NCBI RefSeq assembly: GCF_021631985.1
Contig: NZ_CP070225.1
Location: 3,968,001-4,032,000, forward strand
Source of the DNA: Sandaracinus amylolyticus
Lineage (GTDB): Bacteria; Myxococcota_A; Polyangia; Polyangiales; Sandaracinaceae
Direction: 5' to 3'
DNA length: 64,000 bases
Shown here: piece by piece, positions 1-64,000 of the stretch
How positions within the stretch are numbered: position 1 is the first letter of the stretch
Layout of the letters: every line of letters begins with the position of its first letter
Position numbers and translations under genes: made by a program
The notes under the pieces: model-generated
What the model was told of the DNA's origin: nothing
Database searches by the model: none
Seen by the model: the letters and a program-made list of their open reading frames with translations, nothing else

Positions 1-1
1 C

Positions 2-88
2 CGTGGCGGCACCCACGCGCTGCGCATCGAGATCGACGCCGAGGACCCGAATCGTCGCTGGCTCTGCTTCGACGCGATTTCGCGCTGA
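2..88 (+). CDS. C-terminal end of an unidentified protein (partial)
   Basis: An open frame enters from the left edge and ends at a TGA at 86-88. The last 28 residues end in the sequence NRRWLCFDAISR. The mixed acidic, aromatic and aliphatic composition looks like a real protein tail rather than the Arg/Ala-rich noise typical of antisense frames here. It is the only plus-strand host gene before 17,025. The family cannot be told from this fragment. Positions 89-194 after it show no gene. Confidence 0.4.
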   Translation, partial: RGGTHALRIEIDAEDPNRRWLCFDAISR

Positions 89-194
89 CCTACGCGCGCG
101 GTGCACGTCGCGTGGGTGGCACGAGAGCACGGTGCCCGCGCGCGACGCGATCGACGTCGCGTTCCGCATCGCGGGCACCGTCGTGCGACGTGGA

Positions 195-1442
195 TCAGAA
201 CAGGATCGGATCGGTCGAGACCTCACCCGGATCTTCGACGAGCCAGGTGAACGAGTCGATCAGCGTGAGCGAGTCGAGATCGGGATCGCCCGCGTCCCAG
301 ATGGCGAAGCGCAGCGTGATGATCGATCCGCCCTCGACCGGCACCTGCGTGCGCAGCCAGCCCGTCGACGCGCCGACCGGGCCGGCGTTCCCCGGGATCC
401 CAAGGAACGGCGGCTGAACCCCGCACTCCGCGCTGTCGTCGTAGCTCGTGCTCGCGAGCGGTCCGGTGCCGAGGTCGCACGCGAAGTTGCGTCCACCGAA
501 GTTCCCCGGCGAGCACGCGCGGAGCAGCGAGTTGTTGACGCTGACCTTGTTGCCCGCGGTGTCGAACACGATGTTGCCGTCGCTCGAGCCCTCGGGGCGC
601 GGCTCCATCAGCACGACGAAGAAGTCGTTGTACTCGGAGCAGATGAAGTCCGGGTACTCGTACGTGAAGAAGTTGGACTCGAACTGCAGGCCCGCCGCGT
701 TCGACGGAACCCGCACCCGCACCTCGAGCGCGATCGGATCGTAGACGTCGCCGGCCACGACGCCGGGGCACGCCGGCGACCGTCGATCGAGCCCCGCGGG
801 CCACGCGCCCTGCGGCTCGTCGGTGTAGACGTCGCAGCCCGTCGTGAAGCCCGGCTGACCGGGCGCGCGCGCCGCGCCCGACGAGAGCCCGAGCATCGTC
901 CCGCCGCCGCGGGCCGAGAGCGCGCCGAACTGCGGCATCATCGCGTGCTGATCGGGGTCGGCGGGAGCGCCGCTGCCGTCGGCGCGGGTCCAGCGCGCCG
1001 AGAGCACGCCCCACTCGCGCGTCGTCTCCGTGGTGAAGCGGCAGAGGCCGACCGCGCGCGCGCCGTCGCTCGGATCGTCGGACGCGAGCGCGAGCCCGAC
1101 GTCGCACGCCTCGGCGGTGGTCGCGACTCCGTCGCGGCAGTCCTCGTCGACCGAGTTGCCGGGATCGTCGAACGCGCCCGGGTTGATCTGCGGCGAGCAG
1201 TCGTAGCAATCGCCCATCGCCTCGGTCCAACCGTCGCCGTCGACGTCGTCGTCGCGCGTGCCCTCGTAGCAGCCCGCATCGACGCGCGGGCGCGGGTCAC
1301 CCCCGTCGACGCCGGGCGGGAGGACGACGCCACCGTCGCTGTCTCCGCGCGGAGGACGCGTGCCTGGATCGCGGTCGGTGCAACCCGCTGCGGTCACGAG
1401 CATCGCGACCGTCAGAACCCCACTGCAAGACAACTGGCGCAT
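195..1442 (-). CDS. choice-of-anchor L lipoprotein with MopE-type metal-binding motif
   Basis: A 415-residue exported lipoprotein. The N-terminus MRQLSCSGVLTVAMLVTAAGC is a signal peptide with a lipobox cysteine. An Asp/Gly-rich linker follows, then a Cys/Asp-rich repeat (DDDVDGDGWTEAMGDCYDCS, then NPGAFDDPGNSVDEDCRDG) of the MopE putative metal-binding type common in myxobacteria. The remainder resembles choice-of-anchor L surface domains (EACDVGLAL, then FESNFFTYEYPDF, ending LTLIDSFTWLVEDPGE). The ATG at 1442 is preferred over an upstream in-frame ATG (1457) because GGAGGG precedes it and the signal peptide then begins at residue 1. It is a tandem paralogue of the next gene. The family assignment comes from recalled motifs; its role on the cell surface is unknown. 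Confidence 0.8.
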   Translation of the reverse strand: MRQLSCSGVLTVAMLVTAAGCTDRDPGTRPPRGDSDGGVVLPPGVDGGDPRPRVDAGCYEGTRDDDVDGDGWTEAMGDCYDCSPQINPGAFDDPGNSVDEDCRDGVATTAEACDVGLALASDDPSDGARAVGLCRFTTETTREWGVLSARWTRADGSGAPADPDQHAMMPQFGALSARGGGTMLGLSSGAARAPGQPGFTTGCDVYTDEPQGAWPAGLDRRSPACPGVVAGDVYDPIALEVRVRVPSNAAGLQFESNFFTYEYPDFICSEYNDFFVVLMEPRPEGSSDGNIVFDTAGNKVSVNNSLLRACSPGNFGGRNFACDLGTGPLASTSYDDSAECGVQPPFLGIPGNAGPVGASTGWLRTQVPVEGGSIITLRFAIWDAGDPDLDSLTLIDSFTWLVEDPGEVSTDPILF

Positions 1443-1517
1443 GGTGAAGCCCTCCACCCCGCACGAGACTCTACTCGTGCGTGCAAGCCCCCCGAGGCCC
1501 GTCCCGTGAGAGACCGA

Positions 1518-2723
1518 TCAGAACAGAACGGGATCGGTCGACGCCTCACCGGGATCTTCGACGAGCCACGTGAACGAGTCGATCAACGTGAGCGAGTCGA
1601 GATCGGGATCGCCCGCGTCCCAGATGGCGAAGCGCAGCGTGATGATCGATCCACCCTCGACCTGCACCTGGGTGCGCAGCCACCCCGTCGACGCGCCGAT
1701 CGGTCCGCGCGGCGGCACCGGCAGGTCGGGGTTCTGCCCGCAGTCCGCGGAGTCGTCGTAGCTCGTGTCGGCGAGCGACTCGGTGCCGAGGTCGCACGCG
1801 AAGGTGCGTCCTCCGTGCGTGCCCGGCGTGCATGCGCGCAGCAGCGTGCTGTTGACGCTGACCTTGTTGCCCGCGGCGTCGAAGACGATGTTGCCGTCGC
1901 GCGAGCCCCCGGGGCGCGGCTCCATCAGCACGACGAAGAAGTCGTTGTACTCGGAGCAGATGTAATACGGGTACTCGTACGTGAAGAAGTTGGACTCGAA
2001 CTGCAGGCCCGCTGCGTTCGTCGGAACGCGCAGCCGCACCTCGAGCGCGATCGGATCGTAGACGTCGCCCCCGGTCACGCCGGGGCACGCGGGCGACGTG
2101 CGCTCGAGGCCCGCGGGCCACGCGCCGCCCTGATCGAGCCCGTACTCGTCGCACCCCGAGGTGAACCCCGGCTGACTCGGCGCGCGCGCCGCCCCCGACG
2201 AGAGCGCGAGCATCGTCCCGCCGCCGCGCGCCGTGAGCACACCGAACTGCGGCATCAGCCCGTGCTGCCGCGGATCGAGCGGCGTCCCGGTGCCGTCGGC
2301 GCGGGTCCAGCGCGCGGAGAGCACGCCCCACTCGCGCGTGGTCTCGGTCGTGAAGTGGCAGAGCCCGACCGCACGCGCGCCGTCGCTCGCATCCTCCGAC
2401 GCGAGCGCGAGGCCCACGTCGCAGGCCTCGGCGGTGGTGGCGACTCCGTCGCGGCAGTCCTCGTCGACCGCGTTGCCCGGATCGTCGAACGCGCCTGGAT
2501 TGACCCGGGGCAAGCAGTCGTCGCAGTCGCCCATCGCCTCGGTCCAACCGTCGCGATCGGCGTCGTCGTCGGGTGAGCCCTCGTGGCAGCCCGCATCCAC
2601 GCGCGGGCGCGGGTCGCCGCCGTCGACGTCGCTGCGTGTGCCTGGATCAGTACAGCCCGCCAGGCTCAGGAGGATGGCGACCGTCAGAGCCCCACGCCGC
2701 GAGAACGGATCGACGACGCGCAT
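1518..2723 (-). CDS. choice-of-anchor L lipoprotein, tandem paralogue
   Basis: A 401-residue protein with the same layout as its neighbour at 195-1442: signal peptide and lipobox (GALTVAILLSLAGC), Asp-rich linker, MopE-type Cys/Asp repeat, then the choice-of-anchor L body. Long stretches are identical between the two, including VGLCxFTTETTREWGVLSAR and LQFESNFFTYEYP, which indicates a tandem duplication. They differ mainly in the linker and near DLPVPPRGPIGAS. The start at 2723 follows a GGAGG. The open frame reaches further upstream, but that part is Arg-rich and overlaps the next gene, so it is not counted. Confidence 0.8.
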   Translation of the reverse strand: MRVVDPFSRRGALTVAILLSLAGCTDPGTRSDVDGGDPRPRVDAGCHEGSPDDDADRDGWTEAMGDCDDCLPRVNPGAFDDPGNAVDEDCRDGVATTAEACDVGLALASEDASDGARAVGLCHFTTETTREWGVLSARWTRADGTGTPLDPRQHGLMPQFGVLTARGGGTMLALSSGAARAPSQPGFTSGCDEYGLDQGGAWPAGLERTSPACPGVTGGDVYDPIALEVRLRVPTNAAGLQFESNFFTYEYPYYICSEYNDFFVVLMEPRPGGSRDGNIVFDAAGNKVSVNSTLLRACTPGTHGGRTFACDLGTESLADTSYDDSADCGQNPDLPVPPRGPIGASTGWLRTQVQVEGGSIITLRFAIWDAGDPDLDSLTLIDSFTWLVEDPGEASTDPVLF

Positions 2724-2787
2724 GGTGAGACCTCCACCAGGAGACACTCTACTGATGCGCGCGCGCTCCGCCCGTGACCGCGAACGT

Positions 2788-4833
2788 TCATCGATCGAAG
2801 TAGCGGTCGCGATCGAAGTCGCGATAGGTGACCGCGTTCGTCTCGTAGCGGACCACGAAGAGCCCGCCGAGCACGACCACCACCGCGAGCCCGAGCGCCA
2901 TCGCACTGCGCGCCCAGCTCCGCACGAGCGGGCCGATCGCGCTCGTCCCGAACGCCTGCACCAGCGCAAAGGGCGCGAGCGAGAGCGCGAGCACCGCGGT
3001 GATCACGCGGCGGATGTCGGTCCAATTCGCCGCTTCCTTCGCCATCTCGGGGTCGAGCACGAAGTTGAGCGAATAGAACACCAGCACGAACACGAAGAGC
3101 GCGCCGCGCCAGAGATCGGGCGCGCGCCACAGGTCCGCGAGGAAGCGCCCCGCCGCGACGCAGAGGAAGGGCAGCAGCGGCGTCACGTACCAGCCGAACG
3201 TCCAGGTGCCGCTGCCGAGCGCGATCGCCGCGAGATAACAGATGAGCGGCACCGCGATCACCGCGACGTCGCGACGACCGCGCTTCGCGAGCCCCGCCAT
3301 CGTCGCGAGCCACAGGAAGAGCAGCCATCCGCGCCCGATCACGCTGTGGTTGATCAGCGGGCTGTCGAAGAAGCGCAGGAAGATGTTCCAGTGGACCGGG
3401 CGCCCGCCCTGGAGGCGCTGCGTGAAGAGGAACGCGTCCCAGTCGACCGCCGCGCCGAACACGAAGAGCAGGCTCGTCGTGAGCAGCGACGCGAGCAGCG
3501 TGATCCCGAAGTCGCGCGGACGACCCTCGCTCGCGACGAGGATCAGCAGCGCGAGCACGAACGCGATGCCGGTGACCTTCGCGAGCGGCGCGAGCCCGGC
3601 GAGCACCGCCGCGAGCACGAGCCACTTCGTCTGCCGCCGCTCGCGCCAGATCACGAATGCGAGCGCCATCCCGATGCCGAGCGGGGTGACGAGCGCCTCT
3701 TCCTTCACGACGCGCGTCTGCATCGCGATCCACGGCAGCGCGGCCCAGAGCAGCGCGCCGAGCCAGGGCGCCGGCCCGCGCGGCTCGAGGCGACGACCGA
3801 GCGCGACGATGAGCAGGATCGTGATCGCGGAGAGCAGGATCGGGACGAGCCGCGCGTGCGCGAGCGGCACCTCGAGGTGATCGCGCGCACCACCGAGATG
3901 CCCCGCGGCACCGACGAGCACGTGCAGCAGCGGCGGGTGCTCGAAGTAGGGCGTGACGACGTGGTAGTTGCGCTCGAAGTACTGGGGCCGCTCGATCTCG
4001 CCCTGCCCCGCCGCGAGATAGTCCTGCCACCACAACGTGAGCCCGCGCGTCGTTCCGTCTTCGAGCAGCGAGTAGCCGTTCCAGATCGCGAAACGCTCGT
4101 CGTCGTTCTCGCGGAAGTCCGGCATCACGTCGTAGTCGAAGAGCCGAAAACCGACACCCAGTGCCAGGATTCCCGCGGTCGCGAGCACGCCGATGCGCTG
4201 CGCGCGCACCGTGCCCACCGACGTCGCGATGCGCGCGCACTGCCCTCCCACGAGCAGCGCCGCGATTGCCGAGAGCACCCAGAGCCACACGCGGAGCGGT
4301 GGCCACGATCCCTCGAGCGGCACGAGCGCATCGCGCGGCACCGCCTCGAGCGTCGCGGGCGAGGTGCCCCACTGCAGCTCGAGCGCGTTCTGCGGTCGCA
4401 CCCGCGCCTGCCACTCGACGTCGACGCGATGCCATCCTTCGGGCACACGCGCGCCCTCCGCGTACGCGTGTCCGTCGACCTCGATGCGCGTCGTGTCGGG
4501 CGAGCGCACCGCGAGCACGCGACCGCCCGCGGGCACGTGGAGGCGCGCGCGGAGCGTCGCGTCGATCTGCGGCAGCGACGAGGGCATGCCGAAGCGCGCG
4601 TAGTCCCAGCGCTGGATGTAGCGCGCGAGCGCGCGCTGCTCGTTCGGGAAGACGACGCGATGCTCGGTGGAGCGCGCCATCTCGAGGCGCGCGCCGTCGT
4701 GCTCGACGTACCAGGACGCCGTCCACCCGTGCCGCGCGAACGCGTCCCCGAGCGACGCTCCGAAGAGCACGAGCGCAGCGCCCGCGAAGGCGGCGAGGAG
4801 CGCGCGGTTGCGCTCGTGAGGCGCGAGAGACAT
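2788..4833 (-). CDS. GT39-like membrane glycosyltransferase
   Basis: A large polytopic membrane protein (681 residues from the MSLAPHERN start; an alternative ATG lies at 4854). One N-terminal membrane segment is followed by a roughly 150-residue soluble stretch and then many hydrophobic helices. The loop DYDVMPDFRENDDERFAIWNG and the later YFEHPPLLHVLVG resemble the acidic first loop and HPPL-type motif of ArnT/PMT (GT39, GT-C fold) enzymes, which use polyprenyl-phosphate sugars. The upstream gene is a UDP-galactopyranose-mutase-like flavoprotein in the same orientation, so the pair may act on envelope polysaccharide. The acceptor is unknown; the GT-C fold is fairly sure, the substrate is not. 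Confidence 0.7.
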   Translation of the reverse strand: MSLAPHERNRALLAAFAGAALVLFGASLGDAFARHGWTASWYVEHDGARLEMARSTEHRVVFPNEQRALARYIQRWDYARFGMPSSLPQIDATLRARLHVPAGGRVLAVRSPDTTRIEVDGHAYAEGARVPEGWHRVDVEWQARVRPQNALELQWGTSPATLEAVPRDALVPLEGSWPPLRVWLWVLSAIAALLVGGQCARIATSVGTVRAQRIGVLATAGILALGVGFRLFDYDVMPDFRENDDERFAIWNGYSLLEDGTTRGLTLWWQDYLAAGQGEIERPQYFERNYHVVTPYFEHPPLLHVLVGAAGHLGGARDHLEVPLAHARLVPILLSAITILLIVALGRRLEPRGPAPWLGALLWAALPWIAMQTRVVKEEALVTPLGIGMALAFVIWRERRQTKWLVLAAVLAGLAPLAKVTGIAFVLALLILVASEGRPRDFGITLLASLLTTSLLFVFGAAVDWDAFLFTQRLQGGRPVHWNIFLRFFDSPLINHSVIGRGWLLFLWLATMAGLAKRGRRDVAVIAVPLICYLAAIALGSGTWTFGWYVTPLLPFLCVAAGRFLADLWRAPDLWRGALFVFVLVFYSLNFVLDPEMAKEAANWTDIRRVITAVLALSLAPFALVQAFGTSAIGPLVRSWARSAMALGLAVVVVLGGLFVVRYETNAVTYRDFDRDRYFDR

Positions 4834-4879
4834 CGAGCGGCCCGTGATTACCACCCGCCGGAGCGGGCGTCACGGCTCG

Positions 4880-6418
4880 TCAGCGCGCGGTCGCGCGCGG
4901 CACCGAGCGGCCGCCGCCCTCGATGAGCTGCTCTTCGCCGTGCGTGCCCGCCTCGATGTACTTCGCGTCCTGGTTCACGCGCCACGGATCGAAGCGCTTG
5001 CTCCCCGACACGATGTTCTCGACGGTCAGCATCGCCGTCATCATCGAGTGGTCCTGGTTGTTGTAGCGGTGCATCCCGTTGCGACCCACGAGGTGCAGCC
5101 CGGGATGCTCGCGCTCGACCACGTCGCGCACGGTCTCGACGTGCCGCGCGTACGCCTCGTCGTAGACGGGATAGGCCTTGGGCTGACGCACGACGCATCC
5201 GTCGAACACGTCCGCCGCCTTGCCGAGCCCGAGGTGCTCGAGCTCCTTCTTCGCGAGCGCGATCAGATCCTCGTCCTTCGAGGTCCAGAGCCCGTCGCCC
5301 TCGAAGCAGAAGTACTCGAGGCCGTAACACGCGGTGCTCGCGTCGGGCACCATCTCGGGCGACCAGCTCTTGAAGTTCTGGATGCGCCCGACCTGCACGT
5401 CGCGCTCCTGGATGTAGATCCAGTTGTCGTCGAACGCGTCGCGCTCCTTGATCATCAGCGCGACGGTGAGGAAGTCGCGGTACTTGAGCGAGCCCGCGGC
5501 CTCGCGCAGCGCGGGCTGCGGCGCGGGATCGAGCGACGCCACCACGTCCTTGATCGCCGCGCTCGAGATCACGTTCGGCGCGCTCACCTCGTGGCGCGTG
5601 CCGTCCTGATCGTAGGTGACGATCCAGCGCGCACCGTCGCGGCGCATCGAGACGACGCGCGCGCCCATGCGCACGTCGCCGCCCTGCGCCTGCACCTTGC
5701 GCGCGCACTCCTCCCAGAGCTGCCCCGGGCCCTTGCGCGGATAGCGGAACTCGTCGATCAGCGTGGTGTGCACCTGATCGCGACCGGTCGGCTTGCTCGC
5801 GGGCAGGCTCGACTTGATCGCCTCGATCACCGCGGTGCCGAGCGAGAGGCTCTTGATGCGCTGAGCGGCCCAGTCCGCTTTGATGTCGCGGCAGCTCATG
5901 CCCCACACCTTCTCGGTGTAGTGCTTGAAGAAGATCTCGTAGAGCCGACGCCCGAACTGATTGCGGACCCAGTCCTCGACGTTCTGCGGATCGTGGATCG
6001 GACGCAGCCGCGCGTGCGCGAACGAGAGCATGCACGCCGTGCTCTCGACCAGGCCGAGCTTCATCAGCGCTTCGACCGGCTTGAGCGGGTACGAGTAGAA
6101 CGTGCCGCGGTAGTAGATGCGCGACTTGCGCGGCCGCAGGAGCATGTCGTCGGGCAGCACGCGCGACCAGAAGTCCTCGACCTCGCGCGCCTTCGAGAAG
6201 AAGCGGTGCCCGCCGATGTCGAAGTGATAGCCCTTGTACTCGACGGTCCGCGAGATGCCGCCGACGTAGCGAGGGTCGGCCTCGAGCACGATCGGGTGCC
6301 AGCCCTTCTCGGCGAGCAGCAGCGCGGCGGTCAGCCCCGCGGGTCCCGCGCCCACCACGATCACGTCGCGATCCTGCGGCGGCGCGCCGTTCTCCCTCGG
6401 ACTCACGTTGGTCGACAA
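4880..6418 (-). CDS. FAD-dependent oxidoreductase, UDP-galactopyranose mutase-like
   Basis: A 512-residue flavoprotein. The N-terminus has the dinucleotide-binding motif DVIVVGAGPAGLTAALLLAE with the second acidic site VLEADPRYVGG. IGGHRFFSK follows, a stretch seen in UDP-galactopyranose mutase and the related protoporphyrinogen-oxidase-like superfamily. Near the C-terminus, GLHLVGRNGMHRYNNQDHSM resembles the FAD-binding end of that family. Members isomerise or oxidise nucleotide sugars for cell-surface glycans. It lies just upstream of, and is probably cotranscribed with, the GT39-like gene (46-bp gap). The exact reaction is uncertain because the protein is longer than typical UGM and could be another sugar-acting flavoenzyme. 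Confidence 0.75.
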   Translation of the reverse strand: MSTNVSPRENGAPPQDRDVIVVGAGPAGLTAALLLAEKGWHPIVLEADPRYVGGISRTVEYKGYHFDIGGHRFFSKAREVEDFWSRVLPDDMLLRPRKSRIYYRGTFYSYPLKPVEALMKLGLVESTACMLSFAHARLRPIHDPQNVEDWVRNQFGRRLYEIFFKHYTEKVWGMSCRDIKADWAAQRIKSLSLGTAVIEAIKSSLPASKPTGRDQVHTTLIDEFRYPRKGPGQLWEECARKVQAQGGDVRMGARVVSMRRDGARWIVTYDQDGTRHEVSAPNVISSAAIKDVVASLDPAPQPALREAAGSLKYRDFLTVALMIKERDAFDDNWIYIQERDVQVGRIQNFKSWSPEMVPDASTACYGLEYFCFEGDGLWTSKDEDLIALAKKELEHLGLGKAADVFDGCVVRQPKAYPVYDEAYARHVETVRDVVEREHPGLHLVGRNGMHRYNNQDHSMMTAMLTVENIVSGSKRFDPWRVNQDAKYIEAGTHGEEQLIEGGGRSVPRATAR

Positions 6419-6594
6419 CCTCTCTCCGGGCCCGAAAACCAGGCGCGCGAGACCCTAGCACGGGGTCGCGCCGGGATCTCCAGCGAGAGGCCGGCGATTC
6501 GACGGGGCTGGCCGTGCATGGCGAGCAAGTGGGTGGGGACCCACGCGCAGCTCGAGGGGTCGAGAGGGGAGGCGCGCAGCCTCCCCCGGGAAAC

Positions 6595-7629
6595 TCAGCC
6601 GCCGGGGATCTCTTGCATCTCGCTCGCGGCAGCAGCCGCGGCGCGACGCGCACGGCGGCGCTCGCGACGACGCGCTTCTTCGCGGTCCGCGCGACGACGT
6701 GTACGTGCTCGCTCGGCGCGACGCGACGAGTCCGCGGCGCGCATCTGCGCGAGCTCCTCGGCGCTCGGACGCGCGACCCACGCGTGCCACGGCGCGTCGT
6801 CGACGCAGCGCGGTCGATCGCTCGCGGGGCAGTAGATGCGCACGTGGAAGTGATCCTCGTGGCGCCCGCCGCGGCTCGGTTGATCGAGGATCGCGGCCGC
6901 GCGATCGATGAGCTCCTGCGGCGCGCCGATGCTCGCGGCGTGGTCGAGCAGGCGCTGCTTGAGCCAGCGCGCGACGAACATGTACTGCACCGGCGCGTCG
7001 TCCTGGCCGACCATCGCGGCCACGAGCGCCCAGTTCCGCGCGTCGTCGAAGCGCCAGTCGGGGTTCGCGCGCGTCGTGCCGTCCGGGCGGAAGTCGACGA
7101 AGCGATCGTGATAGACGAGCTGCCCCGAGGTGTCGACGACGTAGAAGCCGACGTCGACGTCGCGACCGCTGCGGTGCGAGCGATGCGGGCGGAAGCGACC
7201 GCCGCGACGACGCGAGAGATCCCCGACGGTGAGACGCGAGCCGGGGAACTGCGACGCGACCGTGGCCGCGGAGCGCTCGAGCAGCGTCACGAGCTCGTCG
7301 GTCCCGTGGTGCTGATCCCCGTTCGGATGCTTGAGCCGCACGTGCTCGGACTCGACGATCTCGCGACCCCCGAGCAGACGTCCGGTGTTGTGGCGCCCCA
7401 CCGAGACGCTCCCCTCGACGGGCAGCGCGGCCGCGCGGGGGCGCTCCTCGCGACGCACGCGACGCGAGACGTCTCCGGCGCGCGCGATGCGACCATCGTC
7501 TCGAGCCGCGCCATCGCTGGCGAGTGGATCGCGCTCCTGCGCGCCGGCGTCACCGCCGGCAGCGAGCGTGGTCGCGAGGACGACGAGCGCCGCCGAGGCA
7601 GCGCACGCGATGCGGGACGGCCATCGCAC
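6595..7629 (-). CDS. MepA-type penicillin-insensitive murein endopeptidase (M74)
   Basis: An exported zinc peptidase predicted to cut D-Ala-mDAP cross-links in peptidoglycan. It has a signal-like N-terminus (VRWPSRIACAASAALVVLAT) and the LAS-family zinc motifs HRSHRSGRDVDVGFY and GGRHEDHFHVRI, matching MepA. The last 45 residues are a very Arg/Ala-rich basic tail that MepA lacks. The start is uncertain: a GTG at 7629 puts the signal peptide first, while an ATG at 7689 adds 20 residues and would overlap a palindromic repeat. It is downstream of, and in the same orientation as, an acyl-CoA dehydrogenase gene. The intervening space holds three palindromes. Confidence 0.8.
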   Translation of the reverse strand: MRWPSRIACAASAALVVLATTLAAGGDAGAQERDPLASDGAARDDGRIARAGDVSRRVRREERPRAAALPVEGSVSVGRHNTGRLLGGREIVESEHVRLKHPNGDQHHGTDELVTLLERSAATVASQFPGSRLTVGDLSRRRGGRFRPHRSHRSGRDVDVGFYVVDTSGQLVYHDRFVDFRPDGTTRANPDWRFDDARNWALVAAMVGQDDAPVQYMFVARWLKQRLLDHAASIGAPQELIDRAAAILDQPSRGGRHEDHFHVRIYCPASDRPRCVDDAPWHAWVARPSAEELAQMRAADSSRRAERARTRRRADREEARRRERRRARRAAAAAASEMQEIPGG

Positions 7630-7672
7630 GGCGGAGACGATAGCCCACGCGCACCGCCCATACAACGATGCC

Positions 7673-7780
7673 GTTGGAGCTCCAACCATCTCGCCGCACC
7701 TACATCGGCGACACGCGGCGCATCACATCGTTGGAGCTCCAACGATCTCGGAGGCCCCGATCGTTGGACCTCCAACGATC
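7673..7780. repeat. three related palindromes built on GTTGGAGCTCCAAC
   Basis: The perfect palindrome GTTGGAGCTCCAAC occurs at 7673-7686 and again at 7730-7743, where flanking ATC/GAT extends it to a 20-bp palindrome (7727-7746). A third copy, GTTGGACCTCCAAC, lies at 7763-7776 and is extended by GATC arms (7759-7780). The copies are 57 and 33 bp apart. They fill the gap between the acyl-CoA dehydrogenase stop codon and the murein endopeptidase gene, so they could be operator sites or transcript-end hairpins. Confidence 0.75.
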
Positions 7781-7787
7781 TCGAGCG

Positions 7788-8924
7788 TCAGCCGATCGCG
7801 CCGCGCGAGATCACGATGCGCTGCACCTCGCTCGTGCCCTCGTAGATGCGGGTGACGCGGACGTCGCGATAGTGACGCTCGACGTCGTACTCCTTCACGT
7901 AGCCGTAGCCGCCGTGGATCTGCAGCGCGCGATCGCAGACGCGCCACGCGGCCTCGCTCGACCACAGCTTCGCCATCGCGGCCTGCTGCGAGAACACGTC
8001 GCCCTTCTCCTTGAGCCACGCGGCGCGCAGCGTGAGCAGGCGCGCTGCGTCGAGGTCGGTGCGCGCGTCCGCGATCATCCACTGGATCGCCTGCTTGTCC
8101 GCGATGGGCGCGCCGAACGCCTTGCGCTCCTTCGCGTACGCGATGCCCTTCTCGAGCGCGGCCTCGCCGATGCCGAGCGCCTGCGACGCGATGCCGATGC
8201 GCCCGCCGTCGAGCGCCATCATCGCGATCTTGAAGCCGCCGTTCTCCTGGCCGAGCAGCGCGCTCGCGGGGATGCGGCAGCGATCGAAGTGCAGCGCGGT
8301 CGTGCTCGATCCGCGCAGGCCCATCTTGTCCTCGTGGTGACCGACCGAGAGCCCCGGCGTGTCCTTCTCGACGAGGAACGCGCTGATGCCCTTGGTGCCC
8401 GGGCCGCCGGTGCGCGCCCACACCACGAACACGCCCGCGAAGTCGCCGCTCGTGATCCACTGCTTCGATCCGTCGAGCACCCACTCGTCGCCATCGCGAC
8501 GCGCGGTCGTGCGCATCGCGCCGGGATCGCTGCCCGCCTCGGGCTCCGAGAGCGCGAACGATCCCGCGACCAGCGTTCCGTCGCAGAGGCGCGGCACGTA
8601 CGTCGTGCGCTGCGCGTCGGTGCCGAACGTCGCGATCACCTCGGCGACCATGTTGCTCACGGCCATCGTCACCGCCGTCGACGCGCACGCCTTCGCGACC
8701 TCGGTCATCGCGAGCGAGTACGCGACGACGCCCGCGCCCGCGCCGCCGAGCGCCTCGGGCACGTTCACGCCGAGCAGACCGATGTCGGCGAGACCGGCGA
8801 GCACCGCGCGCGGGATGTGCGCGTCGCGATCGATCTCGCGGGCGCGCGGCGCGATCGCGCGCGTCGCGTACTCACGGGCGGTCTCCTGCACCAGGCGCTG
8901 CGTCTCTTCGAGCTGGAACTCCAT
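7788..8924 (-). CDS. acyl-CoA dehydrogenase
   Basis: A 378-residue flavoenzyme that oxidises acyl-CoA to trans-2-enoyl-CoA. It is full length for the family and has the usual order of features: an N-terminal helical domain, the FAD/substrate motif SFALSEPEAGSD, the middle beta domain (GSKQWITSGDFAG), and the C-terminal helical domain with the flavin-contacting segment ALQIHGGYGY. The catalytic base is the Glu in RIYEGTSEVQRI (about residue 362), as in short-chain acyl-CoA dehydrogenases. It is similar to a second copy at 12,630-13,772. Substrate chain length cannot be read from the sequence. Confidence 0.93.
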   Translation of the reverse strand: MEFQLEETQRLVQETAREYATRAIAPRAREIDRDAHIPRAVLAGLADIGLLGVNVPEALGGAGAGVVAYSLAMTEVAKACASTAVTMAVSNMVAEVIATFGTDAQRTTYVPRLCDGTLVAGSFALSEPEAGSDPGAMRTTARRDGDEWVLDGSKQWITSGDFAGVFVVWARTGGPGTKGISAFLVEKDTPGLSVGHHEDKMGLRGSSTTALHFDRCRIPASALLGQENGGFKIAMMALDGGRIGIASQALGIGEAALEKGIAYAKERKAFGAPIADKQAIQWMIADARTDLDAARLLTLRAAWLKEKGDVFSQQAAMAKLWSSEAAWRVCDRALQIHGGYGYVKEYDVERHYRDVRVTRIYEGTSEVQRIVISRGAIG

Positions 8925-8979
8925 GATGCGCGAGCACTACCACGGGCTCCCGGCGACGGTGCGTGGAGTTCGTCACGGG

Positions 8980-10170
8980 TCACTCGGCGAGCAGCGCCTC
9001 CATGCGCGCGCGCGCTTCACCGCCGGGGAAGCCCGCGAGATAGGCGCGCGCGGTGATCGCGGCGTCCTCGTCGCGCCCGAGCCGCGCCAGCAGCGAGGCA
9101 CGCATCGCGAGCGCGCGCTCCTCGAGCGGCGAGCCGCGCTCCGCGGCGTGGGTGCGATCGAGCACCGCGAGCGCAGCGTCGAGATCCCCCGCGCGCTCGC
9201 GCTGCGCCGCCGCGAGGAAGCCCGCGAGCGCGGCGCGCGTCGGCGTCAGGCTCGAGGCGGCGCGCTCGTACGCGCCCGCGGCATCGACGGTGTGCCCGAG
9301 CGCGCGATGGGCGTCGCCCTCGAGCATCGCCCAGTCGCCGCGCTCGGCGCGCGGAGGGCGCGCCGAGGCGATCGCGGAGAGCGCAGCCTCGAACTCGCCC
9401 CGATCGCAGAGCGCGCGGACGTGCGCGAGATCGATCGCGGGCTCGGCCCGAGCACGACGCACCGCCGGCGCTTCCTCGCTCGGGGCATGCACCGGCGTGT
9501 CGTCGCGCGGCGTCGCGACCCGATCGACGTCCTCGTGCTGCTCGCGCGCGTCCGCTTCGAGCCTGCGCTGCGCGGCGAGCGCGCCCCGCGACGCGAGCAC
9601 CTCGGGCACGCGCACCTGCGCGCTCGTCGCGTACGACTCGCCCGCGGCCAGCGCGCGCGTGCCGTGCGCGTCGTGCACCTCGACGCGTCCTTCGAACACC
9701 TCGACGCGCGTGCCGCGCGCCTCGACGCTCACCGCGAACACGGTGCCGCGCACGTGCACCGTCGCGTGCGGCGTGCGCACCTCGAACGCGCCGCCGACCC
9801 CGAGCGGCGCCACGTCGAAGAGCGCCGCGCCCTCGCCCAGGCGCCACACCGCGCGCTGGGGCTCCGGGCGCGACGACGCGATGCGCGTGCCCGCGGTCGC
9901 GTCGATGCGATGCGCACCGAGCGCGAGCTCCATCACGCCCTCCGGCGCGACCACGACCTCGGGCGCGCGCGGCGCCCACGCCAGCACGGCCGCCGCGGCG
10001 ACGGCGATCACGACGCCGCTCGCGATCATCGCGCGACGACGGCGCGCCGCCGCGCGCGATCGTGCGCGCCCGACGATCAACGCCTCGCGGATCACGGCTT
10101 CGGCGTCGCGCGCGGGCGGTACCGCGCGTCGCGACGCGGCGTCGGCGAGCCGATCGATCCCAATCTTCAT
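8980..10170 (-). CDS. FecR-type membrane protein with TPR-like C-terminus
   Basis: A 396-residue protein with a basic cytoplasmic N-terminus (about 47 residues), one membrane helix (about 48-65), a FecR-like periplasmic domain (ATVHVRGTVFAVSVEARGTRVEVFEGRVEVHD is its typical core) and an Ala-rich helical C-terminus suggestive of TPR repeats. The start codon overlaps the end of the upstream ECF sigma factor gene by 4 bp (ATGA), so the two are translated together. By analogy with FecR it may sense an envelope signal and control that sigma factor. The N-terminus lacks an obvious zinc anti-sigma motif, so this is inferred from context. Confidence 0.8.
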   Translation of the reverse strand: MKIGIDRLADAASRRAVPPARDAEAVIREALIVGRARSRAAARRRRAMIASGVVIAVAAAAVLAWAPRAPEVVVAPEGVMELALGAHRIDATAGTRIASSRPEPQRAVWRLGEGAALFDVAPLGVGGAFEVRTPHATVHVRGTVFAVSVEARGTRVEVFEGRVEVHDAHGTRALAAGESYATSAQVRVPEVLASRGALAAQRRLEADAREQHEDVDRVATPRDDTPVHAPSEEAPAVRRARAEPAIDLAHVRALCDRGEFEAALSAIASARPPRAERGDWAMLEGDAHRALGHTVDAAGAYERAASSLTPTRAALAGFLAAAQRERAGDLDAALAVLDRTHAAERGSPLEERALAMRASLLARLGRDEDAAITARAYLAGFPGGEARARMEALLAE

Positions 10171-10733
10171 CGCTCACCTCCCGCGACGTACGAGCCGAGC
10201 AAGGGATCGCCCGCGAGCGCGCGCTCGAGATCCGCGCGTGCGTGCTTCAGGCGCGCACGCAGCGTCTCCACGCTCACGCCCTCGATCGCCGCGGCCTCGT
10301 CGTGCGCGAGCTTCTCGATCGCGCAGAGCACGAACGCGTTGCGTCGCTTCTCGCTGAGCGCGGAGAGCGCCTCGTAGAAGCGCGCCATCGTGCGTCGATC
10401 CGAGAGCGCACGCTCGGGATCGCCGCCCTGCCCCTCGCGCTCGATCTCGCCGACGAGCTCGATGTGCGCCCGCGTCGTGCGGCGCTTCGCGAGCTCGCGC
10501 GCCGTGGTGCGCAGCACGATGCGATGCGCGTACGTGCGCACGCTCGAGTCGCCGCGGAACCGCTCGAGCGCGACGACCAGCTCGATCATCGACTCCTGCA
10601 CGAGGTCGTCGAGATCGGCGCGCGGCCCGGCGTACCGCGCGATCCAGCGGCGCGCGTCCGCGAGCAGATCGCGCAGCACCTGCTCGTCGACGCTCTCGCG
10701 CGCGTCCTCGCGCGCCCGCCGGAAGGGCCACAC
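10167..10733 (-). CDS. ECF-type RNA polymerase sigma factor
   Basis: A 188-residue protein of usual ECF length. Region 2 is recognisable at DLDDLVQESMIELVVALERF followed by SVRTYAHRIVLRTT, and region 4 at ALSEKRRNAFVLCAIEKLAHD with VETLRARLKHARADLERAL, the DNA-binding helix-turn-helix. It lies 1 bp after an outer-membrane-like protein gene and overlaps the FecR-type gene by 4 bp, so the three form one operon that probably couples an envelope signal to transcription. The target promoters are unknown. Confidence 0.88.
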   Translation of the reverse strand: MWPFRRAREDARESVDEQVLRDLLADARRWIARYAGPRADLDDLVQESMIELVVALERFRGDSSVRTYAHRIVLRTTARELAKRRTTRAHIELVGEIEREGQGGDPERALSDRRTMARFYEALSALSEKRRNAFVLCAIEKLAHDEAAAIEGVSVETLRARLKHARADLERALAGDPLLGSYVAGGER

Positions 10734-10734
10734 G

Positions 10735-11736
10735 TCAGTCCCACCGGTACTGGTACGAGAGCGTCAATGCGCCCTGCATCGACGGCCGCGAACGATCGAA
10801 CCCGTACGCATCGATCGAGTAGTCGAACATCAGCGCGTTGTGTCGGCCGAGCTCGAGCGTGAGGAACGCGCCCGCGCCGATGCCGAACGCGACGAGCTCC
10901 TCCGTCGGAGCCTCGACCGCTTGCACGTAGAGCCCGCCCTCGGCGTGCATCCCCATCTCCAACGCCGCGACCGAACCGAGCGGGATGCGGAACGACACCG
11001 CGATCGACGGGACGCCGAACGTCCCCTGGAACACCGCGCCTTCGATGCTCGACCAGCCCATCCCGCCGCGGAAGCGGAGACCGATCGCGGCCCACTCCGA
11101 GACGCGCCCGTAGAACGCGATCTGGCCCATGACGAGCCGCGGATCTTCGCCATCGAATCGATGCGCCAGCCCCAACCCTGCAATCGAGAACGCGAACGTC
11201 GCCGGACGACGCGACGCACCGAGCTCGGGCTCGTCGAGCTGGGGCGCGGGCTCTTCGACCGCGGCAGCCACAGGCGGCGGCGTGACGGGCTCGGGGTCGA
11301 CGACCGTCGCCGGCACCACGATCACCGGCTCTTCGTGCGCGGCCTCCACCAAGCTCGCCGCGAGCACCGCGACCACGCGCGCATCCACCACGTCCCACGC
11401 CTGTGCGGTCATCGCGTGCGCCGGTGCCGCGCGCGCCACGTCGAGCACCCGCACCTCCGCCGGCGCGAGCACGCGGCTCGGGAACACGACCCACACCACG
11501 TGCGTCGCGCCCGCCGCGCGCGCCTCGTCGCGCATCGCGGTGACCGTCGGATCTTCGCCCTCGAGCGGCGCGCCTTCGATCATCGCCGCGCGCCCCGCGA
11601 GCTCGAGCCGCAACGCCGACGTCATCTCCGCGCCGCGCTCGGCTGGCAGCCGCACCAACACCACGCGCTCGTCCGCGCGCGCCGTCGATGCCCCCATCAG
11701 CACGAACAGCAGCGTCCCCCAGATCGCTCGAGCCAT
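10735..11736 (-). CDS. predicted outer-membrane protein of the sigma/FecR operon
   Basis: A 333-residue exported protein: a signal peptide (IWGTLLFVLMGASTARAD), a roughly 120-residue soluble domain with an IEGAPLEGEDPTVTAM segment, a Pro/Glu-rich linker (VVDPEPVTPPPVAAAVEEP), and a C-terminal part of alternating strands ending in an aromatic-rich tail (LTLSYQYRWD), as in outer-membrane beta-barrels. It is the first gene of the operon with the ECF sigma factor and FecR-type gene. I do not recognise a named family; the barrel is inferred from the strand pattern and C-terminal aromatic residues. Confidence 0.65.
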   Translation of the reverse strand: MARAIWGTLLFVLMGASTARADERVVLVRLPAERGAEMTSALRLELAGRAAMIEGAPLEGEDPTVTAMRDEARAAGATHVVWVVFPSRVLAPAEVRVLDVARAAPAHAMTAQAWDVVDARVVAVLAASLVEAAHEEPVIVVPATVVDPEPVTPPPVAAAVEEPAPQLDEPELGASRRPATFAFSIAGLGLAHRFDGEDPRLVMGQIAFYGRVSEWAAIGLRFRGGMGWSSIEGAVFQGTFGVPSIAVSFRIPLGSVAALEMGMHAEGGLYVQAVEAPTEELVAFGIGAGAFLTLELGRHNALMFDYSIDAYGFDRSRPSMQGALTLSYQYRWD

Positions 11737-11838
11737 GTCGTCAGCCTCTGCCCGACCTCAGTGGGGCCGGCGCGGCAGAGTGGGACATCGCCCGAGCGCG
11801 CGCCGCGATCATTCGTGACCGCGGCGCGCTTGACTCGG

Positions 11839-12558
11839 TCACTGCACCAGGAACGTCACCTTCGCCGCGTACGAGCCGGGGTCGGGCATCGTCAGCCCGC
11901 GCACCGCGTCGACCACGCAGTCCACCGACTCCAGCGCCTGCGCGTCCGGCGCGCTCGCGCCCGCCGCGAGCACGCGCCCGCCCGGCGCGACGTACGCCGT
12001 CACGCGCACGCCGCTCACGCCGCAGCGCGTCGCGAGATCGGGCGCGCCGCTCAGCAGCGCCGGACCGATGTGGGTCGCCTCCCAGCTCGTCGGGGGACGC
12101 ACGTCCTCGGGCGGATCGAACGCGAAGCCCCACGTGAACTCGGCCTCGCCGCCGTGCGGGCGCGGGAAGCGCGCGCGACGCGCCACGTCGAGCACGCAGC
12201 GCTCGGCCTGGCGATCGCCGATCGTCGTCTGGCTCGGGAACACCCACGCGACGGTGCCGTCGGTGTGGATGCGGAACGAGAGGCGCACGTCGCCGCCGAG
12301 GAACTCGACCTCGCTCAGGCGCGGCGCGAGGCACCGCATGAACGCGTCCATGCGCGGCTGCAGCGCGTTGTCGACCTGGTCGGGGCGGATCGTACCGAGA
12401 AGGCCCGTGATCTGGCTGCCGTCGTCGCGCTCGGCGGGTCGCTCGGCGCCGGCCGTCGCGTCACCGCGCGCCGCCGTCTCCGTGCTCTCCGACGATCCGC
12501 CACAGCCCGCGACCGCAGCCGCGATCAGCACCACTGCCGCCCACCCGGTTCGATCCAT
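11839..12558 (-). CDS. AgmX/PglI C-terminal domain-like lipoprotein
   Basis: A 239-residue lipoprotein (AAVVLIAAAVAGC signal and lipobox). The stretch from VRLSFRIHTDGTVAWVFPSQ through AERCVLDVARRARFPRPHGG matches the pattern of the AgmX/PglI C-terminal domain, a TonB-like fold abundant in myxobacteria: a strand, hTDGxV, a conserved Cys, then FPxPxGG. A second similar half follows (GVSGVRVTAYVAPGGRVLAAG with VDCVVDAVRGLTMPDPG), so the domain may be duplicated. It stands alone between the sigma operon and an acyl-CoA dehydrogenase gene. The cell-surface role is unknown. Confidence 0.7.
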   Translation of the reverse strand: MDRTGWAAVVLIAAAVAGCGGSSESTETAARGDATAGAERPAERDDGSQITGLLGTIRPDQVDNALQPRMDAFMRCLAPRLSEVEFLGGDVRLSFRIHTDGTVAWVFPSQTTIGDRQAERCVLDVARRARFPRPHGGEAEFTWGFAFDPPEDVRPPTSWEATHIGPALLSGAPDLATRCGVSGVRVTAYVAPGGRVLAAGASAPDAQALESVDCVVDAVRGLTMPDPGSYAAKVTFLVQ

Positions 12559-12629
12559 CCGCCCGCTCCCTTTCTTGCGTCACTGGACGAGGGACGCGGG
12601 GCCTCGATGGCCGGCCCCGGGGCCCTGCT

Positions 12630-13772
<1,143 letters not shown>

Positions 13773-13865
13773 GGGGCGCGAACGTAGCGGGCGGCCCGGG
13801 ATGTCGGCAAGGTGACGCAGCGCGGCACGAGAGCCGACCACGCGGTCGGCTCTCGCCTTCCCGCA

Positions 13866-15575
13866 TCAGAGCTCGCAGCCGTCGACCACGCGCGCCGCGA
13901 CGCCCGCGATGCCCGCGACCCCTCGCGCCGGCGCCGCGCCCGCCGCGCCCGCTGCGCCTTCTTCGAGCGCGCCGAGATCGAGGCCGTCCACGTCGCTCTC
14001 GCAGAGCAGCGCCGCGATGCTCGATCCGCCGGGCCCACCCGCGCCCGAGCCGCCGATGCCGCCGGGCTGGCCCGCGCCGCCCACGCCGCCCGCGTACCCG
14101 CCCGCGCCGGGCTCGCCGCCCGCGCCCGCATCACCGCCCAGACCACCCGCCGCACCGCCGCCGCCCGCCGCGCCGTCGCCGCTCGTGAACGAGCATCCCG
14201 GCACCGCGATCCCCGAGCCGCTCACGAAGAGCGCGAACGAGCTGCCGCCCGCGCGACCACCACCGCCGCCGAGCCCGCCGCAGCCGCCCGATCCACCGCC
14301 GCCACCGCCGCCGCCGGTGCGCCCGTAGCCGCCCGCGTCGCAGCCCGATCCACCGCCGCCGCCGCCCGATCCGCCGAAGCCGGCCTCGCCGTCGTTGCCC
14401 GCGAAGCCGGCGCGAGGGGCCCACAGGCCGTCGACCACCGAGCCGCGCACCGTCGGCGCGCTCGCCGGGTCGCCGTTCACCGCGGCCTCGGTCGCACACG
14501 CGTTCCCGGGGCCACCGGGATCGCCGTCGTGATCGACGGGCACCGCGCAGCTGCACGAGTCGCCCGCGGTCCCGCCGCCGCAGCTCGTCAGCGATGGCGG
14601 CGAGCCCCCGCTCCGCGCGTCGTCGGGACCGGTGCCGCAGCCCGCGAGGTCGTCGCCACCGCCCGATCCGCCGTCGCCGCCGCGGGTGCGATCGAGCGTG
14701 ATCCCCGCGCAGACCGACACCGCGCCGGGCCCGCCGGGCTGCGAGTTGCCGTTCGCCTTCGTGCCGTCGGTGCCGCGCGCGCCCTGCACGCCGTCCTCTC
14801 CGTCCGTGCCCGCGATCCCGTCGTCACCGGGCGATCCCGCGCCCGCCTCGACGCGCAGCTCGCGCAGCACGAGGCCGCCGAGCTCGGGCAGCACCGGCGT
14901 GCTGTCCGCGACGCGCACGCCGTACACGTCGACGTTGCGCGACTCCGCGGGCGCCGGGCCGGCGACGATCGTGAAGCCCTCGAACACCGTCGGCGCGCTC
15001 ACGCCCTCCGCGACCACGCCCTCGATGCGATCGTTCTCGACGGTCGCGCTCTCGATGATCGTCTCGTTCGCGTCGTCGCGCGACCAGCGATCCTCGGCGT
15101 CGAACTGGCCGTACACCGACGTGCCGTTCTCGATCACGACGCGCTCGCGATACGTGCCCTTCGACACCGCGACCGCGTGCACGCGACCGGTCGCCGCGCC
15201 GCGCGCGACCGCGACCTCGATGCCGTGCGAGATGGTCGCGTAGGGCGCGTCGGCGGTGCCCTCGCCGGTCTCGTCGCTTCCCGTGGTCGCGACGTAGATG
15301 CAGTACGCCTGACGGCCGAACTCGTCCTCGAAGAACGCGTAGTCGGGGTTGCATCGCTGGGGCAGCAGCTCGCCCGCGTCGCCGCTCCACGCGTCGGGCT
15401 CGTCGTCGCGACCCGCGTCGACTTCCCCGTTGCCCCCGCCGGAGTCGATGCCGCCGCCGCCTGGACCCGAGTCGGGCGCGCGCCCGCTCCCTCCGTCCGC
15501 ACAACCCGCCACCGTGCTCGCGAGCACCCCGAAGCCGACCGCGAGCAGCCCTGCGACCCTCGAGACCACGTGCAT
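13866..15575 (-). CDS. Gly-rich (PGRS-like) surface lipoprotein
   Basis: A 569-residue lipoprotein (signal VAGLLAVGFGVLASTVAGC) with an Asp/Gly linker, then a domain with YCIYVATTGSDETGEGTADA and PYATISHGIEVAV, the typical start of a parallel beta-helix (DUF1565-like) repeat protein. The last 300 residues are dominated by GG, GGG and GGA runs with interspersed Cys pairs. Such low-complexity Gly-rich tails are common in myxobacterial surface proteins. The start is placed at the ATG at 15,575; the upstream in-frame extension is not signal-like. Function unknown; adhesion or matrix is a guess. Confidence 0.65.
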   Translation of the reverse strand: MHVVSRVAGLLAVGFGVLASTVAGCADGGSGRAPDSGPGGGGIDSGGGNGEVDAGRDDEPDAWSGDAGELLPQRCNPDYAFFEDEFGRQAYCIYVATTGSDETGEGTADAPYATISHGIEVAVARGAATGRVHAVAVSKGTYRERVVIENGTSVYGQFDAEDRWSRDDANETIIESATVENDRIEGVVAEGVSAPTVFEGFTIVAGPAPAESRNVDVYGVRVADSTPVLPELGGLVLRELRVEAGAGSPGDDGIAGTDGEDGVQGARGTDGTKANGNSQPGGPGAVSVCAGITLDRTRGGDGGSGGGDDLAGCGTGPDDARSGGSPPSLTSCGGGTAGDSCSCAVPVDHDGDPGGPGNACATEAAVNGDPASAPTVRGSVVDGLWAPRAGFAGNDGEAGFGGSGGGGGGSGCDAGGYGRTGGGGGGGGSGGCGGLGGGGGRAGGSSFALFVSGSGIAVPGCSFTSGDGAAGGGGAAGGLGGDAGAGGEPGAGGYAGGVGGAGQPGGIGGSGAGGPGGSSIAALLCESDVDGLDLGALEEGAAGAAGAAPARGVAGIAGVAARVVDGCEL

Positions 15576-15696
15576 GATCACCCCAAGAAAAGAGCCCCGC
15601 CCGAAGAATGCTTGCGCATTACAACAAATCGCGCGCGCATGGAACAGGGCGCCCGCACGATTCACGTGCGAGGGGGCGGCTCGGGGCGATTTCGGG
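15576..15696. other. intergenic region, locally AT-richer
   Basis: This 121-bp gap between the Gly-rich lipoprotein and the CoA-transferase gene contains TTGCGCATTACAAC, which is AT-rich for this genome. It probably holds the lipoprotein promoter, but no clear -35/-10 pair can be assigned. Confidence 0.3.
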
Positions 15697-16974
15697 TCAG
15701 ACCAAGAGCTTCCGCTCGACCGCGGCCGCGCGCAGCTCGGCGCGGAAGTCGGGGTGCGCGATCGAGATCAGCATCTCCGCGCGCTCGCGCAGCGAGCGAC
15801 CCCGCAGGTTCACGGCACCGTGCTCGGTGACGACCCACTGCACGTGACCGCGCGTCGTCACCACGCCCGAGCCCGGCGACAGCCGCGGCACGATGCGCGA
15901 GAGCGTCCCGTTCTTCGCGGTCGAGGGCAGCGCGATGAACGCCTTGCCGCCCGGGCTCTGCACGGCGCCGCGCACGAAGTCCATCTGCCCGCCGATGCCG
16001 CTCCAGATGCGATCCCCGATCGAGTCGGCGCACACCTGCCCGGTGAGATCGATCGCGATCGCGGAATTGATCGCCATCATCGCGTGCTGCGACGCGATCT
16101 CCACCGCGTCGTTCACCACGTCGCTCGGGTGGAACTCGATCGACGCGTTGTGATCGCAGTGCTCGTAGAGCTCGCGCGAGCCCATCGCGAACGACGTGAC
16201 GACGCGGTTCTTGAAGCGCGTCTTGCACGCGCCGGTCACCGCGCCGCTCTTCACGAGGCGCAGCACTCCGTCGCTGAACATCTCGGTGTGGATCCCGAGA
16301 TCGCTGCGCGAGTGGAGCGCGTCGAGCACGGCGTCGGGGATCGATCCGATCCCCATCTGCAGCGTCGCGCCGTCGGGGATCTGCGCCGAGACCAGCGCGC
16401 CGATCGCGCGCTCCACCGCGCCCGGCGGCTCGTCGTGGTGCTCGGGCAGCGGGCGATCGACGTGCACCGCGAGCGCGATGCGATCGACGTGCACCGCGGA
16501 GTTCCCGTCGGTGCGCGGGACTCGATCGTTGATCTCCGCGATCACGATCCGCGCGTGATCGACCGCGGCGCGCGCGCACGCGACCGACACGCCGAGGCGG
16601 CAGAAGCCGTGACGGTTCGGCGGCGAGACCTGCACCATCGCGACGTCGAGCGGCAGCGTGCCGTCGCGGAAGAGCGAGGGCACCTCCGAGAGGAACACCG
16701 GCGTGAAGTCGGCGCGCCCCGACTGCACCGCCTCGCGCACGTTCGCGCCGACGAAGAGCGCGTTGTGCCGCACGTGCCCCGCCATGTCCGGCGCGACGTA
16801 GGGCGCGGGCGCGTTCGTGTGCAGGTGCACGACCTCGACGTCGCGCAGCGCGCGAGCGCGCTCCGTCATCGCGGTGAGGAGCGAGACCGGCGCCATCGCG
16901 GCCTCGTGGAGATAGACGCGTTGTCCGCTCTCGATGGGAGCGACCGCCTCCTCGGGGCTCGACACGATGCGCAT
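15697..16974 (-). CDS. acetyl-CoA hydrolase / CoA-transferase family enzyme
   Basis: A 425-residue enzyme of the acetyl-CoA hydrolase/4-hydroxybutyrate CoA-transferase family, which moves CoA between carboxylic acids. Recognisable are VSPPNRHGFCRLGVSV, the GATLQMGIGSIPDAVLDAL loop and GIHTEMFSDGV, whose Glu is the residue expected to carry the CoA thioester. The C-terminal half has DFVRGAVQSPGGKAFIALPS. The start MRIVSSPEEAVAPI is chosen at 16,974; the frame continues 24 codons upstream but that part looks like leader sequence and overlaps the divergent gene at 17,025. The acyl specificity is not known. Confidence 0.88.
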   Translation of the reverse strand: MRIVSSPEEAVAPIESGQRVYLHEAAMAPVSLLTAMTERARALRDVEVVHLHTNAPAPYVAPDMAGHVRHNALFVGANVREAVQSGRADFTPVFLSEVPSLFRDGTLPLDVAMVQVSPPNRHGFCRLGVSVACARAAVDHARIVIAEINDRVPRTDGNSAVHVDRIALAVHVDRPLPEHHDEPPGAVERAIGALVSAQIPDGATLQMGIGSIPDAVLDALHSRSDLGIHTEMFSDGVLRLVKSGAVTGACKTRFKNRVVTSFAMGSRELYEHCDHNASIEFHPSDVVNDAVEIASQHAMMAINSAIAIDLTGQVCADSIGDRIWSGIGGQMDFVRGAVQSPGGKAFIALPSTAKNGTLSRIVPRLSPGSGVVTTRGHVQWVVTEHGAVNLRGRSLRERAEMLISIAHPDFRAELRAAAVERKLLV

Positions 16975-17024
16975 GCGTAGGTCTCGTACGCGCGGAGCGA
17001 CGTCCCGCAAGCTACAACGCCCGC

Positions 17025-17384
17025 ATGCTGGGGACGGAGCGAGCACGGTCGTTCGTGGACGAGTGGATCGACGCGTGGAATGCGCACGACATCGAGCGCA
17101 TCCTCGCGCACTGGGCCGACGACTGCGTGTTCGCGTCGCCGCGCATCGCCGCGGTGATGGGCGATCCGAGCGGCACGGTGCGCGGCAAGGACGCGCTGCG
17201 CGCGTACTGGTGGAAGGCGCTCGCGAGCGCGCCGCAGCTGCGCTTCGAGCTCGAGGAGGTCTACGTCGGCGTCGACTGCCTCGTGATCGGCTACCGCAAC
17301 CACCGCGGCCAGCGCTGCGCGGAGTGGCTGCGACTGGACCGCGAAGGACAAGCGGTCGAAGGCCGCGCGTCGTACGCGGGCTGA
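17025..17384 (+). CDS. SnoaL-like / NTF2-fold small protein
   Basis: A 119-residue protein with the usual length and pattern of the SnoaL-like NTF2 family: VDEWIDAWNAHDIERILAHWADDCVF, a GKDALRAYWWKAL helix, then beta strands ending YRNHRGQRCAEWLRLD. Family members bind or transform small ligands, or act as polyketide cyclases; this short form has no assigned reaction. It is divergent from the CoA-transferase gene. A cysteine-rich reading frame on the other strand overlaps its last codons. Confidence 0.8.
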   Translation: MLGTERARSFVDEWIDAWNAHDIERILAHWADDCVFASPRIAAVMGDPSGTVRGKDALRAYWWKALASAPQLRFELEEVYVGVDCLVIGYRNHRGQRCAEWLRLDREGQAVEGRASYAG

Positions 17385-17524
17385 CGCGCTCGGTCGTCGC
17401 CGCAGCCCGGGCACGGCGTCACGCCGACGTTCGAGCTCGCGATGCACGCCTCGCATCCGCAGGCGCCGAGCTCGTTCTCGAAGACCACCCGACAGAGCGC
17501 GCAGGAGCGCCCGACGATCTGCAT
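17291..17524 (-). CDS. small zinc-ribbon-like protein (overlaps 3' end of the SnoaL-like gene)
   Basis: A 77-residue frame. Its first 45 residues carry Cys pairs spaced like a zinc ribbon (CALC, then ACGCEAC, then CPGC), and it starts with MQIVGR. The C-terminal third runs antisense through the last 94 bp of the SnoaL-like gene and is Arg/Ser-rich, so either the overlap is genuine or the gene is shorter than it appears. I favour a real small protein from the cysteine pattern, but with low certainty. Confidence 0.42.
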   Translation of the reverse strand: MQIVGRSCALCRVVFENELGACGCEACIASSNVGVTPCPGCGDDRARQPAYDARPSTACPSRSSRSHSAQRWPRWLR

Positions 17525-17581
17525 TCGAGCGAGCGTAGCGCTTGACGCCGTTTCGCGTTTTCGCTAACTGTTCGGGCCCAC

Positions 17582-17654
<73 letters not shown>

Positions 17655-17675
17655 CAGAGATTCCGGAGTGATTAC

Positions 17676-17705
17676 GGCCCGTTGAGGTGGCACCCTCAGC
17701 GGGCC
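17676..17705. terminator. hairpin between tRNA-Gly and the integrase gene
   Basis: GGCCCGTTGAGG (17676-17687), loop TGGCAC, then CCTCAGCGGGCC (17694-17705) give a 12-bp stem with one G-U pair. It includes the integrase stop codon and could stop transcription from both sides. No T-run follows, so it is only a candidate. Confidence 0.4.
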
Positions 17706-18892
17706 GAGTTCTTCCGTCCCCTCCCACTTCCACCAGAACTTCCACTTCCACGCGCGACGCGGGACGTGGGGTGGACGAGGGCTGCGACCTTCGCGACGGC
17801 GCGCTGCTTCTCGCGGTCGCCGATCCAGTCGTAGTGGGTGGTCATTTCCTCGGTCACGTGGCCGGTGATCGAGCGCGCGACGTCGCCCGTCGTGACCTTC
17901 TTCGCGAGGTGATTGAACGTGTACCGCAGGCCGTGCGGCGAGATGACGGGCACCCCCGCCTTCGTGCACGCCGCGGCGAGCGGCTTCCGGAGCGAGCTCG
18001 GCTGCATGAGCGTTCCAGTAGTCGACGGGAACACGAGCCCCCGGCCGAGCCAGGGTGCCTGCTCCTCGAGCTGCGCGCGCCGATGCTCGGCGAGCGCCGT
18101 CCGGAGGATCTCCACGATCGGCACCTCGACTTCGGCGCCGGTCTTCTGCTCGTCGACGATCCCGCGCACGTGCGCGCGATCGAAGAGGATCGCGCCGCGC
18201 GCGTCGTTGATCTGCGACCACTCGAGCGCCGCGACCGCACCCCATCGCTGCGCGGTGAGCGCGAGCGTGAGCGTGATCGCGTACCACTGCGGGTAGTCGC
18301 GGCGGAGCACCTCGAGCACCTTGCGGAGCTCGTGCGCCTCGAGGCCCTTGCGCTTCTTCGGCTTCGGCACCCGGACTGCCGGCACGCGCGCGGCGGGGTC
18401 CCTGATCCCGAGGTCGTGGGTGATGTCGGCGAGCAGCTGGCGGAGCACCCGGAGGCGTCCGTTCACCGTCGTCGGCGAGATGGGCCGGGCGCTCTCGCCC
18501 TCGCCCACGGTCTGTGCGGACCACTCGTCGCGCAGCTCGACCACATCGTCGGGCGTGATCGCATCGACGTAGTAGTCACCGAGGCGCGGCACGATATGCA
18601 GGTCGATCACGTCCGCGTACGTGCGGCGCGTGCTCGCCCTGAGCGCGGGGAGCTTCGAACGCATCCACGAGGTCGCGGCATCTCCGAGGCGCTCCCGCGT
18701 GCGCGCCCCGCTGCTCGCTTCCTCCGTGCGTCGCAGATCGTCCCGCTTCGCCGAGGCCTCGGCTGCCGACTTCGCCTCGACGATCCTGATCACGTCTTTC
18801 GTTCTCCCCGTCTTCGGGTCGAGTGCCTTCACGCGCACTCTGTAGCGGCCGTCGCGGAGCCGCTGCACGCCGGGGTACTTGGTCCTCTCCAC
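17696..18892 (-). CDS. int: tyrosine site-specific integrase
   Basis: A 398-residue phage integrase that inserts and excises the element at tRNA-Gly. The N-terminal arm-binding part (YPGVQRLRDGRYRVRVKALD) is followed by a core SAM-like helical domain and the catalytic domain. The catalytic residues are visible: Arg in ALTAQRWGAVAALEW, Lys in DEQKTGAEVEVP, the HxxR of SPHGLRYTFNHLAKK, His in ITGHVTEE and the nucleophile Tyr in MTTHYDWIG. The GTG at 18,892 is preferred because AGGAGG precedes it, although the frame continues to 18,964. An excisionase-like gene overlaps its 5' part in another frame. Confidence 0.93.
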   Translation of the reverse strand: MERTKYPGVQRLRDGRYRVRVKALDPKTGRTKDVIRIVEAKSAAEASAKRDDLRRTEEASSGARTRERLGDAATSWMRSKLPALRASTRRTYADVIDLHIVPRLGDYYVDAITPDDVVELRDEWSAQTVGEGESARPISPTTVNGRLRVLRQLLADITHDLGIRDPAARVPAVRVPKPKKRKGLEAHELRKVLEVLRRDYPQWYAITLTLALTAQRWGAVAALEWSQINDARGAILFDRAHVRGIVDEQKTGAEVEVPIVEILRTALAEHRRAQLEEQAPWLGRGLVFPSTTGTLMQPSSLRKPLAAACTKAGVPVISPHGLRYTFNHLAKKVTTGDVARSITGHVTEEMTTHYDWIGDREKQRAVAKVAALVHPTSRVARGSGSSGGSGRGRKNSAR

Positions 18893-19154
18893 AAGGTCCT
18901 CCTGCCCCGGGCGTTGCGGACCGGCGGGCAGCGTAGCGCGCGCCGCGCGCGCGCTGGAAGTCATCGAGGGTCGAGCGCAAGAACGAGTGGCCGCCGTGGC
19001 GTCCGCCGCCGTCGGGCTTCAGCTCGCCGCGCGCGATCGCGGTGCGCACCGAAGCGGGGTTCTCGAAGCGGAGATAGATCGCTGCCTCGGCCGTCGTGAG
19101 CCACGCATGCGGTGGAAGCGCGGCGAGCTCGGCGAGCGAGCGCGGATCGCTCAT
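18576..19154 (-). CDS. excisionase-like helix-turn-helix protein
   Basis: The first 75 residues (AELAALPPHAWLTTAEAAIYL, then FENPASVRTAIARGEL and LRSTLDDFQRARG) fit a MerR/excisionase-type winged helix of the helix-turn-helix domain 17 kind. Its ATG overlaps the stop of the upstream gene (TGATG) and GGAG precedes it. The frame then stays open for another 110 codons, running for more than 300 bp inside the integrase gene, where it is low-complexity and probably meaningless. The functional protein may therefore be only the N-terminal part. It is expected to bend DNA or control the direction of integrase action. Confidence 0.6.
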   Translation of the reverse strand: MSDPRSLAELAALPPHAWLTTAEAAIYLRFENPASVRTAIARGELKPDGGGRHGGHSFLRSTLDDFQRARGARYAARRSATPGAGGPCGEDQVPRRAAAPRRPLQSAREGTRPEDGENERRDQDRRGEVGSRGLGEAGRSATHGGSEQRGAHAGAPRRCRDLVDAFEAPRAQGEHAPHVRGRDRPAYRAAPR

Positions 19155-19474
19155 CACAGCCACTCCGGATAGAGCGCTCCGAGCGGCGGCAGCTCCAGCG
19201 GCGGCGGGGGCCCGAGCGGTTCGTAGACCAGCGGCCTTGGTGCGAACCGGTCGATGCCCGCGATCGTGCCGCGCTCGAAGTGCGGCACCACGACGACATC
19301 GAGCCCGGGCAGGATCTTCGCGAGCCGTCCCGGCGCGGCGCCCTCGGCGCGCGCCTGCAGCCGCTCCCACACGTCAGGCGAGACGTACACGACGCCCGTG
19401 CGGGCGATCAGGGCGAGCGTGCGTCGGAAGCGCTCGCGTCGAGCGCGGCGCCGCTTCTTCGATCGGATGCTCAC
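19154..19474 (-). CDS. hypothetical basic prophage protein
   Basis: A 106-residue protein. A very basic N-terminus (SIRSKKRRRARRERFRRTLA) is followed by a compact part (TGVVYVSPDVWERLQARAEG) and a Pro/Leu-rich C-terminus (LGPPPPLELPPLGALYPEWL). The GTG start overlaps the stop of the methyltransferase gene by 4 bp (GTGA), and its own stop overlaps the excisionase-like start by 1 bp, so it is part of the early left operon. No family recognised. Confidence 0.65.
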   Translation of the reverse strand: MSIRSKKRRRARRERFRRTLALIARTGVVYVSPDVWERLQARAEGAAPGRLAKILPGLDVVVVPHFERGTIAGIDRFAPRPLVYEPLGPPPPLELPPLGALYPEWL

Positions 19475-20955
19475 GCCGCAGCCTCCACGCGCCCGCGCAC
19501 GTTCGCGCGCACGATCGCCTCGGCGAGCGGCGGACACACGCTGTTGCCCGCCTTCGCGATCTGCTCGGTCTTCGTGAGCGGCTTCCCGTCGTGGACGGGA
19601 TCGATCACGTAGTGGTCGCCGAAGCCCTGCGCGCGGAAGAGCTCGCGCGGCACGAGCATGCGCATGCCGATGTCGACGATCGCGTAGGGCTCGCCGTCGA
19701 TCGTGAGCAGCGGCTCGGCACCGGACTCGTAGCGCGCGAGCAGCGTCCGCACCGCGGCGATGTGCTGCCCGCCCGCGGTGATCGTCGGCATCGGCTCGCG
19801 CACGTCCGCGCCCGACGCGGTGCCGTAGAACTTCTCGAGGTGCGCGACCGAGAGGGAGTGGTGGTCCTGCGTCGTCACGGTCCCGAGCGCGCGCCCGAGC
19901 TCGTGCCCGACGACGCCGCCGTAGTGCTTCGTCACGAACGCGGCGACGAGCGCGTGCTTCGCGGCGCCCGCGACCACGGTGCCGAGCGGCTTGTCGAGCC
20001 CGGGCACCCGCGGCGCCTGCCCGTCGCGCTCGCCATACCCGGTCTGCACGAGCGTCGGCGCGATGAGCGCGAGCTCGCCGCGGTTCGCCGCGGTCGCGGT
20101 GCGCACGGGCTCGTCGATCGAGTGCACGCGCGCGTCGCGCGGGTGCGTCACGGGCACGATGAAGGGGCGCGCCGCGTCGACCACATACCGGCGCATGCCC
20201 GCGGCGATCCGTCGCAGCGTCGCGTCGGCGAGCGGGCGCGCGCGCTCGAAGATGCTCGGGCACGGGATCGACCAGTCGATGACCTCGGCGGCGGTGCGCC
20301 ACGCGCGCTGCCCGCGCCCCGATCGCGCGTGCGTCGGCTCGGGCCACGCGATCGGCTGCCCGTCGCGACGCGCGACGAGGAAGAGCCGCTTGCGCGTCGT
20401 CGGCGCGCCGTAGTCGGCAGCGACGAGGATGCGGTGCTCGACGCGGTACCCGTAGCGTTCGAGCTTGCGCACGAACGCGCGGAAGGTCTGACCGGCGCGC
20501 GCCTTGTCGGGCCGATCGTCGGGCCCGAGGGGGCCCCAGTCGGCGAACTCTTCGACGTTCTCGAGCGCGATGACGCGCGGCGCGACATCGCGCGCCCACC
20601 GCACCACGACCCACGCGAGCCCGCGGATCTTCTTCTTCCGCGGCTTGCCGCCCTTCGACTTCGAGAAGTGCGTGCAATCGGGCGACGCCCAGAGCAGTCC
20701 GACGGGGCGCCCGCCGACGACCTCGCGCGGCGTGACGCGGAAGACGCTCTCGCAGTAGTGCACCGTCGTCGGGTGATTCGCCGCGTGCATCGCGATCGCG
20801 GCGGGGTCGTGGTTGACCGCGATGTCCGGGTGCCGGCCGAGCGCGCGCGCGATCCCCTCGCTCGCGCCGCCGCCGCCCGCGAAGAGATCGACGACGAGCT
20901 CGCGCTCTACCCACGCGCCGAGGCGGAGCTGCGACGTATGACCGCGCGGGCTCAC
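19471..20955 (-). CDS. C5-cytosine DNA methyltransferase
   Basis: A 494-residue enzyme that transfers a methyl group from SAM to cytosine C5. Motif I is VDLFAGGGGASEG (from residue 23), motif IV ASPDCTHFSK with catalytic Cys94, motif VI LENVEEF, motif VIII ADYGAPTTRKRLFLVAR and motif X TEQIAKAGNSV. The target recognition region lies between VIII and X. Motif IV reads SPDC instead of the usual GPPCQ, as in several phage enzymes. The GTG start overlaps the upstream stop by 4 bp. No partner nuclease is nearby, so it probably protects phage DNA from host restriction. Confidence 0.9.
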   Translation of the reverse strand: MSPRGHTSQLRLGAWVERELVVDLFAGGGGASEGIARALGRHPDIAVNHDPAAIAMHAANHPTTVHYCESVFRVTPREVVGGRPVGLLWASPDCTHFSKSKGGKPRKKKIRGLAWVVVRWARDVAPRVIALENVEEFADWGPLGPDDRPDKARAGQTFRAFVRKLERYGYRVEHRILVAADYGAPTTRKRLFLVARRDGQPIAWPEPTHARSGRGQRAWRTAAEVIDWSIPCPSIFERARPLADATLRRIAAGMRRYVVDAARPFIVPVTHPRDARVHSIDEPVRTATAANRGELALIAPTLVQTGYGERDGQAPRVPGLDKPLGTVVAGAAKHALVAAFVTKHYGGVVGHELGRALGTVTTQDHHSLSVAHLEKFYGTASGADVREPMPTITAGGQHIAAVRTLLARYESGAEPLLTIDGEPYAIVDIGMRMLVPRELFRAQGFGDHYVIDPVHDGKPLTKTEQIAKAGNSVCPPLAEAIVRANVRGRVEAAA

Positions 20956-21389
20956 TTGCCGACCTCGCTCGGCGGGGGCTCGGTCGGCACACGTTCGACG
21001 TCGATCGTCGTGCCCTCGGTCGTCGCCGGCCGTGCTGCGCGCTGCGCGCGGAACGCTCGCACGCACGCCTCGACGATCGCGCGTGAGTGCTCGGCCGGCA
21101 TCCACCCGGCGTCGGGGAACGCGCCGTAGCGGCCGCCCGCCTCCCATCCCGGCGGCGACTCCCGGTCTGCTCGCGGGAAGCCGACCGCAACGGGATTGCC
21201 GTCGGGCGTCGCCGCGATGCGGAGCGACCAGCCCTCGCCGCGCGCGCGGAAGTACATCGGGAGGCCGTCGACGTCGCCCTCGCCCTGCACCGGGCACGCG
21301 CCCCCGACGTCGATCGACCAGTCGTCGCCGTCATGCGACCACGCGCACGCGGCGAGCGCGCCGACGACCTTCTCGCGGAGGTCGGTCAT
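20952..21389 (-). CDS. hypothetical early prophage protein
   Basis: A 145-residue protein beginning MTDLREKVVGALAACAWSHD, with a mid-part (PMYFRARGEGWSLRIAATP) and C-terminal SRAIVEACVRAFRAQRAARP. It has the mixed composition expected of a real soluble protein. It overlaps the methyltransferase start by 4 bp and the upstream gene by 4 bp (ATGA). No family recognised. Confidence 0.6.
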   Translation of the reverse strand: MTDLREKVVGALAACAWSHDGDDWSIDVGGACPVQGEGDVDGLPMYFRARGEGWSLRIAATPDGNPVAVGFPRADRESPPGWEAGGRYGAFPDAGWMPAEHSRAIVEACVRAFRAQRAARPATTEGTTIDVERVPTEPPPSEVGK

Positions 21390-21619
21390 CGCGATCCCTC
21401 GCCCGCGCTAAGCTCGTCGACCTCGTCGATCACCTCGACGTGCGAGAGCGCGACGCTTCCCGCCACGCCAGTGATCCAGACCGACGCGTGATCGCTCATG
21501 CACGCGGCGGGAGCCCGCGTCGTCGAGACGCGGCCGGGCCCCTCACGGAGCCCCGTCCAGAAGCGCACGCGCGTGCCGACGGGGTGCGCCGCGTCGGTCC
21601 ATTCGATCGACGTCGTCAT
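21386..21619 (-). CDS. small early prophage protein
   Basis: A 77-residue protein (MTTSIEWTDAAHPVGTRVRF) with a beta-rich core that includes HPVGTRVRFWTGLREGPGRV and SVWITGVAGSVALSHVEVI. It overlaps both neighbours by 4 bp. The start is fixed by the coupled ATGA; the frame runs 11 codons further upstream. It may bind DNA or protein; no family recognised. Confidence 0.6.
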   Translation of the reverse strand: MTTSIEWTDAAHPVGTRVRFWTGLREGPGRVSTTRAPAACMSDHASVWITGVAGSVALSHVEVIDEVDELSAGEGSR

Positions 21620-21846
21620 TGCGGCAGCTCCTCGCAGAGCACGACGCGGCACTCGCGCGCGATCGCTTCGTCGCTCACGGCCTCGTCGTGGTCGATGTAT
21701 CGGCGCGCGCTCTCGTCGCGCGCGGCCATCTCGATCGCGTGCCGCTTCGCGAGCTCGGGCGAATCGGCCTCCATCGACCGGAACTCGTCGATCGACGTCG
21801 CGCCGTCCCGCGTCGGGACCGCGACCTTCACGCGGTATCGCTTCAT
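21616..21846 (-). CDS. small early prophage protein
   Basis: A 76-residue protein (MKRYRVKVAVPTRDGATSID), mostly alpha/beta, with helical stretch SPELAKRHAIEMAARDESAR and a Cys near the end (ECRVVLCEELPQ). ATGA overlaps with both neighbours mark it as part of the same operon. Function unknown. Confidence 0.6.
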   Translation of the reverse strand: MKRYRVKVAVPTRDGATSIDEFRSMEADSPELAKRHAIEMAARDESARRYIDHDEAVSDEAIARECRVVLCEELPQ

Positions 21847-22223
21847 CGCGGCCCCTGTCGCTCGACAGCGCGCAGCTCGGGGGCGACCGCGGCGAGCTGA
21901 TTGTTCTTCGCCGTGAGGCGCTGCTCGACCGCGCGCTGCAGGTCGACCTGTCCGTCGGGACACGTGGTCGCCATGCGCAGCGCGCAGATCACGAAATCGG
22001 CGATGTACTTCTCGACGTCCGCCCGCTTCGCCGGGTCCGCCCAGTCGAAGCCCCCGTGCTCGGCTTCATCGATGATCGCCGCGAGTTTCCCGCCCGCCTT
22101 GTGCACATGCAGCAGTGCATGCGCGAAGTCCTTGTGCGTCATCGGCGACGACCTGAAGTCGCGGTGGTAGTGCGCGGTCCAGGGCAGCGCGGACTGCAGC
22201 TCTCGAATGGTCCTGTCGTTCAT
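21843..22223 (-). CDS. possible MazG-like protein of the early operon
   Basis: A 126-residue helical protein: MNDRTIRELQSALPWTAHYH, then MTHKDFAHALLHVHKAGGKL, IDEAEHGGFDWADPAKRADV and YIADFVICALRMATTCPDGQ. The pattern of acidic helices resembles all-alpha NTP pyrophosphatases of the MazG type, but the EExxE metal motif is not clear, so this is a weak guess. GGAGGG precedes the ATG by 7 bp. A perfect 16-bp inverted repeat lies directly upstream. Confidence 0.55.
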   Translation of the reverse strand: MNDRTIRELQSALPWTAHYHRDFRSSPMTHKDFAHALLHVHKAGGKLAAIIDEAEHGGFDWADPAKRADVEKYIADFVICALRMATTCPDGQVDLQRAVEQRLTAKNNQLAAVAPELRAVERQGPR

Positions 22224-22236
22224 GCGCGTGTCCCTC

Positions 22237-22290
22237 CGCGCTGCGCTCGAGCCGAGGTCGGTGGGGGGTCCGACGCTCGAGCGCAGCGCG
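22237..22290. repeat. perfect 16-bp inverted repeat with 22-bp loop
   Basis: CGCGCTGCGCTCGAGC (22237-22252) and GCTCGAGCGCAGCGCG (22275-22290) are exact reverse complements. The hairpin lies in the 141-bp gap between the ERF gene stop and the next start, directly before a Shine-Dalgarno, the only such gap in the left operon. Confidence 0.85.
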
Positions 22291-22364
22291 CAGAGGCCGA
22301 GCACCATCGCTCGGCGTGCGCCTAAGCCCGCTGCCAGCTCGCCCGGTCGGCGCGGGCGAAGCTC

Positions 22365-23150
22365 TCAGCTCGCCGGCGGCTCCTCGTGCGCGGGCACCTC
22401 ACCGGCGCTCGGATCGGGCGCGGCGCGCCGACGCTGCGCGACGACCCACGGGCGCAGCGCCTCGAGGTCTCGCGCCGTCCATGCGCTCACCGGCCGCCCG
22501 ACGTGGCGCTCGTACTCCTCGCGCGCGATGCCGCAGTCGACGAGCCACTTCGCCGCCTTGAGGTTGCGATCGGCGTCGACCTCGTCGCCGCCCTTCGCGC
22601 TTTCGCGCTCGCCGGTGTCCTCCTGCATGTCCGCCGTCGCGATGCCGAGGAGCGAGAGCGCCGTGTACCGCTGCAGCAACGTGATCGTCGATGCGACCGC
22701 CTGCGCGGGGCTCTTGTGCCCGCTCGTGTCCGAGGGCGCATCGAGGGTGCATTCCTCCGAGTGCCCCTCGGCGTGCGTCAGGCGGCACGTCACGCGCACG
22801 GTGCTCTTCTCGCCAGTGGTCGGGACCCATGCGAGCGAGAACCCGTGCTGCGTGAGCGGACCGGTGATCGCGTTCATCACCCCCGCGAGCGATGCGTGCG
22901 TGTAGTTGGTCCGCTTGCCCGCGTTGTTCGTGAAGTCGACCGTCGAGTCCTTCGCGATCACCGTCGGGAGATCGCGCTTCAGCGCGGCGAGCGCGCGCGT
23001 GTACGCCTTCCGGGCCTCTCCCGCCTCCCACTCGCGCTGGACCGCGAGGAGCTCGCGCAGCGTCGCCGGGTCGGCGAGCGCCGTGCCCTGCGCCATCGCG
23101 GCGGCGACGAGCGGGTGCGCGCGCGCGGGCGCGTCGAGCGGAGCCGTCAT
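22365..23150 (-). CDS. ERF-family single-strand annealing protein
   Basis: A 261-residue recombinase that anneals complementary single strands in phage recombination. The N-terminal two thirds match the ERF family: LKRDLPTVIAKDSTVDFTNN, YTHASLAGVMNAITGPLTQHG, FSLAWVPTTG and SPAQAVASTITLLQRYTALS, the last with LLGIATADMQEDTG. The C-terminus is variable and acidic/Arg-rich. AGAGGA precedes the ATG at 23,150. It is 23 bp downstream of the RecE-like nuclease gene, the normal partner of such proteins. Confidence 0.85.
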   Translation of the reverse strand: MTAPLDAPARAHPLVAAAMAQGTALADPATLRELLAVQREWEAGEARKAYTRALAALKRDLPTVIAKDSTVDFTNNAGKRTNYTHASLAGVMNAITGPLTQHGFSLAWVPTTGEKSTVRVTCRLTHAEGHSEECTLDAPSDTSGHKSPAQAVASTITLLQRYTALSLLGIATADMQEDTGERESAKGGDEVDADRNLKAAKWLVDCGIAREEYERHVGRPVSAWTARDLEALRPWVVAQRRRAAPDPSAGEVPAHEEPPAS

Positions 23151-23173
23151 GATCGTTCCTCTGTGCGTGTCGG

Positions 23174-23989
23174 TCACCAGTCGTCTCCGGTCTGCTCGGG
23201 CTCGCCCGAGGGGGTCCATGCGGGAAGCGGCAGATCGACGACGCTGGGCGCGAGCCCGGGCCACCAATCGGCCGCGCGGCACTCCGCGTAACGACGCAGG
23301 AGCGAGCGGTAGAGGGCGCGCCCGCGCTCGAGGTCTGCGACCTGGATGCGCGCGGGGATCACGTCGAAGGGCTCGACGGTCTGGATCGCGACCACGAACA
23401 CCTGCGACGAGAGCGGGTGCAGCCGGCGCGTCGCGACGGCGCCGTCGAGGTAGAAGGCGACCTGCCCGTGATAGAGGCGCCCCGCGACCTCGCGCGCGAG
23501 CTGCTCGAGCGTCTCCGCGCGCGTGCTCTTCAGATCGACGAGGTACGCGGGGGCGACGTAGTCGAGCCGGCCCTTGCACGCGATGCCGGTCGCCTCGTCG
23601 TGCCACGTGAGCACCTCTTCGGCGTGTCCGCCGCGGAGCAGGTCGCGCACCGCCGGATGCGCGAGCGCCGCTTCCGCGCAGCGCGAGACGAGCGCGTGCT
23701 CGTCGGCGTCGACGATCACCGCGTCCGGATCGATCGACGCGCGCCACGCCGCCTTCGCTTCTTTCGCTTCCTTCCTGCGGCCGTCGCCGAAGTCGGGCTC
23801 GACGATGAAGCGGGTAGCCCAGAGCTCGGGCTCGAGCACCGCGCAGTGGATCAGCGTCCCGAGACGAAGCGCGCGCGTGTCCTCGCGCGCGTGATCGCGG
23901 CGGTACTCGAGCAGCTTCGCGGAGGTCGCGAGGTGCACGAGCGTCGACCAGTTGACCGCGTCGATCGACGCGTAGTCGACGCCGCTCAC
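23174..23989 (-). CDS. PD-(D/E)XK exonuclease, RecE-like
   Basis: A 271-residue nuclease that would produce single-stranded ends for the ERF protein. It has LGTLIHCAVLEPELW near the start, the catalytic cluster IACKGRLDYVAPAYLVDLKSTR (GRLD then D-x-K) and RLYHGQVAFYLDGAV (QxxxY), the usual RecE/AddB-type core order. The GTG start overlaps the stop of the upstream gene by 4 bp. It is placed before the ERF gene in the same transcript, which supports a two-component recombination system like RecE/RecT. Confidence 0.85.
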   Translation of the reverse strand: MSGVDYASIDAVNWSTLVHLATSAKLLEYRRDHAREDTRALRLGTLIHCAVLEPELWATRFIVEPDFGDGRRKEAKEAKAAWRASIDPDAVIVDADEHALVSRCAEAALAHPAVRDLLRGGHAEEVLTWHDEATGIACKGRLDYVAPAYLVDLKSTRAETLEQLAREVAGRLYHGQVAFYLDGAVATRRLHPLSSQVFVVAIQTVEPFDVIPARIQVADLERGRALYRSLLRRYAECRAADWWPGLAPSVVDLPLPAWTPSGEPEQTGDDW

Positions 23990-24252
23990 GTTCGGCCTCG
24001 GTCGAGAAGTTCGTCGTCCGCCTCGATCGCCGCGCTGGCGTCGATCGACGGGCGCGTGGGCTCCGGCTCGGCGCACCACGACGGCACCGGTTTGCCCGCG
24101 TCGATGAATAGCTGCCGCGCTCGCGCGCGGTCTTCGCGCTCGCGAGCCTCGCGCTCGTTGGCTTCGGCCACCTGCGCGATGTCCCAGGCGGCGTGCTCGG
24201 GCGACCCGGGGGCTGCCCACGGGCGCCGGAGGTCGACCTTCGGTCCGTTCAT
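23986..24252 (-). CDS. small early prophage protein
   Basis: An 88-residue acidic/basic helical protein (MNGPKVDLRRPWAAPGSPEH, then AEANEREAREREDRARARQL), probably a long charged helix with coiled-coil tendency. The ATG overlaps the preceding stop by 1 bp (TGATG) and its stop overlaps the nuclease start by 4 bp. Function unknown. Confidence 0.6.
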   Translation of the reverse strand: MNGPKVDLRRPWAAPGSPEHAAWDIAQVAEANEREAREREDRARARQLFIDAGKPVPSWCAEPEPTRPSIDASAAIEADDELLDRGRT

Positions 24253-24716
24253 CACGCCGCCTTCCTGCGCGCTTCGTCGCGCGCCTCGAGAGCCCTCGTC
24301 TGCGCCGAGCGCGCGAGCTCCATCGCCCGCGCTGCCTTGTCGCGCTGCTCGTCGAGCCACCCCTTCGGCGCGACCGGGTATCCGCCGCCCGCGGCGTACG
24401 CGAGTTCGTCGTCGATCTCGCGGCGCGCGCGCTGCGCGGCCGCGAAGCACTCGGTCGCGAGCGCATCGAGCTGCTCGGCGCGGCGCGCCGGATCGCGGTG
24501 CTCCGCCGCGCGCGTATCCGAGCACGTCGAGCAGTAGAGTTGATCGAGCGGCTTCGTGAAGACCGAGTGCCCGCACACGAGCACGACCCACTGCTTCCCG
24601 CTCTCGCGCGCGGCGAACGTCGCGGCGTCGCACGACGCGCAGCCCTCGCACCGCTCGGGATCGCGGAACGGGCCGCGGTCGACGATGCCGTCGATGCAGG
24701 TGCCGGCGAGCGTCAC
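24252..24716 (-). CDS. cysteine-rich early protein
   Basis: A 154-residue protein with two clusters of Cys pairs (RCEGCASCD and LYCSTCSD), typical of a zinc-binding unit, followed by charged helices (REIDDELAYAAGGG, then ALEARDEARRKAA). The GTG start overlaps its upstream partner by 4 bp. Family unknown. Confidence 0.6.
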   Translation of the reverse strand: MTLAGTCIDGIVDRGPFRDPERCEGCASCDAATFAARESGKQWVVLVCGHSVFTKPLDQLYCSTCSDTRAAEHRDPARRAEQLDALATECFAAAQRARREIDDELAYAAGGGYPVAPKGWLDEQRDKAARAMELARSAQTRALEARDEARRKAA

Positions 24717-25342
24717 GACGCCACCGCCAGACCGCCCACCGTCGCGAGGCGCGCGAGGTAGTCGCGCACCGCGTCGTCGCCCCACGCGTGCAGCAGCACG
24801 AGCGCGGAACCGAAGCTCTTAGTGACGTCGTCCTTGGCGAACGCGTCCTCGGCCGCCTCCCACCACGAGAAGGGCACGCCACCCTCGGCGACGAGACGGA
24901 TCTCGGCGACGCGCTTCCGCCATCCGAGGTCGATGCGGACCGGGTGATCGACGAGCTCGGCGCTGTACCAAGGCTTCGCGGCCCACGAGTCGGGCGCGCG
25001 GAAGTACTCGTTCGCGATCGGCACGAGGCCGCGGAAGCGGATGCGTGCCGCGCAGAGCGCGCTGAGGAACGCGGTGCGCTCGACGAGCCCCTTGTGACGC
25101 ACGAGGCAGGACTCGTGGACGTACGACCCGAGGCCCTCGCCGAGCACGTGCCATCGCGTTTGGTCGGCCATCGACACCGCGGTCGCCTCCCAGCCACGCG
25201 CGCAGATCGCGCAGGTGTGGCGGCGCACGTCGACGATGAACGTCGAGACCTCGCCGGTGCGATCGCGTCTCGTCAGCACGAGCTGACCGAACTCGTCGTA
25301 TCCGACGCGGCCGTCGTCGGTGATCGGGCGAACGATGTTCAC
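24713..25342 (-). CDS. hypothetical early prophage protein
   Basis: A 209-residue protein with a Cys-containing N-terminal part (VDVRRHTCAICARGWEATAV) and a later stretch with many aromatic residues (ANEYFRAPDSWAAKPWYSAE, VPFSWWEAAEDAF). The GTG start is coupled to the upstream stop (GTGA), as is its own stop to the next gene. No known motif seen. Confidence 0.6.
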   Translation of the reverse strand: MNIVRPITDDGRVGYDEFGQLVLTRRDRTGEVSTFIVDVRRHTCAICARGWEATAVSMADQTRWHVLGEGLGSYVHESCLVRHKGLVERTAFLSALCAARIRFRGLVPIANEYFRAPDSWAAKPWYSAELVDHPVRIDLGWRKRVAEIRLVAEGGVPFSWWEAAEDAFAKDDVTKSFGSALVLLHAWGDDAVRDYLARLATVGGLAVAS

Positions 25343-25656
25343 GCCGCCCTCGACGGAGCGAGGACCGCCATCGCGTCGACGAAGCGGTCGCGCTTGTCGC
25401 GCAGCCGCTTCTCGGCGAGCGCCTCGGCCGCGGGAAGCGTGTCCGCGCTCCCCGTCGCGAGCGGCGTCATCGACGGGTCGCGCGTGTCGGTGATCGACAC
25501 GCACCAACCGGTCGGCTGGTGCCACGCGCAGACGAGCAGCTGCGCGACCACGCCTGCCCAGTGCGTCTCGTGCATCGCGACGCAGACGACGCCGAGCACG
25601 ACGATCGACGTCGGGTGCGCAGGCCGCTCCGGGCGCGTCGGATCGAGCCAGCTCAT
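25339..25656 (-). CDS. small early prophage protein
   Basis: A 105-residue protein (MSWLDPTRPERPAHPTSIVV) with a mildly hydrophobic centre (VVLGVVCVAMHETHWAGVVA) and a charged C-terminus (EKRLRDKRDRFVDAMAVL). Coupled to both neighbours by 4-bp overlaps. Family unknown. Confidence 0.6.
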   Translation of the reverse strand: MSWLDPTRPERPAHPTSIVVLGVVCVAMHETHWAGVVAQLLVCAWHQPTGWCVSITDTRDPSMTPLATGSADTLPAAEALAEKRLRDKRDRFVDAMAVLAPSRAA

Positions 25657-25865
25657 CGGCCCCTCGCGATCGCGCGGTGCGCGCGGGCAGTGCGACGCGA
25701 GCGGAACGCGGCCGCGAGCATCACGACCGCGGCGTCGAAGTCCTCCTCGCGGAACATGCGGCGGGCCGCTGCGGCGTAGACGCGGGCGCGGCGCGAGGCC
25801 TCGCGCGCGATGTTCCGGTTCGCGCTGCGGATCGACGCGCGCGCGGTGAGCGCGGGCGCGATCAC
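25653..25865 (-). CDS. small basic early protein
   Basis: A 70-residue Arg/Ala-rich protein (SIRSANRNIAREASRRARVY, then MFREEDFDAAVVMLAAAF). The GTG start is coupled to the upstream stop and the stop to the next start. Arg-rich composition like this also arises by chance in high-GC antisense frames, so certainty rests on its place in a tightly coupled operon. Confidence 0.5.
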   Translation of the reverse strand: MIAPALTARASIRSANRNIAREASRRARVYAAAARRMFREEDFDAAVVMLAAAFRSRRTARAHRAIARGR

Positions 25866-26125
25866 GAGGTCGCCCCGCGGTAGTCGCCTTCGACGCCGTG
25901 GCGGCTCGGGGCGAGATCGGGAAGACGCGACGGGCGCGGGATGTACGGGCCGCGGCGTGCGCTCTCGATGAGCTTCGAGATGCACGCGCGGATGGTCGGG
26001 TCGGTCGTGCGCGCGAGGCGCGCCTCGAGGTCTCGCGCGACCTGGCTCTCCATCGCGGGCGGGAGCGCAGCGGAGCGAGCGCGCGCGGCGAAATACGCCG
26101 TGTGATCGGCGGTCGCCTGCATCAC
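25862..26125 (-). CDS. small early prophage protein
   Basis: An 87-residue helical protein (MQATADHTAYFAARARSAAL, then ESQVARDLEARLARTTDPTI). Two adjacent start codons, GTG and ATG, overlap the upstream stop (GTGATG). Family unknown. Confidence 0.55.
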   Translation of the reverse strand: MMQATADHTAYFAARARSAALPPAMESQVARDLEARLARTTDPTIRACISKLIESARRGPYIPRPSRLPDLAPSRHGVEGDYRGATS

Positions 26126-26376
26126 TCGGCCTCTGCGGCGGTCGTCGCCGACTCGGTCGGCTCGAGCGACGCGGCGCGCGCGTCGGCGAGCTCGCGCTCG
26201 GCCTTGTCGAGGTCGTCGACCGCGAGGTCGAGGTCACGCCCGGCGGTGCGCGTGTCGGCTGCCTTGGTGGCGCGGACCGAACGCAGGTCACGGGCTCGCG
26301 CGATCACCTCATCGCGCCGACGCTCGACGCGCTTCTCGGCGTCTCGCACCGCAGGGCTCTTCGATGGACGGGCCAC
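26122..26376 (-). CDS. first gene of the left early operon, coiled-coil-like
   Basis: An 84-residue acidic/basic protein with long charged helices (AEKRVERRRDEVIARARDL, then LDLAVDDLDKAERELADARA). The GTG at 26,376 follows GGAGGAGAC. Upstream lies the divergent control region with two operator palindromes, so this is probably the first early gene repressed in the lysogen. Function unknown; the family could not be identified. Confidence 0.6.
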   Translation of the reverse strand: MARPSKSPAVRDAEKRVERRRDEVIARARDLRSVRATKAADTRTAGRDLDLAVDDLDKAERELADARAASLEPTESATTAAEAE

Positions 26377-26432
26377 GGGTCTCCTCCTCGCGTCGCGGTC
26401 ACCGCGTCGTCGATGGGCGGAGCATGCTGTGC

Positions 26433-26452
26433 GACTTGCCGCACGGCAAGTC
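26433..26452. promoter_or_regulatory. operator site O1
   Basis: GACTTGCCGCACGGCAAGTC is a 20-bp palindrome with 8-bp arms and centre GCAC. It lies 57 bp upstream of the left operon start and belongs to the set of four CTTGCC-N4-GGCAAG sites (26,487, 28,178, 28,207), the probable repressor-binding sites. Confidence 0.75.
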
Positions 26453-26486
26453 ATATCGATAGTCGACGGAGACTTTTCTCACTCTG

Positions 26487-26502
26487 CTTGCCGCTCGGCA
26501 AG
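26487..26502. promoter_or_regulatory. operator site O2
   Basis: CTTGCCGCTCGGCAAG, a palindrome with 6-bp arms and centre GCTC, ends 15 bp before the lipoprotein start codon. It shares both arms with O1 and is 54 bp from it. With O1 it would control the divergent promoters for the left operon and the lipoprotein gene. Confidence 0.75.
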
Positions 26503-26517
26503 GCTGAGCATCGGCGG

Positions 26518-26955
26518 ATGAAGATCGGTCTTCACGTCGCTGCGGCAGCGGTGCTGTTTTCTCACGCCGCGTGCTACGCGCCGTATTCGAGTCCCGCGGC
26601 GGAGACTGTCAGCGTGAGCGAGCCCGCTTCCGTGGCGCCACAAGAGCCGACAGCCAACGGCGAGGACGCACTTGCCCTCGCTCGAGCTCAGTACCCCGAG
26701 TGCGCTGACGTGCGCTTCGATCGCTGGATCCACTCGGACCGCGCGTCAGTAAACGTGTGCGGCGTCTACCGAATCTATGCGTGGAGCGACGATGGCGGCG
26801 TGTACGAAGTCAATGACCTCGAGGGGTCCGCAACCGCCGCATACCCCACGAGTCCCCCGCACCCAGCGGCGTCGGGCGGCCCAGTCCGTGTGCACGGCTA
26901 CTACCGGCGCGACGGAACCTACGTGCATCCGCACACGCGTCGTCGGCCGCGCTGA
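26518..26955 (+). CDS. prophage lipoprotein (cargo gene) in the control region
   Basis: A 145-residue lipoprotein. The N-terminus MKIGLHVAAAAVLFSHAAC is a signal peptide with lipobox HAAC. The mature part has ARAQYPECADVRFDRWIHSD and ends in VHGYYRRDGTYVHPHTRRRP, a short His/Tyr motif seen at the end of many bacterial surface proteins. It lies between the operator pair and the ImmA gene and does not look like a switch gene, so it is probably lysogenic conversion cargo. Exclusion of other phages is one plausible role. Confidence 0.65.
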   Translation: MKIGLHVAAAAVLFSHAACYAPYSSPAAETVSVSEPASVAPQEPTANGEDALALARAQYPECADVRFDRWIHSDRASVNVCGVYRIYAWSDDGGVYEVNDLEGSATAAYPTSPPHPAASGGPVRVHGYYRRDGTYVHPHTRRRPR

Positions 26956-26995
26956 GCGTCAGTTTTGATCCGCGCTGGACGTCGGCGACACCAGC

Positions 26996-27649
26996 ATGGA
27001 ACGCCAGCTCGAAGACATCGCAACGGCGACGCTCGCCAAGTATGGGATGCCCTTGCCGGTCGACATCTACCGGCTGTGCATCCGCATGAAGTACGACGTG
27101 CGGCTTGGCGAACCGGGGTCACGCCCGACCGTGCTCGGCCGCACCATCTTCGTCACGCCCGAGGAACCGGAGGAGCGGCAGCGTTTCGCCGCAGCGCACG
27201 AGCTCGCGCACATGATCATGAGAGCGCTCGGGCTCTCGATCTCCGAGTCCGAGAAGCACGCGAACTGGCTCGCGTCCGCGCTGCTTCATCCTGAGGCGTG
27301 GTTCCTCGAGCGGCTCGCGGCTCGCGGTTGGGATCTGGCGGCGCTCAAGACCGACTGCCGGTGGTCGTCCTACGAGGCGATCGGCCGGCGCATCGTGAGC
27401 CTGCAGCCGGCCGTGCTCTGGGTGTGCGACCGCGGGCCCGGCGTCCGGAAGGGCTACCGCGTCGCGTCGCGCGGGCTCGTGGCGCGCCATAAGAAGCCAA
27501 CGCGGATCGAGTGGAAGCTGGTGCGGGACGCCGCGGCGAGCCTTCAGCCGCAGGTGATCGCGGGCGTCGGCGCTTGGCCGCTGCCGAGCCCCGAGCACGA
27601 GTGGCTCCGGGTCGTGTCGCTCGCCCGCGCTGACGCGATCGCGATGTGA
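26996..27649 (+). CDS. ImmA/IrrE-family metallopeptidase
   Basis: A 217-residue protein with the zinc-peptidase motif AAAHELAHMIM (His68, Glu69, His72) in the typical ImmA/IrrE position, preceded by RTIFVTPEEPEERQRFAAAH. In other phages and ICEs such proteases cleave the partner repressor when activated, triggering induction. The gene is convergent with the repressor gene, with the stop codons adjacent. The C-terminal 100 residues are a separate domain of unknown role. Confidence 0.85.
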   Translation: MERQLEDIATATLAKYGMPLPVDIYRLCIRMKYDVRLGEPGSRPTVLGRTIFVTPEEPEERQRFAAAHELAHMIMRALGLSISESEKHANWLASALLHPEAWFLERLAARGWDLAALKTDCRWSSYEAIGRRIVSLQPAVLWVCDRGPGVRKGYRVASRGLVARHKKPTRIEWKLVRDAAASLQPQVIAGVGAWPLPSPEHEWLRVVSLARADAIAM

Positions 27650-28171
27650 CTACTCGTCGCCCTCGTCCGCCTCGGCCTCCGCCCACCCGGGCGGGCGCTG
27701 CGCTGTGGCCTTCGTGATCGCGCGCGCCGCCGCGATGTAGTCGTCGACCGACTGTGCGCCGCCCCGGAAGGGAGCGGTGCGCAGCCATTCCGTCTGCTCG
27801 GTGGTGAGTCCGTACTTCTTCGGTCCACCGATCTCGAGGAACGTCGCCCACGCCTCGCTCACCGGGGCGAGCTTCGGCCCGCGACTCTTCACGAACTGGC
27901 GGTAATGTGGCTCAGAAAGGGCCTCGTCGAAGAAGAAGTCGGGCCGGATCTTCATCGTCCGGATGACGTCGAAGAGCGTCTTGAGATCCCCACCCGCGCG
28001 CTCCCCCTTCACGAGCTTGCTGACCTGAGACTCCGACATCCCGGTCTTCTTCGCCGCATCTCGCTGGAAGCCCGGGGAGTCGCCATGACGCTCGTCCCAC
28101 TCGACGCGTAGTTGGTCGAGCAGGAGACGCAGGCGCTGACCGGGCAGGAGATCGGGCGCAGGTCGCGGCAT
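27650..28171 (-). CDS. XRE-family phage repressor
   Basis: A 173-residue protein with an XRE-type helix-turn-helix near residues 25-75 (GFQRDAAKKTGMSESQVSKLVKGERAGGD), followed by a linker region and an acidic C-terminus (PPGWAEAEADEGDE). It lacks the serine/lysine peptidase domain of LexA/CI, which fits induction by a dedicated ImmA protease instead of RecA. The ATG is 7 bp from operator O3, so it probably represses its own promoter as well as the divergent right promoter. Taken as the lysogeny repressor from context. Confidence 0.8.
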   Translation of the reverse strand: MPRPAPDLLPGQRLRLLLDQLRVEWDERHGDSPGFQRDAAKKTGMSESQVSKLVKGERAGGDLKTLFDVIRTMKIRPDFFFDEALSEPHYRQFVKSRGPKLAPVSEAWATFLEIGGPKKYGLTTEQTEWLRTAPFRGGAQSVDDYIAAARAITKATAQRPPGWAEAEADEGDE

Positions 28172-28177
28172 CCGCGT

Positions 28178-28193
28178 CTTGTCGCATGGCAAG
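28178..28193. promoter_or_regulatory. operator site O3
   Basis: CTTGTCGCATGGCAAG fits the O1/O2 pattern with one arm mismatch. It lies just upstream of the repressor start codon, where autoregulation would be expected. Confidence 0.65.
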
Positions 28194-28206
28194 AGTTGCG
28201 GTGCGG

Positions 28207-28222
28207 CTTGCCGCGTGGCATG
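28207..28222. promoter_or_regulatory. operator site O4
   Basis: CTTGCCGCGTGGCATG matches the operator pattern with one arm mismatch. It ends 10 bp before the rightward HTH gene start (28,233) and is 29 bp from O3. Confidence 0.65.
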
Positions 28223-28232
28223 TTCTGCGTCC

Positions 28233-28529
28233 ATGAACCCTCGTGAGTTGTTCTCGCTCTGGCTGGAAGAGCAGGTCGCCGCGGGCGTCACGCGTACGCA
28301 GATCGCGGTGCGGCTTGGGTGCCACCCCTCGCAGCTGCCGCGATTCGAGAGCGGCGTGCGCACCCCCGATCTCGCTGTCGCATTCGCCATCGAGGACGAG
28401 ACGCGGGGTTGGGACCGCGGCCCGATTCCCGCTCGCTCGTGGGTCGGCCTGATCGACGATTCCGATGCCCGCGAGGTCGTCACGCCTCGCAACGTGAAGC
28501 GCGTCGCAACCGCGGGGCAGTGCCGATGA
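28233..28529 (+). CDS. small HTH regulator, Cro-like by position
   Basis: A 98-residue protein starting MNPRELFSLWLEEQVAAGVT, with RTQIAVRLGCHPSQLPRFES as a helix-turn-helix (QIAVRLG/HPSQLPRFESG) in its first half. It is divergent from the repressor and preceded by O4, the position of Cro in lambdoid phages. The stop overlaps the next start by 4 bp. The assignment as Cro-like rests on position and length. Confidence 0.65.
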   Translation: MNPRELFSLWLEEQVAAGVTRTQIAVRLGCHPSQLPRFESGVRTPDLAVAFAIEDETRGWDRGPIPARSWVGLIDDSDAREVVTPRNVKRVATAGQCR

Positions 28530-29056
28530 AGGCCGATCCCGGCACGGCGCTCGACGCGGATGCCATCCGCGAGGAGACGCAGCAGGCGGTCGCCGCGGAG
28601 ACGAACCGCGGGTACGCGGACTGCGAGGAGAGCCTCGAGGACATCGCCGGCGCGAGCGGCGTGAGCCGCGCGCTCATCCGGCAGTGGTGCGCCCCCATCG
28701 GTCCCGCGCGCATCTCGGTCGCCGACGCCATCCTCGCCCCGCAGCAGGTGCGTGAACGCCTCGCGCGGATGCTCGCGCGCGCCGCCGGCTTCGAGCTCGT
28801 GCCGATCGGCTCGGCCGCCTCGAAGGGCTCGTGCGACCTGCTGATGGTCGCCGAGGCACAAGGCGCGGCGGGGCACGCGATCGCGGTGGCTCTGCGTGCG
28901 ATGGCCGATCGGCTCGTCGATCGCGCCGAGGCGCGCGAGGTGCGCCCGGTGATCCGGCAGGCGCGCGAGCTGCTCGCCGCGCTCGACAAGCTCTTCGAGC
29001 AGGCGGAACGCGACGGCGTCGCTCCCGTCCGCATGGGCGACCGGAGCGCGTCGTAG
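28526..29056 (+). CDS. phage regulator with HTH, CII-like by position
   Basis: A 176-residue protein. The stretch NRGYADCEESLEDIAGASGV and RALIRQWCAPIGPARI fits a DNA-binding helix-turn-helix, and the rest is helical and charged (AEAQGAAGHAIAVALRAMAD). It is second in the rightward operon, coupled to the Cro-like gene (ATGA). By order it could be the CII equivalent, but no diagnostic motif was seen. Confidence 0.6.
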   Translation: MKADPGTALDADAIREETQQAVAAETNRGYADCEESLEDIAGASGVSRALIRQWCAPIGPARISVADAILAPQQVRERLARMLARAAGFELVPIGSAASKGSCDLLMVAEAQGAAGHAIAVALRAMADRLVDRAEAREVRPVIRQARELLAALDKLFEQAERDGVAPVRMGDRSAS

Positions 29057-29060
29057 TTCA

Positions 29061-29342
29061 ATGGCGCCGTCGAGCGCAGGCCGTGGTCCGTCGATCGACG
29101 AGCGCGACGCGCGCCCGCTGGGCGACGCCTATGCGCCCGTGATCGCGCCGCGCGAAGTCGCCGGCCGTGGTGAGGCGGAATGCCCGCGTGGTGCGGACTG
29201 CGCGGGATGCGGCGTCGAGCGCTGCAAGGCGTGCGGCGTGGCGCAGTGCCGACACGCGATTTCGCGCGGGGCGTGTGCTCGCTGCGAGCGCGTCCGCGGT
29301 GTCGTCGTCGCGCGCGTCCCCCTGAAGCGCGTCCCGCGCTGA
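29061..29342 (+). CDS. Cys-rich zinc-binding-like protein
   Basis: A 93-residue protein whose middle third is packed with Cys and one His (ECPRGADCAGCGVERCKACG, then VAQCRHAISRGACARCERVR), a pattern of one or two small zinc units. It starts at an ATG 4 bp after the previous stop. The partner and function are unknown. Confidence 0.6.
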   Translation: MAPSSAGRGPSIDERDARPLGDAYAPVIAPREVAGRGEAECPRGADCAGCGVERCKACGVAQCRHAISRGACARCERVRGVVVARVPLKRVPR

Positions 29343-29376
29343 GACGAACCCGCGCTTGGCGCGGAGGAGGTGATCG

Positions 29377-29802
29377 ATGTCGAGTTCCGAAGAGGGTCCG
29401 CGCTCCGCTCTCCACTTCATCGCAGAACTCGGTGGCGGCGATGCCGCCCGCGAGATGTCCGACGAGCTCTTCGAGCTCGGCCGGCGTCTGGTGCACGAGA
29501 CGACCGCACGCGATCGGACGTGCACCGGCGAGCTGACGCTCAAGATCAAGCTCAAGGCCGATCGCTCCGGCCTCGTCGCGACGTCCTACGAGATCAAGCG
29601 CAAGGACCCGTCGAAGAGCACGACCCCCGGCTTCGCGTACCTCACGGCGGGCGGGAACCTCACGAGCGAGAACCCGCGCCAGGCCGAGCTGCCCGGGCTG
29701 CGCGAGGTGCCGGGGGGACGCGCGAATTCGCCGCCCCGCGAGCCGACCGTCGGGCGCGACATCGACGACCGCAGCAACCGCGCTGCGCCGAGGGAGGTCT
29801 GA
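29377..29802 (+). CDS. hypothetical prophage protein
   Basis: A 141-residue protein (SALHFIAELGGGDAAREMSD, then ELTLKIKLKADRSGLVATSY), with conserved-looking alpha/beta core and a disordered Pro/Arg-rich end. A GGAGG precedes the ATG by 8 bp. It lies directly upstream of the DUF2303-like gene and is commonly paired with such proteins, but its role is unknown. Confidence 0.6.
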   Translation: MSSSEEGPRSALHFIAELGGGDAAREMSDELFELGRRLVHETTARDRTCTGELTLKIKLKADRSGLVATSYEIKRKDPSKSTTPGFAYLTAGGNLTSENPRQAELPGLREVPGGRANSPPREPTVGRDIDDRSNRAAPREV

Positions 29803-29805
29803 TCC

Positions 29806-30753
29806 ATGAGCAGCTACGAGGGCAACAGCGAACAGCAGGGCGACGTGCGCGCCGCGATCGAAGCCGTCGAGCGCCTCGCCACGCCGAAGGTGTGCGAGGT
29901 CGACGGCATCGCAGACGGCGAGCTCGTCGTGATCCCGAAGGGGATGGAGATCGTCGACCTGAAGCCACAGATCGACAAGCGCCGCGAGCGCCCGGAGCGG
30001 AAGAAGGGCACCGCGAAGCTCACCACGCTCGCCGCGTTCTGCGGGTTCGTGCGTCGCTTCGCCGACGACGAGTCGGCACTCTTCGCGGTCGACAACCGCA
30101 AGGCGCCGAAGCTCCTCGCGGTGTTCGACTATCACCACTCGAACGCTCGCGACGAGGTGAGCGGGCGCGTCGTCACGGCGGGGCAGCCGCGCTTCGGCGA
30201 GCACCGCGCCGAGTACGCGTTCCCGATCTCCGATGCGTGGAAGGCGTGGACCGAGATCGCGGGAAAGCCCCTGTCGCAGGGCGACTTCGCCGCGTTCCTC
30301 GAAGAGCGCATCGTCGACGTGATCTCGCCCGAGAAGCTCGGCGAGAAGACGCTCGAGCGCGTCGCCGAGATGCACATCGAGCGCCTCGCCAACTCGATCG
30401 AGCTGATGGTGCTGTCGAAGGGGCTCTCGGTCCGCGTCGACGCGAAGGTCACGCAGGCGGTGAACCTGTCGACCGGCGAGACGGCGCTCGGCTTCGAGGA
30501 GACGCACCGCGACGCGGGCGGCGGCCAGGTGCGCGTGCCCCCTGCGTTCGCGCTGAACATGCCGGTGTTCCGCAGCGGGCGCTTCTACGTCGTGATCGCG
30601 CGCCTGCGCTACCGCGTGCACGCGGGATCGATCACGTGGACGGTCCAGCTCCAGCGCGCCGACGAGGCCTTCGACGATGCGTTCGCCGAGGCGTGCGACG
30701 AGGCGCGCATCGCGACCGAGCTGCCGCTCTTCTTCGGGACGCCGGAGGCGTGA
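29806..30753 (+). CDS. DUF2303-family protein (YfdQ-like)
   Basis: A 315-residue protein fitting the DUF2303 family: IPKGMEIVDLKPQIDKRRER near the start, LAVFDYHHSNARD and AEYAFPISDAWKAWTEIAG in the middle, then QGDFAAFLEERIVDVI. The family occurs in early regions of many phages and prophages (YfdQ in E. coli) with unknown function. The match is from memory of the motif order. Confidence 0.75.
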   Translation: MSSYEGNSEQQGDVRAAIEAVERLATPKVCEVDGIADGELVVIPKGMEIVDLKPQIDKRRERPERKKGTAKLTTLAAFCGFVRRFADDESALFAVDNRKAPKLLAVFDYHHSNARDEVSGRVVTAGQPRFGEHRAEYAFPISDAWKAWTEIAGKPLSQGDFAAFLEERIVDVISPEKLGEKTLERVAEMHIERLANSIELMVLSKGLSVRVDAKVTQAVNLSTGETALGFEETHRDAGGGQVRVPPAFALNMPVFRSGRFYVVIARLRYRVHAGSITWTVQLQRADEAFDDAFAEACDEARIATELPLFFGTPEA

Positions 30754-30998
30754 TGCTGTCCGCGACGCTCACCGAGGACCAGCTGCGCGAGCGCGATGCG
30801 CTTTGCGCGTCGCTTGGGGCGGCGATCGCCGATGCGCGCGTCGGCGGACACACGATCCGCGAGGTGCGCATCGGCACCGCGCGCCTCTACCGCGCGGGCG
30901 GTGTGAAGCCGGCGATCCCGAACGCGCCTCCGATCGTGATCGACCACGCCGACGTCGACGTGCTCACTCTCGTCATCGGACCGGGCGGGGCGACCTGA
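30753..30998 (+). CDS. small early prophage protein
   Basis: An 81-residue protein (MLSATLTEDQLRERDALCAS, then GHTIREVRIGTARLY and IVIDHADVDVLTLVIGPGG). The ATG overlaps the previous stop (TGATG). Family unknown. Confidence 0.55.
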   Translation: MLSATLTEDQLRERDALCASLGAAIADARVGGHTIREVRIGTARLYRAGGVKPAIPNAPPIVIDHADVDVLTLVIGPGGAT

Positions 30999-31219
30999 TG
31001 CTGGCGGTCCTCTCGAGCCTCGTGTGGCCCGCGCCGATCGGCGTGGAGCACGCGCTCGTCGACGTCGCGCGCGAGATGCGCTGCGTGCTGGTCGCCGAGG
31101 CTCGAGAGGAGCCCGCGACGAAGCCGTGCGAGGGCTGCCTGCGCCCGATCGCCGTAGCGATGTGGCGCTGCACGCTCTGTGAGATCGCGGTCCTCGCGGG
31201 CCCCGAGGTGATGCCGTGA
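30998..31219 (+). CDS. small zinc-ribbon-like protein
   Basis: A 73-residue protein with two Cys pairs in its C-terminal half (PCEGCLRPI and WRCTLCEIAV), typical of a one-zinc ribbon. ATG overlaps the previous stop by 1 bp; its stop overlaps the next GTG by 4 bp. The role is unknown. Confidence 0.55.
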   Translation: MLAVLSSLVWPAPIGVEHALVDVAREMRCVLVAEAREEPATKPCEGCLRPIAVAMWRCTLCEIAVLAGPEVMP

Positions 31220-32199
31220 TCGACGCGACGCGGAAGGGCCTCGTGCTCGTCGGCGACTGCCGCGCGCGCCTGCGCGAGCTCCCAGACGAAAGCGTGCACT
31301 GCGTCGTGACGTCGCCGCCCTACTGGGGCCTGCGCGACTACGGCGTCGAGGGGCAGCTCGGCCTCGAGGAGAGCCCGCACGAGTTCGTCGAGAAGCTCGT
31401 CGAGGTGTTCCGAGAGGTGCGTCGCGTGCTCCGCTCCGACGGCACGTGCTGGGTGAACCTCGGCGACTCGTACGCGGGCAACCCCGGCGGGTTCCAGGGG
31501 AAGCATGGGCAGCGCGCGTCGCGCACCTTCACCGCGCGCATCGACACGAAGAAGCGCGGCCACGGGCTGAAGCCCAAGGACCTGGTCGGCATCCCGTGGC
31601 GCGTCGCGCTCGCGATGCAGGACGACGGGTGGTGGCTCCGCTCGGACATCATCTGGTCGAAGCCCAACCCGCTCCCGGAGTCGGTGACCGACCGGCCGAC
31701 GAAGTCCCACGAGTATCTCTTCCTGCTCACGAAGAGCGAGCGGTACTTCTACGACGCCGATTCGATCCGCACGCCCCTCGCCGAGAAGACGTTCACCGCG
31801 TATGGCACCACGCGTCGGTCGAAGGGCACCGACGCGCTCGGCAAGATCGCCGCGCACAACATCGCGCGCGACGTGCCCGAGCGGAAGCCGCGTCTCAACG
31901 CGGACGGCGAGCCCGCTGGCGCGAACCGGCGCTCGGTCTGGACGATCGCGACGAGGCCCTACGAGGGCGCGCACTTCGCGACGTTCCCGCCCGATCTCGT
32001 CGAGCCCTGCGTGCTCGCGGGCTGCCCGCGCGAGGGCCTCGTGCTCGACCCGTTCGCGGGCTCCGGGACCACGTTGCAGGTCGCGCTCGAGCGCGGCCGG
32101 CGCGCACTCGGAATCGAGCTCAACCCCGAATACGCGCGCCTGATCGAGCAGCGTCTCGCGAGCGTCCAGTTCCCGCTGCCGATGGGTGGTGCGGCGTGA
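31216..32199 (+). CDS. site-specific DNA methyltransferase (N6-adenine or N4-cytosine)
   Basis: A 327-residue beta-class methyltransferase. Motif IV is CVVTSPPYWGLRDYG (SPPY from residue 33) and precedes motif I, DPFAGSGTTLQVALE, near residue 280, the order of beta-class enzymes. SPPY is more typical of N4-cytosine enzymes, DPPY of N6-adenine, so N4 is slightly favoured. GTG start coupled to the upstream stop. It sits in the early operon without any restriction endonuclease, suggesting DNA protection or regulation. Confidence 0.85.
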   Translation: MIDATRKGLVLVGDCRARLRELPDESVHCVVTSPPYWGLRDYGVEGQLGLEESPHEFVEKLVEVFREVRRVLRSDGTCWVNLGDSYAGNPGGFQGKHGQRASRTFTARIDTKKRGHGLKPKDLVGIPWRVALAMQDDGWWLRSDIIWSKPNPLPESVTDRPTKSHEYLFLLTKSERYFYDADSIRTPLAEKTFTAYGTTRRSKGTDALGKIAAHNIARDVPERKPRLNADGEPAGANRRSVWTIATRPYEGAHFATFPPDLVEPCVLAGCPREGLVLDPFAGSGTTLQVALERGRRALGIELNPEYARLIEQRLASVQFPLPMGGAA

Positions 32200-32429
32200 T
32201 GCTCGCCGTGATCGCTCTCGTCGCGTGGACGGGCCTCGTCGCGTCGATCGCGTTCGTGATCGGGCGGAAGCGCGAGCGCGCTCGATGCGAGCACGTACGC
32301 CGTCTGCTCGTCGGCCAGCGCAACGGCGCGCAGGACGAGGGCGCGCACTGGGAAGCCGTCGCGACGTGGTGGATCCGCCACGCGATGGAGCTGCGCCGCG
32401 AGGTGCATGCGCTGCGGGGGTACCGATGA
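32199..32429 (+). CDS. small single-pass membrane protein
   Basis: A 76-residue protein with one N-terminal membrane helix (AVIALVAWTGLVASIAFVI) followed by a basic cytoplasmic part (GRKRERARCEHVRRLLVGQR) and a helical C-terminus. Coupled to both neighbours by overlaps. No known family. Confidence 0.55.
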   Translation: MLAVIALVAWTGLVASIAFVIGRKRERARCEHVRRLLVGQRNGAQDEGAHWEAVATWWIRHAMELRREVHALRGYR

Positions 32430-33121
32430 GCAACCTCGACCTCTTCGAGCCCGAGCGCCGCTCCGAGCTCGACCAGTACTTCACCGAGGCGTGGATCGCG
32501 CGGCGCGCGGCGCGCTGGATCCCGCGCGGCGCCGTCGTGCTCGAGCCGAGCTGCGGCAGCGGGAACCTGGTCGAGGGCCTCGTGCTCGCTGGGCACCCCA
32601 TCGAGAACGTGCTCGCGTTCGAGCTCGACCCCGCATGGGCCGCGCACGCGCGCACGCGCTTCCCGGGGCTCCTGGTCAACGAGGGCGATTTCCTGAAGCT
32701 CACGACCGGCGCCGACGTGCCGAACACGGTCGCCGCGTCGTTGCAGAACCCGCCGTACGGCAACGACCTCGACCTGCGGTTCGTCGAGCGCACGCTGGCG
32801 ATGCTCGACCGGACCGCTCCCGCATGCGTCGTCGCGATCCTCAAGACCGACTTCGAGTACTCAGACGGTCGCGCGCCCTTCTGGCGTGAGCGCGCTCGCG
32901 TGCGCCGGCGCGCGATGCTCGTCGAGCGCCCGCGCTTCGGCGCGCACGTCGACGGCAAGAAGCAGGGCGGCGCCGAGCGCAACTACGTCGTCCTCGAGAT
33001 CGTGCCGCGCACCGCGCCCCGCGCGCCCGGAGCGGCCGAGGTCGTCATCGAGGAGCGCTGGTCGCGCACCGATCCCGAGTCGTGCTGGACCGGGCCGATC
33101 GCGGAGGTGCTCGCGACATGA
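32426..33121 (+). CDS. adenine-type DNA methyltransferase-like protein
   Basis: A 231-residue class I SAM-binding enzyme. Motif I is VVLEPSCGSGNLVEGL; the acidic residue in AFELDPAWAAHARTRF binds SAM ribose; LQNPPYGNDLDL is the NPPY catalytic motif of N6-adenine methyltransferases. The early residues ELDQYFTEAWIARRAARWI resemble the start of phage Eco57I-type methyltransferase domains. It could act on DNA or, less likely, on another nucleic acid. The ATG overlaps the previous stop. Confidence 0.75.
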   Translation: MSNLDLFEPERRSELDQYFTEAWIARRAARWIPRGAVVLEPSCGSGNLVEGLVLAGHPIENVLAFELDPAWAAHARTRFPGLLVNEGDFLKLTTGADVPNTVAASLQNPPYGNDLDLRFVERTLAMLDRTAPACVVAILKTDFEYSDGRAPFWRERARVRRRAMLVERPRFGAHVDGKKQGGAERNYVVLEIVPRTAPRAPGAAEVVIEERWSRTDPESCWTGPIAEVLAT

Positions 33122-33432
33122 CGCGCGCTCACATGTGGACGCCCGAGACGACCGTCACCGGCGAGACGATCGCGAGGTGCTCGACCTGTGGAGCGCTCGC
33201 GACGTGGGCGCTCGCGACCTCGCCGTGCGGCGAGAGCGAGCCCAGGACGAAGCGCCGCCGGGAACCGAAGTTCCGTCGCGTCGCTCCCGAGGTCCGCGCC
33301 GAGCGCGTGAGGCGTGCGGGCGAGATGCGGGCTGCGGGTGCGTCGTACCGCGAGATCGCGGACGCCCTCGGCGTCTACCCGCAACTCGCGTGGACGTACG
33401 TGCAGGCGTACGAGCGGAGGGCCGCCGCGTGA
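33118..33432 (+). CDS. small protein with zinc pair and HTH
   Basis: A 104-residue protein with a Cys pair (IARCSTCGALATWA) and a C-terminal helix-turn-helix (AGASYREIADALGVYPQLAW) of the Hin/recombinase type. ATG coupled to the upstream stop. Possibly a phage regulator; no known family. Confidence 0.6.
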   Translation: MTRAHMWTPETTVTGETIARCSTCGALATWALATSPCGESEPRTKRRREPKFRRVAPEVRAERVRRAGEMRAAGASYREIADALGVYPQLAWTYVQAYERRAAA

Positions 33433-33875
33433 CCGAGACTGGTGCACGCGCGCGCGGCCGACGGCCGACTGACGGGCCCGACCTTCCGGCGGTGCCCTAC
33501 TCCGAGCTCGGCGAGCGCATGGTCGCGCTCAGCTACGAGCTCCAGGCACGCGCGCGGCGGCTCGACACGCTCACGCGTGGGCTGAATCCGAGCGCGTACC
33601 GCCCGGGGCACGTGATGGAGCTCGCGGAGGTCCGCGAGCGCCTGCTCGCGCGCGAGGTGCACCCTCGTCGACGTAGGGCGCGCACGACGCCGCGCGGTCC
33701 GCTGCTGATGCTGCGGTGGGGCGACCGCGAGCTGTCGTATCCGCAGTGGTCGCGCGAGCCCGACGTCGCGCTCACCGCGCAAGCCATCTACGAGCGCGTG
33801 AAGCGCGGGTGGACGCCCGCGGAGGCGCTCACCACCGCGAAGGGCGCGTCGCGCCCGCGATCGGAGGCCGCGTGA
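33429..33875 (+). CDS. hypothetical prophage protein
   Basis: A 148-residue protein (VPYSELGERMVALSYELQAR, then AIYERVKRGWTPAEALTTAK). The C-terminal part looks like a short helix-turn-helix-type helical unit. GTG start coupled to the upstream stop. Function unknown. Confidence 0.55.
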   Translation: MTETGARARGRRPTDGPDLPAVPYSELGERMVALSYELQARARRLDTLTRGLNPSAYRPGHVMELAEVRERLLAREVHPRRRRARTTPRGPLLMLRWGDRELSYPQWSREPDVALTAQAIYERVKRGWTPAEALTTAKGASRPRSEAA

Positions 33876-34345
33876 GCGAGCTGACCCTCATCGACTTCGA
33901 GGCCCTCTACGACGGCGGCGACGAGCTCTTCATGCTCGGCGCCGAGTCGGCGTGGTGCGCTGTCGCGTCACGCCCGGGCGTGCTCGCGTCCGATATTCTC
34001 GCGCGTCTCACGCGCCCGCCGCGCTCGGTCCCGCCGACGATGCGCAGCACGCTCGAGCGCGCACGTTCCGCGCCGTCGAGCACCATCGATCAGAGCAAGC
34101 TGGCCTGGCTCGCGCGGAAGGCGGACCGCGACGGCGTCTGCGTGGTCGCCGGCGTGCCAGTCGATCGGCGCTTCGTGATCCACGCGATGGGTCTCGCGAA
34201 GGGCCACGGCGACGCGAGCGTCGAAGTCGCGCAGATGGCCGTCGCGTCGCTCGGCCTCGGGCATCCCGTGCTCGTCGTGCGGGGCGCCCTCTGGACGCTG
34301 ATGGTCGCGCCCCTCGCGCGCGCCGGCGAGGGGTTCTCGGCGTGA
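33872..34345 (+). CDS. hypothetical prophage protein
   Basis: A 157-residue protein (LTLIDFEALYDGGDELFMLG, then LAWLARKADRDGVCVVAGVP and VAQMAVASLGLGHPVLVVRG). Soluble, alpha/beta in appearance. Coupled by GTGA at both ends. No known motif. Confidence 0.55.
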   Translation: MSELTLIDFEALYDGGDELFMLGAESAWCAVASRPGVLASDILARLTRPPRSVPPTMRSTLERARSAPSSTIDQSKLAWLARKADRDGVCVVAGVPVDRRFVIHAMGLAKGHGDASVEVAQMAVASLGLGHPVLVVRGALWTLMVAPLARAGEGFSA

Positions 34346-34626
34346 CGCGCAAGCGGCCTCACTGGAAGCGCGAGAACCGCGCGCGACACTGGCTCCGGAA
34401 GCGCGTGATCGACGCGGCCGGCGGTCGGTGCCTCGGCTGTGGCGAGATGGTGAACCTCATCGAGAACCACCCGCTGCAGGCGACGCTCGATCACGTCGTG
34501 CCGCTCGCGCGCGGCGGCCGGCACGTGCTCGCTAACGTCCAGCTGCTCTGCCGCGCGTGCAACCAGCGGAAGGGCTGCACGCCGCCCGAGTTCTGGACCC
34601 GCTACGACGAGGAGCACGCAGCGTGA
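34342..34626 (+). CDS. HNH endonuclease-family protein
   Basis: A 94-residue protein with the HNH core: a Cys pair (GGRCLGCGEM), the conserved DHVVPLARGG (His in the first strand), VLANVQLLCRACNQRKG (Asn and the second zinc pair). The basic N-terminus may bind DNA. In phages such proteins often nick DNA near the cos site or act in replication. Here it lies directly upstream of the replication initiator gene. GTG start coupled to the previous stop. Confidence 0.75.
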   Translation: MTRKRPHWKRENRARHWLRKRVIDAAGGRCLGCGEMVNLIENHPLQATLDHVVPLARGGRHVLANVQLLCRACNQRKGCTPPEFWTRYDEEHAA

Positions 34627-35711
34627 GCGGCAAGCGCGGACGACCGAGGCGCGAGCGCTACGCGCTGCTCATGGGCGGGCTCTGGAAGAACCCGAAGATC
34701 CGTCGCATCTCCAACGAGGCGCTCGGCGTGCTCACGCGCGCGTGGTCCTACGCGGCGTCCGAGATGACCGATGGCCTCGTGCCGGTCGAGATGCTCGAGA
34801 TGTGGGCGAAGCCGAAGCGCTGGCCCGCGATCCGCGCCGAGCTCACCGCGCGACATCCCGCGTCCGATGGGTGCCGCGGCGAGCCGCTCATCGCGATCGA
34901 CGCAGGAGAGATCGACGCGCTCTGCCACGACTTCACCACCATCAACATCACGCGCGCGAACTGGGAAAAGCAGCTCGAAGCCGACCGGAACAGGAAGGGT
35001 CCGAAGGGTGGATTTCCGGATGGAAATCCGACCGGAAACGGACCCGGAAATCCGACCGGAAATGACCCGGATTTCCAACCGGACGCTCCGGACGAGGACG
35101 AAGACGAAGAGATCTCCTCGCTACGCTCGGAGTCGCGTGCGCGCGACGCTGGCCGGTCGGAAAATCCAAAGCCCGCGCCGACGCCACCCCCGAGCCCCGC
35201 CGAACTGCACGGGCTCGGCATGCGCGCCACCGACCCGTCGAAGTCGGGGCTCGTGCGGCTGTGGGCCGAGGCCTACGCGACGAAGCGCCGCAACGCGAAG
35301 TGCGTGTGGCTCGGACGCTCGCAGGTCGACGCGATCGTGCGAGGCGCCCCGATGCCGGCGCATCGAACGCAGGCCGACGCGCTCGAGGCGCTCGCGCAGT
35401 GGCTCGCCGACGAGCACCGCGCGGCCGAGCACGCCGCGATCGTCGAGCGAGTGCTCGCCGGGGCGTTCGCCGATCCGTGGATGCGCGAAGCGACCTACCC
35501 GCTCGCGCGGATCGCGGCGGAGCCCGGCCGGTACCTGCAGGCGCCCGCAAGAGGCCGTGCGGCGCTGCCCTCGGCCGACGAGCACGCGGCGAACGCGACG
35601 ACCGACGAGGAGCTCGGGCAGCTCGGGCTGTTGCCCGACGAGACGCCCGAGGGGCGCGCAGCGCTCGAGCGGCGCCTGAACACGTACGCGAAGGGGGTGC
35701 TCGGTGGCTGA
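34623..35711 (+). CDS. replication initiator-like protein
   Basis: A 362-residue protein. The first 110 residues (YALLMGGLWKNPKIRRISNE, then TRAWSYAASEMTDGLVPVEM) look like the winged-helix N-terminus of phage replisome organisers. A Gly/Asn/Pro-rich linker (about 124-158) follows; its DNA contains iteron-like boxes. An acidic stretch (DEDEDEE) and a conserved-looking C-terminal region (VRLWAEAYATKRRNAKCVWL) follow. The next gene is a DnaC-like loader, as in lambda O/P-type replication modules. GTG start coupled to the HNH gene stop; ends overlapping the loader by 8 bp. Confidence 0.65.
   Translation: MSGKRGRPRRERYALLMGGLWKNPKIRRISNEALGVLTRAWSYAASEMTDGLVPVEMLEMWAKPKRWPAIRAELTARHPASDGCRGEPLIAIDAGEIDALCHDFTTINITRANWEKQLEADRNRKGPKGGFPDGNPTGNGPGNPTGNDPDFQPDAPDEDEDEEISSLRSESRARDAGRSENPKPAPTPPPSPAELHGLGMRATDPSKSGLVRLWAEAYATKRRNAKCVWLGRSQVDAIVRGAPMPAHRTQADALEALAQWLADEHRAAEHAAIVERVLAGAFADPWMREATYPLARIAAEPGRYLQAPARGRAALPSADEHAANATTDEELGQLGLLPDETPEGRAALERRLNTYAKGVLGG
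35010..35076 (+). other. candidate replication origin (iteron-like boxes) inside the initiator gene
   Basis: Four 8-bp boxes GGAAATCC lie within 67 bp: reverse at 35010-35017, forward at 35022 and 35046, reverse at 35069. The two forward boxes are in a 17-bp direct repeat, GGAAATCCGACCGGAAA, at 35022-35038 and 35046-35062 (24-bp spacing). The boxes are AT-rich by local standards. Lambdoid phages also place iterons within the O initiator gene. Confidence 0.55.
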
Positions 35712-36600
35712 CGGCGAGACGAAGGCGCCTCCGTGCGCCGAGTGCGGTTCGAGCGAGCACGTCCTCGACGCGTGCCCGCTGCGCGCGATGATCGAGCGCG
35801 ACGCTCGCCTTCGACGTGAGCGCGAGGAGCGCCGCGGGGCCGAGCGACCTCTCGCGCCTGTCGGTCGTGATCTCGCCGCCGTGATCGAGGCGACCGCCGC
35901 GATGGCGACCGCGAGCGACGAGGACATCCACCGGATGGAGGTTCGGCTCCGTCGGCAGGAGCGCAACGAGCGGCTCCTCGCGAGCGGGGTCGCAGAGCCC
36001 GGACCGCTTCGAGACGAAGACCGGAGGATGCTGCTCGACGAGACCTTCGATCCAAACAAGCACGCGATGCGCGTCGTGCGCGGGTGGCTCGCTCGAGCGA
36101 CCGACACCGTCACGCCCGATCGCAACATGCTCGTGCTGTGTGGCGAGCGGGGCACCGGCAAGACGCTCGCGGCTGCGTGGGCGATCGCGCAGATGGGCGG
36201 CCGGTACGTGACGCTCGAGGAGTACCTGCGCGACTACGCGCGGTGGCAGCGCGATCGCTCGCGCGAGGACGGAGGCAAGGCCGAACTCTCGCGGTACGAC
36301 GCGAGCGGCCTGCTCGTGATCGACGAGCTCCGCGGCGACCTCTCGCGCGACGACCTCGACGACTGGCTCGCGAAGCTCGAGCGCCCCGCGTGGCACCGCA
36401 TCGTCGACCGTCGACAGTCGCGACGTAGGCAGCTCACGATCGCGCTCACCAACGCGAAGAAGGGCGAGGTCGAACCTCCCTCGGGCTTCCTCGGCGCGCT
36501 CGTCGATGGGACGTACGACGGTCGCACCTACGACCGCATGCGTCGCGACGCGTACGTGATCGGGATCGAGGGCAAGAGCATGCGCGGCGGTGCGCTGTGA
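35704..36600 (+). CDS. DnaC-like helicase loader ATPase
   Basis: A 298-residue protein. A Cys-containing N-terminal region (PPCAECGSSEHVLDACPL) and a helical linker precede an AAA+ ATPase domain with Walker A GERGTGKT (147-154), Walker B LLVIDEL (203-209) and a sensor-like TIALTNAKKGE. This fits DnaC/IstB-type loaders that place the replicative helicase at the origin. It overlaps the initiator gene by 8 bp with a GTG start, matching a replication module. Confidence 0.8.
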   Translation: MADGETKAPPCAECGSSEHVLDACPLRAMIERDARLRREREERRGAERPLAPVGRDLAAVIEATAAMATASDEDIHRMEVRLRRQERNERLLASGVAEPGPLRDEDRRMLLDETFDPNKHAMRVVRGWLARATDTVTPDRNMLVLCGERGTGKTLAAAWAIAQMGGRYVTLEEYLRDYARWQRDRSREDGGKAELSRYDASGLLVIDELRGDLSRDDLDDWLAKLERPAWHRIVDRRQSRRRQLTIALTNAKKGEVEPPSGFLGALVDGTYDGRTYDRMRRDAYVIGIEGKSMRGGAL

Positions 36601-36968
36601 CCGAGCTCCGCTACACGCTCCCGGGCCGCCCCGTCACGTGGAAGCGCGCCCGCTCGAAGGGCTCGCAGCGCTGGACGGACCCCGCGATGCGCGCTGCGCA
36701 GCACGCTCACGCCCTGCTCGTGCAGTCGCTCGTAGCGCGCATGCGCACGTGGCCGCTCGAAGCGCACTACACGCTCGAGGTCGTCGCGTACTGCGCCCCG
36801 GTGCAGCGTGGCGACGCCGACAACTACGCGAAGCTCGTGGCCGATGCGTTGCAGGGCGTCGCCTACACGAACGACCGGCGCCTCGTCGACGTCCGTGGGC
36901 GACGTGAGATCGACGCAGCCAGCCCGCGCACCGAGGTCGTGCTGCGCGTCGTGGAGTGTGCTCGATGA
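36597..36968 (+). CDS. RusA-family Holliday junction resolvase
   Basis: A 123-residue protein of the usual RusA length. It has PGRPVTWKRAR near the start and the metal-binding core QRGDADNYAKLVADALQGV and TNDRRLVDV, giving the conserved acidic residues Asp73, Asp75 and Asp93. It would resolve four-way junctions made by the ERF/exonuclease recombination genes. GTG start coupled to the loader stop (GTGA). Confidence 0.85.
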   Translation: MTELRYTLPGRPVTWKRARSKGSQRWTDPAMRAAQHAHALLVQSLVARMRTWPLEAHYTLEVVAYCAPVQRGDADNYAKLVADALQGVAYTNDRRLVDVRGRREIDAASPRTEVVLRVVECAR

Positions 36969-37378
36969 GCGCCCACCCCGACGCGACGCTCCCCGTCACC
37001 CCGCTGCGCGCGTGGCGTCACTCGGATCGCGGCTTCCCGTGGACGAAGCTCGAGAAGCGCACCGGCGTGCCGCTTCGCACCATCATGGCGATCGCGGCGG
37101 GGCGGCGGGCATCTCCTGAGAACGCCCAGAGGATCTCGAAGGCGACGGGAATCCCGATGCGCGATCTGCTCGGCCTGCCGAGTGCGAAGCGCGAGGAGCG
37201 CGTCGCGACGGTGATCGCCGAACTCGACACCGAGATCGACCGCGACATCGCGACCGACAGGCGCGTGATCGAAGCAGTCCGCGCACGCGACGAGCGCGTC
37301 GCCAAGGTCGTTGCGCAGGCCATCGACGAGAGCGCGACCGAGCGCTCGACGCGACGCCGTCGAGGAGTCGACCTCTGA
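36965..37378 (+). CDS. HTH regulator
   Basis: A 137-residue protein with an XRE-like helix-turn-helix in the first half (FPWTKLEKRTGVPLRTIMAI, then NAQRISKATGIPMRDLLGLP) and a helical C-terminal part rich in Arg/Glu. ATG coupled to the resolvase stop. Candidate late regulator by position; target unknown. About 97 bp of intergenic sequence (37379-37475) follow, with a G-rich run and AGGAGGG before the next gene. Confidence 0.65.
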   Translation: MSAHPDATLPVTPLRAWRHSDRGFPWTKLEKRTGVPLRTIMAIAAGRRASPENAQRISKATGIPMRDLLGLPSAKREERVATVIAELDTEIDRDIATDRRVIEAVRARDERVAKVVAQAIDESATERSTRRRRGVDL

Positions 37379-37475
37379 TGCTCGACCGAAATCACCAAGG
37401 GGGGTGGGGGTCGGTGCGGCTTGCCGCGCGCGCGTCGGACGCGATTTCAGGTGCCAGATGTAGGAGGGCCTCGCC

Positions 37476-37913
37476 GTGATCTACTTCGTCCGTGCAGTCG
37501 GCACGCCGTACGTGAAGGTCGGCTTCGCCTCGGAGGACGTGGCGGCGAGGGTCGCGACGCTGCAGTGCGGGTGCCCGCACCTGCTCGCGATCCTCGGCGT
37601 GATCGACGGCGACATGACGGCAGAGGCCGAGCTCCACCGGGTGCTCGGACACCGACGCGTGCGGGGCGAGTGGTTCGCGATCGAGGGCGAGTCGCTACCC
37701 GCGCTACTCGATGAGATCGACGCGGCGCGGCGCGGTCGTGCCGCGTGGAACGCGTCGGACGCGAGGGGCCCCGCGTTCCTCGGCGAGCGGATCGCGCACC
37801 GGGTCGGAGCGCTGCGCGACGAGCTCCAGAAGCTCCGCGACGTCGTGTCGTCGATGGGCATCGACACGGGGCACGAGGGCCGGATCGATGCCGCGATCGA
37901 GGCGCTCCGATGA
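37476..37913 (+). CDS. GIY-YIG nuclease-like protein
   Basis: A 145-residue protein beginning with VIYFVRAVGTPYVKVGFASE and LQCGCPHLLAILGVIDGDM, then AEAELHRVLGHRRVRGEWF. This is the T5orf172/Bro-N-associated GIY-YIG pattern (YVKVG, then LQxGCP, then ExxLHRxL and GEWF), a nuclease common in phages. The GTG start follows AGGAGGG by 7 bp, the strongest ribosome-binding site in this operon. Function in phage biology unknown. Confidence 0.75.
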   Translation: MIYFVRAVGTPYVKVGFASEDVAARVATLQCGCPHLLAILGVIDGDMTAEAELHRVLGHRRVRGEWFAIEGESLPALLDEIDAARRGRAAWNASDARGPAFLGERIAHRVGALRDELQKLRDVVSSMGIDTGHEGRIDAAIEALR

Positions 37914-38227
37914 TCGGCGCCCTCCGACTCGGCCTCGAGCTCCCCTGCCCGCTCTGCCCGCGGAGCCTGCCGGCGGGCAAGGACCTGTGCTCGAAGTGCG
38001 AAGGCGAGTTCCGCCCGACCCCGCTGCGCGCGTGGCGAGCCGTGCACGACGTCTCACTGCTCGAGCTGCAGGAGGACACGGGGCTCTCGAAGCGCACGGT
38101 CCTGCGCGCCGACGCGGGCGAACGGATGAGCCACGAGGCGGCGCGCGCGCTCGCGAAGCGCACGGGCCTGCACTGGCGTGTGTTCCGGCCGAAGACGAGC
38201 GCGCCCGCGGGCGCGGGAGGTGTGTGA
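37910..38227 (+). CDS. zinc-ribbon plus HTH protein
   Basis: A 105-residue protein with two Cys pairs at the start (PCPLCPRSL and LCSKCEGEF) and an HTH-like second half (HDVSLLELQEDTGLSKRTVL, then MSHEAARALAKRTG). It shares the segment TPLRAWR with the HTH gene at 36,965, so the two may have a common origin. ATG coupled to the GIY-YIG stop. Function unknown. Confidence 0.6.
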   Translation: MIGALRLGLELPCPLCPRSLPAGKDLCSKCEGEFRPTPLRAWRAVHDVSLLELQEDTGLSKRTVLRADAGERMSHEAARALAKRTGLHWRVFRPKTSAPAGAGGV

Positions 38228-38694
38228 TGACGACGATCGGGAAGTGGACCGCGCAGGCCTGCGACGCGTGCTCGCGACCGCCGGGTGCAAGCCGCGTCGG
38301 GCGTTGGTGCACCTGCGGCGGAGACCCGGAGCGACGTCTGCCTGTCGGGGCCTATCGCGCGACCGAGACTCGACCGCGCACGCTGCGCGACGACCTCGAG
38401 GTGCTGCGCGAGCGCGTCGACGCGGCGCTCGCAGCGATGTCGCGCCGCGCAGACGGCTTAGAGCTCATGCACCTGCACGTCGCGCTGCGGCGCGTCGAGC
38501 GCAGGATCGGCCCGCCGCTCTCGCTGAATCGCCCTGGCCCCGGCGCGAAACTGCTCGCGCGTGCCTGCGACATGGCAGCGGCCGCGCTCGATGGGACGCG
38601 ATGGCCGAGCGACCACCTGCAGCACCTCGCAGACGAGGCCGCGGGCGAGGCGCGTCACACGGCGGCGTTGCTGCGCGGAAGAGGCGAGTCGTGA
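38227..38694 (+). CDS. hypothetical prophage protein
   Basis: A 155-residue protein. The start has a Cys cluster (QACDACSRPPG, WCTCGGDPERR) and the rest is helical (RTLRDDLEVLRERVDAALAA, then LARACDMAAAALDGTRWPSD). ATG overlaps the previous stop by 1 bp. No known family. Confidence 0.55.
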   Translation: MTTIGKWTAQACDACSRPPGASRVGRWCTCGGDPERRLPVGAYRATETRPRTLRDDLEVLRERVDAALAAMSRRADGLELMHLHVALRRVERRIGPPLSLNRPGPGAKLLARACDMAAAALDGTRWPSDHLQHLADEAAGEARHTAALLRGRGES

Positions 38695-38861
38695 GCACGC
38701 TCGCCGAGCACATCGAGCGCGATCCCGCCGCGGTGCTCGAGGTCTTCGAGGACCTCGCGCGTTCGGCTCGCATGGGCCGGCTCCGACGGGCCGGCGGAGG
38801 CGCGTACCGCGAGTGCTCGTGGTGCGAGAAGTCATCGTGCGCGTCGGACGCGTGGAGCTGA
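38691..38861 (+). CDS. very small prophage protein
   Basis: A 56-residue protein (LAEHIERDPAAVLEVFEDLA, then YRECSWCEKSSCASDAWS), with one CxxC pair near the end. GTG coupled to the previous stop. No known family. Confidence 0.45.
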   Translation: MSTLAEHIERDPAAVLEVFEDLARSARMGRLRRAGGGAYRECSWCEKSSCASDAWS

Positions 38862-38865
38862 CGTG

Positions 38866-39210
38866 ATGGCCAACTTCGTCCACCGGAAGAACACCGACGA
38901 CGGACCGCGCTACCGCGTCTGGAACACGGTCGTCGACCGGTACGAGACGCCGCCGCTCACGCGCGGCGAGGTGATCGAGTACCTCGACAACCCGAACGCC
39001 GCCGAGCGAGTGGCACGCGCCGACGAGAACGGGACGTCGTCGAAGCTCGGAGACGCGCGCGACCCCGACGGGCCCTGGGACACCGAGACGTGCGAGGTCT
39101 GCGGCGGCTTCCACCACGCCTTCGTCGAGCGCGCGCATGGGCAGTGCGCTCGGTGCGGTGAGGCGGAGTTCGATCGGCCGCACGGCCCGCCGTGCGTGGT
39201 GGGGGCGTGA
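38866..39210 (+). CDS. hypothetical protein with zinc pairs
   Basis: A 114-residue protein (MANFVHRKNTDDGPRYRVWN, then CEVCGGFHHAFVERAHGQCA and CGEAEFD). The two Cys pairs suggest a zinc ribbon at the C-terminus. The GTG/ATG pair at 38,863/38,866 is preceded by GTGGAG. No known family. Confidence 0.55.
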   Translation: MANFVHRKNTDDGPRYRVWNTVVDRYETPPLTRGEVIEYLDNPNAAERVARADENGTSSKLGDARDPDGPWDTETCEVCGGFHHAFVERAHGQCARCGEAEFDRPHGPPCVVGA

Positions 39211-39407
39211 CCGTGCGCGCTCAGGCCGAGCGGATGACCGACGCGCTCCGCGCAGCGGTGCCCGACGCGCGCGTGCGGGTGCCGGTGCTGCGCGCGATCG
39301 TGGACTGGGACGCGGAGCTCCGGCGGCTGTACGAGCGGATGGTGGTGAGCGCGTTCGCGCTCGGTCTAATCTTCGGCGCGATCGCCGGGGCGGCGTTGGC
39401 GCGATGA
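39207..39407 (+). CDS. small membrane protein upstream of terminase
   Basis: A 66-residue protein with one C-terminal membrane helix (MVVSAFALGLIFGAIAGAAL). GTG coupled to the previous stop. Function unknown. Confidence 0.5.
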   Translation: MTVRAQAERMTDALRAAVPDARVRVPVLRAIVDWDAELRRLYERMVVSAFALGLIFGAIAGAALAR

Positions 39408-39715
39408 CGGCGGAGCGCCCCGACAAGCCCGCCCGCAAGCGGTCCGGGAAGAAGCGCTCGAAGCCGCCGAGCTCCCCGAGCACCGCGATGGACGTCGCGC
39501 GCGCGCTGGTCGCGGAGGGCGACCCGGAGAGCTGGCGCAAGCCGATGGCGAGCACGCTGCGCACGCTCCTCGCCGAGCTCGATCGACGCGTCGCGCTCGG
39601 CGGCGACCCCGGCGGCCTGTCGACCCTCGAGCTCATCGGCGCTCTGGGGAAGCTCGGCGCGATCGCGACCGAGGCCGAGTCGCTTCTCGGGCCCGAGGTC
39701 GACCCCAAGGGCTGA
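39404..39715 (+). CDS. candidate small terminase subunit
   Basis: A 103-residue protein with a basic N-terminus (KPARKRSGKKRSKPPS) and helical stretches (AMDVARALVAEGDPESWRKP, then LRTLLAELDRRVALGGDPGG, LIGALGKLGAIATEAESLLG). It lies immediately upstream of the large terminase gene (1 bp). Its length and basic tail are right for a DNA-recognising small subunit, but no HTH is evident, so the call rests on position. Confidence 0.5.
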   Translation: MTAERPDKPARKRSGKKRSKPPSSPSTAMDVARALVAEGDPESWRKPMASTLRTLLAELDRRVALGGDPGGLSTLELIGALGKLGAIATEAESLLGPEVDPKG

Positions 39716-39716
39716 C

Positions 39717-41267
39717 GTGGGCGCGATCGCGGCACGAGTCGCACGGATCGAGCGCGAGCGCGCGAAGGTGATCGCACGTCGTGCTCGCTTCGGGCGCTCG
39801 CGCGCGATCGAGCCGGGCCGACTGCTGACGCTCGTCCCGCGCGTCTCGCCGCAGCTGCAGGAGCCCGAGCACCTCGAACCCGTCGCGAACGAGATCGAGC
39901 GCGCGCTCGACGAGACGGTCGAGGTCTGCATCTCGGTCCCGCCCCGGCACGGCAAGACGACGCTCCTCGTGCACGCGATCGTGTGGCTGCTCCTGCGCGA
40001 TCCGACGTGCACCATCCTCTACGCGTCGTACGCGCACGGCTTCGCCGCGAAGCAGGTGCGCAAGGCGATGCGCCTCGCGGTGAAGGCCGGGATCGCGCTC
40101 GGCGACGTGCGCCGGCGCGACGAGTGGACGACGGCCGCGGGCGGCGGCGTGAAGGCCTGCGGCGTCGGCGGGCAGATCACCGGCGAGGGCTTCCGGGTCG
40201 TCTTCGTCGACGACCCGCACAAGAACCGCGCAGAGGCGGAGTCGCGCCGAATTCGCGAGCGCGTGATCGACGGCTTCCGCGAGGACATCTACACGCGCCA
40301 GGACCCGCGCGGCACGAGCGTGTTCGTCGTCCACACGCGCTGGCACGAGAACGACCTGATCGGCGAGCTCACCCGCGCGCAGGCGTCGAACGACGACGTC
40401 GAGGCGGTGCCGCCGTTCAAGCTGCTCAACCTCACCGCGATCAGCGGGGCCGCCAACGACGGCGCGTACGGGCTGCGCGCGCTCGCTCCGAAGCTCTTCA
40501 CGCTCGACCGGCTGCAGCGCCTTCGCGCGCGCGTCGGCGAGTACGGGTGGTGGTCGCTCTACATGGGTTCGCCGCGCCCGCGCTCGGGCGCGGTGTTCGG
40601 CGATCCGAACCTCGTCGACGAGCTCGAGAGCACGGGCACGTTCCGGTACGCGATCGGCGTCGACATCGCGCGCACGGCGCGCACGCGCAGCGACCACAAC
40701 GCCGCCGTCGTGCTGCGCCTGAACGTCGAGACCGGGACGATCGACGTCGTCGAGGCTCTCCGCGAGCAGGGCGTGCTCGCCGACCGGCGCGACGTCGAGC
40801 GCGAGGGCGCGATCGATCCGGGCTTCGCGCGGCGTCTGCACGCGCTCGTCGGGCGCTACCCGGGCGCGCGCGTCGTCATGTACACGGGGCGCACCGAGGA
40901 CCAGCTGCTCGAGCTGCTCGCGAGCCACGCGGACTATCCCGTCTACATCGACGCGTGGCCTGCGACGACGGAGAAGTTCGAGCGCGCGCAGGGATGGGCC
41001 GGCGCATACAACGACCCGCGCGGCCGCGTGCGCATCCCGCGCAAGGCGATGTGGGCGTCGAAGTTCATCGCCGAGCACTCGGCGTTCACGGGCAACAAGG
41101 GCGATCCGGACGACCAGGTCGACGCAGCGGCCGCGGCGTTCGATGCGCTGCGGCAGAGCGACGGCCTCGAAGTGCTCACGCCCTCGAGCGGCGCGCGCCG
41201 CGACGCGGCCGATGCGGGGGTGGCGTCCCGCGCTCGACGCCGCGCCCGCGGCTTCTTCGCGGGGTGA
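39717..41267 (+). CDS. large terminase subunit (TerL)
   Basis: A 516-residue packaging motor. The ATPase domain has Walker A SVPPRHGKTTL (about 75-82) and Walker B VVFVDDPHKN (161-167). The nuclease domain begins at YAIGVDIARTARTRSDHN (an RNase H-like acidic strand) with the late motif DPDDQVDAAAAAF. The PPRHGKT Walker A is typical of a widespread TerL group. GTG start 1 bp after the small-subunit candidate. It powers DNA into the capsid through the portal and cuts the concatemer. Confidence 0.9.
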   Translation: MGAIAARVARIERERAKVIARRARFGRSRAIEPGRLLTLVPRVSPQLQEPEHLEPVANEIERALDETVEVCISVPPRHGKTTLLVHAIVWLLLRDPTCTILYASYAHGFAAKQVRKAMRLAVKAGIALGDVRRRDEWTTAAGGGVKACGVGGQITGEGFRVVFVDDPHKNRAEAESRRIRERVIDGFREDIYTRQDPRGTSVFVVHTRWHENDLIGELTRAQASNDDVEAVPPFKLLNLTAISGAANDGAYGLRALAPKLFTLDRLQRLRARVGEYGWWSLYMGSPRPRSGAVFGDPNLVDELESTGTFRYAIGVDIARTARTRSDHNAAVVLRLNVETGTIDVVEALREQGVLADRRDVEREGAIDPGFARRLHALVGRYPGARVVMYTGRTEDQLLELLASHADYPVYIDAWPATTEKFERAQGWAGAYNDPRGRVRIPRKAMWASKFIAEHSAFTGNKGDPDDQVDAAAAAFDALRQSDGLEVLTPSSGARRDAADAGVASRARRRARGFFAG

Positions 41268-41283
41268 CCACGCGCTGGGGTGA

Positions 41284-43086
41284 CTACGTGCTCGCGACGA
41301 TCGTCGACAGCGCCGCGCGCCCCTCGTCCGTGAGCCAGCCGCCACGGAGCGAACTACCGTACTCCCACCACCCACGGCGAGCCCACTTGCCGAGGACGTA
41401 CGCCTCGCGCTTCGTGACATCGACGAGGTCGTCGGCGCCGTCGCGGAGCACGCCCTTCGGATGCGCGAGCACGCGCTTCGCGAGCCCGACCTCGTCAGAC
41501 TTGCGACCGGTGCCATCATCGCCGTCCTCGAGGCCGCTCGCGGCCGGCGCGGGGCGCGTGCGCTCGATAAACGATGCTCGGCGCCAGCTCCACTGGCGCG
41601 CGGGATTCGGCGCGTCGAGGTCGACGAAGAACACCGTCGTCTCGCTCACCGAGGTGACCTGCAGCCGGTGCCCGTCCTCGGTGTCGATCCACTCGGTCTC
41701 GGGCTGGATCGGGTCCTCTGTGGACTCCTGCTCGGCGAGCGCGTCGCTCGGCTCCGTCGGCTCGCTCTTCGGCCTCGACGCCGCGGCCGCGCGCGCGAGG
41801 TTCACGGCCTCTTGCGGCGTGATCGAGGGCGCGGCGAGTCGAATCATGAGAGCGCCGGTCTCGGGCGTGCGCGTGCCCGCCTCGACGGCTGCGACGATCG
41901 CCGCGACCGCGCTCACCTGCGAGTCGCTGAGCTCGGCGCCCTCCGTCTTCTTGCTCGCGACGACCCACCCGATGCGCGGCACGGGCGCGAACACGCCGCC
42001 GAAGCGGTGGCGATTGAACCAGATCAGGTACTTCGTGAGATCGCGGCGGATCGTCGCGGCGAGCGAGCGCTCGTCGAGCGCGATGCGCGCGTCGACGGTG
42101 GCGCCCCGGCGGCTCTCGACCGACGCGTAGGCGCCGATGCGCGACGGCTGGTTGAGGTCGGTCATGCCGAGGATCGCCTTGGCGATCTCGTTGTTCATCG
42201 CGAGGTCGAACTCTTTCCACGTCCCCGCGTCCTTCATCGTCGACTCGAGCAACTGGAACGCGGCCGGCTCTTCGATGACCGCCGCGTGATCGGCGGAGAG
42301 CTGCTCCATCGACTCGAGGGCCTTCTCGCGGACCTCGCGCGATGCGTCGCGCGGGACCCTCGCCCACATGAAGGGCCATGCGAAGCGCTCGGCGCCGCTG
42401 AGCCAGAACTGCTGGCCCCACTTCTTGAACAAGTAGGGCCAGCACACCGAGCGGAAGACGCCGGTGAGCGCGGGGTATCCGCTCGTCGTCTTCGGCGTGT
42501 GGACGATCCACTTGCCGGGCTCGAGCGGGAGCCCCTCGGCGTGCACGCGCTCGCCGTCGTCGACGAGCCGCGGCTCCCAGGTGCGCGAGTACATGAACCG
42601 GCGCGCGTGGACCCAGTGCAGGCCGACGGGCAGCCACGTGTTGTCCTCGAAGCGCCACTCGATCTCGGCGAACGCAGCGCCCTTCCCGATGCCGTCGAGA
42701 AGATCGTGGATGACGTCGTCGAACGTCGGGTGCTGCTCGATGATGTTCTCGACGAACGCGCGCGCGTCGTCGGCGTAGCGGTCGCGCGCGGGATCGCCGG
42801 TGTGCCCGGGCAGCACCTCGCGGCGCGCGCCGCTCACCGCCGCGATGCGCGTCTCGTACGCGGCGCGCACGCCAGCGTCGATCACCATGCGGTCGCAGAG
42901 ATCGGCCCAGTTCTCGACGCGCCCGCGCTCGGTTTCGCGAAGGATCGATCCGAGCTTCGCGGGCGTGAACTCTGCGAACTTCGAGCTGAGGTCGCGCTGG
43001 TCTCGCACCGTCGCGCGCGCGATGCGGCGCGTGACCGGCCGCACGACGAGCGGCGCTGCGGTCTGCTGCTCTTCGGCGTTGCTCAC
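41284..43086 (-). CDS. Mu gp29-like (DUF935) portal protein, on the minus strand
   Basis: A 600-residue portal protein of the Mu gp29/DUF935 type: ENWADLCDRMVIDAGVRAAY, then TFDDVIHDLLDGIGKGAAFA, EIEWRFEDNTWLPVGLHWVH, TPKTTSGYPALTGVFRSVCW and SVESRRGATVDARIALDERS, the usual order. The last 110 residues (ETEWIDTEDGHRLQVTSVSE onward) look like a separate add-on. It forms the dodecameric portal vertex. Alone in the head module it runs against the other genes: it converges on the terminase and diverges from the protease. The upstream divergent region contains the 38-bp repeated hairpin element. Confidence 0.82.
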   Translation of the reverse strand: MSNAEEQQTAAPLVVRPVTRRIARATVRDQRDLSSKFAEFTPAKLGSILRETERGRVENWADLCDRMVIDAGVRAAYETRIAAVSGARREVLPGHTGDPARDRYADDARAFVENIIEQHPTFDDVIHDLLDGIGKGAAFAEIEWRFEDNTWLPVGLHWVHARRFMYSRTWEPRLVDDGERVHAEGLPLEPGKWIVHTPKTTSGYPALTGVFRSVCWPYLFKKWGQQFWLSGAERFAWPFMWARVPRDASREVREKALESMEQLSADHAAVIEEPAAFQLLESTMKDAGTWKEFDLAMNNEIAKAILGMTDLNQPSRIGAYASVESRRGATVDARIALDERSLAATIRRDLTKYLIWFNRHRFGGVFAPVPRIGWVVASKKTEGAELSDSQVSAVAAIVAAVEAGTRTPETGALMIRLAAPSITPQEAVNLARAAAASRPKSEPTEPSDALAEQESTEDPIQPETEWIDTEDGHRLQVTSVSETTVFFVDLDAPNPARQWSWRRASFIERTRPAPAASGLEDGDDGTGRKSDEVGLAKRVLAHPKGVLRDGADDLVDVTKREAYVLGKWARRGWWEYGSSLRGGWLTDEGRAALSTIVAST

Positions 43087-43138
43087 GAGGCGCGTCGTGC
43101 GTCGCGCGCGAGGCTGAGACCATCATGACGCGCGCGAC

Positions 43139-43176
43139 ATGACGCGCGCGGCATGATGCGCGCGTCATCATTGTCG
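43139..43176. promoter_or_regulatory. 38-bp hairpin element, copy 1
   Basis: Arms ATGACGCGCGC (43139-43149) and GCGCGCGTCAT (43158-43168) flank GGCATGAT. A 13-bp direct repeat CATGACGCGCGCG lies at 43124 and 43138. The 38 bp recur at 58715-58752 with one difference. It lies in the divergent region between the portal and protease genes, 32 bp from the protease start codon. Confidence 0.8.
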
Positions 43177-43208
43177 CCCTCGATCGTGCTTCGCAGAGTC
43201 CCTCGCGC

Positions 43209-44864
43209 ATGCCGGGCGACGCGAGCAGCGAGACGACCACCGCGAGCGAGACAATCGCTCCGTCGGTCTTCGTGCGCGCAGTCGCGGACGGCGAGTGGGA
43301 AGTCGTCGATCGCGCGAGCGGGGAGCGCGTCGGCGAGACGCACGCATCGCGGAACGCGGCGCTCGACGCAGCGCTCGCCGAGCTCGGCGACGTGCTCAAG
43401 GGACCGCACCTCCGGGACGACAAGACGGGCGAGACGGTCGGGCAGTGGCGCTGGCTCGATGCGACCAGCGAGGAAGACGAAGCCGACGTGCTCGACGCGG
43501 ACGGCAACGTCGCGCGCCCGCGCATCACCGCGGCCGCGATCGACTCGATGGCGGCGAACCTGAACGCGTCGCCGATGCCGCGCCCGATCGACGGCGGCAA
43601 GGTGCCCAGCGACTTCGCGCCGAGCGAGGTGCACGGCACCTACGAGGACTCCGGCACGCCCGCGAACGGCTGGGCGCACGCCGCGGTGCCGTTCGTGAAC
43701 GACAAGGGCCGCACGCACCTCGCGCTGCGCGCCGAGCTCTGGCCGACGGTCGCGCGCGAGGTCGATCGCGGACGCCTCGCCTACGGCTCGGTGCACGTCG
43801 AAGGCGACGACATGGACGACACCGGCGCGATCGAGGGCGCGACGCTCGAGTCGCACGCGCTCACGAACCGCCCGGTGGTGCAGACGCTCCTGCCGAGCAC
43901 GGCGATGTTGAGCCGCGGCCGGCGTGCCGTGGTGACCCTGCGATCGCGAGGGAAGGACACGATGACGAAGCCGAAGGTCATGACTCTGCGCGGCGCCGCG
44001 CTCACCGCGCTCACCGAGCTGTGCGCGCTCATCGGGATCGAGTTCAGCGAGGAGATGGACGCGGACGAGTGGTCGTCGCCGGCCGTCTCGCGCGTGCGGG
44101 CGCTGAAGCAGCTCGCGGTGGGCGAGCAGGTGATCGAGGCGCTGCCGAAGGGCGGCGGCGATCCGGCGGCCGCGGTGACCGCGGCGTACGCCGCGCACCG
44201 CAAGGCGGTCTCGACGAAGCGCGCCGAGGGCGGCACCGCGGAGGGCGGGACCGAGGGCGCGACCGCTCCGGCGGCTTCGGCCGAGGCGACGCAGCTCGCG
44301 GACCTGCTCAAGGAGAAGGTCGGCGTCGCGACCGACGCGGAACTGCTCGCGTGGGTCACCGAGAACGTCGACGAGATCGCGGCGCTCGCGGAGGACGATG
44401 ACGCGGCCCCGGCGGGGACCGGCGAGGGCGCGGCCGTCACTGCGTCGAAGGGCGGCAAGGCGAAGGGCACGAAGCTCGCGCTGTCGCTCGCGCTGAATCG
44501 CATCGCCACGCTCGAGGCGCAGGTCGGTGATCGCGTCGTCGAGATGGTCGACGCGGACGTCGCGGCCGGAAAGGTCCCGACCGCGGAGCGCGACGAGTAT
44601 CTCGAGCTCGCTCGCCTCAACGGCGCGCTCTACTCGAAGCTCACGAAGAACGCGCGCGCGGTGCCGACGGGTCGAGTCGCGCAGTCGACCGAGGCGCGTC
44701 TCGGCAAGGGGCCGACCGGCAATGCTGGCCCGGTGGCCGAGGCGGACCTCGACGACGAGGAGAAGGTGACCTTCGAGGCGCTCCTCGCGATGCGCCTGTG
44801 GGACCGGAACGTCTGCGCCGCGAAGGCGCGCGAGACGACCGAGGAGCGTCGCGCGCGGGCGTGA
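43209..44864 (+). CDS. Mu I-like head protease with scaffold C-terminus
   Basis: A 551-residue protein: the first 250 residues fit the Mu I-type prohead protease (DGNVARPRITAAAIDSMAANL, SGTPANGWAHAAVPFVND, LESHALTNRPVVQTLLPS is the typical block with catalytic-site neighbours). The second half is helical, Ala/Glu-rich and scaffold-like. An internal ATG at 43,962 (TKPKVMTLRGAALTALTELC), preceded by GGGAAGGACAC, could make the scaffold alone, as in Mu I/Z and lambda C/Nu3. It cleaves scaffold and capsid during maturation. Confidence 0.78.
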   Translation: MPGDASSETTTASETIAPSVFVRAVADGEWEVVDRASGERVGETHASRNAALDAALAELGDVLKGPHLRDDKTGETVGQWRWLDATSEEDEADVLDADGNVARPRITAAAIDSMAANLNASPMPRPIDGGKVPSDFAPSEVHGTYEDSGTPANGWAHAAVPFVNDKGRTHLALRAELWPTVAREVDRGRLAYGSVHVEGDDMDDTGAIEGATLESHALTNRPVVQTLLPSTAMLSRGRRAVVTLRSRGKDTMTKPKVMTLRGAALTALTELCALIGIEFSEEMDADEWSSPAVSRVRALKQLAVGEQVIEALPKGGGDPAAAVTAAYAAHRKAVSTKRAEGGTAEGGTEGATAPAASAEATQLADLLKEKVGVATDAELLAWVTENVDEIAALAEDDDAAPAGTGEGAAVTASKGGKAKGTKLALSLALNRIATLEAQVGDRVVEMVDADVAAGKVPTAERDEYLELARLNGALYSKLTKNARAVPTGRVAQSTEARLGKGPTGNAGPVAEADLDDEEKVTFEALLAMRLWDRNVCAAKARETTEERRARA

Positions 44865-44897
44865 TCCCGGCGCCAGCACGAACACGGAGAAGGCGAC

Positions 44898-45329
44898 ATG
44901 GCAGCTCTCACGCAGGACAAGAAGCGCGACGTGCTCGGCGAGGATGGCGTCCTCGAGAGCATCGGCGCGGCCGCGAACGCGGTGTGGTTCAACGGCTCGC
45001 TCATCGCGCGCAACGCGGGCGGCTACGGCATCGCCGCGACCAGCGCGGCGGGCCTCGAGATCGTCGGCGTCGCGGACGGCGGCGGCAACAACACCGGCGG
45101 CGCGAACGGCGCGAAGGAGATCAAGCTCCGTCGCGGTCAGGTCGAGGGCATCGCCGCGCCGACGCTCGACATCACCGACGTCGGCCTCGACGCGCGCACC
45201 GTCGACGACGGGACCGTCGGCGGCACCGCCGACACCGCGACCGGTCTGCCCGCGGGCCGCATCGTCGCGTACCGCAACAGCAAGGCCTACGTCGAGATCG
45301 GTCGGTTCCGCGGCGTCAACGCGCCGTGA
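44898..45329 (+). CDS. candidate head decoration protein
   Basis: A 143-residue beta-rich, Gly/Ala/Thr-rich protein (AANAVWFNGSLIARNAGGYG, then EIVGVADGGGNNTGGANGAK and GRIVAYRNSKAYVEIGRFRG), located between the protease and capsid genes, where small capsid decoration or stabiliser proteins are usual. It has its own ribosome-binding site (GGAGAAGG). The name is positional; no family domain was confirmed. Confidence 0.6.
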   Translation: MAALTQDKKRDVLGEDGVLESIGAAANAVWFNGSLIARNAGGYGIAATSAAGLEIVGVADGGGNNTGGANGAKEIKLRRGQVEGIAAPTLDITDVGLDARTVDDGTVGGTADTATGLPAGRIVAYRNSKAYVEIGRFRGVNAP

Positions 45330-45367
45330 GGCCCTGACGCGCCCTCAAGCATCGGGAGACAGACGTC

Positions 45368-46303
45368 ATGGCGATCACGAACTACGCGACGAACTACGCG
45401 GCGGCGACGACCGCGTTCCACCAGGGCTTCGAGGAGCTCTTCAATCGGCAGCGCACGCCGCTGTTCTCGATGATCTGCGAGGAAGTGCCGGTTACCGGGC
45501 TGACGCTCGAGGCCCCCTTCCTCGGCGACGACTCGCCGGTGCGGAAGTGGATCGGGAGCAAGCGCTTCCAGGACCTGCGCTCGTTCCGGCAGAGCTACCC
45601 GGTCGAGCCGTACGAGAAGAGCCTGCGCATCCCCGCGCTCAACGTGCGGCACGACTCGAGCGGCGCGATCGCGCGGCGCATCTCGGCGTTCCTGCAGAGC
45701 GTCGTGAGCTACTTCGACAAGCCGGTGTTCGACATGCTCATGTCGAACCCCGTCGGGTTCGACGGCGTCGCGCTGTGCTCGACCTCGCACCCGTTCGGAC
45801 CGAACGGCGGCGTGCAGTCGAACAAGTCGAACAACCCGCTCTCGCACTCCGAGTACCGCGCCGCCCTGAAGACGATGGGCGGCTGGCTCTCGGAGAACGG
45901 CGAGCCGCTCGAGATGAGCGGCACGGTGCTGCTCGTGGGCACCGACCAGGAGGACATCGCGCTCGAGGTCGCCGGCGTCGACAAGCCGGTGAACGTCGGG
46001 CAGACGGGCACGCTCGACGCGAACGCGAACGTGGTCGGCGTGACGACCGTCAAGAACGTGTTCCAGGGCCGCACGACGGTCATCGTCTCGCCGCGCGTGA
46101 GCGCGACGAAGTGGGCGGTGCTCGACATGAGCAAGCCGGGGCTCGCGCCGCTCGTGATCGGCGTCGCGCGCAAGCCCGAGGCGATCGCGATGGACAAGCC
46201 CGACAGCCCGGCGCGCTTCGAGCGCGACGACTGGGAGGGCTCGATCGAGGCGGACTTCGCGCTCGGCGCGGGCGTCTGGCCGACGCTCTTCGGGAATCTC
46301 TGA
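45368..46303 (+). CDS. major capsid protein, Mu gpT-like
   Basis: A 311-residue protein fitting the Mu gpT-type major head subunit: FEELFNRQRTPLFSMICEEV, then SKRFQDLRSFRQSYPVEPYE, MLMSNPVGFDGVALCSTSHP and VLLVGTDQEDIALEVAGVD, ending AVLDMSKPGLAPLVIG and FERDDWEGSIEADFALGAGV. It makes the icosahedral shell. Length is close to Mu gpT (about 305). A tRNA-like sequence and a hairpin follow its stop. Confidence 0.82.
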   Translation: MAITNYATNYAAATTAFHQGFEELFNRQRTPLFSMICEEVPVTGLTLEAPFLGDDSPVRKWIGSKRFQDLRSFRQSYPVEPYEKSLRIPALNVRHDSSGAIARRISAFLQSVVSYFDKPVFDMLMSNPVGFDGVALCSTSHPFGPNGGVQSNKSNNPLSHSEYRAALKTMGGWLSENGEPLEMSGTVLLVGTDQEDIALEVAGVDKPVNVGQTGTLDANANVVGVTTVKNVFQGRTTVIVSPRVSATKWAVLDMSKPGLAPLVIGVARKPEAIAMDKPDSPARFERDDWEGSIEADFALGAGVWPTLFGNL

Positions 46304-46333
46304 CCTATCGGCCTGCCCGGCTAGGGCCGGCGC

Positions 46334-46381
46334 GTCCGGCGTCGAGAGCGCGAGCAGTCGGGTCCTGCTCGAGCACCGGAC
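46334..46381 (+). other. nested hairpin after the capsid gene
   Basis: GTCCGG (46334-46339) pairs with CCGGAC (46376-46381), and inside it GAGCAG (46352-46357) pairs with CTGCTC (46365-46370) around the 7-nt loop TCGGGTC. It lies between the capsid stop and the tRNA-like gene. It could be a processing or termination structure; no T-run follows. Confidence 0.45.
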
Positions 46382-46386
46382 CTCGT

Positions 46387-46460
46387 AGCGGTGTGGGGGA
46401 GAAGCCGTCCCCGCCGGCCTCATAAGCCGGAGATCGCTGGTGCGAATCCAGCCGCCGCTC
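46387..46460 (+). tRNA. tRNA-like gene, anticodon CAT (Met/Ile2-type), degenerate loops
   Basis: A cloverleaf folds: acceptor AGCGGTG with CGCCGCT (one G-U pair), D stem GGGG/CCCC, anticodon stem CCGGC/GCCGG with loop CTCATAA (anticodon CAT), 5-nt variable loop, and T stem GCTGG/CCAGC. The D loop AGAAGCCGT lacks the usual GG and the T loop is TGCGAAT rather than TTCGAAT, so D-T loop contacts would be weak. No CCA is encoded. It lies in the capsid operon on the transcribed strand. It might be a phage tRNA, a decaying tRNA or a tRNA-mimic processing signal. Confidence 0.6.
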
Positions 46461-46480
46461 TGCCTTTTTGGAGGAGCCAC

Positions 46481-46984
46481 ATGGAGCCGCAGCTGATCCA
46501 GCAGGAGACCCGCCGCCGTGATCTGCGCGCGTACGAGCCGCGCGTGATGCTCGAGATCACCGTCCGCCCGCTCTCGCAGGTGGTCGAGGGACACGTCGTG
46601 CCGCAGGGCACGCACCGCATCCTCGTCGCCGAGTCGCGCGTCGACGCGGTTCGCGAGCTCGTCGAGACCGAGAAGGATCGCGCGATGCTCGCGCAGGCGC
46701 GCGAGATGTTCGAGCGCGAGCTCTCACGCTGGACGGCGACGGGCCAGAAGGCCGAGACGTTCGGGGGCTCGCTCGAGCGCGAGTTCCACAAGATCGCTGG
46801 GCGTGGTCTGGCTCCGATCACGTCGCTGAAGGTGCTCCCCGGCACGCACGCGCCGATCGTCAGCGACGACGAGGTGAAGAGCGCGGGCGTGGCGGCCGCG
46901 ATGCTCTCGCAGCTCGAGCGCATGCAGTCGCGCGGCGACGCCGACGCGAGCGACGAGAAGGGCGCGCGCAGCAAGAAGAGCTGA
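46481..46984 (+). CDS. hypothetical virion/morphogenesis protein
   Basis: A 167-residue protein (MEPQLIQQETRRRDLRAYEP, then ILVAESRVDAVRELVETEKD, then EREFHKIAGRGLAPITSLKV). The start is chosen at 46,481 because GGAGG precedes it by 6 bp, and the longer upstream frame would read through the tRNA-like sequence. It lies between the capsid and DUF1320 genes, so a head-tail connector or minor head role is likely. No family recognised. Confidence 0.6.
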   Translation: MEPQLIQQETRRRDLRAYEPRVMLEITVRPLSQVVEGHVVPQGTHRILVAESRVDAVRELVETEKDRAMLAQAREMFERELSRWTATGQKAETFGGSLEREFHKIAGRGLAPITSLKVLPGTHAPIVSDDEVKSAGVAAAMLSQLERMQSRGDADASDEKGARSKKS

Positions 46985-47002
46985 GCGCGCGACGGAGTCG
47001 GC

Positions 47003-47449
47003 GTGTACCTGACCGAGCAGTATCTGCGCGAGCTCTTCGGGTCGAACGAGGTCTCTGCCCTCTGTCCGACTCCGGCGGAGCTCACGCGCGTGATCGAGGC
47101 GGCGGAAGCCGAGACCGAGACCGCGCTGCAGAACGGCGGGTACCGCTCGGCCGTGCCGAGCTCGGTGTACTCGACCCTCGAGGCGTGTCCGAAGGCGATC
47201 CGCCTGCTCGCGTACGGCGCGTGGATCGAGCTCGCGCACGGCCGCAAGCGCGTCGAGATCCCCGCGCAGTTCCTCGAGTATGTGCGGAAGCTCGATCTCG
47301 TGCGGACCGGGAAGTACGAGATCCCGGGCGTCGAGAAGGACGTCGCGCGCGCGGTCGGCGGCATCCTCTCGAGCGACACGTCGCCGACATCCTCGACCTC
47401 GCGTCAGCAGGTGTTCGGCCGCGGCTCGTTCCGCGACGGTGGGTACTGA
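47003..47449 (+). CDS. DUF1320 / Mu gp36-like head-tail connector
   Basis: A 148-residue protein with the DUF1320 pattern: YLTEQYLRELFGSNEVSALC, then LTRVIEAAEAETETALQNGG, YSTLEACPKAIRLLAYGAWI. In Mu this is gp36, a connector placed between capsid and tail genes, as here. GTG start. The C-terminus (SSTSRQQVFGRGSFRDGGY) is flexible. Confidence 0.78.
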   Translation: MYLTEQYLRELFGSNEVSALCPTPAELTRVIEAAEAETETALQNGGYRSAVPSSVYSTLEACPKAIRLLAYGAWIELAHGRKRVEIPAQFLEYVRKLDLVRTGKYEIPGVEKDVARAVGGILSSDTSPTSSTSRQQVFGRGSFRDGGY

Positions 47450-47450
47450 C

Positions 47451-47897
47451 GTGGGCGTGCGTGTCGAGGGAGCGCGCGAAGCGTCGGAACTGCTCGGCGG
47501 GATCGCTGCGCGGCTCCGCGAGCCCACCCCCGCGCTCCGCGCCGAGGCAGACCGCATGCTCGCCGAGGCGCGTGCGTCGATCGGGTCGCGTACCGCGCCC
47601 GACGGCTCGGACTGGCCCGCACCGAAGAAGACGACCGCACGCGCGGGAGAGCGCGGGCGCCCGCGCGCGCCGACGCGTCGATCGGGTCGCCTCGCAGCAT
47701 CGGGCCGCGTGCTCGCGGAGCAGGCCGAGGCGATCGTCGAGTTCACCGCGCCCTACGCCGGCTTCGTGCAGGACGGCACCGGCCACATGGAGCCTAGGCG
47801 CTTTCTGCCGTTCGACGGGGATACGCCGCGCGACGAGGGGTCGCTGCGCGGTCTCGAGCAGCGCGTCGGCGACTGGATCGTGCGGGGTGCGCGATGA
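47451..47897 (+). CDS. virion morphogenesis protein, Mu gpG-like
   Basis: A 148-residue protein fitting the Mu gpG / phage virion morphogenesis family: RVEGAREASELLGGIAARLR, then PDGSDWPAPKKTT, AIVEFTAPYAGFVQDGTGHM and EPRRFLPF. Such proteins help complete the tail. GTG start 1 bp after the DUF1320 stop. Its stop overlaps the next start by 4 bp. Confidence 0.7.
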   Translation: MGVRVEGAREASELLGGIAARLREPTPALRAEADRMLAEARASIGSRTAPDGSDWPAPKKTTARAGERGRPRAPTRRSGRLAASGRVLAEQAEAIVEFTAPYAGFVQDGTGHMEPRRFLPFDGDTPRDEGSLRGLEQRVGDWIVRGAR

Positions 47898-48409
47898 CGA
47901 AGCGCGCCATGCTGAAGGCCGCCGAGGAAGTGCTCGCGGGCACGATCGGAGGCGTGCGCACCGTCGACGCGGGCTCGCTCGAGCGCGGCGCGTACGCCGG
48001 CGTAACCGACGAGCAGTTGCGGATGTCGGTGCTCGTGAAGGCGAGCTACGAAGTCGAGGTCGTCGAGGACGACACGACGGGGATCGTCGCCAACGAGAGC
48101 GCGAACCTCTCGATCGACAAGCTCACGGTGCGCGTGCGGCTCGCGTTCTCCACCGAGAGCGAGCTCAACGCCGACGAGCGCCTCGCGGTCCGCGCGACGG
48201 CGTTCGAGACGGCCGACACCTGCCGCGACGCGCTCGCGTTCGCGGGGAACCTCCACGCGACGAGCGAGGGCGTGCTGACGCGCCTCGCAGGCGACGCGCT
48301 CAACCGCCGCGGCCCGGTGCGCACTGCGCGCGAGGACTGGGCGGCGCGCATCTACGTCGTCGAGTTCCTGATGACCGGACTGATGCACCGCGTGCGCGCG
48401 GTGGCGTGA
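47894..48409 (+). CDS. candidate tail terminator or completion protein
   Basis: A 171-residue protein (LRMSVLVKASYEVEVVEDDT, then LTVRVRLAFSTESELNADER and ADTCRDALAFAGNLHATSEG). Alpha/beta with a long helix, the size and place (between gpG-like and tail tube genes) of tail terminators. ATG coupled to the previous stop. Positional call; family not recognised. Confidence 0.55.
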   Translation: MTKRAMLKAAEEVLAGTIGGVRTVDAGSLERGAYAGVTDEQLRMSVLVKASYEVEVVEDDTTGIVANESANLSIDKLTVRVRLAFSTESELNADERLAVRATAFETADTCRDALAFAGNLHATSEGVLTRLAGDALNRRGPVRTAREDWAARIYVVEFLMTGLMHRVRAVA

Positions 48410-48416
48410 GGGCACC

Positions 48417-49670
48417 ATGACGCTCGAGATCGATCGGCTGCGGTACGTGGGGCTCGACGAGGAGCCGACCGGCGATGCGAACTACGGGAAGATCCGCACG
48501 ATCCCCGGCACGTTCCTCGCGCTGCCGTACATGGAAGGGTCGCTGAAGATCGACCCGGACACGACGAACCTCGACCCGATGGCGGGCAAGGTCGGGATCG
48601 ACGACTACGACGTGCAGATCCCGGGGCCCAAGAAGGTCACCGCGGCGTTCGACATCCCGCTGCACTCGCACGGTCTCGACCTGAACGGCGTCAACGCGGC
48701 GCCGACGATCAGCACGTGGGCGTTCCTGCGGCTGCTGAAGATCTGTCTCGGCGGCGTGGTCGCGACGACGAACCCCGGCGCGCCGACGCTCGTCGTCGCG
48801 GGCACGACGATCAACACCGTCACCGTCACGACGGGCCACGGCGCGCGCTTCCAGCGCGGCAGCGTGATCGCGTGCCAGACGGTCTCCGGATCGACCGCGC
48901 TCGAGGCGAAGGAGGTCGCTTCGGTCGCGGGTGACGTCGTGACCGTGAAGGAGGCGTTCAGCGCGATCCCGACCACCGGCACGCAGGTGCGCGGCGGCGT
49001 CACCGCCTACCCGACGCGCGATCCCGACACGAGCGCGCAGCTGCTCATCGAAGGTCGCGAGCTGTCGGACCGCTTCGCGATCATGGGACTGAACGGCGGC
49101 TTCGGGATCACGGCGCAGTTCGGCCAGGACGCGCAGCCGAGCAAGTTCTCGTTCAACCTCGGCGGCGCCGACTGGTCGCGCCTCGCCGATGGCTCCGGCG
49201 TCACGACGCCGACCTACTCGCCGTTCCAGCTCATCCGCAGCGTCGATGCGCCGCTCACGGTGCCGGTGTTCGGCACGTCGACGCGCGCGCTCGTGCACCA
49301 GGCCGACTTCAAGCTCGAGCTCGCGCTGCAGTACATGGACGAGCGGAGTGGCTCGGGCGTGAACGGCATCCGCCGCAAGCGCCGCCTGCCCGGGCGCCCG
49401 CTCGTGAAGGGCTCGTTCGTCGAGCGCTTCGAGGACCAGACGCGCTGGGCGTCGTACGAGGCGCGCGAGATCCGCTCGGTCTACCAGCAGCTCGGCACGA
49501 TCGCGGGGGGGATCTGCCTCATCAGCGTTCCGCGTGTGCAGTTCGGGCAACCGAAGCGCGCAGCCGCGGGCGAGGCCGCGGGCACCGAGGTGCCCTTCTG
49601 GAGCTTCCCCGACACGACCGGCGGCACGACCGAGCTCGAGACGGCGGCGATCCGCTTCCACTTCGTCTGA
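48417..49670 (+). CDS. major tail tube protein
   Basis: A 417-residue beta-rich protein (IRTIPGTFLALPYMEGSLKI, then VTAAFDIPLHSHGLDLNGVN, FGITAQFGQDAQPSKFSFNL and LVHQADFKLELALQYMDERS). It lies upstream of the tail chaperone pair and tape measure, the standard place of the tail tube protein. The length suggests an extra Ig-like insert (LVVAGTTINTVTVTTGHG region). Expected to polymerise around the tape measure to form the non-contractile tube. Confidence 0.72.
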   Translation: MTLEIDRLRYVGLDEEPTGDANYGKIRTIPGTFLALPYMEGSLKIDPDTTNLDPMAGKVGIDDYDVQIPGPKKVTAAFDIPLHSHGLDLNGVNAAPTISTWAFLRLLKICLGGVVATTNPGAPTLVVAGTTINTVTVTTGHGARFQRGSVIACQTVSGSTALEAKEVASVAGDVVTVKEAFSAIPTTGTQVRGGVTAYPTRDPDTSAQLLIEGRELSDRFAIMGLNGGFGITAQFGQDAQPSKFSFNLGGADWSRLADGSGVTTPTYSPFQLIRSVDAPLTVPVFGTSTRALVHQADFKLELALQYMDERSGSGVNGIRRKRRLPGRPLVKGSFVERFEDQTRWASYEAREIRSVYQQLGTIAGGICLISVPRVQFGQPKRAAAGEAAGTEVPFWSFPDTTGGTTELETAAIRFHFV

Positions 49671-49681
49671 GAGGAGCCCGC

Positions 49682-50332
49682 ATGATGGAGACGAGAAAGC
49701 CGTTCGACGTGATTCGCTTGCACGACCCGGCGATCGACTGGGACGCCGTGAAGCGTCCTCAGCCGTGCCCGAACGAGCGATGCAGCAACGGGCTCGACGA
49801 GGCCGTCGACGACGGGCGCTGCGAGACGTGCGGCGGCGAGGGCTTCGTGCGCCTGTACGACGAGGGCCGGTTCTGCACCGAGCGCGACCTCGAGAAGGTG
49901 CTCGTCCACACGTTCCCCGGCGAGACGCCCGTGTACTTCGTGTGTCGGCGTCTCACCACGCCGCAGCGACAGAAGTACATCTCCCTCGCGACGTCGCACG
50001 ACGACGAGTACGTGCGCGCGTTCCAGGCCGGCGTGATCGAGATCCGCTTTCCCGATCGCCCGAAGTACGTCCCGAAGTGGCTCGCGAAGGGCGCGCTCAC
50101 GATGGACGACAAGGAGCTGCGCGACCTCGAGAAGGACCACGGGATCGAGTGGCCCGACTTGCTCGACGTGGGCTCGCAGATCCTCGCGAGGTCGAACGTC
50201 CCTTTCGGCTGTACGCCCTCCTATCCGGTGCTGCGCTCGTCGGTGGACGCGTGGGTCGCGGTCCAGCGACTCTGTGCGGAGCGGAGGGCGAGCGCTGCTC
50301 CCCCGAGCAGCGACGGGCCCAAGGCACCCTAG
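49682..50332 (+). CDS. tail assembly chaperone (G-like) with zinc-ribbon start
   Basis: A 216-residue protein lying between the tail tube and tape measure genes, where the tail chaperone G is found. An unusual feature is the DnaJ-like Cys cluster near the start (QPCPNERCSNGLDEA, then CETCGGEGFV). The body is FVCRRLTTPQRQKYISLATS, then VPKWLAKGALTMDDKELRDL. A second frame without a start, shifted by -1, continues past its stop to the tape measure start, so a -1 frameshift product (GT) is expected. Confidence 0.65.
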   Translation: MMETRKPFDVIRLHDPAIDWDAVKRPQPCPNERCSNGLDEAVDDGRCETCGGEGFVRLYDEGRFCTERDLEKVLVHTFPGETPVYFVCRRLTTPQRQKYISLATSHDDEYVRAFQAGVIEIRFPDRPKYVPKWLAKGALTMDDKELRDLEKDHGIEWPDLLDVGSQILARSNVPFGCTPSYPVLRSSVDAWVAVQRLCAERRASAAPPSSDGPKAP

Positions 50333-50751
50333 CCGGCAGCGGCGAGGAGTCGCGTCGTGTCCGCCTCGAGCTGCGACGCGCGTACCGCTGCCCGTGCGAC
50401 GGCGAGTCGGAACGATGGTCCGGCCCCGTCGACGAGCGGCAGGCGCGCGCGTGCTCGAGCGAGCTCGACGCTGCCGAGCAGGCCACGCACGTGCGCCCTG
50501 AGACATGCCCGTGGGCCGGCTTCTTCGACCCGGACGTGCAGCTCGTGCGCTGGGCGCACGGCTTCTGGTCGGCGGGTCTGCACCACGCGTGGGGTGACGA
50601 GCCCGAGTCGTGGCTCGTCGAGGCGGTGGCGTTCTACCACCGCGCGCTCGAGGCCGCGGCGCAGGCCGCTCGAGAGAAGCCGCAGGGCCCCGGCCCCGGC
50701 GGGATCACCGTCGAAGAGAAGCCCGGAGGAGGGCTGAAGATCCGTGGCTGA
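50305..50751 (+). CDS. tail chaperone frameshift extension (GT-like)
   Basis: An open frame shifted -1 relative to the G-like gene reaches a stop at 50,751, overlapping the tape measure start by 8 bp. From about 50,305 it reads like a real protein (LRRAYRCPCDGESERWSGPV, VRWAHGFWSAGLHHAWGDEP, ESWLVEAVAFYHRALEAAAQ). No ATG or GTG with a ribosome-binding site starts it, so it is probably made by ribosomal frameshifting near 50,300 from the gene ending at 50,332. The exact shift site is not fixed, so the given left end is approximate. Confidence 0.6.
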   Translation, partial: EQRRAQGTLAGSGEESRRVRLELRRAYRCPCDGESERWSGPVDERQARACSSELDAAEQATHVRPETCPWAGFFDPDVQLVRWAHGFWSAGLHHAWGDEPESWLVEAVAFYHRALEAAAQAAREKPQGPGPGGITVEEKPGGGLKIRG

Positions 50752-52471
50752 CGAAGTGAAGCACGTGCGCGTCGTGCTCGAGGCGGTCGGGGGAGCCCAG
50801 GCCGCCGAGGACGCGTCGCGCTTCAAGGCGTCGATCGACGGCCTCACGCAGGCCGAGGGCGTCGCGAGCGACGAGACCGCGGCGCTCCGCGCCGAGCTCG
50901 AGCGACTGCGAGCCCAGACGACGACGCTGCAGCAGGCGCAGCAGCAACAGCAGCGTGGACAGGCAGACTTCGCGCGGCTCGCGCAGGAGAGCACCGCGAA
51001 GGCGATCGACTTCACCACGAAGCTCGCCGGCGCGGCGGGTGCGGTGCAGTCGCTCACGGGCGCGCTCGGTGTGCAGGGCGGCGCAGCGGGTCTGCTCGCG
51101 AGCATGGCGGCGAGCGCCGCGGCGAGCGCGCAGCTCGGTGGCACGTTCGGGCCGAGCGGCGCCCTCGTCGGCGGCATCCTCGGCGCCGCGATCCCCGCGA
51201 TCTCTGCGCTCTCCGAGCGTTTCGAAACCGCGATCGAGCGCACGCAGCGGCTCCGCGAGGAGACCGACCGGCTACGCGAGTCGATGATGGCGCAGCGCCT
51301 CGAGGCCGACATCGCGGGCGCGCTAGCCGATCCGTCGATGGCCGGCGCGATCCTCGGCGCGGTTCCGCCCGAGGTGCTGCAACAGCAGCGCGCGCTTGCG
51401 GCCGCGCAGGCGCGCGAGCTCGACGCCGATCGCTCGCGTCTCGAGCGGTCGCGTCAGCGCGACGGGCTCCGCCGCGAGGACACGACGCTCCCGGAGGTCG
51501 AAGCGGAGCTCAACGCCGCACGACAGCGCATGGCGTTGCTCGATCAGGAGATCGAGCGACGCGGCGCCCTCGAGGCCGCGCAGCGCCGACAGACTGAGGC
51601 GACCGGGAGACTGACCGCGGTGCAGAGCGAGCAGGACCTCGCGACGCAGGCGCGGCTCCAGGCCTCGCAGCGCGCCGAGGAGGCCTATCAGCGCGAGCAG
51701 GAGGCGTGGGAGCGCTACAACGAGTCGATTCTCCGCGGCCTGCAGCAGGAGCAGGACGCGCGGCAGCGCCTGCTCGACCTCATCACCGAGCAGTACGAGA
51801 AGCAACGCTCCGAGGAGGAGCGCACGCTGCGCGCGACGCTCGAGGCGAAGGCCGCGAACGAGCGCGTCGACGCGGAGACCGACCAGCGCGAGGAGGCGCG
51901 TCTCGCGCGCGCGCTGCGCCGGCTCGAGCAGGACGCGAACGAGCGCCAGGAGAGCCTCGACCGGCAGACCGAGAAGCGCGAGGAGGAGCTCCAGACGTTC
52001 TCCGACCTCGCGAGCGGCGTGAGTCGCTCGCTCGTCACCGCGGTGAGCGAGATCGCGAGCGGCGCGAAGACCTCCGAGGAGGCCTTCAAGGGGATGCTCG
52101 CGAGCTTCCTCGCGGCGATCGCCGAGCAGGCTCTCATCAAGGCGGCGTTCGAGTACGCCGACGCGGTCGCATCCGCGGCGCGGCAGGACTGGGGCGGCTT
52201 CGCGTCGCACATCGCCGCGGGTATCGCGTTCACCGGCGTTGCGGTCGCGACGGGCGCGGCGGCCGGTGCGGTCTCGGCGCCGCCCGGACAGGGGCAGCAG
52301 GCATCGTCGCCCGATCGCGTCGCGGCGAACGACGGCAACTACGGGCGCACCATGTTCGTCAACAACTGGAACGCGCCCGTGGTGTCGGCGGGCACCGAGG
52401 CCGACGTCGGGCGCACGCTCGATCGCCTCGGGCGCCGCGCCTACCAGCGCTACGGGAGGGTCGCGGCGTGA
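50744..52471 (+). CDS. tape measure protein (short)
   Basis: A 575-residue protein with a long helical, coiled-coil centre (LRAELERLRAQTTTLQQAQQ and LARALRRLEQDANERQESLD), hydrophobic patches (LLASMAASAAASAQLGGTFG, IAAGIAFTGVAVATGAAAGA) and a TMP-like C-terminal segment (EEAFKGMLASFLAAIAEQAL). It follows the chaperone pair directly with a GTG start. By the usual 1.5 angstrom per residue rule it would set a tail tube under 90 nm, so the tail is short for a siphovirus. Confidence 0.78.
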   Translation: MADEVKHVRVVLEAVGGAQAAEDASRFKASIDGLTQAEGVASDETAALRAELERLRAQTTTLQQAQQQQQRGQADFARLAQESTAKAIDFTTKLAGAAGAVQSLTGALGVQGGAAGLLASMAASAAASAQLGGTFGPSGALVGGILGAAIPAISALSERFETAIERTQRLREETDRLRESMMAQRLEADIAGALADPSMAGAILGAVPPEVLQQQRALAAAQARELDADRSRLERSRQRDGLRREDTTLPEVEAELNAARQRMALLDQEIERRGALEAAQRRQTEATGRLTAVQSEQDLATQARLQASQRAEEAYQREQEAWERYNESILRGLQQEQDARQRLLDLITEQYEKQRSEEERTLRATLEAKAANERVDAETDQREEARLARALRRLEQDANERQESLDRQTEKREEELQTFSDLASGVSRSLVTAVSEIASGAKTSEEAFKGMLASFLAAIAEQALIKAAFEYADAVASAARQDWGGFASHIAAGIAFTGVAVATGAAAGAVSAPPGQGQQASSPDRVAANDGNYGRTMFVNNWNAPVVSAGTEADVGRTLDRLGRRAYQRYGRVAA

Positions 52472-53277
52472 CGCTCTACGTCGAGACCGGCTTCGACCTC
52501 GAGGCGCAAGGGCCGATCACGTTCACGCTCACCGAGAACGGGATCGCGGTCGGCGTCGTGCAGATGATCGCGGGGAAGTACTTCCTCACGATCGACGGCA
52601 CGACGATCACGCGGCCCGACTTCGAGACCGTGCTCGCGTTCGGGTGGGCGCCGTTCCTGCCCGCGCTGAAAGCCGCGCTCGAGGCGGTCGGCGCGGGCAC
52701 GTACACCGTGACCTTCAACCCGGTCACGCAGCGCATCGCGATCAGCGTGACGGGCGTCGCGACGTTCTCGATGTCGGGCTTCAACGCGCACGCCCTGAAG
52801 GTGCTCGGCTACACGGGCGTGCTTGGCAACGCGGCGTTGCACATCGCGATGCGGGCGCCGTGGTACCGCATCCAGACGAACCTCGGGATGCTCACCGACT
52901 TCTTCTGGGACGAGGAGGAGGACGGGGATCTCGGCGAGGAGGTGATCGCCCACGACGCGACCGACTCCGCGATCGCCGAGGACGAGCTCCCGGTGAAGTT
53001 CGACGCCGTGCTGCCGCACGAGCCGCGCGCGATCGTGTGGAACGAGTTCGCGAGCACATCGACGCCCTTCACGTGGCAGCGGCTCTTCCGGCACGTGCGC
53101 AACGTGCTGCCGCTCTGCCTCGACTTCTCAGACGGCACGATCACGCGGAAGTTCTTCATCCGCATGCGCCGCGAGGGGCGTCTATTCGCGCCGAGGCCGC
53201 GCCCCACGCCGGTCGGGAAAAACTGGTGGGAGGCGGCCGACATCGCGATCATGGCGCGCCGCATCGGGCACACCTGA
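52468..53277 (+). CDS. tail-tip protein downstream of the tape measure
   Basis: A 269-residue protein with a beta-rich N-terminal half (GPITFTLTENGIAVGVVQMI, then TGTYTVTFNPVTQR-type strands) and a more aromatic C-terminal half (IVWNEFASTSTPFTWQRLFR, then KFFIRMRREGRLFAPRPRPT). Placed after the tape measure, like distal tail proteins. GTG coupled to the tape measure stop. No family domain confirmed. Confidence 0.55.
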   Translation: MTLYVETGFDLEAQGPITFTLTENGIAVGVVQMIAGKYFLTIDGTTITRPDFETVLAFGWAPFLPALKAALEAVGAGTYTVTFNPVTQRIAISVTGVATFSMSGFNAHALKVLGYTGVLGNAALHIAMRAPWYRIQTNLGMLTDFFWDEEEDGDLGEEVIAHDATDSAIAEDELPVKFDAVLPHEPRAIVWNEFASTSTPFTWQRLFRHVRNVLPLCLDFSDGTITRKFFIRMRREGRLFAPRPRPTPVGKNWWEAADIAIMARRIGHT

Positions 53278-53288
53278 TGCGCGCCGCG

Positions 53289-53603
53289 CTACTCGCAGTT
53301 CAGCAGCTCGAGCGCGTCGTCGAGCGAGACGCAGACCACGGTGCCGTCGAGGTTGTCCGCGTGACCGCATCCCGGCATGTCGCCGGGGCCGGAGCACATC
53401 TCGATCGCGCCCCTGCAGAGCGCGCCGTCCTGACGCTCACACACGATGGTTTCGTCGTCCGCGCAGCCCATCGTGATCAGGCACACGTCGGGCGTCGTCG
53501 GCGAGGGGTCCGGATAGCACTCGCACGCTGGGACCGACTTCACCGTCTCGTTCGCGCACGCCACGAGGAGCAGTGCCGCGATCACCCCCACCACGTTTCG
53601 CAT
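53289..53603 (-). CDS. prophage lipoprotein (cargo gene), antisense in the tail module
   Basis: A 104-residue lipoprotein on the strand opposite to the tail genes. Signal and lipobox: MRNVVGVIAALLLVAC. The mature part is rich in Cys (ACECYPDPSP, CLITMGCAD, VCERQDGALC, MCSGPGDMPGC), suggesting a compact disulfide-bonded protein. It lies between the tail-tip gene and the large tail protein gene, with its start only 11 bp from the next plus-strand start. Such inserted reverse genes are often morons expressed in the lysogen; a role in phage exclusion is possible but unproven. Confidence 0.7.
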   Translation of the reverse strand: MRNVVGVIAALLLVACANETVKSVPACECYPDPSPTTPDVCLITMGCADDETIVCERQDGALCRGAIEMCSGPGDMPGCGHADNLDGTVVCVSLDDALELLNCE

Positions 53604-53614
53604 GGAGCGACAGC

Positions 53615-56299
53615 ATGAGTCTCGATCGCATCATCGCAACCGGGCGCGGGAAGCTGAACGCACGCATCGAGATCGAGGGGTTCGGCTACCAGCCGGTCAC
53701 GCGCGGCGCGATGGTGCAGACGCTCGCCGACGGTCGCGAGCGCGTGAACGGGCTGAAGCTCGAGGGGATGAAGCTCGCCGCGCGCCTGAACCTGCCGACG
53801 GGCAGCATGGAGGCGCAGGGGTTCACGGTGCTGTGCGTCGACCCGACGCCCGCGCGGAAGATCATCGAGGCCTTCCGGAAGCGCCCGACGCACCGCACGT
53901 GGCTCTTCGGCTACATCTCGAAGAGCGCGACCACAGTCCCGGTGTTCAGCACCGACGGCTGGCCGAGCGAGGGCGTGCTGCACATCGGGACCGAGGCGAT
54001 CCGATACACCGGCAAGACCTCGACGACGTTCACGGGCTGCACGCGCGGCTACTGGAACAGCGAGCCGCAGGCGCACTTCGCGGCCGACGCGAGCTCGATC
54101 GCTGCGGCGTTCGAGGCGGACAACGCGGCGATGGCGTTCCCGGAGGTCACCGACCGTCCGACGACGATCGAGGGCCGCCGGCTTTTCTTGCACCTCTACG
54201 GCGAGGGCGACGCGCCGCTCGGCGAGGGCACGCAACGATGGCAGGGCGTGTGCCGCACGAGCCCGAAGTTCGAAGGGCTGAAGGTCACGTTCAACGTCGA
54301 CCCGCCGACGTCGATCCTCGAGCAGCAGATCGGCGGCGACGTCGCGAGCCCCGTCGGCATCCGCGGGATCTACTACCCGTGGTCGGCGCCCTTCGTGCTC
54401 TCGCTGTCGCGCGGCGGGACAGCAGCGAACGCACCGGGCGGGACGCTCGTAACGGTCCGCGTTGTCGGCTTCTTCGCCGACCAGGCGACTTTCTGCGCGG
54501 CGCTCACGAGCGCGATCGCGACAGCGACCGCGGGGTGGACCGGGACGATCGTCGCGCGCCCAACCTCGATCGGCTTCGATCTCGTCTACACCACCCCGTC
54601 CGCGAGCCAGCGATGGGTCGCGGTGAACGAGGGTCGCGCGGGCTGGCTCGCGATCGACGAGCGCACCTTCGACAAGCCGACGAACGGCGCGTGGTTCAAC
54701 GAGGGGACCGGTGCGACGGAGACGGTGTCGGTCGCTGCCTCCACCGCCTACGTCTACTCGTTCGCGTCGCCGGTGCCTCGCGCGTACTTCGGAGCGCGGA
54801 CGCCGTTCACCGACGCCGATCCCCGAGGCGGCACGTTCACCGAGCCCACGCAGGCCGCGACGTGGCCGGCGGGCCGCATCTACCTAGGCGGCCTCGTCGC
54901 GCTCTCGGCCGACATGGTGATGGCCGAAGAGGGCGACCCGCCGGTCTTCTCTCGCGTCGGCGCCGTCGATGCGGCGAATCGCTGGGTGAGCATGGGCGAG
55001 CTCGCGCAGTTCCGTCCGCTCGGGCCCGAGACGCGCTTCCGCCTCGGCCGCGTGTTCGCGCGCGGGACCGTCGCGGACCTCGTCGACGCGCTGCTCGCGA
55101 CGTCGGCCGACATCGCGAACGCCGGCGCCGCGCCGCTCCTGCGCGAGAGCGACATCGACGCGGTGGCGTTCCGCGCGGCGGTCGCGGAGGGCATCGACAC
55201 GCCGGCGAGCAACGATCGCGCGTTCATCGCCTTCGGTCAGGACTGCACTCTGGGCGAGCTGCTCGGGCCCGAGCTCGTCGCCCGCGGGCTCCACTGGACT
55301 CTCTCGAGCACCGGACAGCTCGGCGCGCGCGCGGCACGGCTCGCTGCGCAGACCGAGGCCGCAACGCTCCGCATCCGCGTCGATCCGACGCGCGACGAGG
55401 GCGCGAAGCCCGTCGGAGGCATGCCGACGCTCGAGGAGGGCGCGCTCTGGGGCTTCGTGAGCGACCTCGTGTACCTCACCGGCTACGACCCGCTCGAGGA
55501 CGAGCACACCGGGCCCGAGGTCCGCTTCATCAACGTGCAGGCGCGATCCCCGACGCGCGTCGCGAAGAAGCTTGAGCTCGCGCAGAAGAGCATCCCGGGC
55601 GCGCGCCTCACGACGTCAGGCCCGCGCGGCGGCACCGCGGGCGAGCCGACGCAGGAGCAGGTCGGGCAGATCGGCCGCTTCTGGCTCGGTCTGCTCGGCG
55701 GCACGTACGACATCCTCACGAGCCAGGTCGGCGCGGCGGCGTTCAACGCGCAGCTCGGCGACGCGATCGCGACGAGTTCGCGCTATGTGCCCGACGAGGA
55801 TGGGACGCTCGGCGTCGACGATCTGCTCGGCGTGCTCATCGGCTTTGCGTGGGACCTCGACGCGATGCGCGGCACGCTCGAGCAGCTCACGCACTCACGC
55901 CCGCTCGTCGGCTACTCGCCCGAGTTCCGCATCGACTCGCACGTGGGCGCGAGCGACGTGTGGGAGCTCGGTTGCAACGTCGCGGAGGAGAGCGACCAGC
56001 CGATCGGGACATGGTTCCAGGTCGGCGATCGCGTGCGCGCGGTCGAGTGGAACACGCTCACCCCGAGCGAGGCCGCGGGGACCATCAGCTCGGTCGTCGA
56101 CGAGCAGACCATCGAGGTGACGTTCGACGCGCCGTGGGATCCGTTCGGCGGCAGCACGGGCCTGTGGACGGTGCGCCCTCTTATCTCCGACGAGCAGAAC
56201 CGAGCCGACAACCTCGGTCGCTTCGCGTTCGTCGCGGAGAGCACCGGCCGCGTGCCGTTCGCCGACACGACAGAGGACGCACGGGTGATCGCGCCATGA
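53615..56299 (+). CDS. large tail protein (tail hub / host-specificity type)
   Basis: An 894-residue protein, the longest gene in the prophage, placed after the tail-tip gene. The start MSLDRIIATGRGKLNARIEI is followed by strand-rich domains (WLFGYISKSATTVPVFSTDG, ILEQQIGGDVASPVGIRGIY) and, near the end, TFDAPWDPFGGSTGLWTVRP. The size and position fit the tail hub or central fibre, but no gpJ-type signature was confirmed. The start is chosen at 53,615, after GGAGCGACAGC. Next gene overlaps by 4 bp. Confidence 0.62.
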   Translation: MSLDRIIATGRGKLNARIEIEGFGYQPVTRGAMVQTLADGRERVNGLKLEGMKLAARLNLPTGSMEAQGFTVLCVDPTPARKIIEAFRKRPTHRTWLFGYISKSATTVPVFSTDGWPSEGVLHIGTEAIRYTGKTSTTFTGCTRGYWNSEPQAHFAADASSIAAAFEADNAAMAFPEVTDRPTTIEGRRLFLHLYGEGDAPLGEGTQRWQGVCRTSPKFEGLKVTFNVDPPTSILEQQIGGDVASPVGIRGIYYPWSAPFVLSLSRGGTAANAPGGTLVTVRVVGFFADQATFCAALTSAIATATAGWTGTIVARPTSIGFDLVYTTPSASQRWVAVNEGRAGWLAIDERTFDKPTNGAWFNEGTGATETVSVAASTAYVYSFASPVPRAYFGARTPFTDADPRGGTFTEPTQAATWPAGRIYLGGLVALSADMVMAEEGDPPVFSRVGAVDAANRWVSMGELAQFRPLGPETRFRLGRVFARGTVADLVDALLATSADIANAGAAPLLRESDIDAVAFRAAVAEGIDTPASNDRAFIAFGQDCTLGELLGPELVARGLHWTLSSTGQLGARAARLAAQTEAATLRIRVDPTRDEGAKPVGGMPTLEEGALWGFVSDLVYLTGYDPLEDEHTGPEVRFINVQARSPTRVAKKLELAQKSIPGARLTTSGPRGGTAGEPTQEQVGQIGRFWLGLLGGTYDILTSQVGAAAFNAQLGDAIATSSRYVPDEDGTLGVDDLLGVLIGFAWDLDAMRGTLEQLTHSRPLVGYSPEFRIDSHVGASDVWELGCNVAEESDQPIGTWFQVGDRVRAVEWNTLTPSEAAGTISSVVDEQTIEVTFDAPWDPFGGSTGLWTVRPLISDEQNRADNLGRFAFVAESTGRVPFADTTEDARVIAP

Positions 56300-56964
56300 C
56301 GACGAGCGAGTACGAAGGACGGGTGCTGCTCCCGAGCACGCGCCTCGAGGGCCGCGAGTCGCTCTCGTCGCACGCGCTGCGGCTGCTCGCGAGCAACGCG
56401 CACCACCTCGCCGACCAGAGGTGCAATCACCTCGTGAACTGGGTGGCGCCGAAGATCTCGCTCGCGTCGCCCGGGCAGACGACGGTGGTCGCGCGCATCC
56501 CGAACCCCGTCTCGACGTCGTTCGTGCGCGTCGCGATGTACGGGCCGTTGCCTCTCACGCCGCGCGACGAGGGCCGCTCCTATCCGCTGCGCCTCGAGCT
56601 CGCGGGTGCAGCGAGCTCCGCGGGCACGGCGGTGACGTTCGCGGCGGTGCTGGTGCCCGCGCCGACGCTCGGCACCGACTACGTCACCGACTCGTCGATC
56701 ATCGCGAACCGCGGTGTGATCTTCGCCGCGACGACATCGACGACGCCGGCGTGGCTCGCCGCGGCGAGCGGGTCGAAGTTCTTCGAGCTCGATCCGTCGA
56801 TCGTTGCGGAGGGCTGGGGCGCGCGCCCGACGCTGCGCGACACCGGCGGAGAGCCGGCGAGCGTCGACACCTGCGAGGCGTGGCTCGTCATCTACGCGAA
56901 GTCGGCGGGGCCGGTCACGCCGCGCGTCTACGGCGTGCATCTCTCGGAGTACGTGGGGGCCTGA
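56296..56964 (+). CDS. tail-tip/baseplate protein
   Basis: A 222-residue beta-rich protein (QTTVVARIPNPVSTSFVRVA, then AGTAVTFAAVLVPAPTLGTD-type strands and GPVTPRVYGVHLSEYVGA). ATG coupled to the previous stop by 4 bp. No family recognised; structural role inferred from position. Confidence 0.55.
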   Translation: MTTSEYEGRVLLPSTRLEGRESLSSHALRLLASNAHHLADQRCNHLVNWVAPKISLASPGQTTVVARIPNPVSTSFVRVAMYGPLPLTPRDEGRSYPLRLELAGAASSAGTAVTFAAVLVPAPTLGTDYVTDSSIIANRGVIFAATTSTTPAWLAAASGSKFFELDPSIVAEGWGARPTLRDTGGEPASVDTCEAWLVIYAKSAGPVTPRVYGVHLSEYVGA

Positions 56965-57981
56965 ATGCCTGAATCGACGCGTGTTCCTTCGGTGCGCCGC
57001 ACCGTCCCGCTCGGCGAGGCTGTACAGGTCGGCAGATCCGTCGCGGCGCGGCAGTGGAGCGAGCTCGCGCCGCTCGTGAACTACCTGCGCGGCCGTGGCT
57101 CGGTGCTCATCCCCGGGCACGCGCCGATGCTCATCGTCGACGCCGCGGGCTCGCTCGGCCCCACCAATCGGAACCTGCGCTATCGCACGCGTCCGAGCGG
57201 ACGCGCGATCGCGCGCGTGTGGCTCTTCGAGCTCGTCGGGAACACGGGCGGCGACCGCGCGACAGTCAGCGTCGGAGCATCGACTATCTCCGTCGCAGTC
57301 GGGCCGCTCACGTCGTCGGCGGATCGCGCGTTCCTGCTCGTCGAGACCGCATCCAAGACGACGGCGATCTCGTCGATGACGGTCGCGCTCGCGGCGGTCT
57401 CCGGGGCGGTGCAGATCGTCGGTGTGACGTGCTGGGAGCTGCCGCGCGCGCAGCTCACGAAGGACGCGACGGACCTCGGGATCGACCTGGGCACGCTCGA
57501 CAGCGGGCGCCCGATCCTCGACCGCGACTACGAGTCTGTCGCGGGCGTGTGCGAGGCGCTCGCGAGCGCCGACGGCCGGCGCGTCGGGCTCGTGTCGTGG
57601 TGGGGCCCGCAGCTGCAATTCGCGAGCGGCACGTACGAGAGCGTGTTCGAGCTCCCGATCCGCATCGTCCCGCCGCGCGTCGGGATGGGCGACTCGATCC
57701 GAAGCTGCCAGTGGACGCTCTACGCGTGGTGCGACGTCGGCACGACCGGCGACGCGCGCATCGTCACGGACACGGGCGCGGTGAGCGGGCTCGCGTCCAT
57801 CACCGCGACGACCGGCACCTGGCTCGATCCGGGGGCGCGCGCGTTCCGCTGCGAGCAGGCGGGCACCGTCGACGGTCTGCCGAGCGGCACGTGGCCGACG
57901 GTGCAGCTCGAGGTGCGGCGCGCGAGCGGCGCGGGAAACGTCTACGTGCAGGGCTTCAACCTGTACGACGGGCTCTGGTGA
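56965..57981 (+). CDS. tail-tip/baseplate protein
   Basis: A 338-residue beta-rich protein starting directly after the previous stop. Similar style to its neighbour (ARVWLFELVGNTGGDRATVS, then VLCTW-like aromatic core SWWGPQLQFASGTYESVFEL and the end YVQGFNLYDGLW). Structural role inferred from position; it could be a receptor-binding or baseplate component. Confidence 0.55.
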   Translation: MPESTRVPSVRRTVPLGEAVQVGRSVAARQWSELAPLVNYLRGRGSVLIPGHAPMLIVDAAGSLGPTNRNLRYRTRPSGRAIARVWLFELVGNTGGDRATVSVGASTISVAVGPLTSSADRAFLLVETASKTTAISSMTVALAAVSGAVQIVGVTCWELPRAQLTKDATDLGIDLGTLDSGRPILDRDYESVAGVCEALASADGRRVGLVSWWGPQLQFASGTYESVFELPIRIVPPRVGMGDSIRSCQWTLYAWCDVGTTGDARIVTDTGAVSGLASITATTGTWLDPGARAFRCEQAGTVDGLPSGTWPTVQLEVRRASGAGNVYVQGFNLYDGLW

Positions 57982-58001
57982 GCGACGCGGTGGCGCGCCC
58001 A

Positions 58002-58535
58002 TCAGCGCACGTGGAAACGCGCGCGCAGGCGTCGCGACCCACTCATCCCCGCCCGCGCGGGCTCGCTGCTCGTTCGCACGTAGCGGCAGCCACAGTACAC
58101 ACGCGCGATGCCGTCCGCGAACTCGACCTCCCGCGTCACGCAGTCGAGCTCCGGAAGCGGCGGGTCACCAGTGCAGGTCCAACCCGAACTGCATGGCGTT
58201 CCGCTTCCGAAGTCGACCCTTCCACACAGAACCGCGAGCATCGGAGCGCCGCCTTCGCGAGCCTCCGGGAAGGGCACCTCGGCGTACCAGTTCGTCGACT
58301 GCGTTTCGTCCCACGACGCGTCGTTGCCGAGTCGACTCACGAGCGTCCGCTCGATCGAGCACTCCGCATCAATCGTCACCTGCGCGTCGGCGTCGTCGCT
58401 CGCGCCATCGCGTAGCGACTCGCCCGCGTCGACCATAGCGTCACCGAGATGCTCGACGACGTCGCTACCGCACGCCCACGCGCCCGCCGCGATCGCCGCA
58501 ACGAGCGCACCCGCTGTCCACCGTGGCTTCGTCAT
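58002..58535 (-). CDS. prophage lipoprotein (cargo gene), antisense before the fibre genes
   Basis: A 177-residue lipoprotein (signal TAGALVAAIAAGAWAC). The mature part has a Cys-rich segment (CGRVDFGSGTPCSSGWTCTG, then LDCVTREVEFADGI, VYCGCRYVRTS) that suggests disulfide bonds. It is convergent with the tail-tip gene and divergent from the next gene, with the second copy of the 38-bp hairpin element in the intervening 248 bp. Likely a moron expressed in the lysogen. It is not similar to the lipoprotein at 53,289 beyond general style. Confidence 0.7.
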   Translation of the reverse strand: MTKPRWTAGALVAAIAAGAWACGSDVVEHLGDAMVDAGESLRDGASDDADAQVTIDAECSIERTLVSRLGNDASWDETQSTNWYAEVPFPEAREGGAPMLAVLCGRVDFGSGTPCSSGWTCTGDPPLPELDCVTREVEFADGIARVYCGCRYVRTSSEPARAGMSGSRRLRARFHVR

Positions 58536-58711
58536 GACCGCGAGGCTCGCACGGCTGCTCTCGTGCTCGCAAACCGACCGCGCGCGCATGGGCCGTACGA
58601 CGCGCTCACCTCGCGAACTCGCACCAGAGCACGAGCGCCGCACTCTCGGACGGCGCCACGAGATACAGGGACGCACCGCATCCAAGCATGCTCGCACGCG
58701 ATGGCGTCCGG

Positions 58712-58752
58712 ATGATGACGCGCGCGGCATGGTGCGCGCGTCATCATTGTCG
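58712..58752. promoter_or_regulatory. 38-bp hairpin element, copy 2
   Basis: Perfect 14-bp arms ATGATGACGCGCGC (58712-58725) and GCGCGCGTCATCAT (58734-58747) flank GGCATGGT. Positions 58715-58752 match copy 1 at 43139-43176 with one difference. It lies in the divergent region, 31 bp upstream of the start codon at 58,784. The rest of that 248-bp region shows no gene. Confidence 0.8.
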
Positions 58753-58783
58753 GCCCGAGATCGCGCGCAAAGGCTGCGCGCGC

Positions 58784-59092
58784 ATGGGCCAGTACGAGTC
58801 GCAGGCAGCGCATCGGCCGCTCCCCGGGCCCGGCACGAAGGTCTCGTTCACCACGAGCGCGGGCGGCGAGGTCGATCTCTCCGCGCACCTCGGCAAGTAC
58901 CTGATCGTCATCGCGACCGCGAAGGTGCACATCCGCTCGGGCGTGCCCGGCTCGGTCGGAGCGCCGACGACGGACGACGTCTACCTGCCCGCCGACGTCT
59001 CGCAGGACTTCAAGGTCACCAACAGCCGCAGGGCGATCCGACTGATCGGCGCGGCCGCGGGCGACCTCCACTACTCGCTCGTCGACGAGTGA
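58784..59092 (+). CDS. small virion-associated protein
   Basis: A 102-residue beta-rich protein (VSFTTSAGGEVDLSAHLGKY, then LIVIATAKVHIRSGVPGSV, IRLIGAAAGDLHYSLVDE). It starts the fibre segment and carries the repeated hairpin leader, like the protease gene. It may be a small decoration, fibre connector or collar protein. No family recognised. Confidence 0.6.
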   Translation: MGQYESQAAHRPLPGPGTKVSFTTSAGGEVDLSAHLGKYLIVIATAKVHIRSGVPGSVGAPTTDDVYLPADVSQDFKVTNSRRAIRLIGAAAGDLHYSLVDE

Positions 59093-59095
59093 TCG

Positions 59096-60970
59096 GTGCG
59101 GCGCGCGGACGACATGCGCGTGCGCAACCGTCGCCCGGGCGCGGGCTCCGCGCGCCGTGCGGGGTTCCGCGGGATCGGTGGCGGCGGCGGTGGCGGGAGC
59201 GACCCCTCACTCTGGTCCGTCGACTACTCGCAGCTCACGGTCACGCGCAACACCGAGGCGACGCTGCTCACGGGCGCGCCGAGCTCGAGTCAGTTCATGC
59301 GCGTCGCCGCGCCGAACGCTCCGCGCTACGAGGATCGCGGCGACGGCGCGGGCCCCCTCCTGCTGATCGAGGGGCTGCGCGAAGCGACGAACGCTCTCTC
59401 GCAGGCGCTGGACGGCGCCACGTGGGGGACGCTAGGCGCGATGGCCGACTCGACGCCGGTCGCAAACTACGCGATCGGCCCGCTCGGGCGCGGCGCTGTT
59501 CGTCTCGCGACGCCGACGGGCACGAACCGTCGGCAGCAGACGCGCGCCGCGGTGACGACTGTGCCCCAGGCGATCAGCGCATGGGCGCGCGCGGCCGTCG
59601 GGTCGAGCGCGCACATCTCCGCGTTCGCAGGAGGCTCGGCGATCGTCGCGGCCGGCGACGCAGCGCTCACGAGCACGTGGAAGCGAATCTCGGCGCTCCT
59701 GACGACCTACGTTTCGGGCGGGACCAGCTACTACATCCAGGAGAGCGTCGCGCGGAACACGGTCGGCGGCCTCGCCGCGGGCCCGCGCGACTCGGTGATC
59801 GACCTCTATCAAGCCGAGGTCGGTCGCTTCCCGTCGAGCGCGATCCGCACCCGCGCGAAGTCGTCGGCGTTCAACACGCCGCGCTACGCCGACACGATCG
59901 TCGGCACGAGCGCGCAGGTCCCTGCCGGGATCTTCTCGGGGCCGGGCCGCTTGTCGCAGTTCTCGCCGGTCTCCTCGAGCGCAGAGATGGCGAGCGGGGA
60001 GGAACGCTGGCTCCTCTCGATCGACGGCAACCAGAGCGGCATTCGTATCCGCCACACGGGCACGAACATCGTGCTGGAGGCGCTCGCCGCGGGCGTCGTC
60101 GTCGCGTCGCTCACGCTCGGCGCGTGGGCCGCGCACGCGCTGCTCGGCGCGCTGACGTGGGATCCCGGCGCCGGCACGGTCGGCCTCGGTGGCGTCACCA
60201 GTGCGCCGGGCAGCTCGTGGAGCTGGACGCCCGGCAACGTGCGGGTCGGTGGCATCTACGGCGGCACGGGGGAGGTCTGGGCGCGGCTCGGAGCGCTCAC
60301 CGCGCCCGGCGGCGCTGCGACGCTCGGGACGACGCCCGAGGCGATCGACGTCATGTGGTGGGGCGACTCGCTCACGTGCGGAACGCTCGCGACGCTCGCG
60401 CAGTGGCGGAAGGTCGTCGGCGAGATCGACGCAGCGCTCCCGCACTATCAGCGTCGGTACAACCCGATCGGCTTCTGGCAGAACGCCAACCCCGCCTTCG
60501 ACAACGACTGGTCGATGAGCGTCGGCGGCGCACAGGTGTCGACGCTCACCGGGTGGTTCTCGGCGTGGAACCTCGCGACGCTCGGCCTCACTCCGGCGAT
60601 CGCTCCGATCTGCATCGGCACGAACAACCTCGGCACGGGCGGCCAGAATCCGACCGACCTCGCGCCGCTCGTCGGCGGTCTGATCGACCTCATCGCGGCG
60701 GCATGGCCGGGGGTGCTGATCCCGCTGCAAAAGCTCCCGCCGCGATTCGACGCGGCGGCGAGCAAGGTCGTGGACTGGAACGCGAACTTCCACGATGTCG
60801 TCGTCGCTGACGCGGTCACGCGCGGCCACAACGTCATCAGCGACGACACGCTCGCGACGGCCTGTGCGGCGGCGACGTACGCCGACCTTTTGCACCCCGA
60901 CGCGGCCTCCGCGCCTGCGATCGGCGCCGCGATGCACGCGGCCTATCAAGAGTGGGCAGCGCTCCTGTGA
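59096..60970 (+). CDS. tail fibre with C-terminal SGNH hydrolase domain
   Basis: A 624-residue protein. A basic N-terminus and a Gly run (GIGGGGGGGSDPS) precede a beta-rich middle (LTVTRNTEATLLTG, TRAAVTTVPQAISAWARAAV) and a C-terminal SGNH/GDSL domain: VMWWGDSLTCG with the nucleophile at Ser425, the GTN block PICIGTNNLG (Asn510) and DLLHPDA with Asp597 and His600. Such domains deacetylate or de-esterify surface polysaccharides during adsorption. The start is either the GTG at 59,096 or the ATG at 59,114. The call as fibre is from position and enzyme domain. Confidence 0.75.
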   Translation: MRRADDMRVRNRRPGAGSARRAGFRGIGGGGGGGSDPSLWSVDYSQLTVTRNTEATLLTGAPSSSQFMRVAAPNAPRYEDRGDGAGPLLLIEGLREATNALSQALDGATWGTLGAMADSTPVANYAIGPLGRGAVRLATPTGTNRRQQTRAAVTTVPQAISAWARAAVGSSAHISAFAGGSAIVAAGDAALTSTWKRISALLTTYVSGGTSYYIQESVARNTVGGLAAGPRDSVIDLYQAEVGRFPSSAIRTRAKSSAFNTPRYADTIVGTSAQVPAGIFSGPGRLSQFSPVSSSAEMASGEERWLLSIDGNQSGIRIRHTGTNIVLEALAAGVVVASLTLGAWAAHALLGALTWDPGAGTVGLGGVTSAPGSSWSWTPGNVRVGGIYGGTGEVWARLGALTAPGGAATLGTTPEAIDVMWWGDSLTCGTLATLAQWRKVVGEIDAALPHYQRRYNPIGFWQNANPAFDNDWSMSVGGAQVSTLTGWFSAWNLATLGLTPAIAPICIGTNNLGTGGQNPTDLAPLVGGLIDLIAAAWPGVLIPLQKLPPRFDAAASKVVDWNANFHDVVVADAVTRGHNVISDDTLATACAAATYADLLHPDAASAPAIGAAMHAAYQEWAALL

Positions 60971-60981
60971 GTGGAGGACGC

Positions 60982-61374
60982 ATGAGCAACGCATCCGAGC
61001 TCGACCTCGACGACCTCCCCAACACGCGCGACGCCGCGCACGCGGTGAGGCTGCCGACGCCGGCTGACATGCCGGCGCGCGTGCTCGCGCTCGAGCTTGC
61101 GGCGAACGCGCGGAAGCGCGATTCGCAGCGGGCGCACCACGACCTCGACGGCCGCGTCGCGGCGCTCGAGGGCCTCGTGCGCCGCCTCAGCTGGATGGTG
61201 CTCGGCGGCTCCGCGACGGTCGCGACCGCGTGCGTCGGGGTGGGTCTCTACGTGGGCACGCAGGTCGCGACGCTCGAAGCCGCGCTCTCGCGCGTGGAGC
61301 GCCACGAGACGCGCATCGAACGCATCGAAACGAAGCTGATGAGCGACGCGCGCGCGGAGCTCGAGGAGAGGTGA
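60982..61374 (+). CDS. membrane-anchored coiled-coil protein, XhlA/holin-like
   Basis: A 130-residue protein with a soluble N-terminus (ELDLDDLPNTRDAAHAVRLP), one membrane helix (WMVLGGSATVATACVGVGLY) and a C-terminal coiled-coil (LEAALSRVERHETRIERIET). This layout resembles XhlA-type lysis proteins. GGAGG precedes its ATG. First gene of the lysis-position cluster; function inferred. Confidence 0.6.
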   Translation: MSNASELDLDDLPNTRDAAHAVRLPTPADMPARVLALELAANARKRDSQRAHHDLDGRVAALEGLVRRLSWMVLGGSATVATACVGVGLYVGTQVATLEAALSRVERHETRIERIETKLMSDARAELEER

Positions 61375-62012
61375 TCGAGATGAGCGAGAGGATGCAGGAG
61401 GCCGCGCTCGCCGCGGCGCAGCTGCTCGGCCTGGTGATCGCCGGGATCGTGCTCTACCAGATGGGCCAGACCGAGGTCGGCTCGCTGGTAATCGGCGCGG
61501 CGCTCGGACACGCCGCACCCCGGCGCGCTCGCGGAGGAGGCGGGGTGCCGCCCGTGGCCCCGCTGCTGATGCTGCTCGGCGCGATCGCGCTCGGTGCGCT
61601 CTCGGGTTGCGACGGCCCGCCGGATGCAGCGCGCCGATCGGTCGAGGTCGCGACCGTCGTGCTCCTCGACGCCGATCGCGACGCCGCGGTGCGCTACACG
61701 GCGGCAGCCGAGGCCGCGATCGAGCGGTCGACGACGCTCGCGGAGTACCGCGCGGCGATGAGCCCGCACGACGCGCTCGAGCAGGCGCTGCGCGTCTCGC
61801 AGAGCACGATCCTCGCGGCCGACGCCGCCCTCGACGCGTGGCGCGCAGGCGGGGCCGAACGATGGCCGCAGCTCGCGGCCTGCGTCGTCGTCGCGCTCGC
61901 CGATCTGCGGAGCGCGCTTGCGGCGGTCGGTCTCCCGACGCCGCCCGAGCTCGATGCGGTGATCACCACGGCGCGCTCGTTCGCGCTCGACGCGTGCGAA
62001 GGGGAGGCGTGA
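61371..62012 (+). CDS. membrane protein, holin-like, with embedded lipoprotein start
   Basis: A 213-residue protein with two N-terminal hydrophobic segments (AALAAAQLLGLVIAGIVLYQ and GSLVIGAALGHA) and then APLLMLLGAIALGALSGC, a good lipoprotein signal in the middle of the protein. The C-terminal half is helical (LLDADRDAAVRYTAAAEAAI). GTG at 61,371 is coupled to the previous stop, with ATG at 61,380 as alternative. Position suggests holin or spanin, but neither is proven. Confidence 0.6.
   Translation: MIEMSERMQEAALAAAQLLGLVIAGIVLYQMGQTEVGSLVIGAALGHAAPRRARGGGGVPPVAPLLMLLGAIALGALSGCDGPPDAARRSVEVATVVLLDADRDAAVRYTAAAEAAIERSTTLAEYRAAMSPHDALEQALRVSQSTILAADAALDAWRAGGAERWPQLAACVVVALADLRSALAAVGLPTPPELDAVITTARSFALDACEGEA
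61545..62012 (+). CDS. embedded o-spanin-like lipoprotein (internal start)
   Basis: Inside the preceding gene, in the same frame, GGAGGAGGC precedes a GTG at 61,545. From there the product (155 residues) begins VPPVAPLLMLLGAIALGALSGC, a complete signal peptide with lipobox. Such a product would be a short outer-membrane lipoprotein, as for an outer spanin. Whether it is translated separately is not known. Confidence 0.35.
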   Translation: MPPVAPLLMLLGAIALGALSGCDGPPDAARRSVEVATVVLLDADRDAAVRYTAAAEAAIERSTTLAEYRAAMSPHDALEQALRVSQSTILAADAALDAWRAGGAERWPQLAACVVVALADLRSALAAVGLPTPPELDAVITTARSFALDACEGEA

Positions 62013-62407
62013 TGAACTGGGTATCCCTCGGCTTCGAGATCGCGCTCACGCTCGCGCGCGCGATCGTCTCGGCGATCCAAGCGGGCGACGCGTCCATCCT
62101 CGACAAGCCCGTGCGCGAGCTGCTCGGGCCCGAGCTCGCGACGACGCTTGCGAAGAAGGTCGCGGACGCGAAGGCGCACGCGAAGTTCGGCGAGGCGTCG
62201 ATCGTCGTGAACGGGCGCACGACGCCGATCGCGGCGGCGGTCATCGACTATGCGCTCGCGCGCTCGCTCGGCGGGTACGCGGAGGGCAGGAGCCCGTCGA
62301 TCACGTGGCGGGCGGGCGGACGCGCGGGAATCCTCTCGCCCGGCAGCGCAGCGATCGCCGTGACGCCCGACCTCGTACTGAACGTGGTCGACACGGGCAA
62401 CGCGTGA
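62012..62407 (+). CDS. hypothetical lysis-region protein
   Basis: A 131-residue protein with an amphipathic start (LGFEIALTLARAIVSAIQAG) and a mixed C-terminal half (SIVVNGRTTPIAAAVIDYAL, AIAVTPDLVLNVVDTGNA). ATG overlaps the previous stop by 1 bp. Family unknown. Confidence 0.55.
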   Translation: MNWVSLGFEIALTLARAIVSAIQAGDASILDKPVRELLGPELATTLAKKVADAKAHAKFGEASIVVNGRTTPIAAAVIDYALARSLGGYAEGRSPSITWRAGGRAGILSPGSAAIAVTPDLVLNVVDTGNA

Positions 62408-62535
62408 GGCCGCGCCCGCCGCCGTACTGGTGGATCGTCGAGCCCGTCGCGGTGCTGGTGAGTGTCGTCGTGCTCGGCGCGGCGCTCGCGACCGCGATCG
62501 AGGCGCTGCGCTGGCTCGGCTCTCTTGTGGGGTGA
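62404..62535 (+). CDS. small single-span membrane protein
   Basis: A 43-residue protein with one membrane helix (WIVEPVAVLVSVVVLGAALA) and little else. GTG coupled to the previous stop. Holin- or spanin-like in size and position, no family proof. Confidence 0.5.
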   Translation: MRPRPPPYWWIVEPVAVLVSVVVLGAALATAIEALRWLGSLVG

Positions 62536-62539
62536 TCCG

Positions 62540-63160
62540 ATGACGAGACTCGCGTTCACGGGCGACCGCAACCGGCCGGGCAAGAAGGACTGGAGCGGCG
62601 CGTTCGCGCCCGAGGCGCTGCGCTTCGCGGGCCACGCGCGGGACGTTGCGCGCATCCCGCTCGATGCGACCGCGAGCGACATGCGCATGCTCATCTCGGC
62701 GTCGATCCGATCCGCGGGTCCGTCGATCGTCGGCTTTTTCTGCCACGGGCTCACGCGGCGCATCGAGCTCGGCTTCGACATGGGCACCGTCGACGAGCTC
62801 GCCGCCGCGCTCGCTGAGGTCGGCTGCTCGCGCGTCGCGCTCTACGCGTGCTCGACGGGCAGCGGCAAGGGACCCGGCGGCGACGGCGGCTTCGCCGATG
62901 CGCTGCGCGACGCGATGTGCCGCGCGGGCCTCGTCGACGCGCGCGTGCTCGCCCACGAGACCGCGGGCCACGCGACGCAGAACCCGCGCAAGCGCTTCTT
63001 CGACGGGATGGGATCGCCCGTCGGCGGTGTCGGCGGCTACTGGATCGTCGAGCCCGGCTCCTCGCTGTGGAAACCGTGGACGCGGCGGCTGCGCGAGGAT
63101 GCGGACTTTCGGCTCACGCTCGTCGAGATGTGCGTGGGCGAGATCCACCGCGAGCTTTAG
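62540..63160 (+). CDS. caspase-like (His/Cys) protein in the lysis region
   Basis: A 206-residue protein. VGFFCHGLTRRIELGFDMG places His69 next to Gly, and RVALYACSTGSGKG places Cys104 after Ala, the HG...AC order of the caspase/CHAT peptidase fold. Then GGDGGFADALRDAMC and HETAGHATQNPRKRFFDGMG follow. The start is chosen at 62,540 (TRLAFTGDRNRPGKKDWSG) 4 bp after the previous stop. It could be a lysis enzyme, an assembly protease or an effector. The fold assignment is from the motif only. Confidence 0.6.
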   Translation: MTRLAFTGDRNRPGKKDWSGAFAPEALRFAGHARDVARIPLDATASDMRMLISASIRSAGPSIVGFFCHGLTRRIELGFDMGTVDELAAALAEVGCSRVALYACSTGSGKGPGGDGGFADALRDAMCRAGLVDARVLAHETAGHATQNPRKRFFDGMGSPVGGVGGYWIVEPGSSLWKPWTRRLREDADFRLTLVEMCVGEIHREL

Positions 63161-63905
63161 ACGTGGTCGAGTCTCCTGAACGCTTCCCAGCGGGCGAGCT
63201 CCCGTTTTCCACCGCTGGCAGCAGATCGTCCGGTCGGAACGACGGGTGCAGCGTGAGCGACCCGCCACGTCGAAGCACAGCTTCTATCGGCACCTTCAGC
63301 CCCATCCGTTCCTCGTACCACCCAATCAGCGCGCGCTGCGCGTACCAGAGGAACGGAATCTGTGGGCGACCAATGTCAAGCAACCGCACGAGTTCCAACT
63401 TCCGCTCGGCGTCCGTCTCGAGCAGCGCGTCCACCAGCCGAGAGAGCGGGTGATCGTCCGGCGTTGCGAGTCTAGAGAGGACCTCTTGGCCGGCGTCAAC
63501 CTCCCCGATCGCAATCCGCAGCAAAGCAAGCGCGACGAGCGTCTCGGATTCGTCAGGCGCGACTCTATCCAGCATCGCCGCGGCATCTGCGAATCGACCG
63601 ACCTTCGTAGATCGATAGGCGAGTTCAATGTACAGCTGCGACCAGAAGCGCTGCGAAGACGATGGATCCGCGCCATCCGGCAGGACCGAGAGGGGCGAAG
63701 AAAGGTCGTGCGACGCCATCGGGAACGCGAGCACGTTGATGCGATAGAGCGAACGCAACCACCCGCGCTGTGGGCGCTTCACTTCGACCGGACGTCCGAA
63801 CCAATCGAAATACAACGAGCGGACGTTCGCGGGGAACTCTACGTCGGCCGCGAATGGGCTTACCCGGAGCACACAGTCGACGCCGTTGAGATCCTTGATC
63901 GGCAT
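63114..63905 (-). CDS. hypothetical protein, less GC-rich than its neighbours
   Basis: A 263-residue frame convergent with and overlapping the caspase-like gene by 47 bp. The middle is helical and TPR-like (RFWSQLYIELAYRSTKVGRF, ETLVALALLRIAIGEVDAGQ, RLLDIGRPQIPFLWYAQRAL). The last 30 residues are Arg/Ser-rich and lie in the overlap and after, so the real end may be earlier. Codon use is AT-richer than in the phage genes. It may be host sequence beyond the phage, or a late cargo gene. Family unknown. Confidence 0.55.
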   Translation of the reverse strand: MPIKDLNGVDCVLRVSPFAADVEFPANVRSLYFDWFGRPVEVKRPQRGWLRSLYRINVLAFPMASHDLSSPLSVLPDGADPSSSQRFWSQLYIELAYRSTKVGRFADAAAMLDRVAPDESETLVALALLRIAIGEVDAGQEVLSRLATPDDHPLSRLVDALLETDAERKLELVRLLDIGRPQIPFLWYAQRALIGWYEERMGLKVPIEAVLRRGGSLTLHPSFRPDDLLPAVENGSSPAGKRSGDSTTSKARGGSRPRTSRRA

Positions 63906-64000
63906 TCGAAGCCACAGCTCGACGACTCCGTAAGTGCCATCACTCTCGACGAGATCGTGGAACGCGTCGACTCAGTGTTCCGCCGCCGCGCGCAGCGTAC
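63906..64000 (-). other. upstream in-frame sense region before the last gene
   Basis: In the frame of the 63,114-63,905 gene, 22 sense codons before its ATG read VDAFHDLVESDGTYGVVELW then LR, protein-like, and are bounded by a TGA at 63,972-63,974. No start codon with a ribosome-binding site is seen, so the gene may be truncated or use a rare start. Beyond that the window ends. Confidence 0.4.

Follow-up and report, generated by a model that had tools for sequence, protein, structure and literature searches.

The window analysed here, a 64,000-nt stretch at positions 3,968,001-4,032,000 of NZ_CP070225.1 within a genome of 10.96 Mb, contains a prophage with a Mu-like head. Two genes of this prophage, those for the portal protein and for a lipoprotein-like protein, run against the plus-strand structural operon, and a copy of a short duplicated element is located beside each (Table 1). 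The gene that follows copy 1, referred to below as the protease gene on account of its position, encodes a product with no Pfam or PHROG match. The two HTH proteins encoded further upstream are paralogous (40% identity over 55 aa, E 9e-08), and their genes, which lie shortly ahead of the terminase gene, are separated by one for a T5orf172/MUG113-domain protein. A tRNA-Met (CAU) gene is present at 46387-46460 inside the structural operon, after the major head gene and ahead of the next one, which probably starts at an ATG near 46482 rather than at 46391. Outside the structural region, positions 250-2458 contain a long coding duplication, with up to 83 nt repeated at no more than one mismatch ~1.3 kb apart.

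Table 1. Prophage genes and parts of the duplicated element, with positions in the window
Feature	Position	Strand	Evidence or context
HTH_3 protein directly after RusA nuclease	36956-37378	+	Pfam PF01381, E 1.3e-05
HTH protein with CPLC...CSKC zinc-ribbon-like start	37910-38227	+	weak DZR_2/HTH_26
Terminase	39717	+	PHROG 38, E 6.5e-59
Portal protein (Mu type)	41284-43086	-	Pfam PF06074, E 4e-59; reversed relative to all relatives examined
Copy 1	43118-43175		inverted repeat with 29-nt arms (29+29), 83% complementary; repeat search
Copy 1, left outward arm GCGCGCGTCATGATGGTC	43118-43135	-	31 nt before portal GTG 43086
Copy 1, right outward arm GCGCGCGTCATCATTGTC	43158-43175	+	33 nt before protease ATG 43209; sequence
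First plus-operon gene after copy 1, 551 aa	43209-44864	+	position of Mu-like protease/scaffold gene
Major head protein, Mu gpT type	45368-46303	+	PF10124, E 1.5e-21
Lipoprotein-like gene, 177 aa, reversed	58002-58535	-	same-genus prophage lacks the gene at the corresponding place
Copy 2	58712-58752		perfect 14-bp arms and 8-nt loop (58712-58747), then TGTCG; two 14-bp units
Copy 2, right outward arm GCGCGCGTCATCATTGTC	58734-58751	+	32 nt before ATG 58784
Fibre/tail-segment gene after copy 2, 102 aa	58784-59092	+	L014 homologue (18439), BLASTP E 1e-07

The element, ATGACGCGCGCGGCATG[A/G]TGCGCGCGTCATCATTGTCG, is 38 bp long and occurs at 43139-43176 and at 58715-58752, the two copies being identical at 37 of 38 positions. 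A sequence-only reading of the window had given these coordinates exactly, together with the single difference. Its hairpin arms of 11-14 bp are also confirmed (11 bp in copy 1 and 14 bp in copy 2, around a loop of 8 nt in both cases), and the distances that it reported from the end of the element to the start codon, 32 bp to the ATG at 43209 and 31 bp to the ATG at 58784, are correct and differ by 1 nt between the copies. Both copies do adjoin a reversed gene, the portal gene and the lipoprotein gene respectively, each at a head-to-head junction. The leaders downstream of the element, which had been described as related, resemble each other only moderately; 1.7% of random 31-mers from the window align equally well.

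Direct repeats with no more than one mismatch reach at most 20-24 nt when the window is dinucleotide-shuffled (20 shuffles), versus 38 for the element. Perfect hairpins with arms of at least 11 bp occur ~1.9 times per shuffled window and so are not unusual alone. Because such hairpins are common, the significance of the element lies in its duplication, its placement and the mirror-image arm on the outer side of copy 1. With up to three mismatches allowed, the whole 10.96-Mb genome has two matches, both inside the prophage, which rules out a genome-wide repeat or a REP/MITE, and searches of viral and genome collections and of 184 genomes of the order returned nothing or chance-like matches. A possible third copy at 33109-33128 (CGACATGACGCGCGC) was rejected as a lone 15-nt match, without a hairpin, at the stop/start overlap of two coding frames. 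The 14-bp period, the differing frames at the two copies and an in-frame stop in copy 1, a TGA at 43140 that makes the element non-coding in the protease frame, exclude a coding repeat. As a feature, the element is well supported.

Copy 1 reaches further left than had been noted, to position 43118, giving an element of 58 bp in all. It is built from three tandem 14-bp direct units, CATGAYGCGCGCGN, that begin at 43124, 43138 and 43152, and GCGCGCGTCATSATKGTC points outward on both of its sides. The left outward arm, which is absent from the earlier description, is identical to the right arm at 16 of 18 positions and, located 31 nt from the portal GTG, mirrors the right side of the copy. The arms that face the three gene starts have GCGCGCGTCATSATKGTC in common, and the distance from the end of the arm to the start codon is near-fixed, at 31 nt for the portal gene, 33 nt for the protease gene and 32 nt for the gene at 58784. 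The outer GTC box is lacking on just one side, the left side of copy 2, which reads GCGCGCGTCATCATCCGG with CCGG in place of the box; no gene start is near there, the start of the reversed lipoprotein gene (58535) being ~177 nt away. As a control for the 18-nt arm, 20,000 random 52-mers from the window were searched in both orientations with up to two mismatches allowed, and the 44 matches in 40,000 tests are roughly as many as would arise from 52-mers that overlap the copies.

From the head genes through the tail genes, the window prophage shares its gene order with a prophage in another genome from this genus (G001, loci L013-L015), with identities of 58% for the gpT-type protein and 66% for the product of the head gene that precedes it. 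No tRNA was found in the syntenic stretch (L014). The portal gene of G001 is not reversed and is on the same strand as its head genes, and a portal gene that shares its strand with adjacent head, protease or terminase genes was found in 12 of 12 relatives examined, G001 included. The counterparts of genes 56965 and 58784 are adjacent in L014, in that order, and the gap of ~30 bp between them contains neither a lipoprotein gene nor the element. Because the portal gene is collinear in relatives and the lipoprotein gene is absent from G001, both reversed genes probably represent a derived state. The element is absent from G001 and from the other relatives, which are without the reversed genes. 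Each copy in the window is located at a head-to-head junction of the kind that gene reversal creates, and neither tail-to-tail junction (41268-41283 and 57982-58001) has a copy. Read from these sequence comparisons, the element is a marker of the sites at which reversed genes interrupt the structural operon. An invertible segment around the portal gene was considered and rejected, as there are no flanking inverted copies. Peptide-pattern searches of viral and genome contig collections returned no relative of the portal or head protein. Upstream of an AAA-type gene, the G001 prophage also has a repeated palindrome, TGTCC(S)GGACA (L013, 13868-13941); these operator-like repeats were rejected as a counterpart of the element, as neither the portal gene nor the protease gene of G001 is nearby.

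Scanning of 41000-59200 for sigma-70-like promoters (TTGACA/TATAAT-like hexamers 16-18 nt apart) gave no candidate, and the three arms do not jointly match any other known class of promoter. The plus arms have the GG-N10-GC of a sigma-54 promoter and the portal arm has GT, so that this signature is not common to all. Neither copy is listed by a scan for intrinsic terminators (GC-rich stem followed by a T run). There is nothing similar to the element before the terminase or before other plus-strand genes, and it is therefore not the mark of a complete late regulon.

We consider it reasonably probable that the element acts as a divergent promoter/operator specific to the phage, bound by a phage regulator and restarting transcription after the reversed genes. 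This reading, which had been proposed for both copies, fits best given the symmetry of copy 1, the spacing of 31-33 nt and the fact that G001, with its uninterrupted operon, has no element. Its two-way aspect has support at copy 1 only, since the left side of copy 2 is without the outer GTC box and is ~177 nt from the start of the lipoprotein gene. Protein binding, promoter activity and the identity of the regulator we infer from sequence, and 'late' timing from gene content. On this model the element would be a control site in the DNA that is specific to the phage and most likely serves as the operator of a promoter; a dimeric phage-encoded DNA-binding protein would occupy the phased 14-bp units and RNA polymerase would initiate at or just past the outer TSATKGTC box, to give leaders of ~30 nt. 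With the box on both sides, copy 1 could drive transcription both ways, to the left through the reversed portal gene and to the right through the head operon; with the box on the right side only, copy 2 would drive the fibre operon. Such sites presumably became necessary when an ancestral single operon was cut by the reversal of the portal gene and the backward insertion of the lipoprotein gene. As there is neither a sigma-70-like promoter nor a terminator at the element, the model needs a phage regulator, and the two paralogous HTH proteins (36956-37378 and 37910-38227) are perhaps candidates, a guess made from the position of their genes. The gene for the late regulator Q is often found behind that for RusA in lambda-like phages, and for this reason the position of the HTH gene is suggestive only. 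It is decidedly unlikely, although conceivable, that the element is a portable restart site, such that a phage-specific promoter, one-way or two-way, is acquired at each break left by a flipped or backward-inserted gene, keeps the structural operon working and allows the orientation of structural genes to change freely.

Phased palindromic sites close to start codons could instead be silencing operators, at which a prophage repressor blocks transcription in lysogeny in a stoperator-like manner, the true promoters then being elsewhere or overlapping. Repressor sites are scattered near gene starts in mycobacteriophage L5, and possible binders are available here in the protein encoded at 27650-28876, which has a weak HTH_3 match, and in the HTH proteins encoded at 36956 and 37910. 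There are, however, two sites only, with none near the putative immunity region (26996-29377), and the 31-33 nt spacing and the restriction of the GTC box to sides facing a gene start suggest the geometry of a polymerase rather than mere blocking. Silencing therefore seems unlikely.

A structured leader RNA, a transcribed hairpin that controls the stability or translation of the downstream gene, had been put forward as the alternative to a promoter, and the constant distance to the start codon would suit it. Folding gives it support at copy 2, where a 15-bp stem folds better than shuffled sequences (z -2.7 sense, -3.8 antisense), but not at copy 1, where any advantage of the leader over shuffled sequences is unclear (z -0.9 to -1.8). 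Apart from the tRNA noted above, there is no Rfam match above the gathering score in 42900-59000. In addition, a plus-strand transcript that contains the copy-1 hairpin must start within the portal leader, and outer boxes laid out for two directions suit DNA. Recognition at the DNA level is favoured by the symmetric arms nearly equidistant from two genes, by the box that is missing where there is no near start and by folding at copy 1 that does not clearly exceed shuffles, and a leader RNA is accordingly the weaker alternative and very unlikely. A similarly low probability attaches to a recombination scar, either a functionless short stretch copied during the gene rearrangements or the end of a mobile cassette. 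Both copies are indeed at derived junctions beside a reversed gene, but there is no copy at the opposite end of either reversed gene (41268-41283 and 57982-58001), the element is unrelated to anything in the genome or the collections, and the mirrored arm and the spacing to the portal gene would be left unexplained.

Of the known phage systems, three offer parallels to a promoter/operator. In P2, the small phage zinc protein Ogr binds dyad sites before late operons, including divergent late promoters. One HTH protein of the window prophage has a CxxC...CxxC start reminiscent of such a protein; the prophage proteins scanned gave no Pfam match to the Ogr/Delta family. The late promoters of Mu (lys, I, P and mom) are activated by the phage protein C (PMC4461284). 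As well as the Mu-like head, the likeness here would be that each Mu late operon has an upstream phage-specific activator site and non-consensus promoter boxes (PMC4461284). The sequence and two-way layout of the element, a putative promoter, are, however, unlike those of Mu. No Mor/C-family activator was matched among the prophage proteins scanned, which included a part of the small ORFs. The ESAS of Cluster K mycobacteriophages are phage-specific 17-bp imperfect inverted repeats with short spacers, located just upstream of gene starts, that their authors regard as more likely to be DNA-protein binding sites, possibly promoters, than RNA hairpins (PMC3203893); the L5 repressor sites appear in that report as a contrast. 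The element is likewise a phage-specific inverted repeat just upstream of start codons. ESAS are, however, present in many copies, in the non-structural half of the genome, and occur together with a 13-bp SAS located at the ribosome site (PMC3203893), whereas the element is present in two copies, at structural genes and in two directions, and has no SAS (GGGATAGGAGCCC was not found in the leaders of either copy). The element would act in the manner of the Mu and P2 sites and resembles ESAS, and could at most be called a putative member of any of these groups.

As a control site, the element is of an ordinary and familiar phage kind; its association with reversed genes is unusual. If the promoter/operator interpretation is correct, it would provide a group of prophages with Mu-like heads, from soil bacteria with large genomes, with a concrete regulatory site, would yield a few candidate regulators and would be a clear case in which the expression of structural genes has been kept after a core gene, that for the portal protein, was turned round.

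Follow-up and report, generated by a model that had tools for sequence, protein, structure and literature searches.

A candidate initiator-type tRNA gene with a matched A18.G55 elbow in a prophage head module

A tRNA gene among head genes

The window, the whole stretch of 64,000 nucleotides analysed here, covers bases 3,968,001-4,032,000 of a 10.96 Mb bacterial genome. Pfam and PHROGs searches on the neighbouring genes reveal a prophage whose head module is of Mu type and contains one tRNA gene (Table 1). As a preliminary description of the locus had noted, this gene lies directly after the capsid gene on the transcribed strand: it starts 84 nt past the stop of the Mu-like_gpT gene and ends 20 nt ahead of the next ATG. 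Neither promoter-like nor terminator-like sites were found in 45300-47100, so the tRNA is probably made with the head-gene transcript. No flanking hairpin was found near it. The product of the downstream gene has a 43% identical counterpart directly after the capsid gene of another genome of the order, G181.

Table 1. Features of the head module and parts of the tRNA gene (positions in the window)
Feature	Positions	Strand	Basis
Terminase	39717-41267	+	Pfam/PHROGs
Mu-type portal gene	41284-43086	-	Pfam/PHROGs
Virion protein	44898-45329		Pfam/PHROGs
Major head protein of the Mu-like gpT family, immediately before the tRNA	45368-46303	+	Pfam Mu-like_gpT, E 1.5e-21; PHROGs
Candidate initiator-type tRNA-CAU gene with A18.G55 elbow and discriminator C73; CCA not encoded	46387-46460	+	ARAGORN, Rfam, parsing
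Acceptor stem, 5' strand AGCGGTG (A1 G2 C3 G4 G5 U6 G7)	46387-46393	+	sequence
D loop AGAAGCCGT; A18 = 46403, G19 = 46404	46400-46408	+	sequence parsing
Anticodon loop CTCATAA; CAU at 46421-46423	46419-46425	+	ARAGORN, sequence
T loop TGCGAAT; G55 = 46442, C56 = 46443	46441-46447	+	sequence parsing
Acceptor stem, 3' strand CGCCGCT (66-72), and C73	46453-46460	+	sequence
Shine-Dalgarno-like GGAGGAG between the tRNA and the next gene	46470-46476	+	sequence
Downstream gene, start ATG at 46481, without family match	46481-46984	+	Pfam, PHROGs

The only other tRNA gene in the 64 kb, a tRNA-Gly(ccc) (17582-17655; 74.3 bits), lies 28.7 kb away and outside the head module; it is a possible insertion target. 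The high local density of tRNA genes that marks a tRNA array is absent from the window. A satellite attachment site at the head-module tRNA was considered and dropped: the gene sits in mid-prophage and supporting signs are absent.

Three further observations concern the prophage. The portal gene runs on the minus strand amid plus-strand terminase and head genes; in relatives with a portal match, the portal is co-directional with the other head genes, and the orientation in the window looks like an inversion. A repeated, partly palindromic sequence (ATGACGCGCGCGGCATG...) occupies divergent intergenic regions at 43102-43171 and 58692-58747, and is perhaps a shared promoter or operator. Two minus-strand reading frames with lipoprotein-like stretches (53289-53603 and 58002-58730) stand among the plus-strand tail genes, and may be lysogeny or cargo genes.

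A complete cloverleaf

ARAGORN, run on the 64-kb window, calls the gene a tRNA-Met(cat). The preliminary description had proposed covariance-type scoring, and Rfam RF00005 matches the gene over model positions 1-71 of 71 with 52.1 bits (gathering cut-off, 29; E 2.6e-8). Its cloverleaf with seven acceptor pairs and anticodon CAT is thereby confirmed, and its wording of the loops is exact: the D loop, AGAAGCCGT, lacks GG, and the T loop reads TGCGAAT. All 21 of 21 stem pairs are present (acceptor, 7, one of them U6.G67; D, 4; anticodon, 5; T, 5), so the broken stems or truncated ends of a pseudogene are not seen. The folding energy is -35.3 kcal/mol (z -2.23), and 4 of 200 shuffles do as well; the significance of the tRNA is carried by its loop and stem pattern, not by this energy.

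The RF00005 consensus has G18-G19 and U55-C56, which the score does not require. The window tRNA has A18-G19 and G55-C56. It is a single-copy gene, and ranks 52 of 56 by bits among the tRNAs of its own genome, at the low-scoring end.

Head modules of the order

When the capsid protein was searched by tblastn against viral and genome contigs, no relative emerged; relatives were therefore drawn from 183 genomes belonging to the same order as the window. These hold 12 other gpT-type capsid places. Eleven of them lack a tRNA within the 15 to 19.5 kb covered; the nearest capsid relative, in G181 (59% capsid identity), has none. The exception is G077, where a tRNA with a shortened D arm lies on the same strand, flanked by the genes for a minor head protein and the head protease, with the start of the gpT capsid region about 1.7 kb further downstream. 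With G077 and the window each carrying one, tRNAs of the same class (CAU anticodon, G55) occur twice in head modules of the order, at different spots. The position, first described as unusual, is so when compared with G181, but not when compared with G077.

Elsewhere, Streptomyces phage Manuel has an annotated tRNA array just before the capsid region, and crAss-like cr60_1 an annotated tRNA before terminase. Around 88 distinct viral G55 tRNAs, 133 flanking open reading frames were scanned for a common neighbour gene. None was found; the top family (homing endonucleases, a peptidase and others were seen) accounts for at most 3 of the 133, which argues against a general link of G55 tRNAs to head genes.

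The preliminary description also suggested a mimic used for RNase P cleavage or operon processing, in which a tRNA-like signal cuts the head-gene transcript and the tRNA is a by-product. The setting, with co-directional genes on both sides at distances of 84 and 20 nt, would suit such a signal. A conserved CAU loop and initiator marks (below) are needless for processing, however, and homologous operons do without the tRNA. Excision by RNase P is expected of any tRNA at this place, positive support for a mimic was not found, and we regard this reading as very improbable.

The A18.G55 elbow

Related tRNAs were sought with a pattern that combines the CTCATAA anticodon loop with a G55 T loop (GTGCGAATC) and leaves the D loop free. 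It is present in at least 120 viral contigs, and in 18 contigs from a set of 84,980 species genomes; with U55 instead of G55, the pattern likewise occurs in at least 120 viral contigs. The 262 matches from the pattern scans and the window were parsed, and 241 were kept (21 were discarded because they ran into contig edges or had weak stems). Unique sets among the matches listed comprise 100 G55 tRNAs (viral, genome and window) and 96 U55 tRNAs.

Residues 18 and 55 change together. At D-loop lengths of 7, 8 and 11, at which position 18-19 is fixed, residues 18-19 are AG in 90 of 90 G55 tRNAs and GG in 41 of 45 U55 tRNAs among the matches listed; these sequences are not phylogenetically independent. 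The other 10 G55 tRNAs among the matches listed (loop length 9) contain AG and lack GG, and GG occurs somewhere in the D loop of 95 of the 96 listed U55 tRNAs. Whole D loops can differ by one base, for example AGTCTAGTCGT with G55 and AGTCTGGTCGT with U55. U8-A14 and G15-C48 are present in all 100 listed G55 tRNAs, and G19-C56 and U54-A58 are retained by sequence beside A18.G55. As judged from this covariation and these retained contacts, the 18-55 elbow contact is swapped rather than lost: G18 with pseudouridine 55 gives way to a matched A18 with G55. The earlier expectation that tertiary contacts would be poor fails on the same evidence.

This bears on whether the gene is a phage tRNA on its way to decay, without function. 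Its rank of 52 among 56, the absence of a tRNA from all but one of the 12 other capsid places and the shortened D arm of the G077 copy are what a decaying gene might show. Decay would not make matched changes, however; here the 21 stem pairs and all other core contacts are intact, and the paired A18/G55 change is common to a large family with at least 100 distinct members. We consider decay distinctly unlikely.

The coupling extends beyond CAU tRNAs. ARAGORN found 1339 unique tRNAs in 239 viral loci, 90 of them with G55: 85 CAU tRNAs, a number enriched through the choice of loci, and five among the 1105 others. Across the 1940 unique tRNAs in the loci collected, GG is present in the D loop of 1670/1682 with U55-C56, versus 28/229 with G55-C56; a Fisher test on a nearly identical count of GG against residue 55 gives p 2e-212, a value that ignores kinship among the tRNAs. 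The presence of AG anywhere in the D loop is a weak test, because 1195 of the 1682 U55 tRNAs also have it; the sound measures are the presence of GG and the fixed-position count. An independent viral CTCATAA sample, drawn with base 55 ignored, yielded 102 readable loci of 120, 99 with intact stems. Five of these 99 have G55, which makes G55 a minority form among viral CTCATAA tRNAs.

Residues 19 and 56 covary too: T loops with U56 mostly accompany GA in the D loop, and those with A56 accompany GT, as expected for a Watson-Crick pair. Phage tRNAs with such swaps (TTT with GA; TTA with GT) include those at L214, L120, L035, L131, L126 and L061, among others.

Older selection studies of D- and T-loop combinations may have encountered A18.G55. 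Searches of open-licence PMC papers turned up none on the pair among their listings and excerpts, and it is absent from the excerpted parts of reviews on the elbow (PMC4810234), T-loop modification (PMC7912444) and non-canonical tRNAs (PMC7609411). The first of these, in its excerpted part, describes the 18-55 contact as resting on the universally conserved pseudouridine 55. The window tRNA is ordinary in kind and surprising in detail, its elbow variant being apparently new.

Initiator marks

In bacterial initiators, an unpaired 1-72 is the signature required by the formylase, and the formylation determinants include G2-C71, C3-G70 and G4-C69 (PMC9976931, excerpt). The initiator anticodon stem has G-C pairs, of which G30-C40 is gripped by the 30S head (PMC11497404, excerpt). 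The window tRNA shares with bacterial tRNA-fMet the CAU anticodon in a CTCATAA loop; G2-C71, C3-G70 and G4-C69; R11-Y24, as G11-C24; G29-C41 and G30-C40; and a weak 1-72. It differs from tRNA-fMet in that 1-72 is a weak Watson-Crick pair, A1-U72, rather than unpaired; residue 73 is C rather than A; the third of the anticodon stem pairs 29-41, 30-40 and 31-39 is C31-G39 rather than G-C; and the elbow is A18/G55. By sequence it looks initiator-type, with most but not all of the marks. Because three of them are off (A1-U72, C73 and C31-G39), we write "initiator-type" and not "tRNA-fMet".

An ordinary elongator tRNA-Met, or a lysidine-type tRNA-Ile2, that tolerates an elbow variant and supplements elongation is a less probable identity. 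A CAU anticodon in a CTCATAA loop suits all three CAU tRNAs, the window tRNA has a paired 1-72 and C73, and, among the CAU tRNAs with G55, at least the seven from Verrucomicrobia are elongator-like (G1-C72 in most; C11-G24). Elongator tRNA-Met has Y11-R24 and a strong 1-72, however, where the window tRNA has G11-C24 and A1-U72; its R11-Y24, its acceptor trio G2-C71, C3-G70 and G4-C69, and its G30-C40 all match the initiator. In Escherichia coli tRNA-Ile2 (lysidine), the corresponding acceptor pairs are C4-G69 and C5-G68; those of the window tRNA, G4-C69 and G5-C68, mismatch. Outside the D loop, 46/65 positions agree with the host initiator, compared with 36 and 32 for two further CAU tRNAs of the host. 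An elongator or Ile2 role therefore appears unlikely. The first label, "tRNA-Met/Ile2", was right that this is a phage CAU tRNA, but the initiator type fits better than either name.

Of the tRNAs compared, the closest is the CAU tRNA of Pseudomonas phage D3: 50/65 positions are identical, and 21/22 in the T arm, where the sole difference is position 55. This tRNA and that of Escherichia phage JohannJBalmer, a phage relative annotated as tRNA-fMet, have the same arms and initiator marks as the window tRNA. Unlike it, the CAU tRNAs read from 21 phage records are nearly all U55 with GG and none has G55; the best-ranked blast matches opened (whole-tRNA and 3'-part queries) in search of named isolates with A18.G55 were U55 types. 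An uncultured phage record, L308, has a tRNA-Lys with G55.

The G55 family as a whole has a similar cast. Among the matches listed, and with the acceptor register picked by a score that favours paired bases, 98-100 of the 100 G55 tRNAs form each pair from 2-71 to 7-66; 1-72 is unpaired in 74 and other than G-C or C-G in 90; and G2-C71, C3-G70 and G4-C69 occur in 93, 92 and 81, respectively. R11-Y24 is present in 70 and G30-C40 in 89 of the same listed 100. The trio of weak 1-72, R11-Y24 and G30-C40 is lacking in 34 of these 100, and is present in 53 of the 96 U55 phage CAU tRNAs among the matches listed. Since U55 phage CAU tRNAs bear the same marks, the elbow swap is separate from initiator likeness. 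Judged by such marks, initiator-type tRNAs are common in phages.

A proposed role in translation initiation

On balance, the window gene is probably a functional initiator-type prophage tRNA, cut from the head-gene transcript and used to start translation. Transcription would read through the tRNA from the head genes; RNase P and the 3' processing enzymes of the host would excise it; and CCA would then be added. The host initiators (L321) likewise lack an encoded CCA. The CAU anticodon would direct charging with methionine, and formylation would permit the tRNA to start translation in late gene expression. Each step, from co-transcription with the capsid genes through processing, charging and formylation to use in initiation, is one that we infer. 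An L-shaped fold is expected, because A18 is matched with G55 and the G19-C56 contact persists along with the rest of the core.

It follows from chemistry that G55 cannot become pseudouridine and that A18 cannot become Gm18 (2'-O-methyl-G18). Our guess is that the swap persists because host enzymes or nucleases recognising G18 and U55 then miss the tRNA, or because its folding no longer depends on host modification; escape from modifying enzymes, escape from elbow-reading nucleases and modification-free folding would each explain it. Enzymes that recognise G18 and U55 are known: TrmK did not accept even a G18U-U55G tRNA, which was designed to reinstate the pair (PMC9801127, excerpt). The alternative pair is natural, recurs and is tightly coupled, and it offers matched variants with which to probe the 18-55 contact and its host modification.

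Altered elbows are also met in tRNAs that do not translate. The window tRNA might be a decoy for a host tRNA nuclease, or an amino acid carrier like the staphylococcal cell-wall tRNA-Gly. Staphylococcal non-translating tRNA-Gly carry G55. In the excerpted part of PMC4052509 they too have lost G18-G19, but with UU or CU at 18-19 and with glycine, whereas the window tRNA has a matched A18, with AG and G19-C56 kept, and a CAU anticodon. A dedicated enzyme was not found among the neighbouring proteins scanned. We give a non-translational role little credence.

Phage-borne initiator-type tRNAs, to which this gene points, contrast with a report that phages generally avoid tRNA-fMet when it is a target of the host nuclease VapC (PMC10264068, excerpt). 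Were the swap to shield tRNAs from host nucleases, it would amount to a counter-defence built into the tRNA body and not the anticodon loop.

A parallel tRNA pool?

Arrays of tRNA genes on mobile elements supply accessory tRNAs beside a complete host set (PMC5966550; PMC12803027, excerpt). G55 tRNAs occur in array-like clusters; the window instead has a lone tRNA in a head-gene operon. Among the 183 genomes of the order, 156 have the U55 CAU pattern and five the G55 pattern: at the window, in the G077 head module, and in dense tRNA clusters of G120, G146 and G147 (L312, L313 and L314). These clusters hold 35, 35 and 19 tRNAs, with G55 in 8, 3 and 4, respectively; they mix U55 and G55 forms with several anticodons. 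The window's own genome also has a small group of low-scoring tRNAs (L315; 9952407-9952976), including a tRNA-Leu(gag) with G55 and CAG in the D loop.

In tRNA clusters of Verrucomicrobia/Opitutaceae on seven contigs (L143, L150, L151, L154, L155, L157 and L159), 115 of 115 tRNAs have G55. AG is present in the D loop of 107 and an encoded CCA in 111, and 28 anticodons are represented. In five of the genomes with these clusters, a search gave 58 to 65 tRNA matches apiece, with many scoring over 70 bits, and in four of the five a U55 CAU tRNA lies elsewhere. From these counts, the G55 clusters look like second tRNA sets.

A broader hypothesis, which we put forward tentatively and hold as possible rather than probable, is that mobile and accessory elements keep a parallel pool of elbow-swapped tRNAs outside host modification and elbow-reading nucleases. 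A18.G55 would preserve the L and leave the G19-C56 face exposed while removing the two bases that many host enzymes read. Some Verrucomicrobia arrays are wholly converted. If so, an element could translate, and even initiate with a tRNA of the window type, while the host pool is under attack. In three of the four Verrucomicrobia contigs examined, a LysR-type gene adjoins the cluster.
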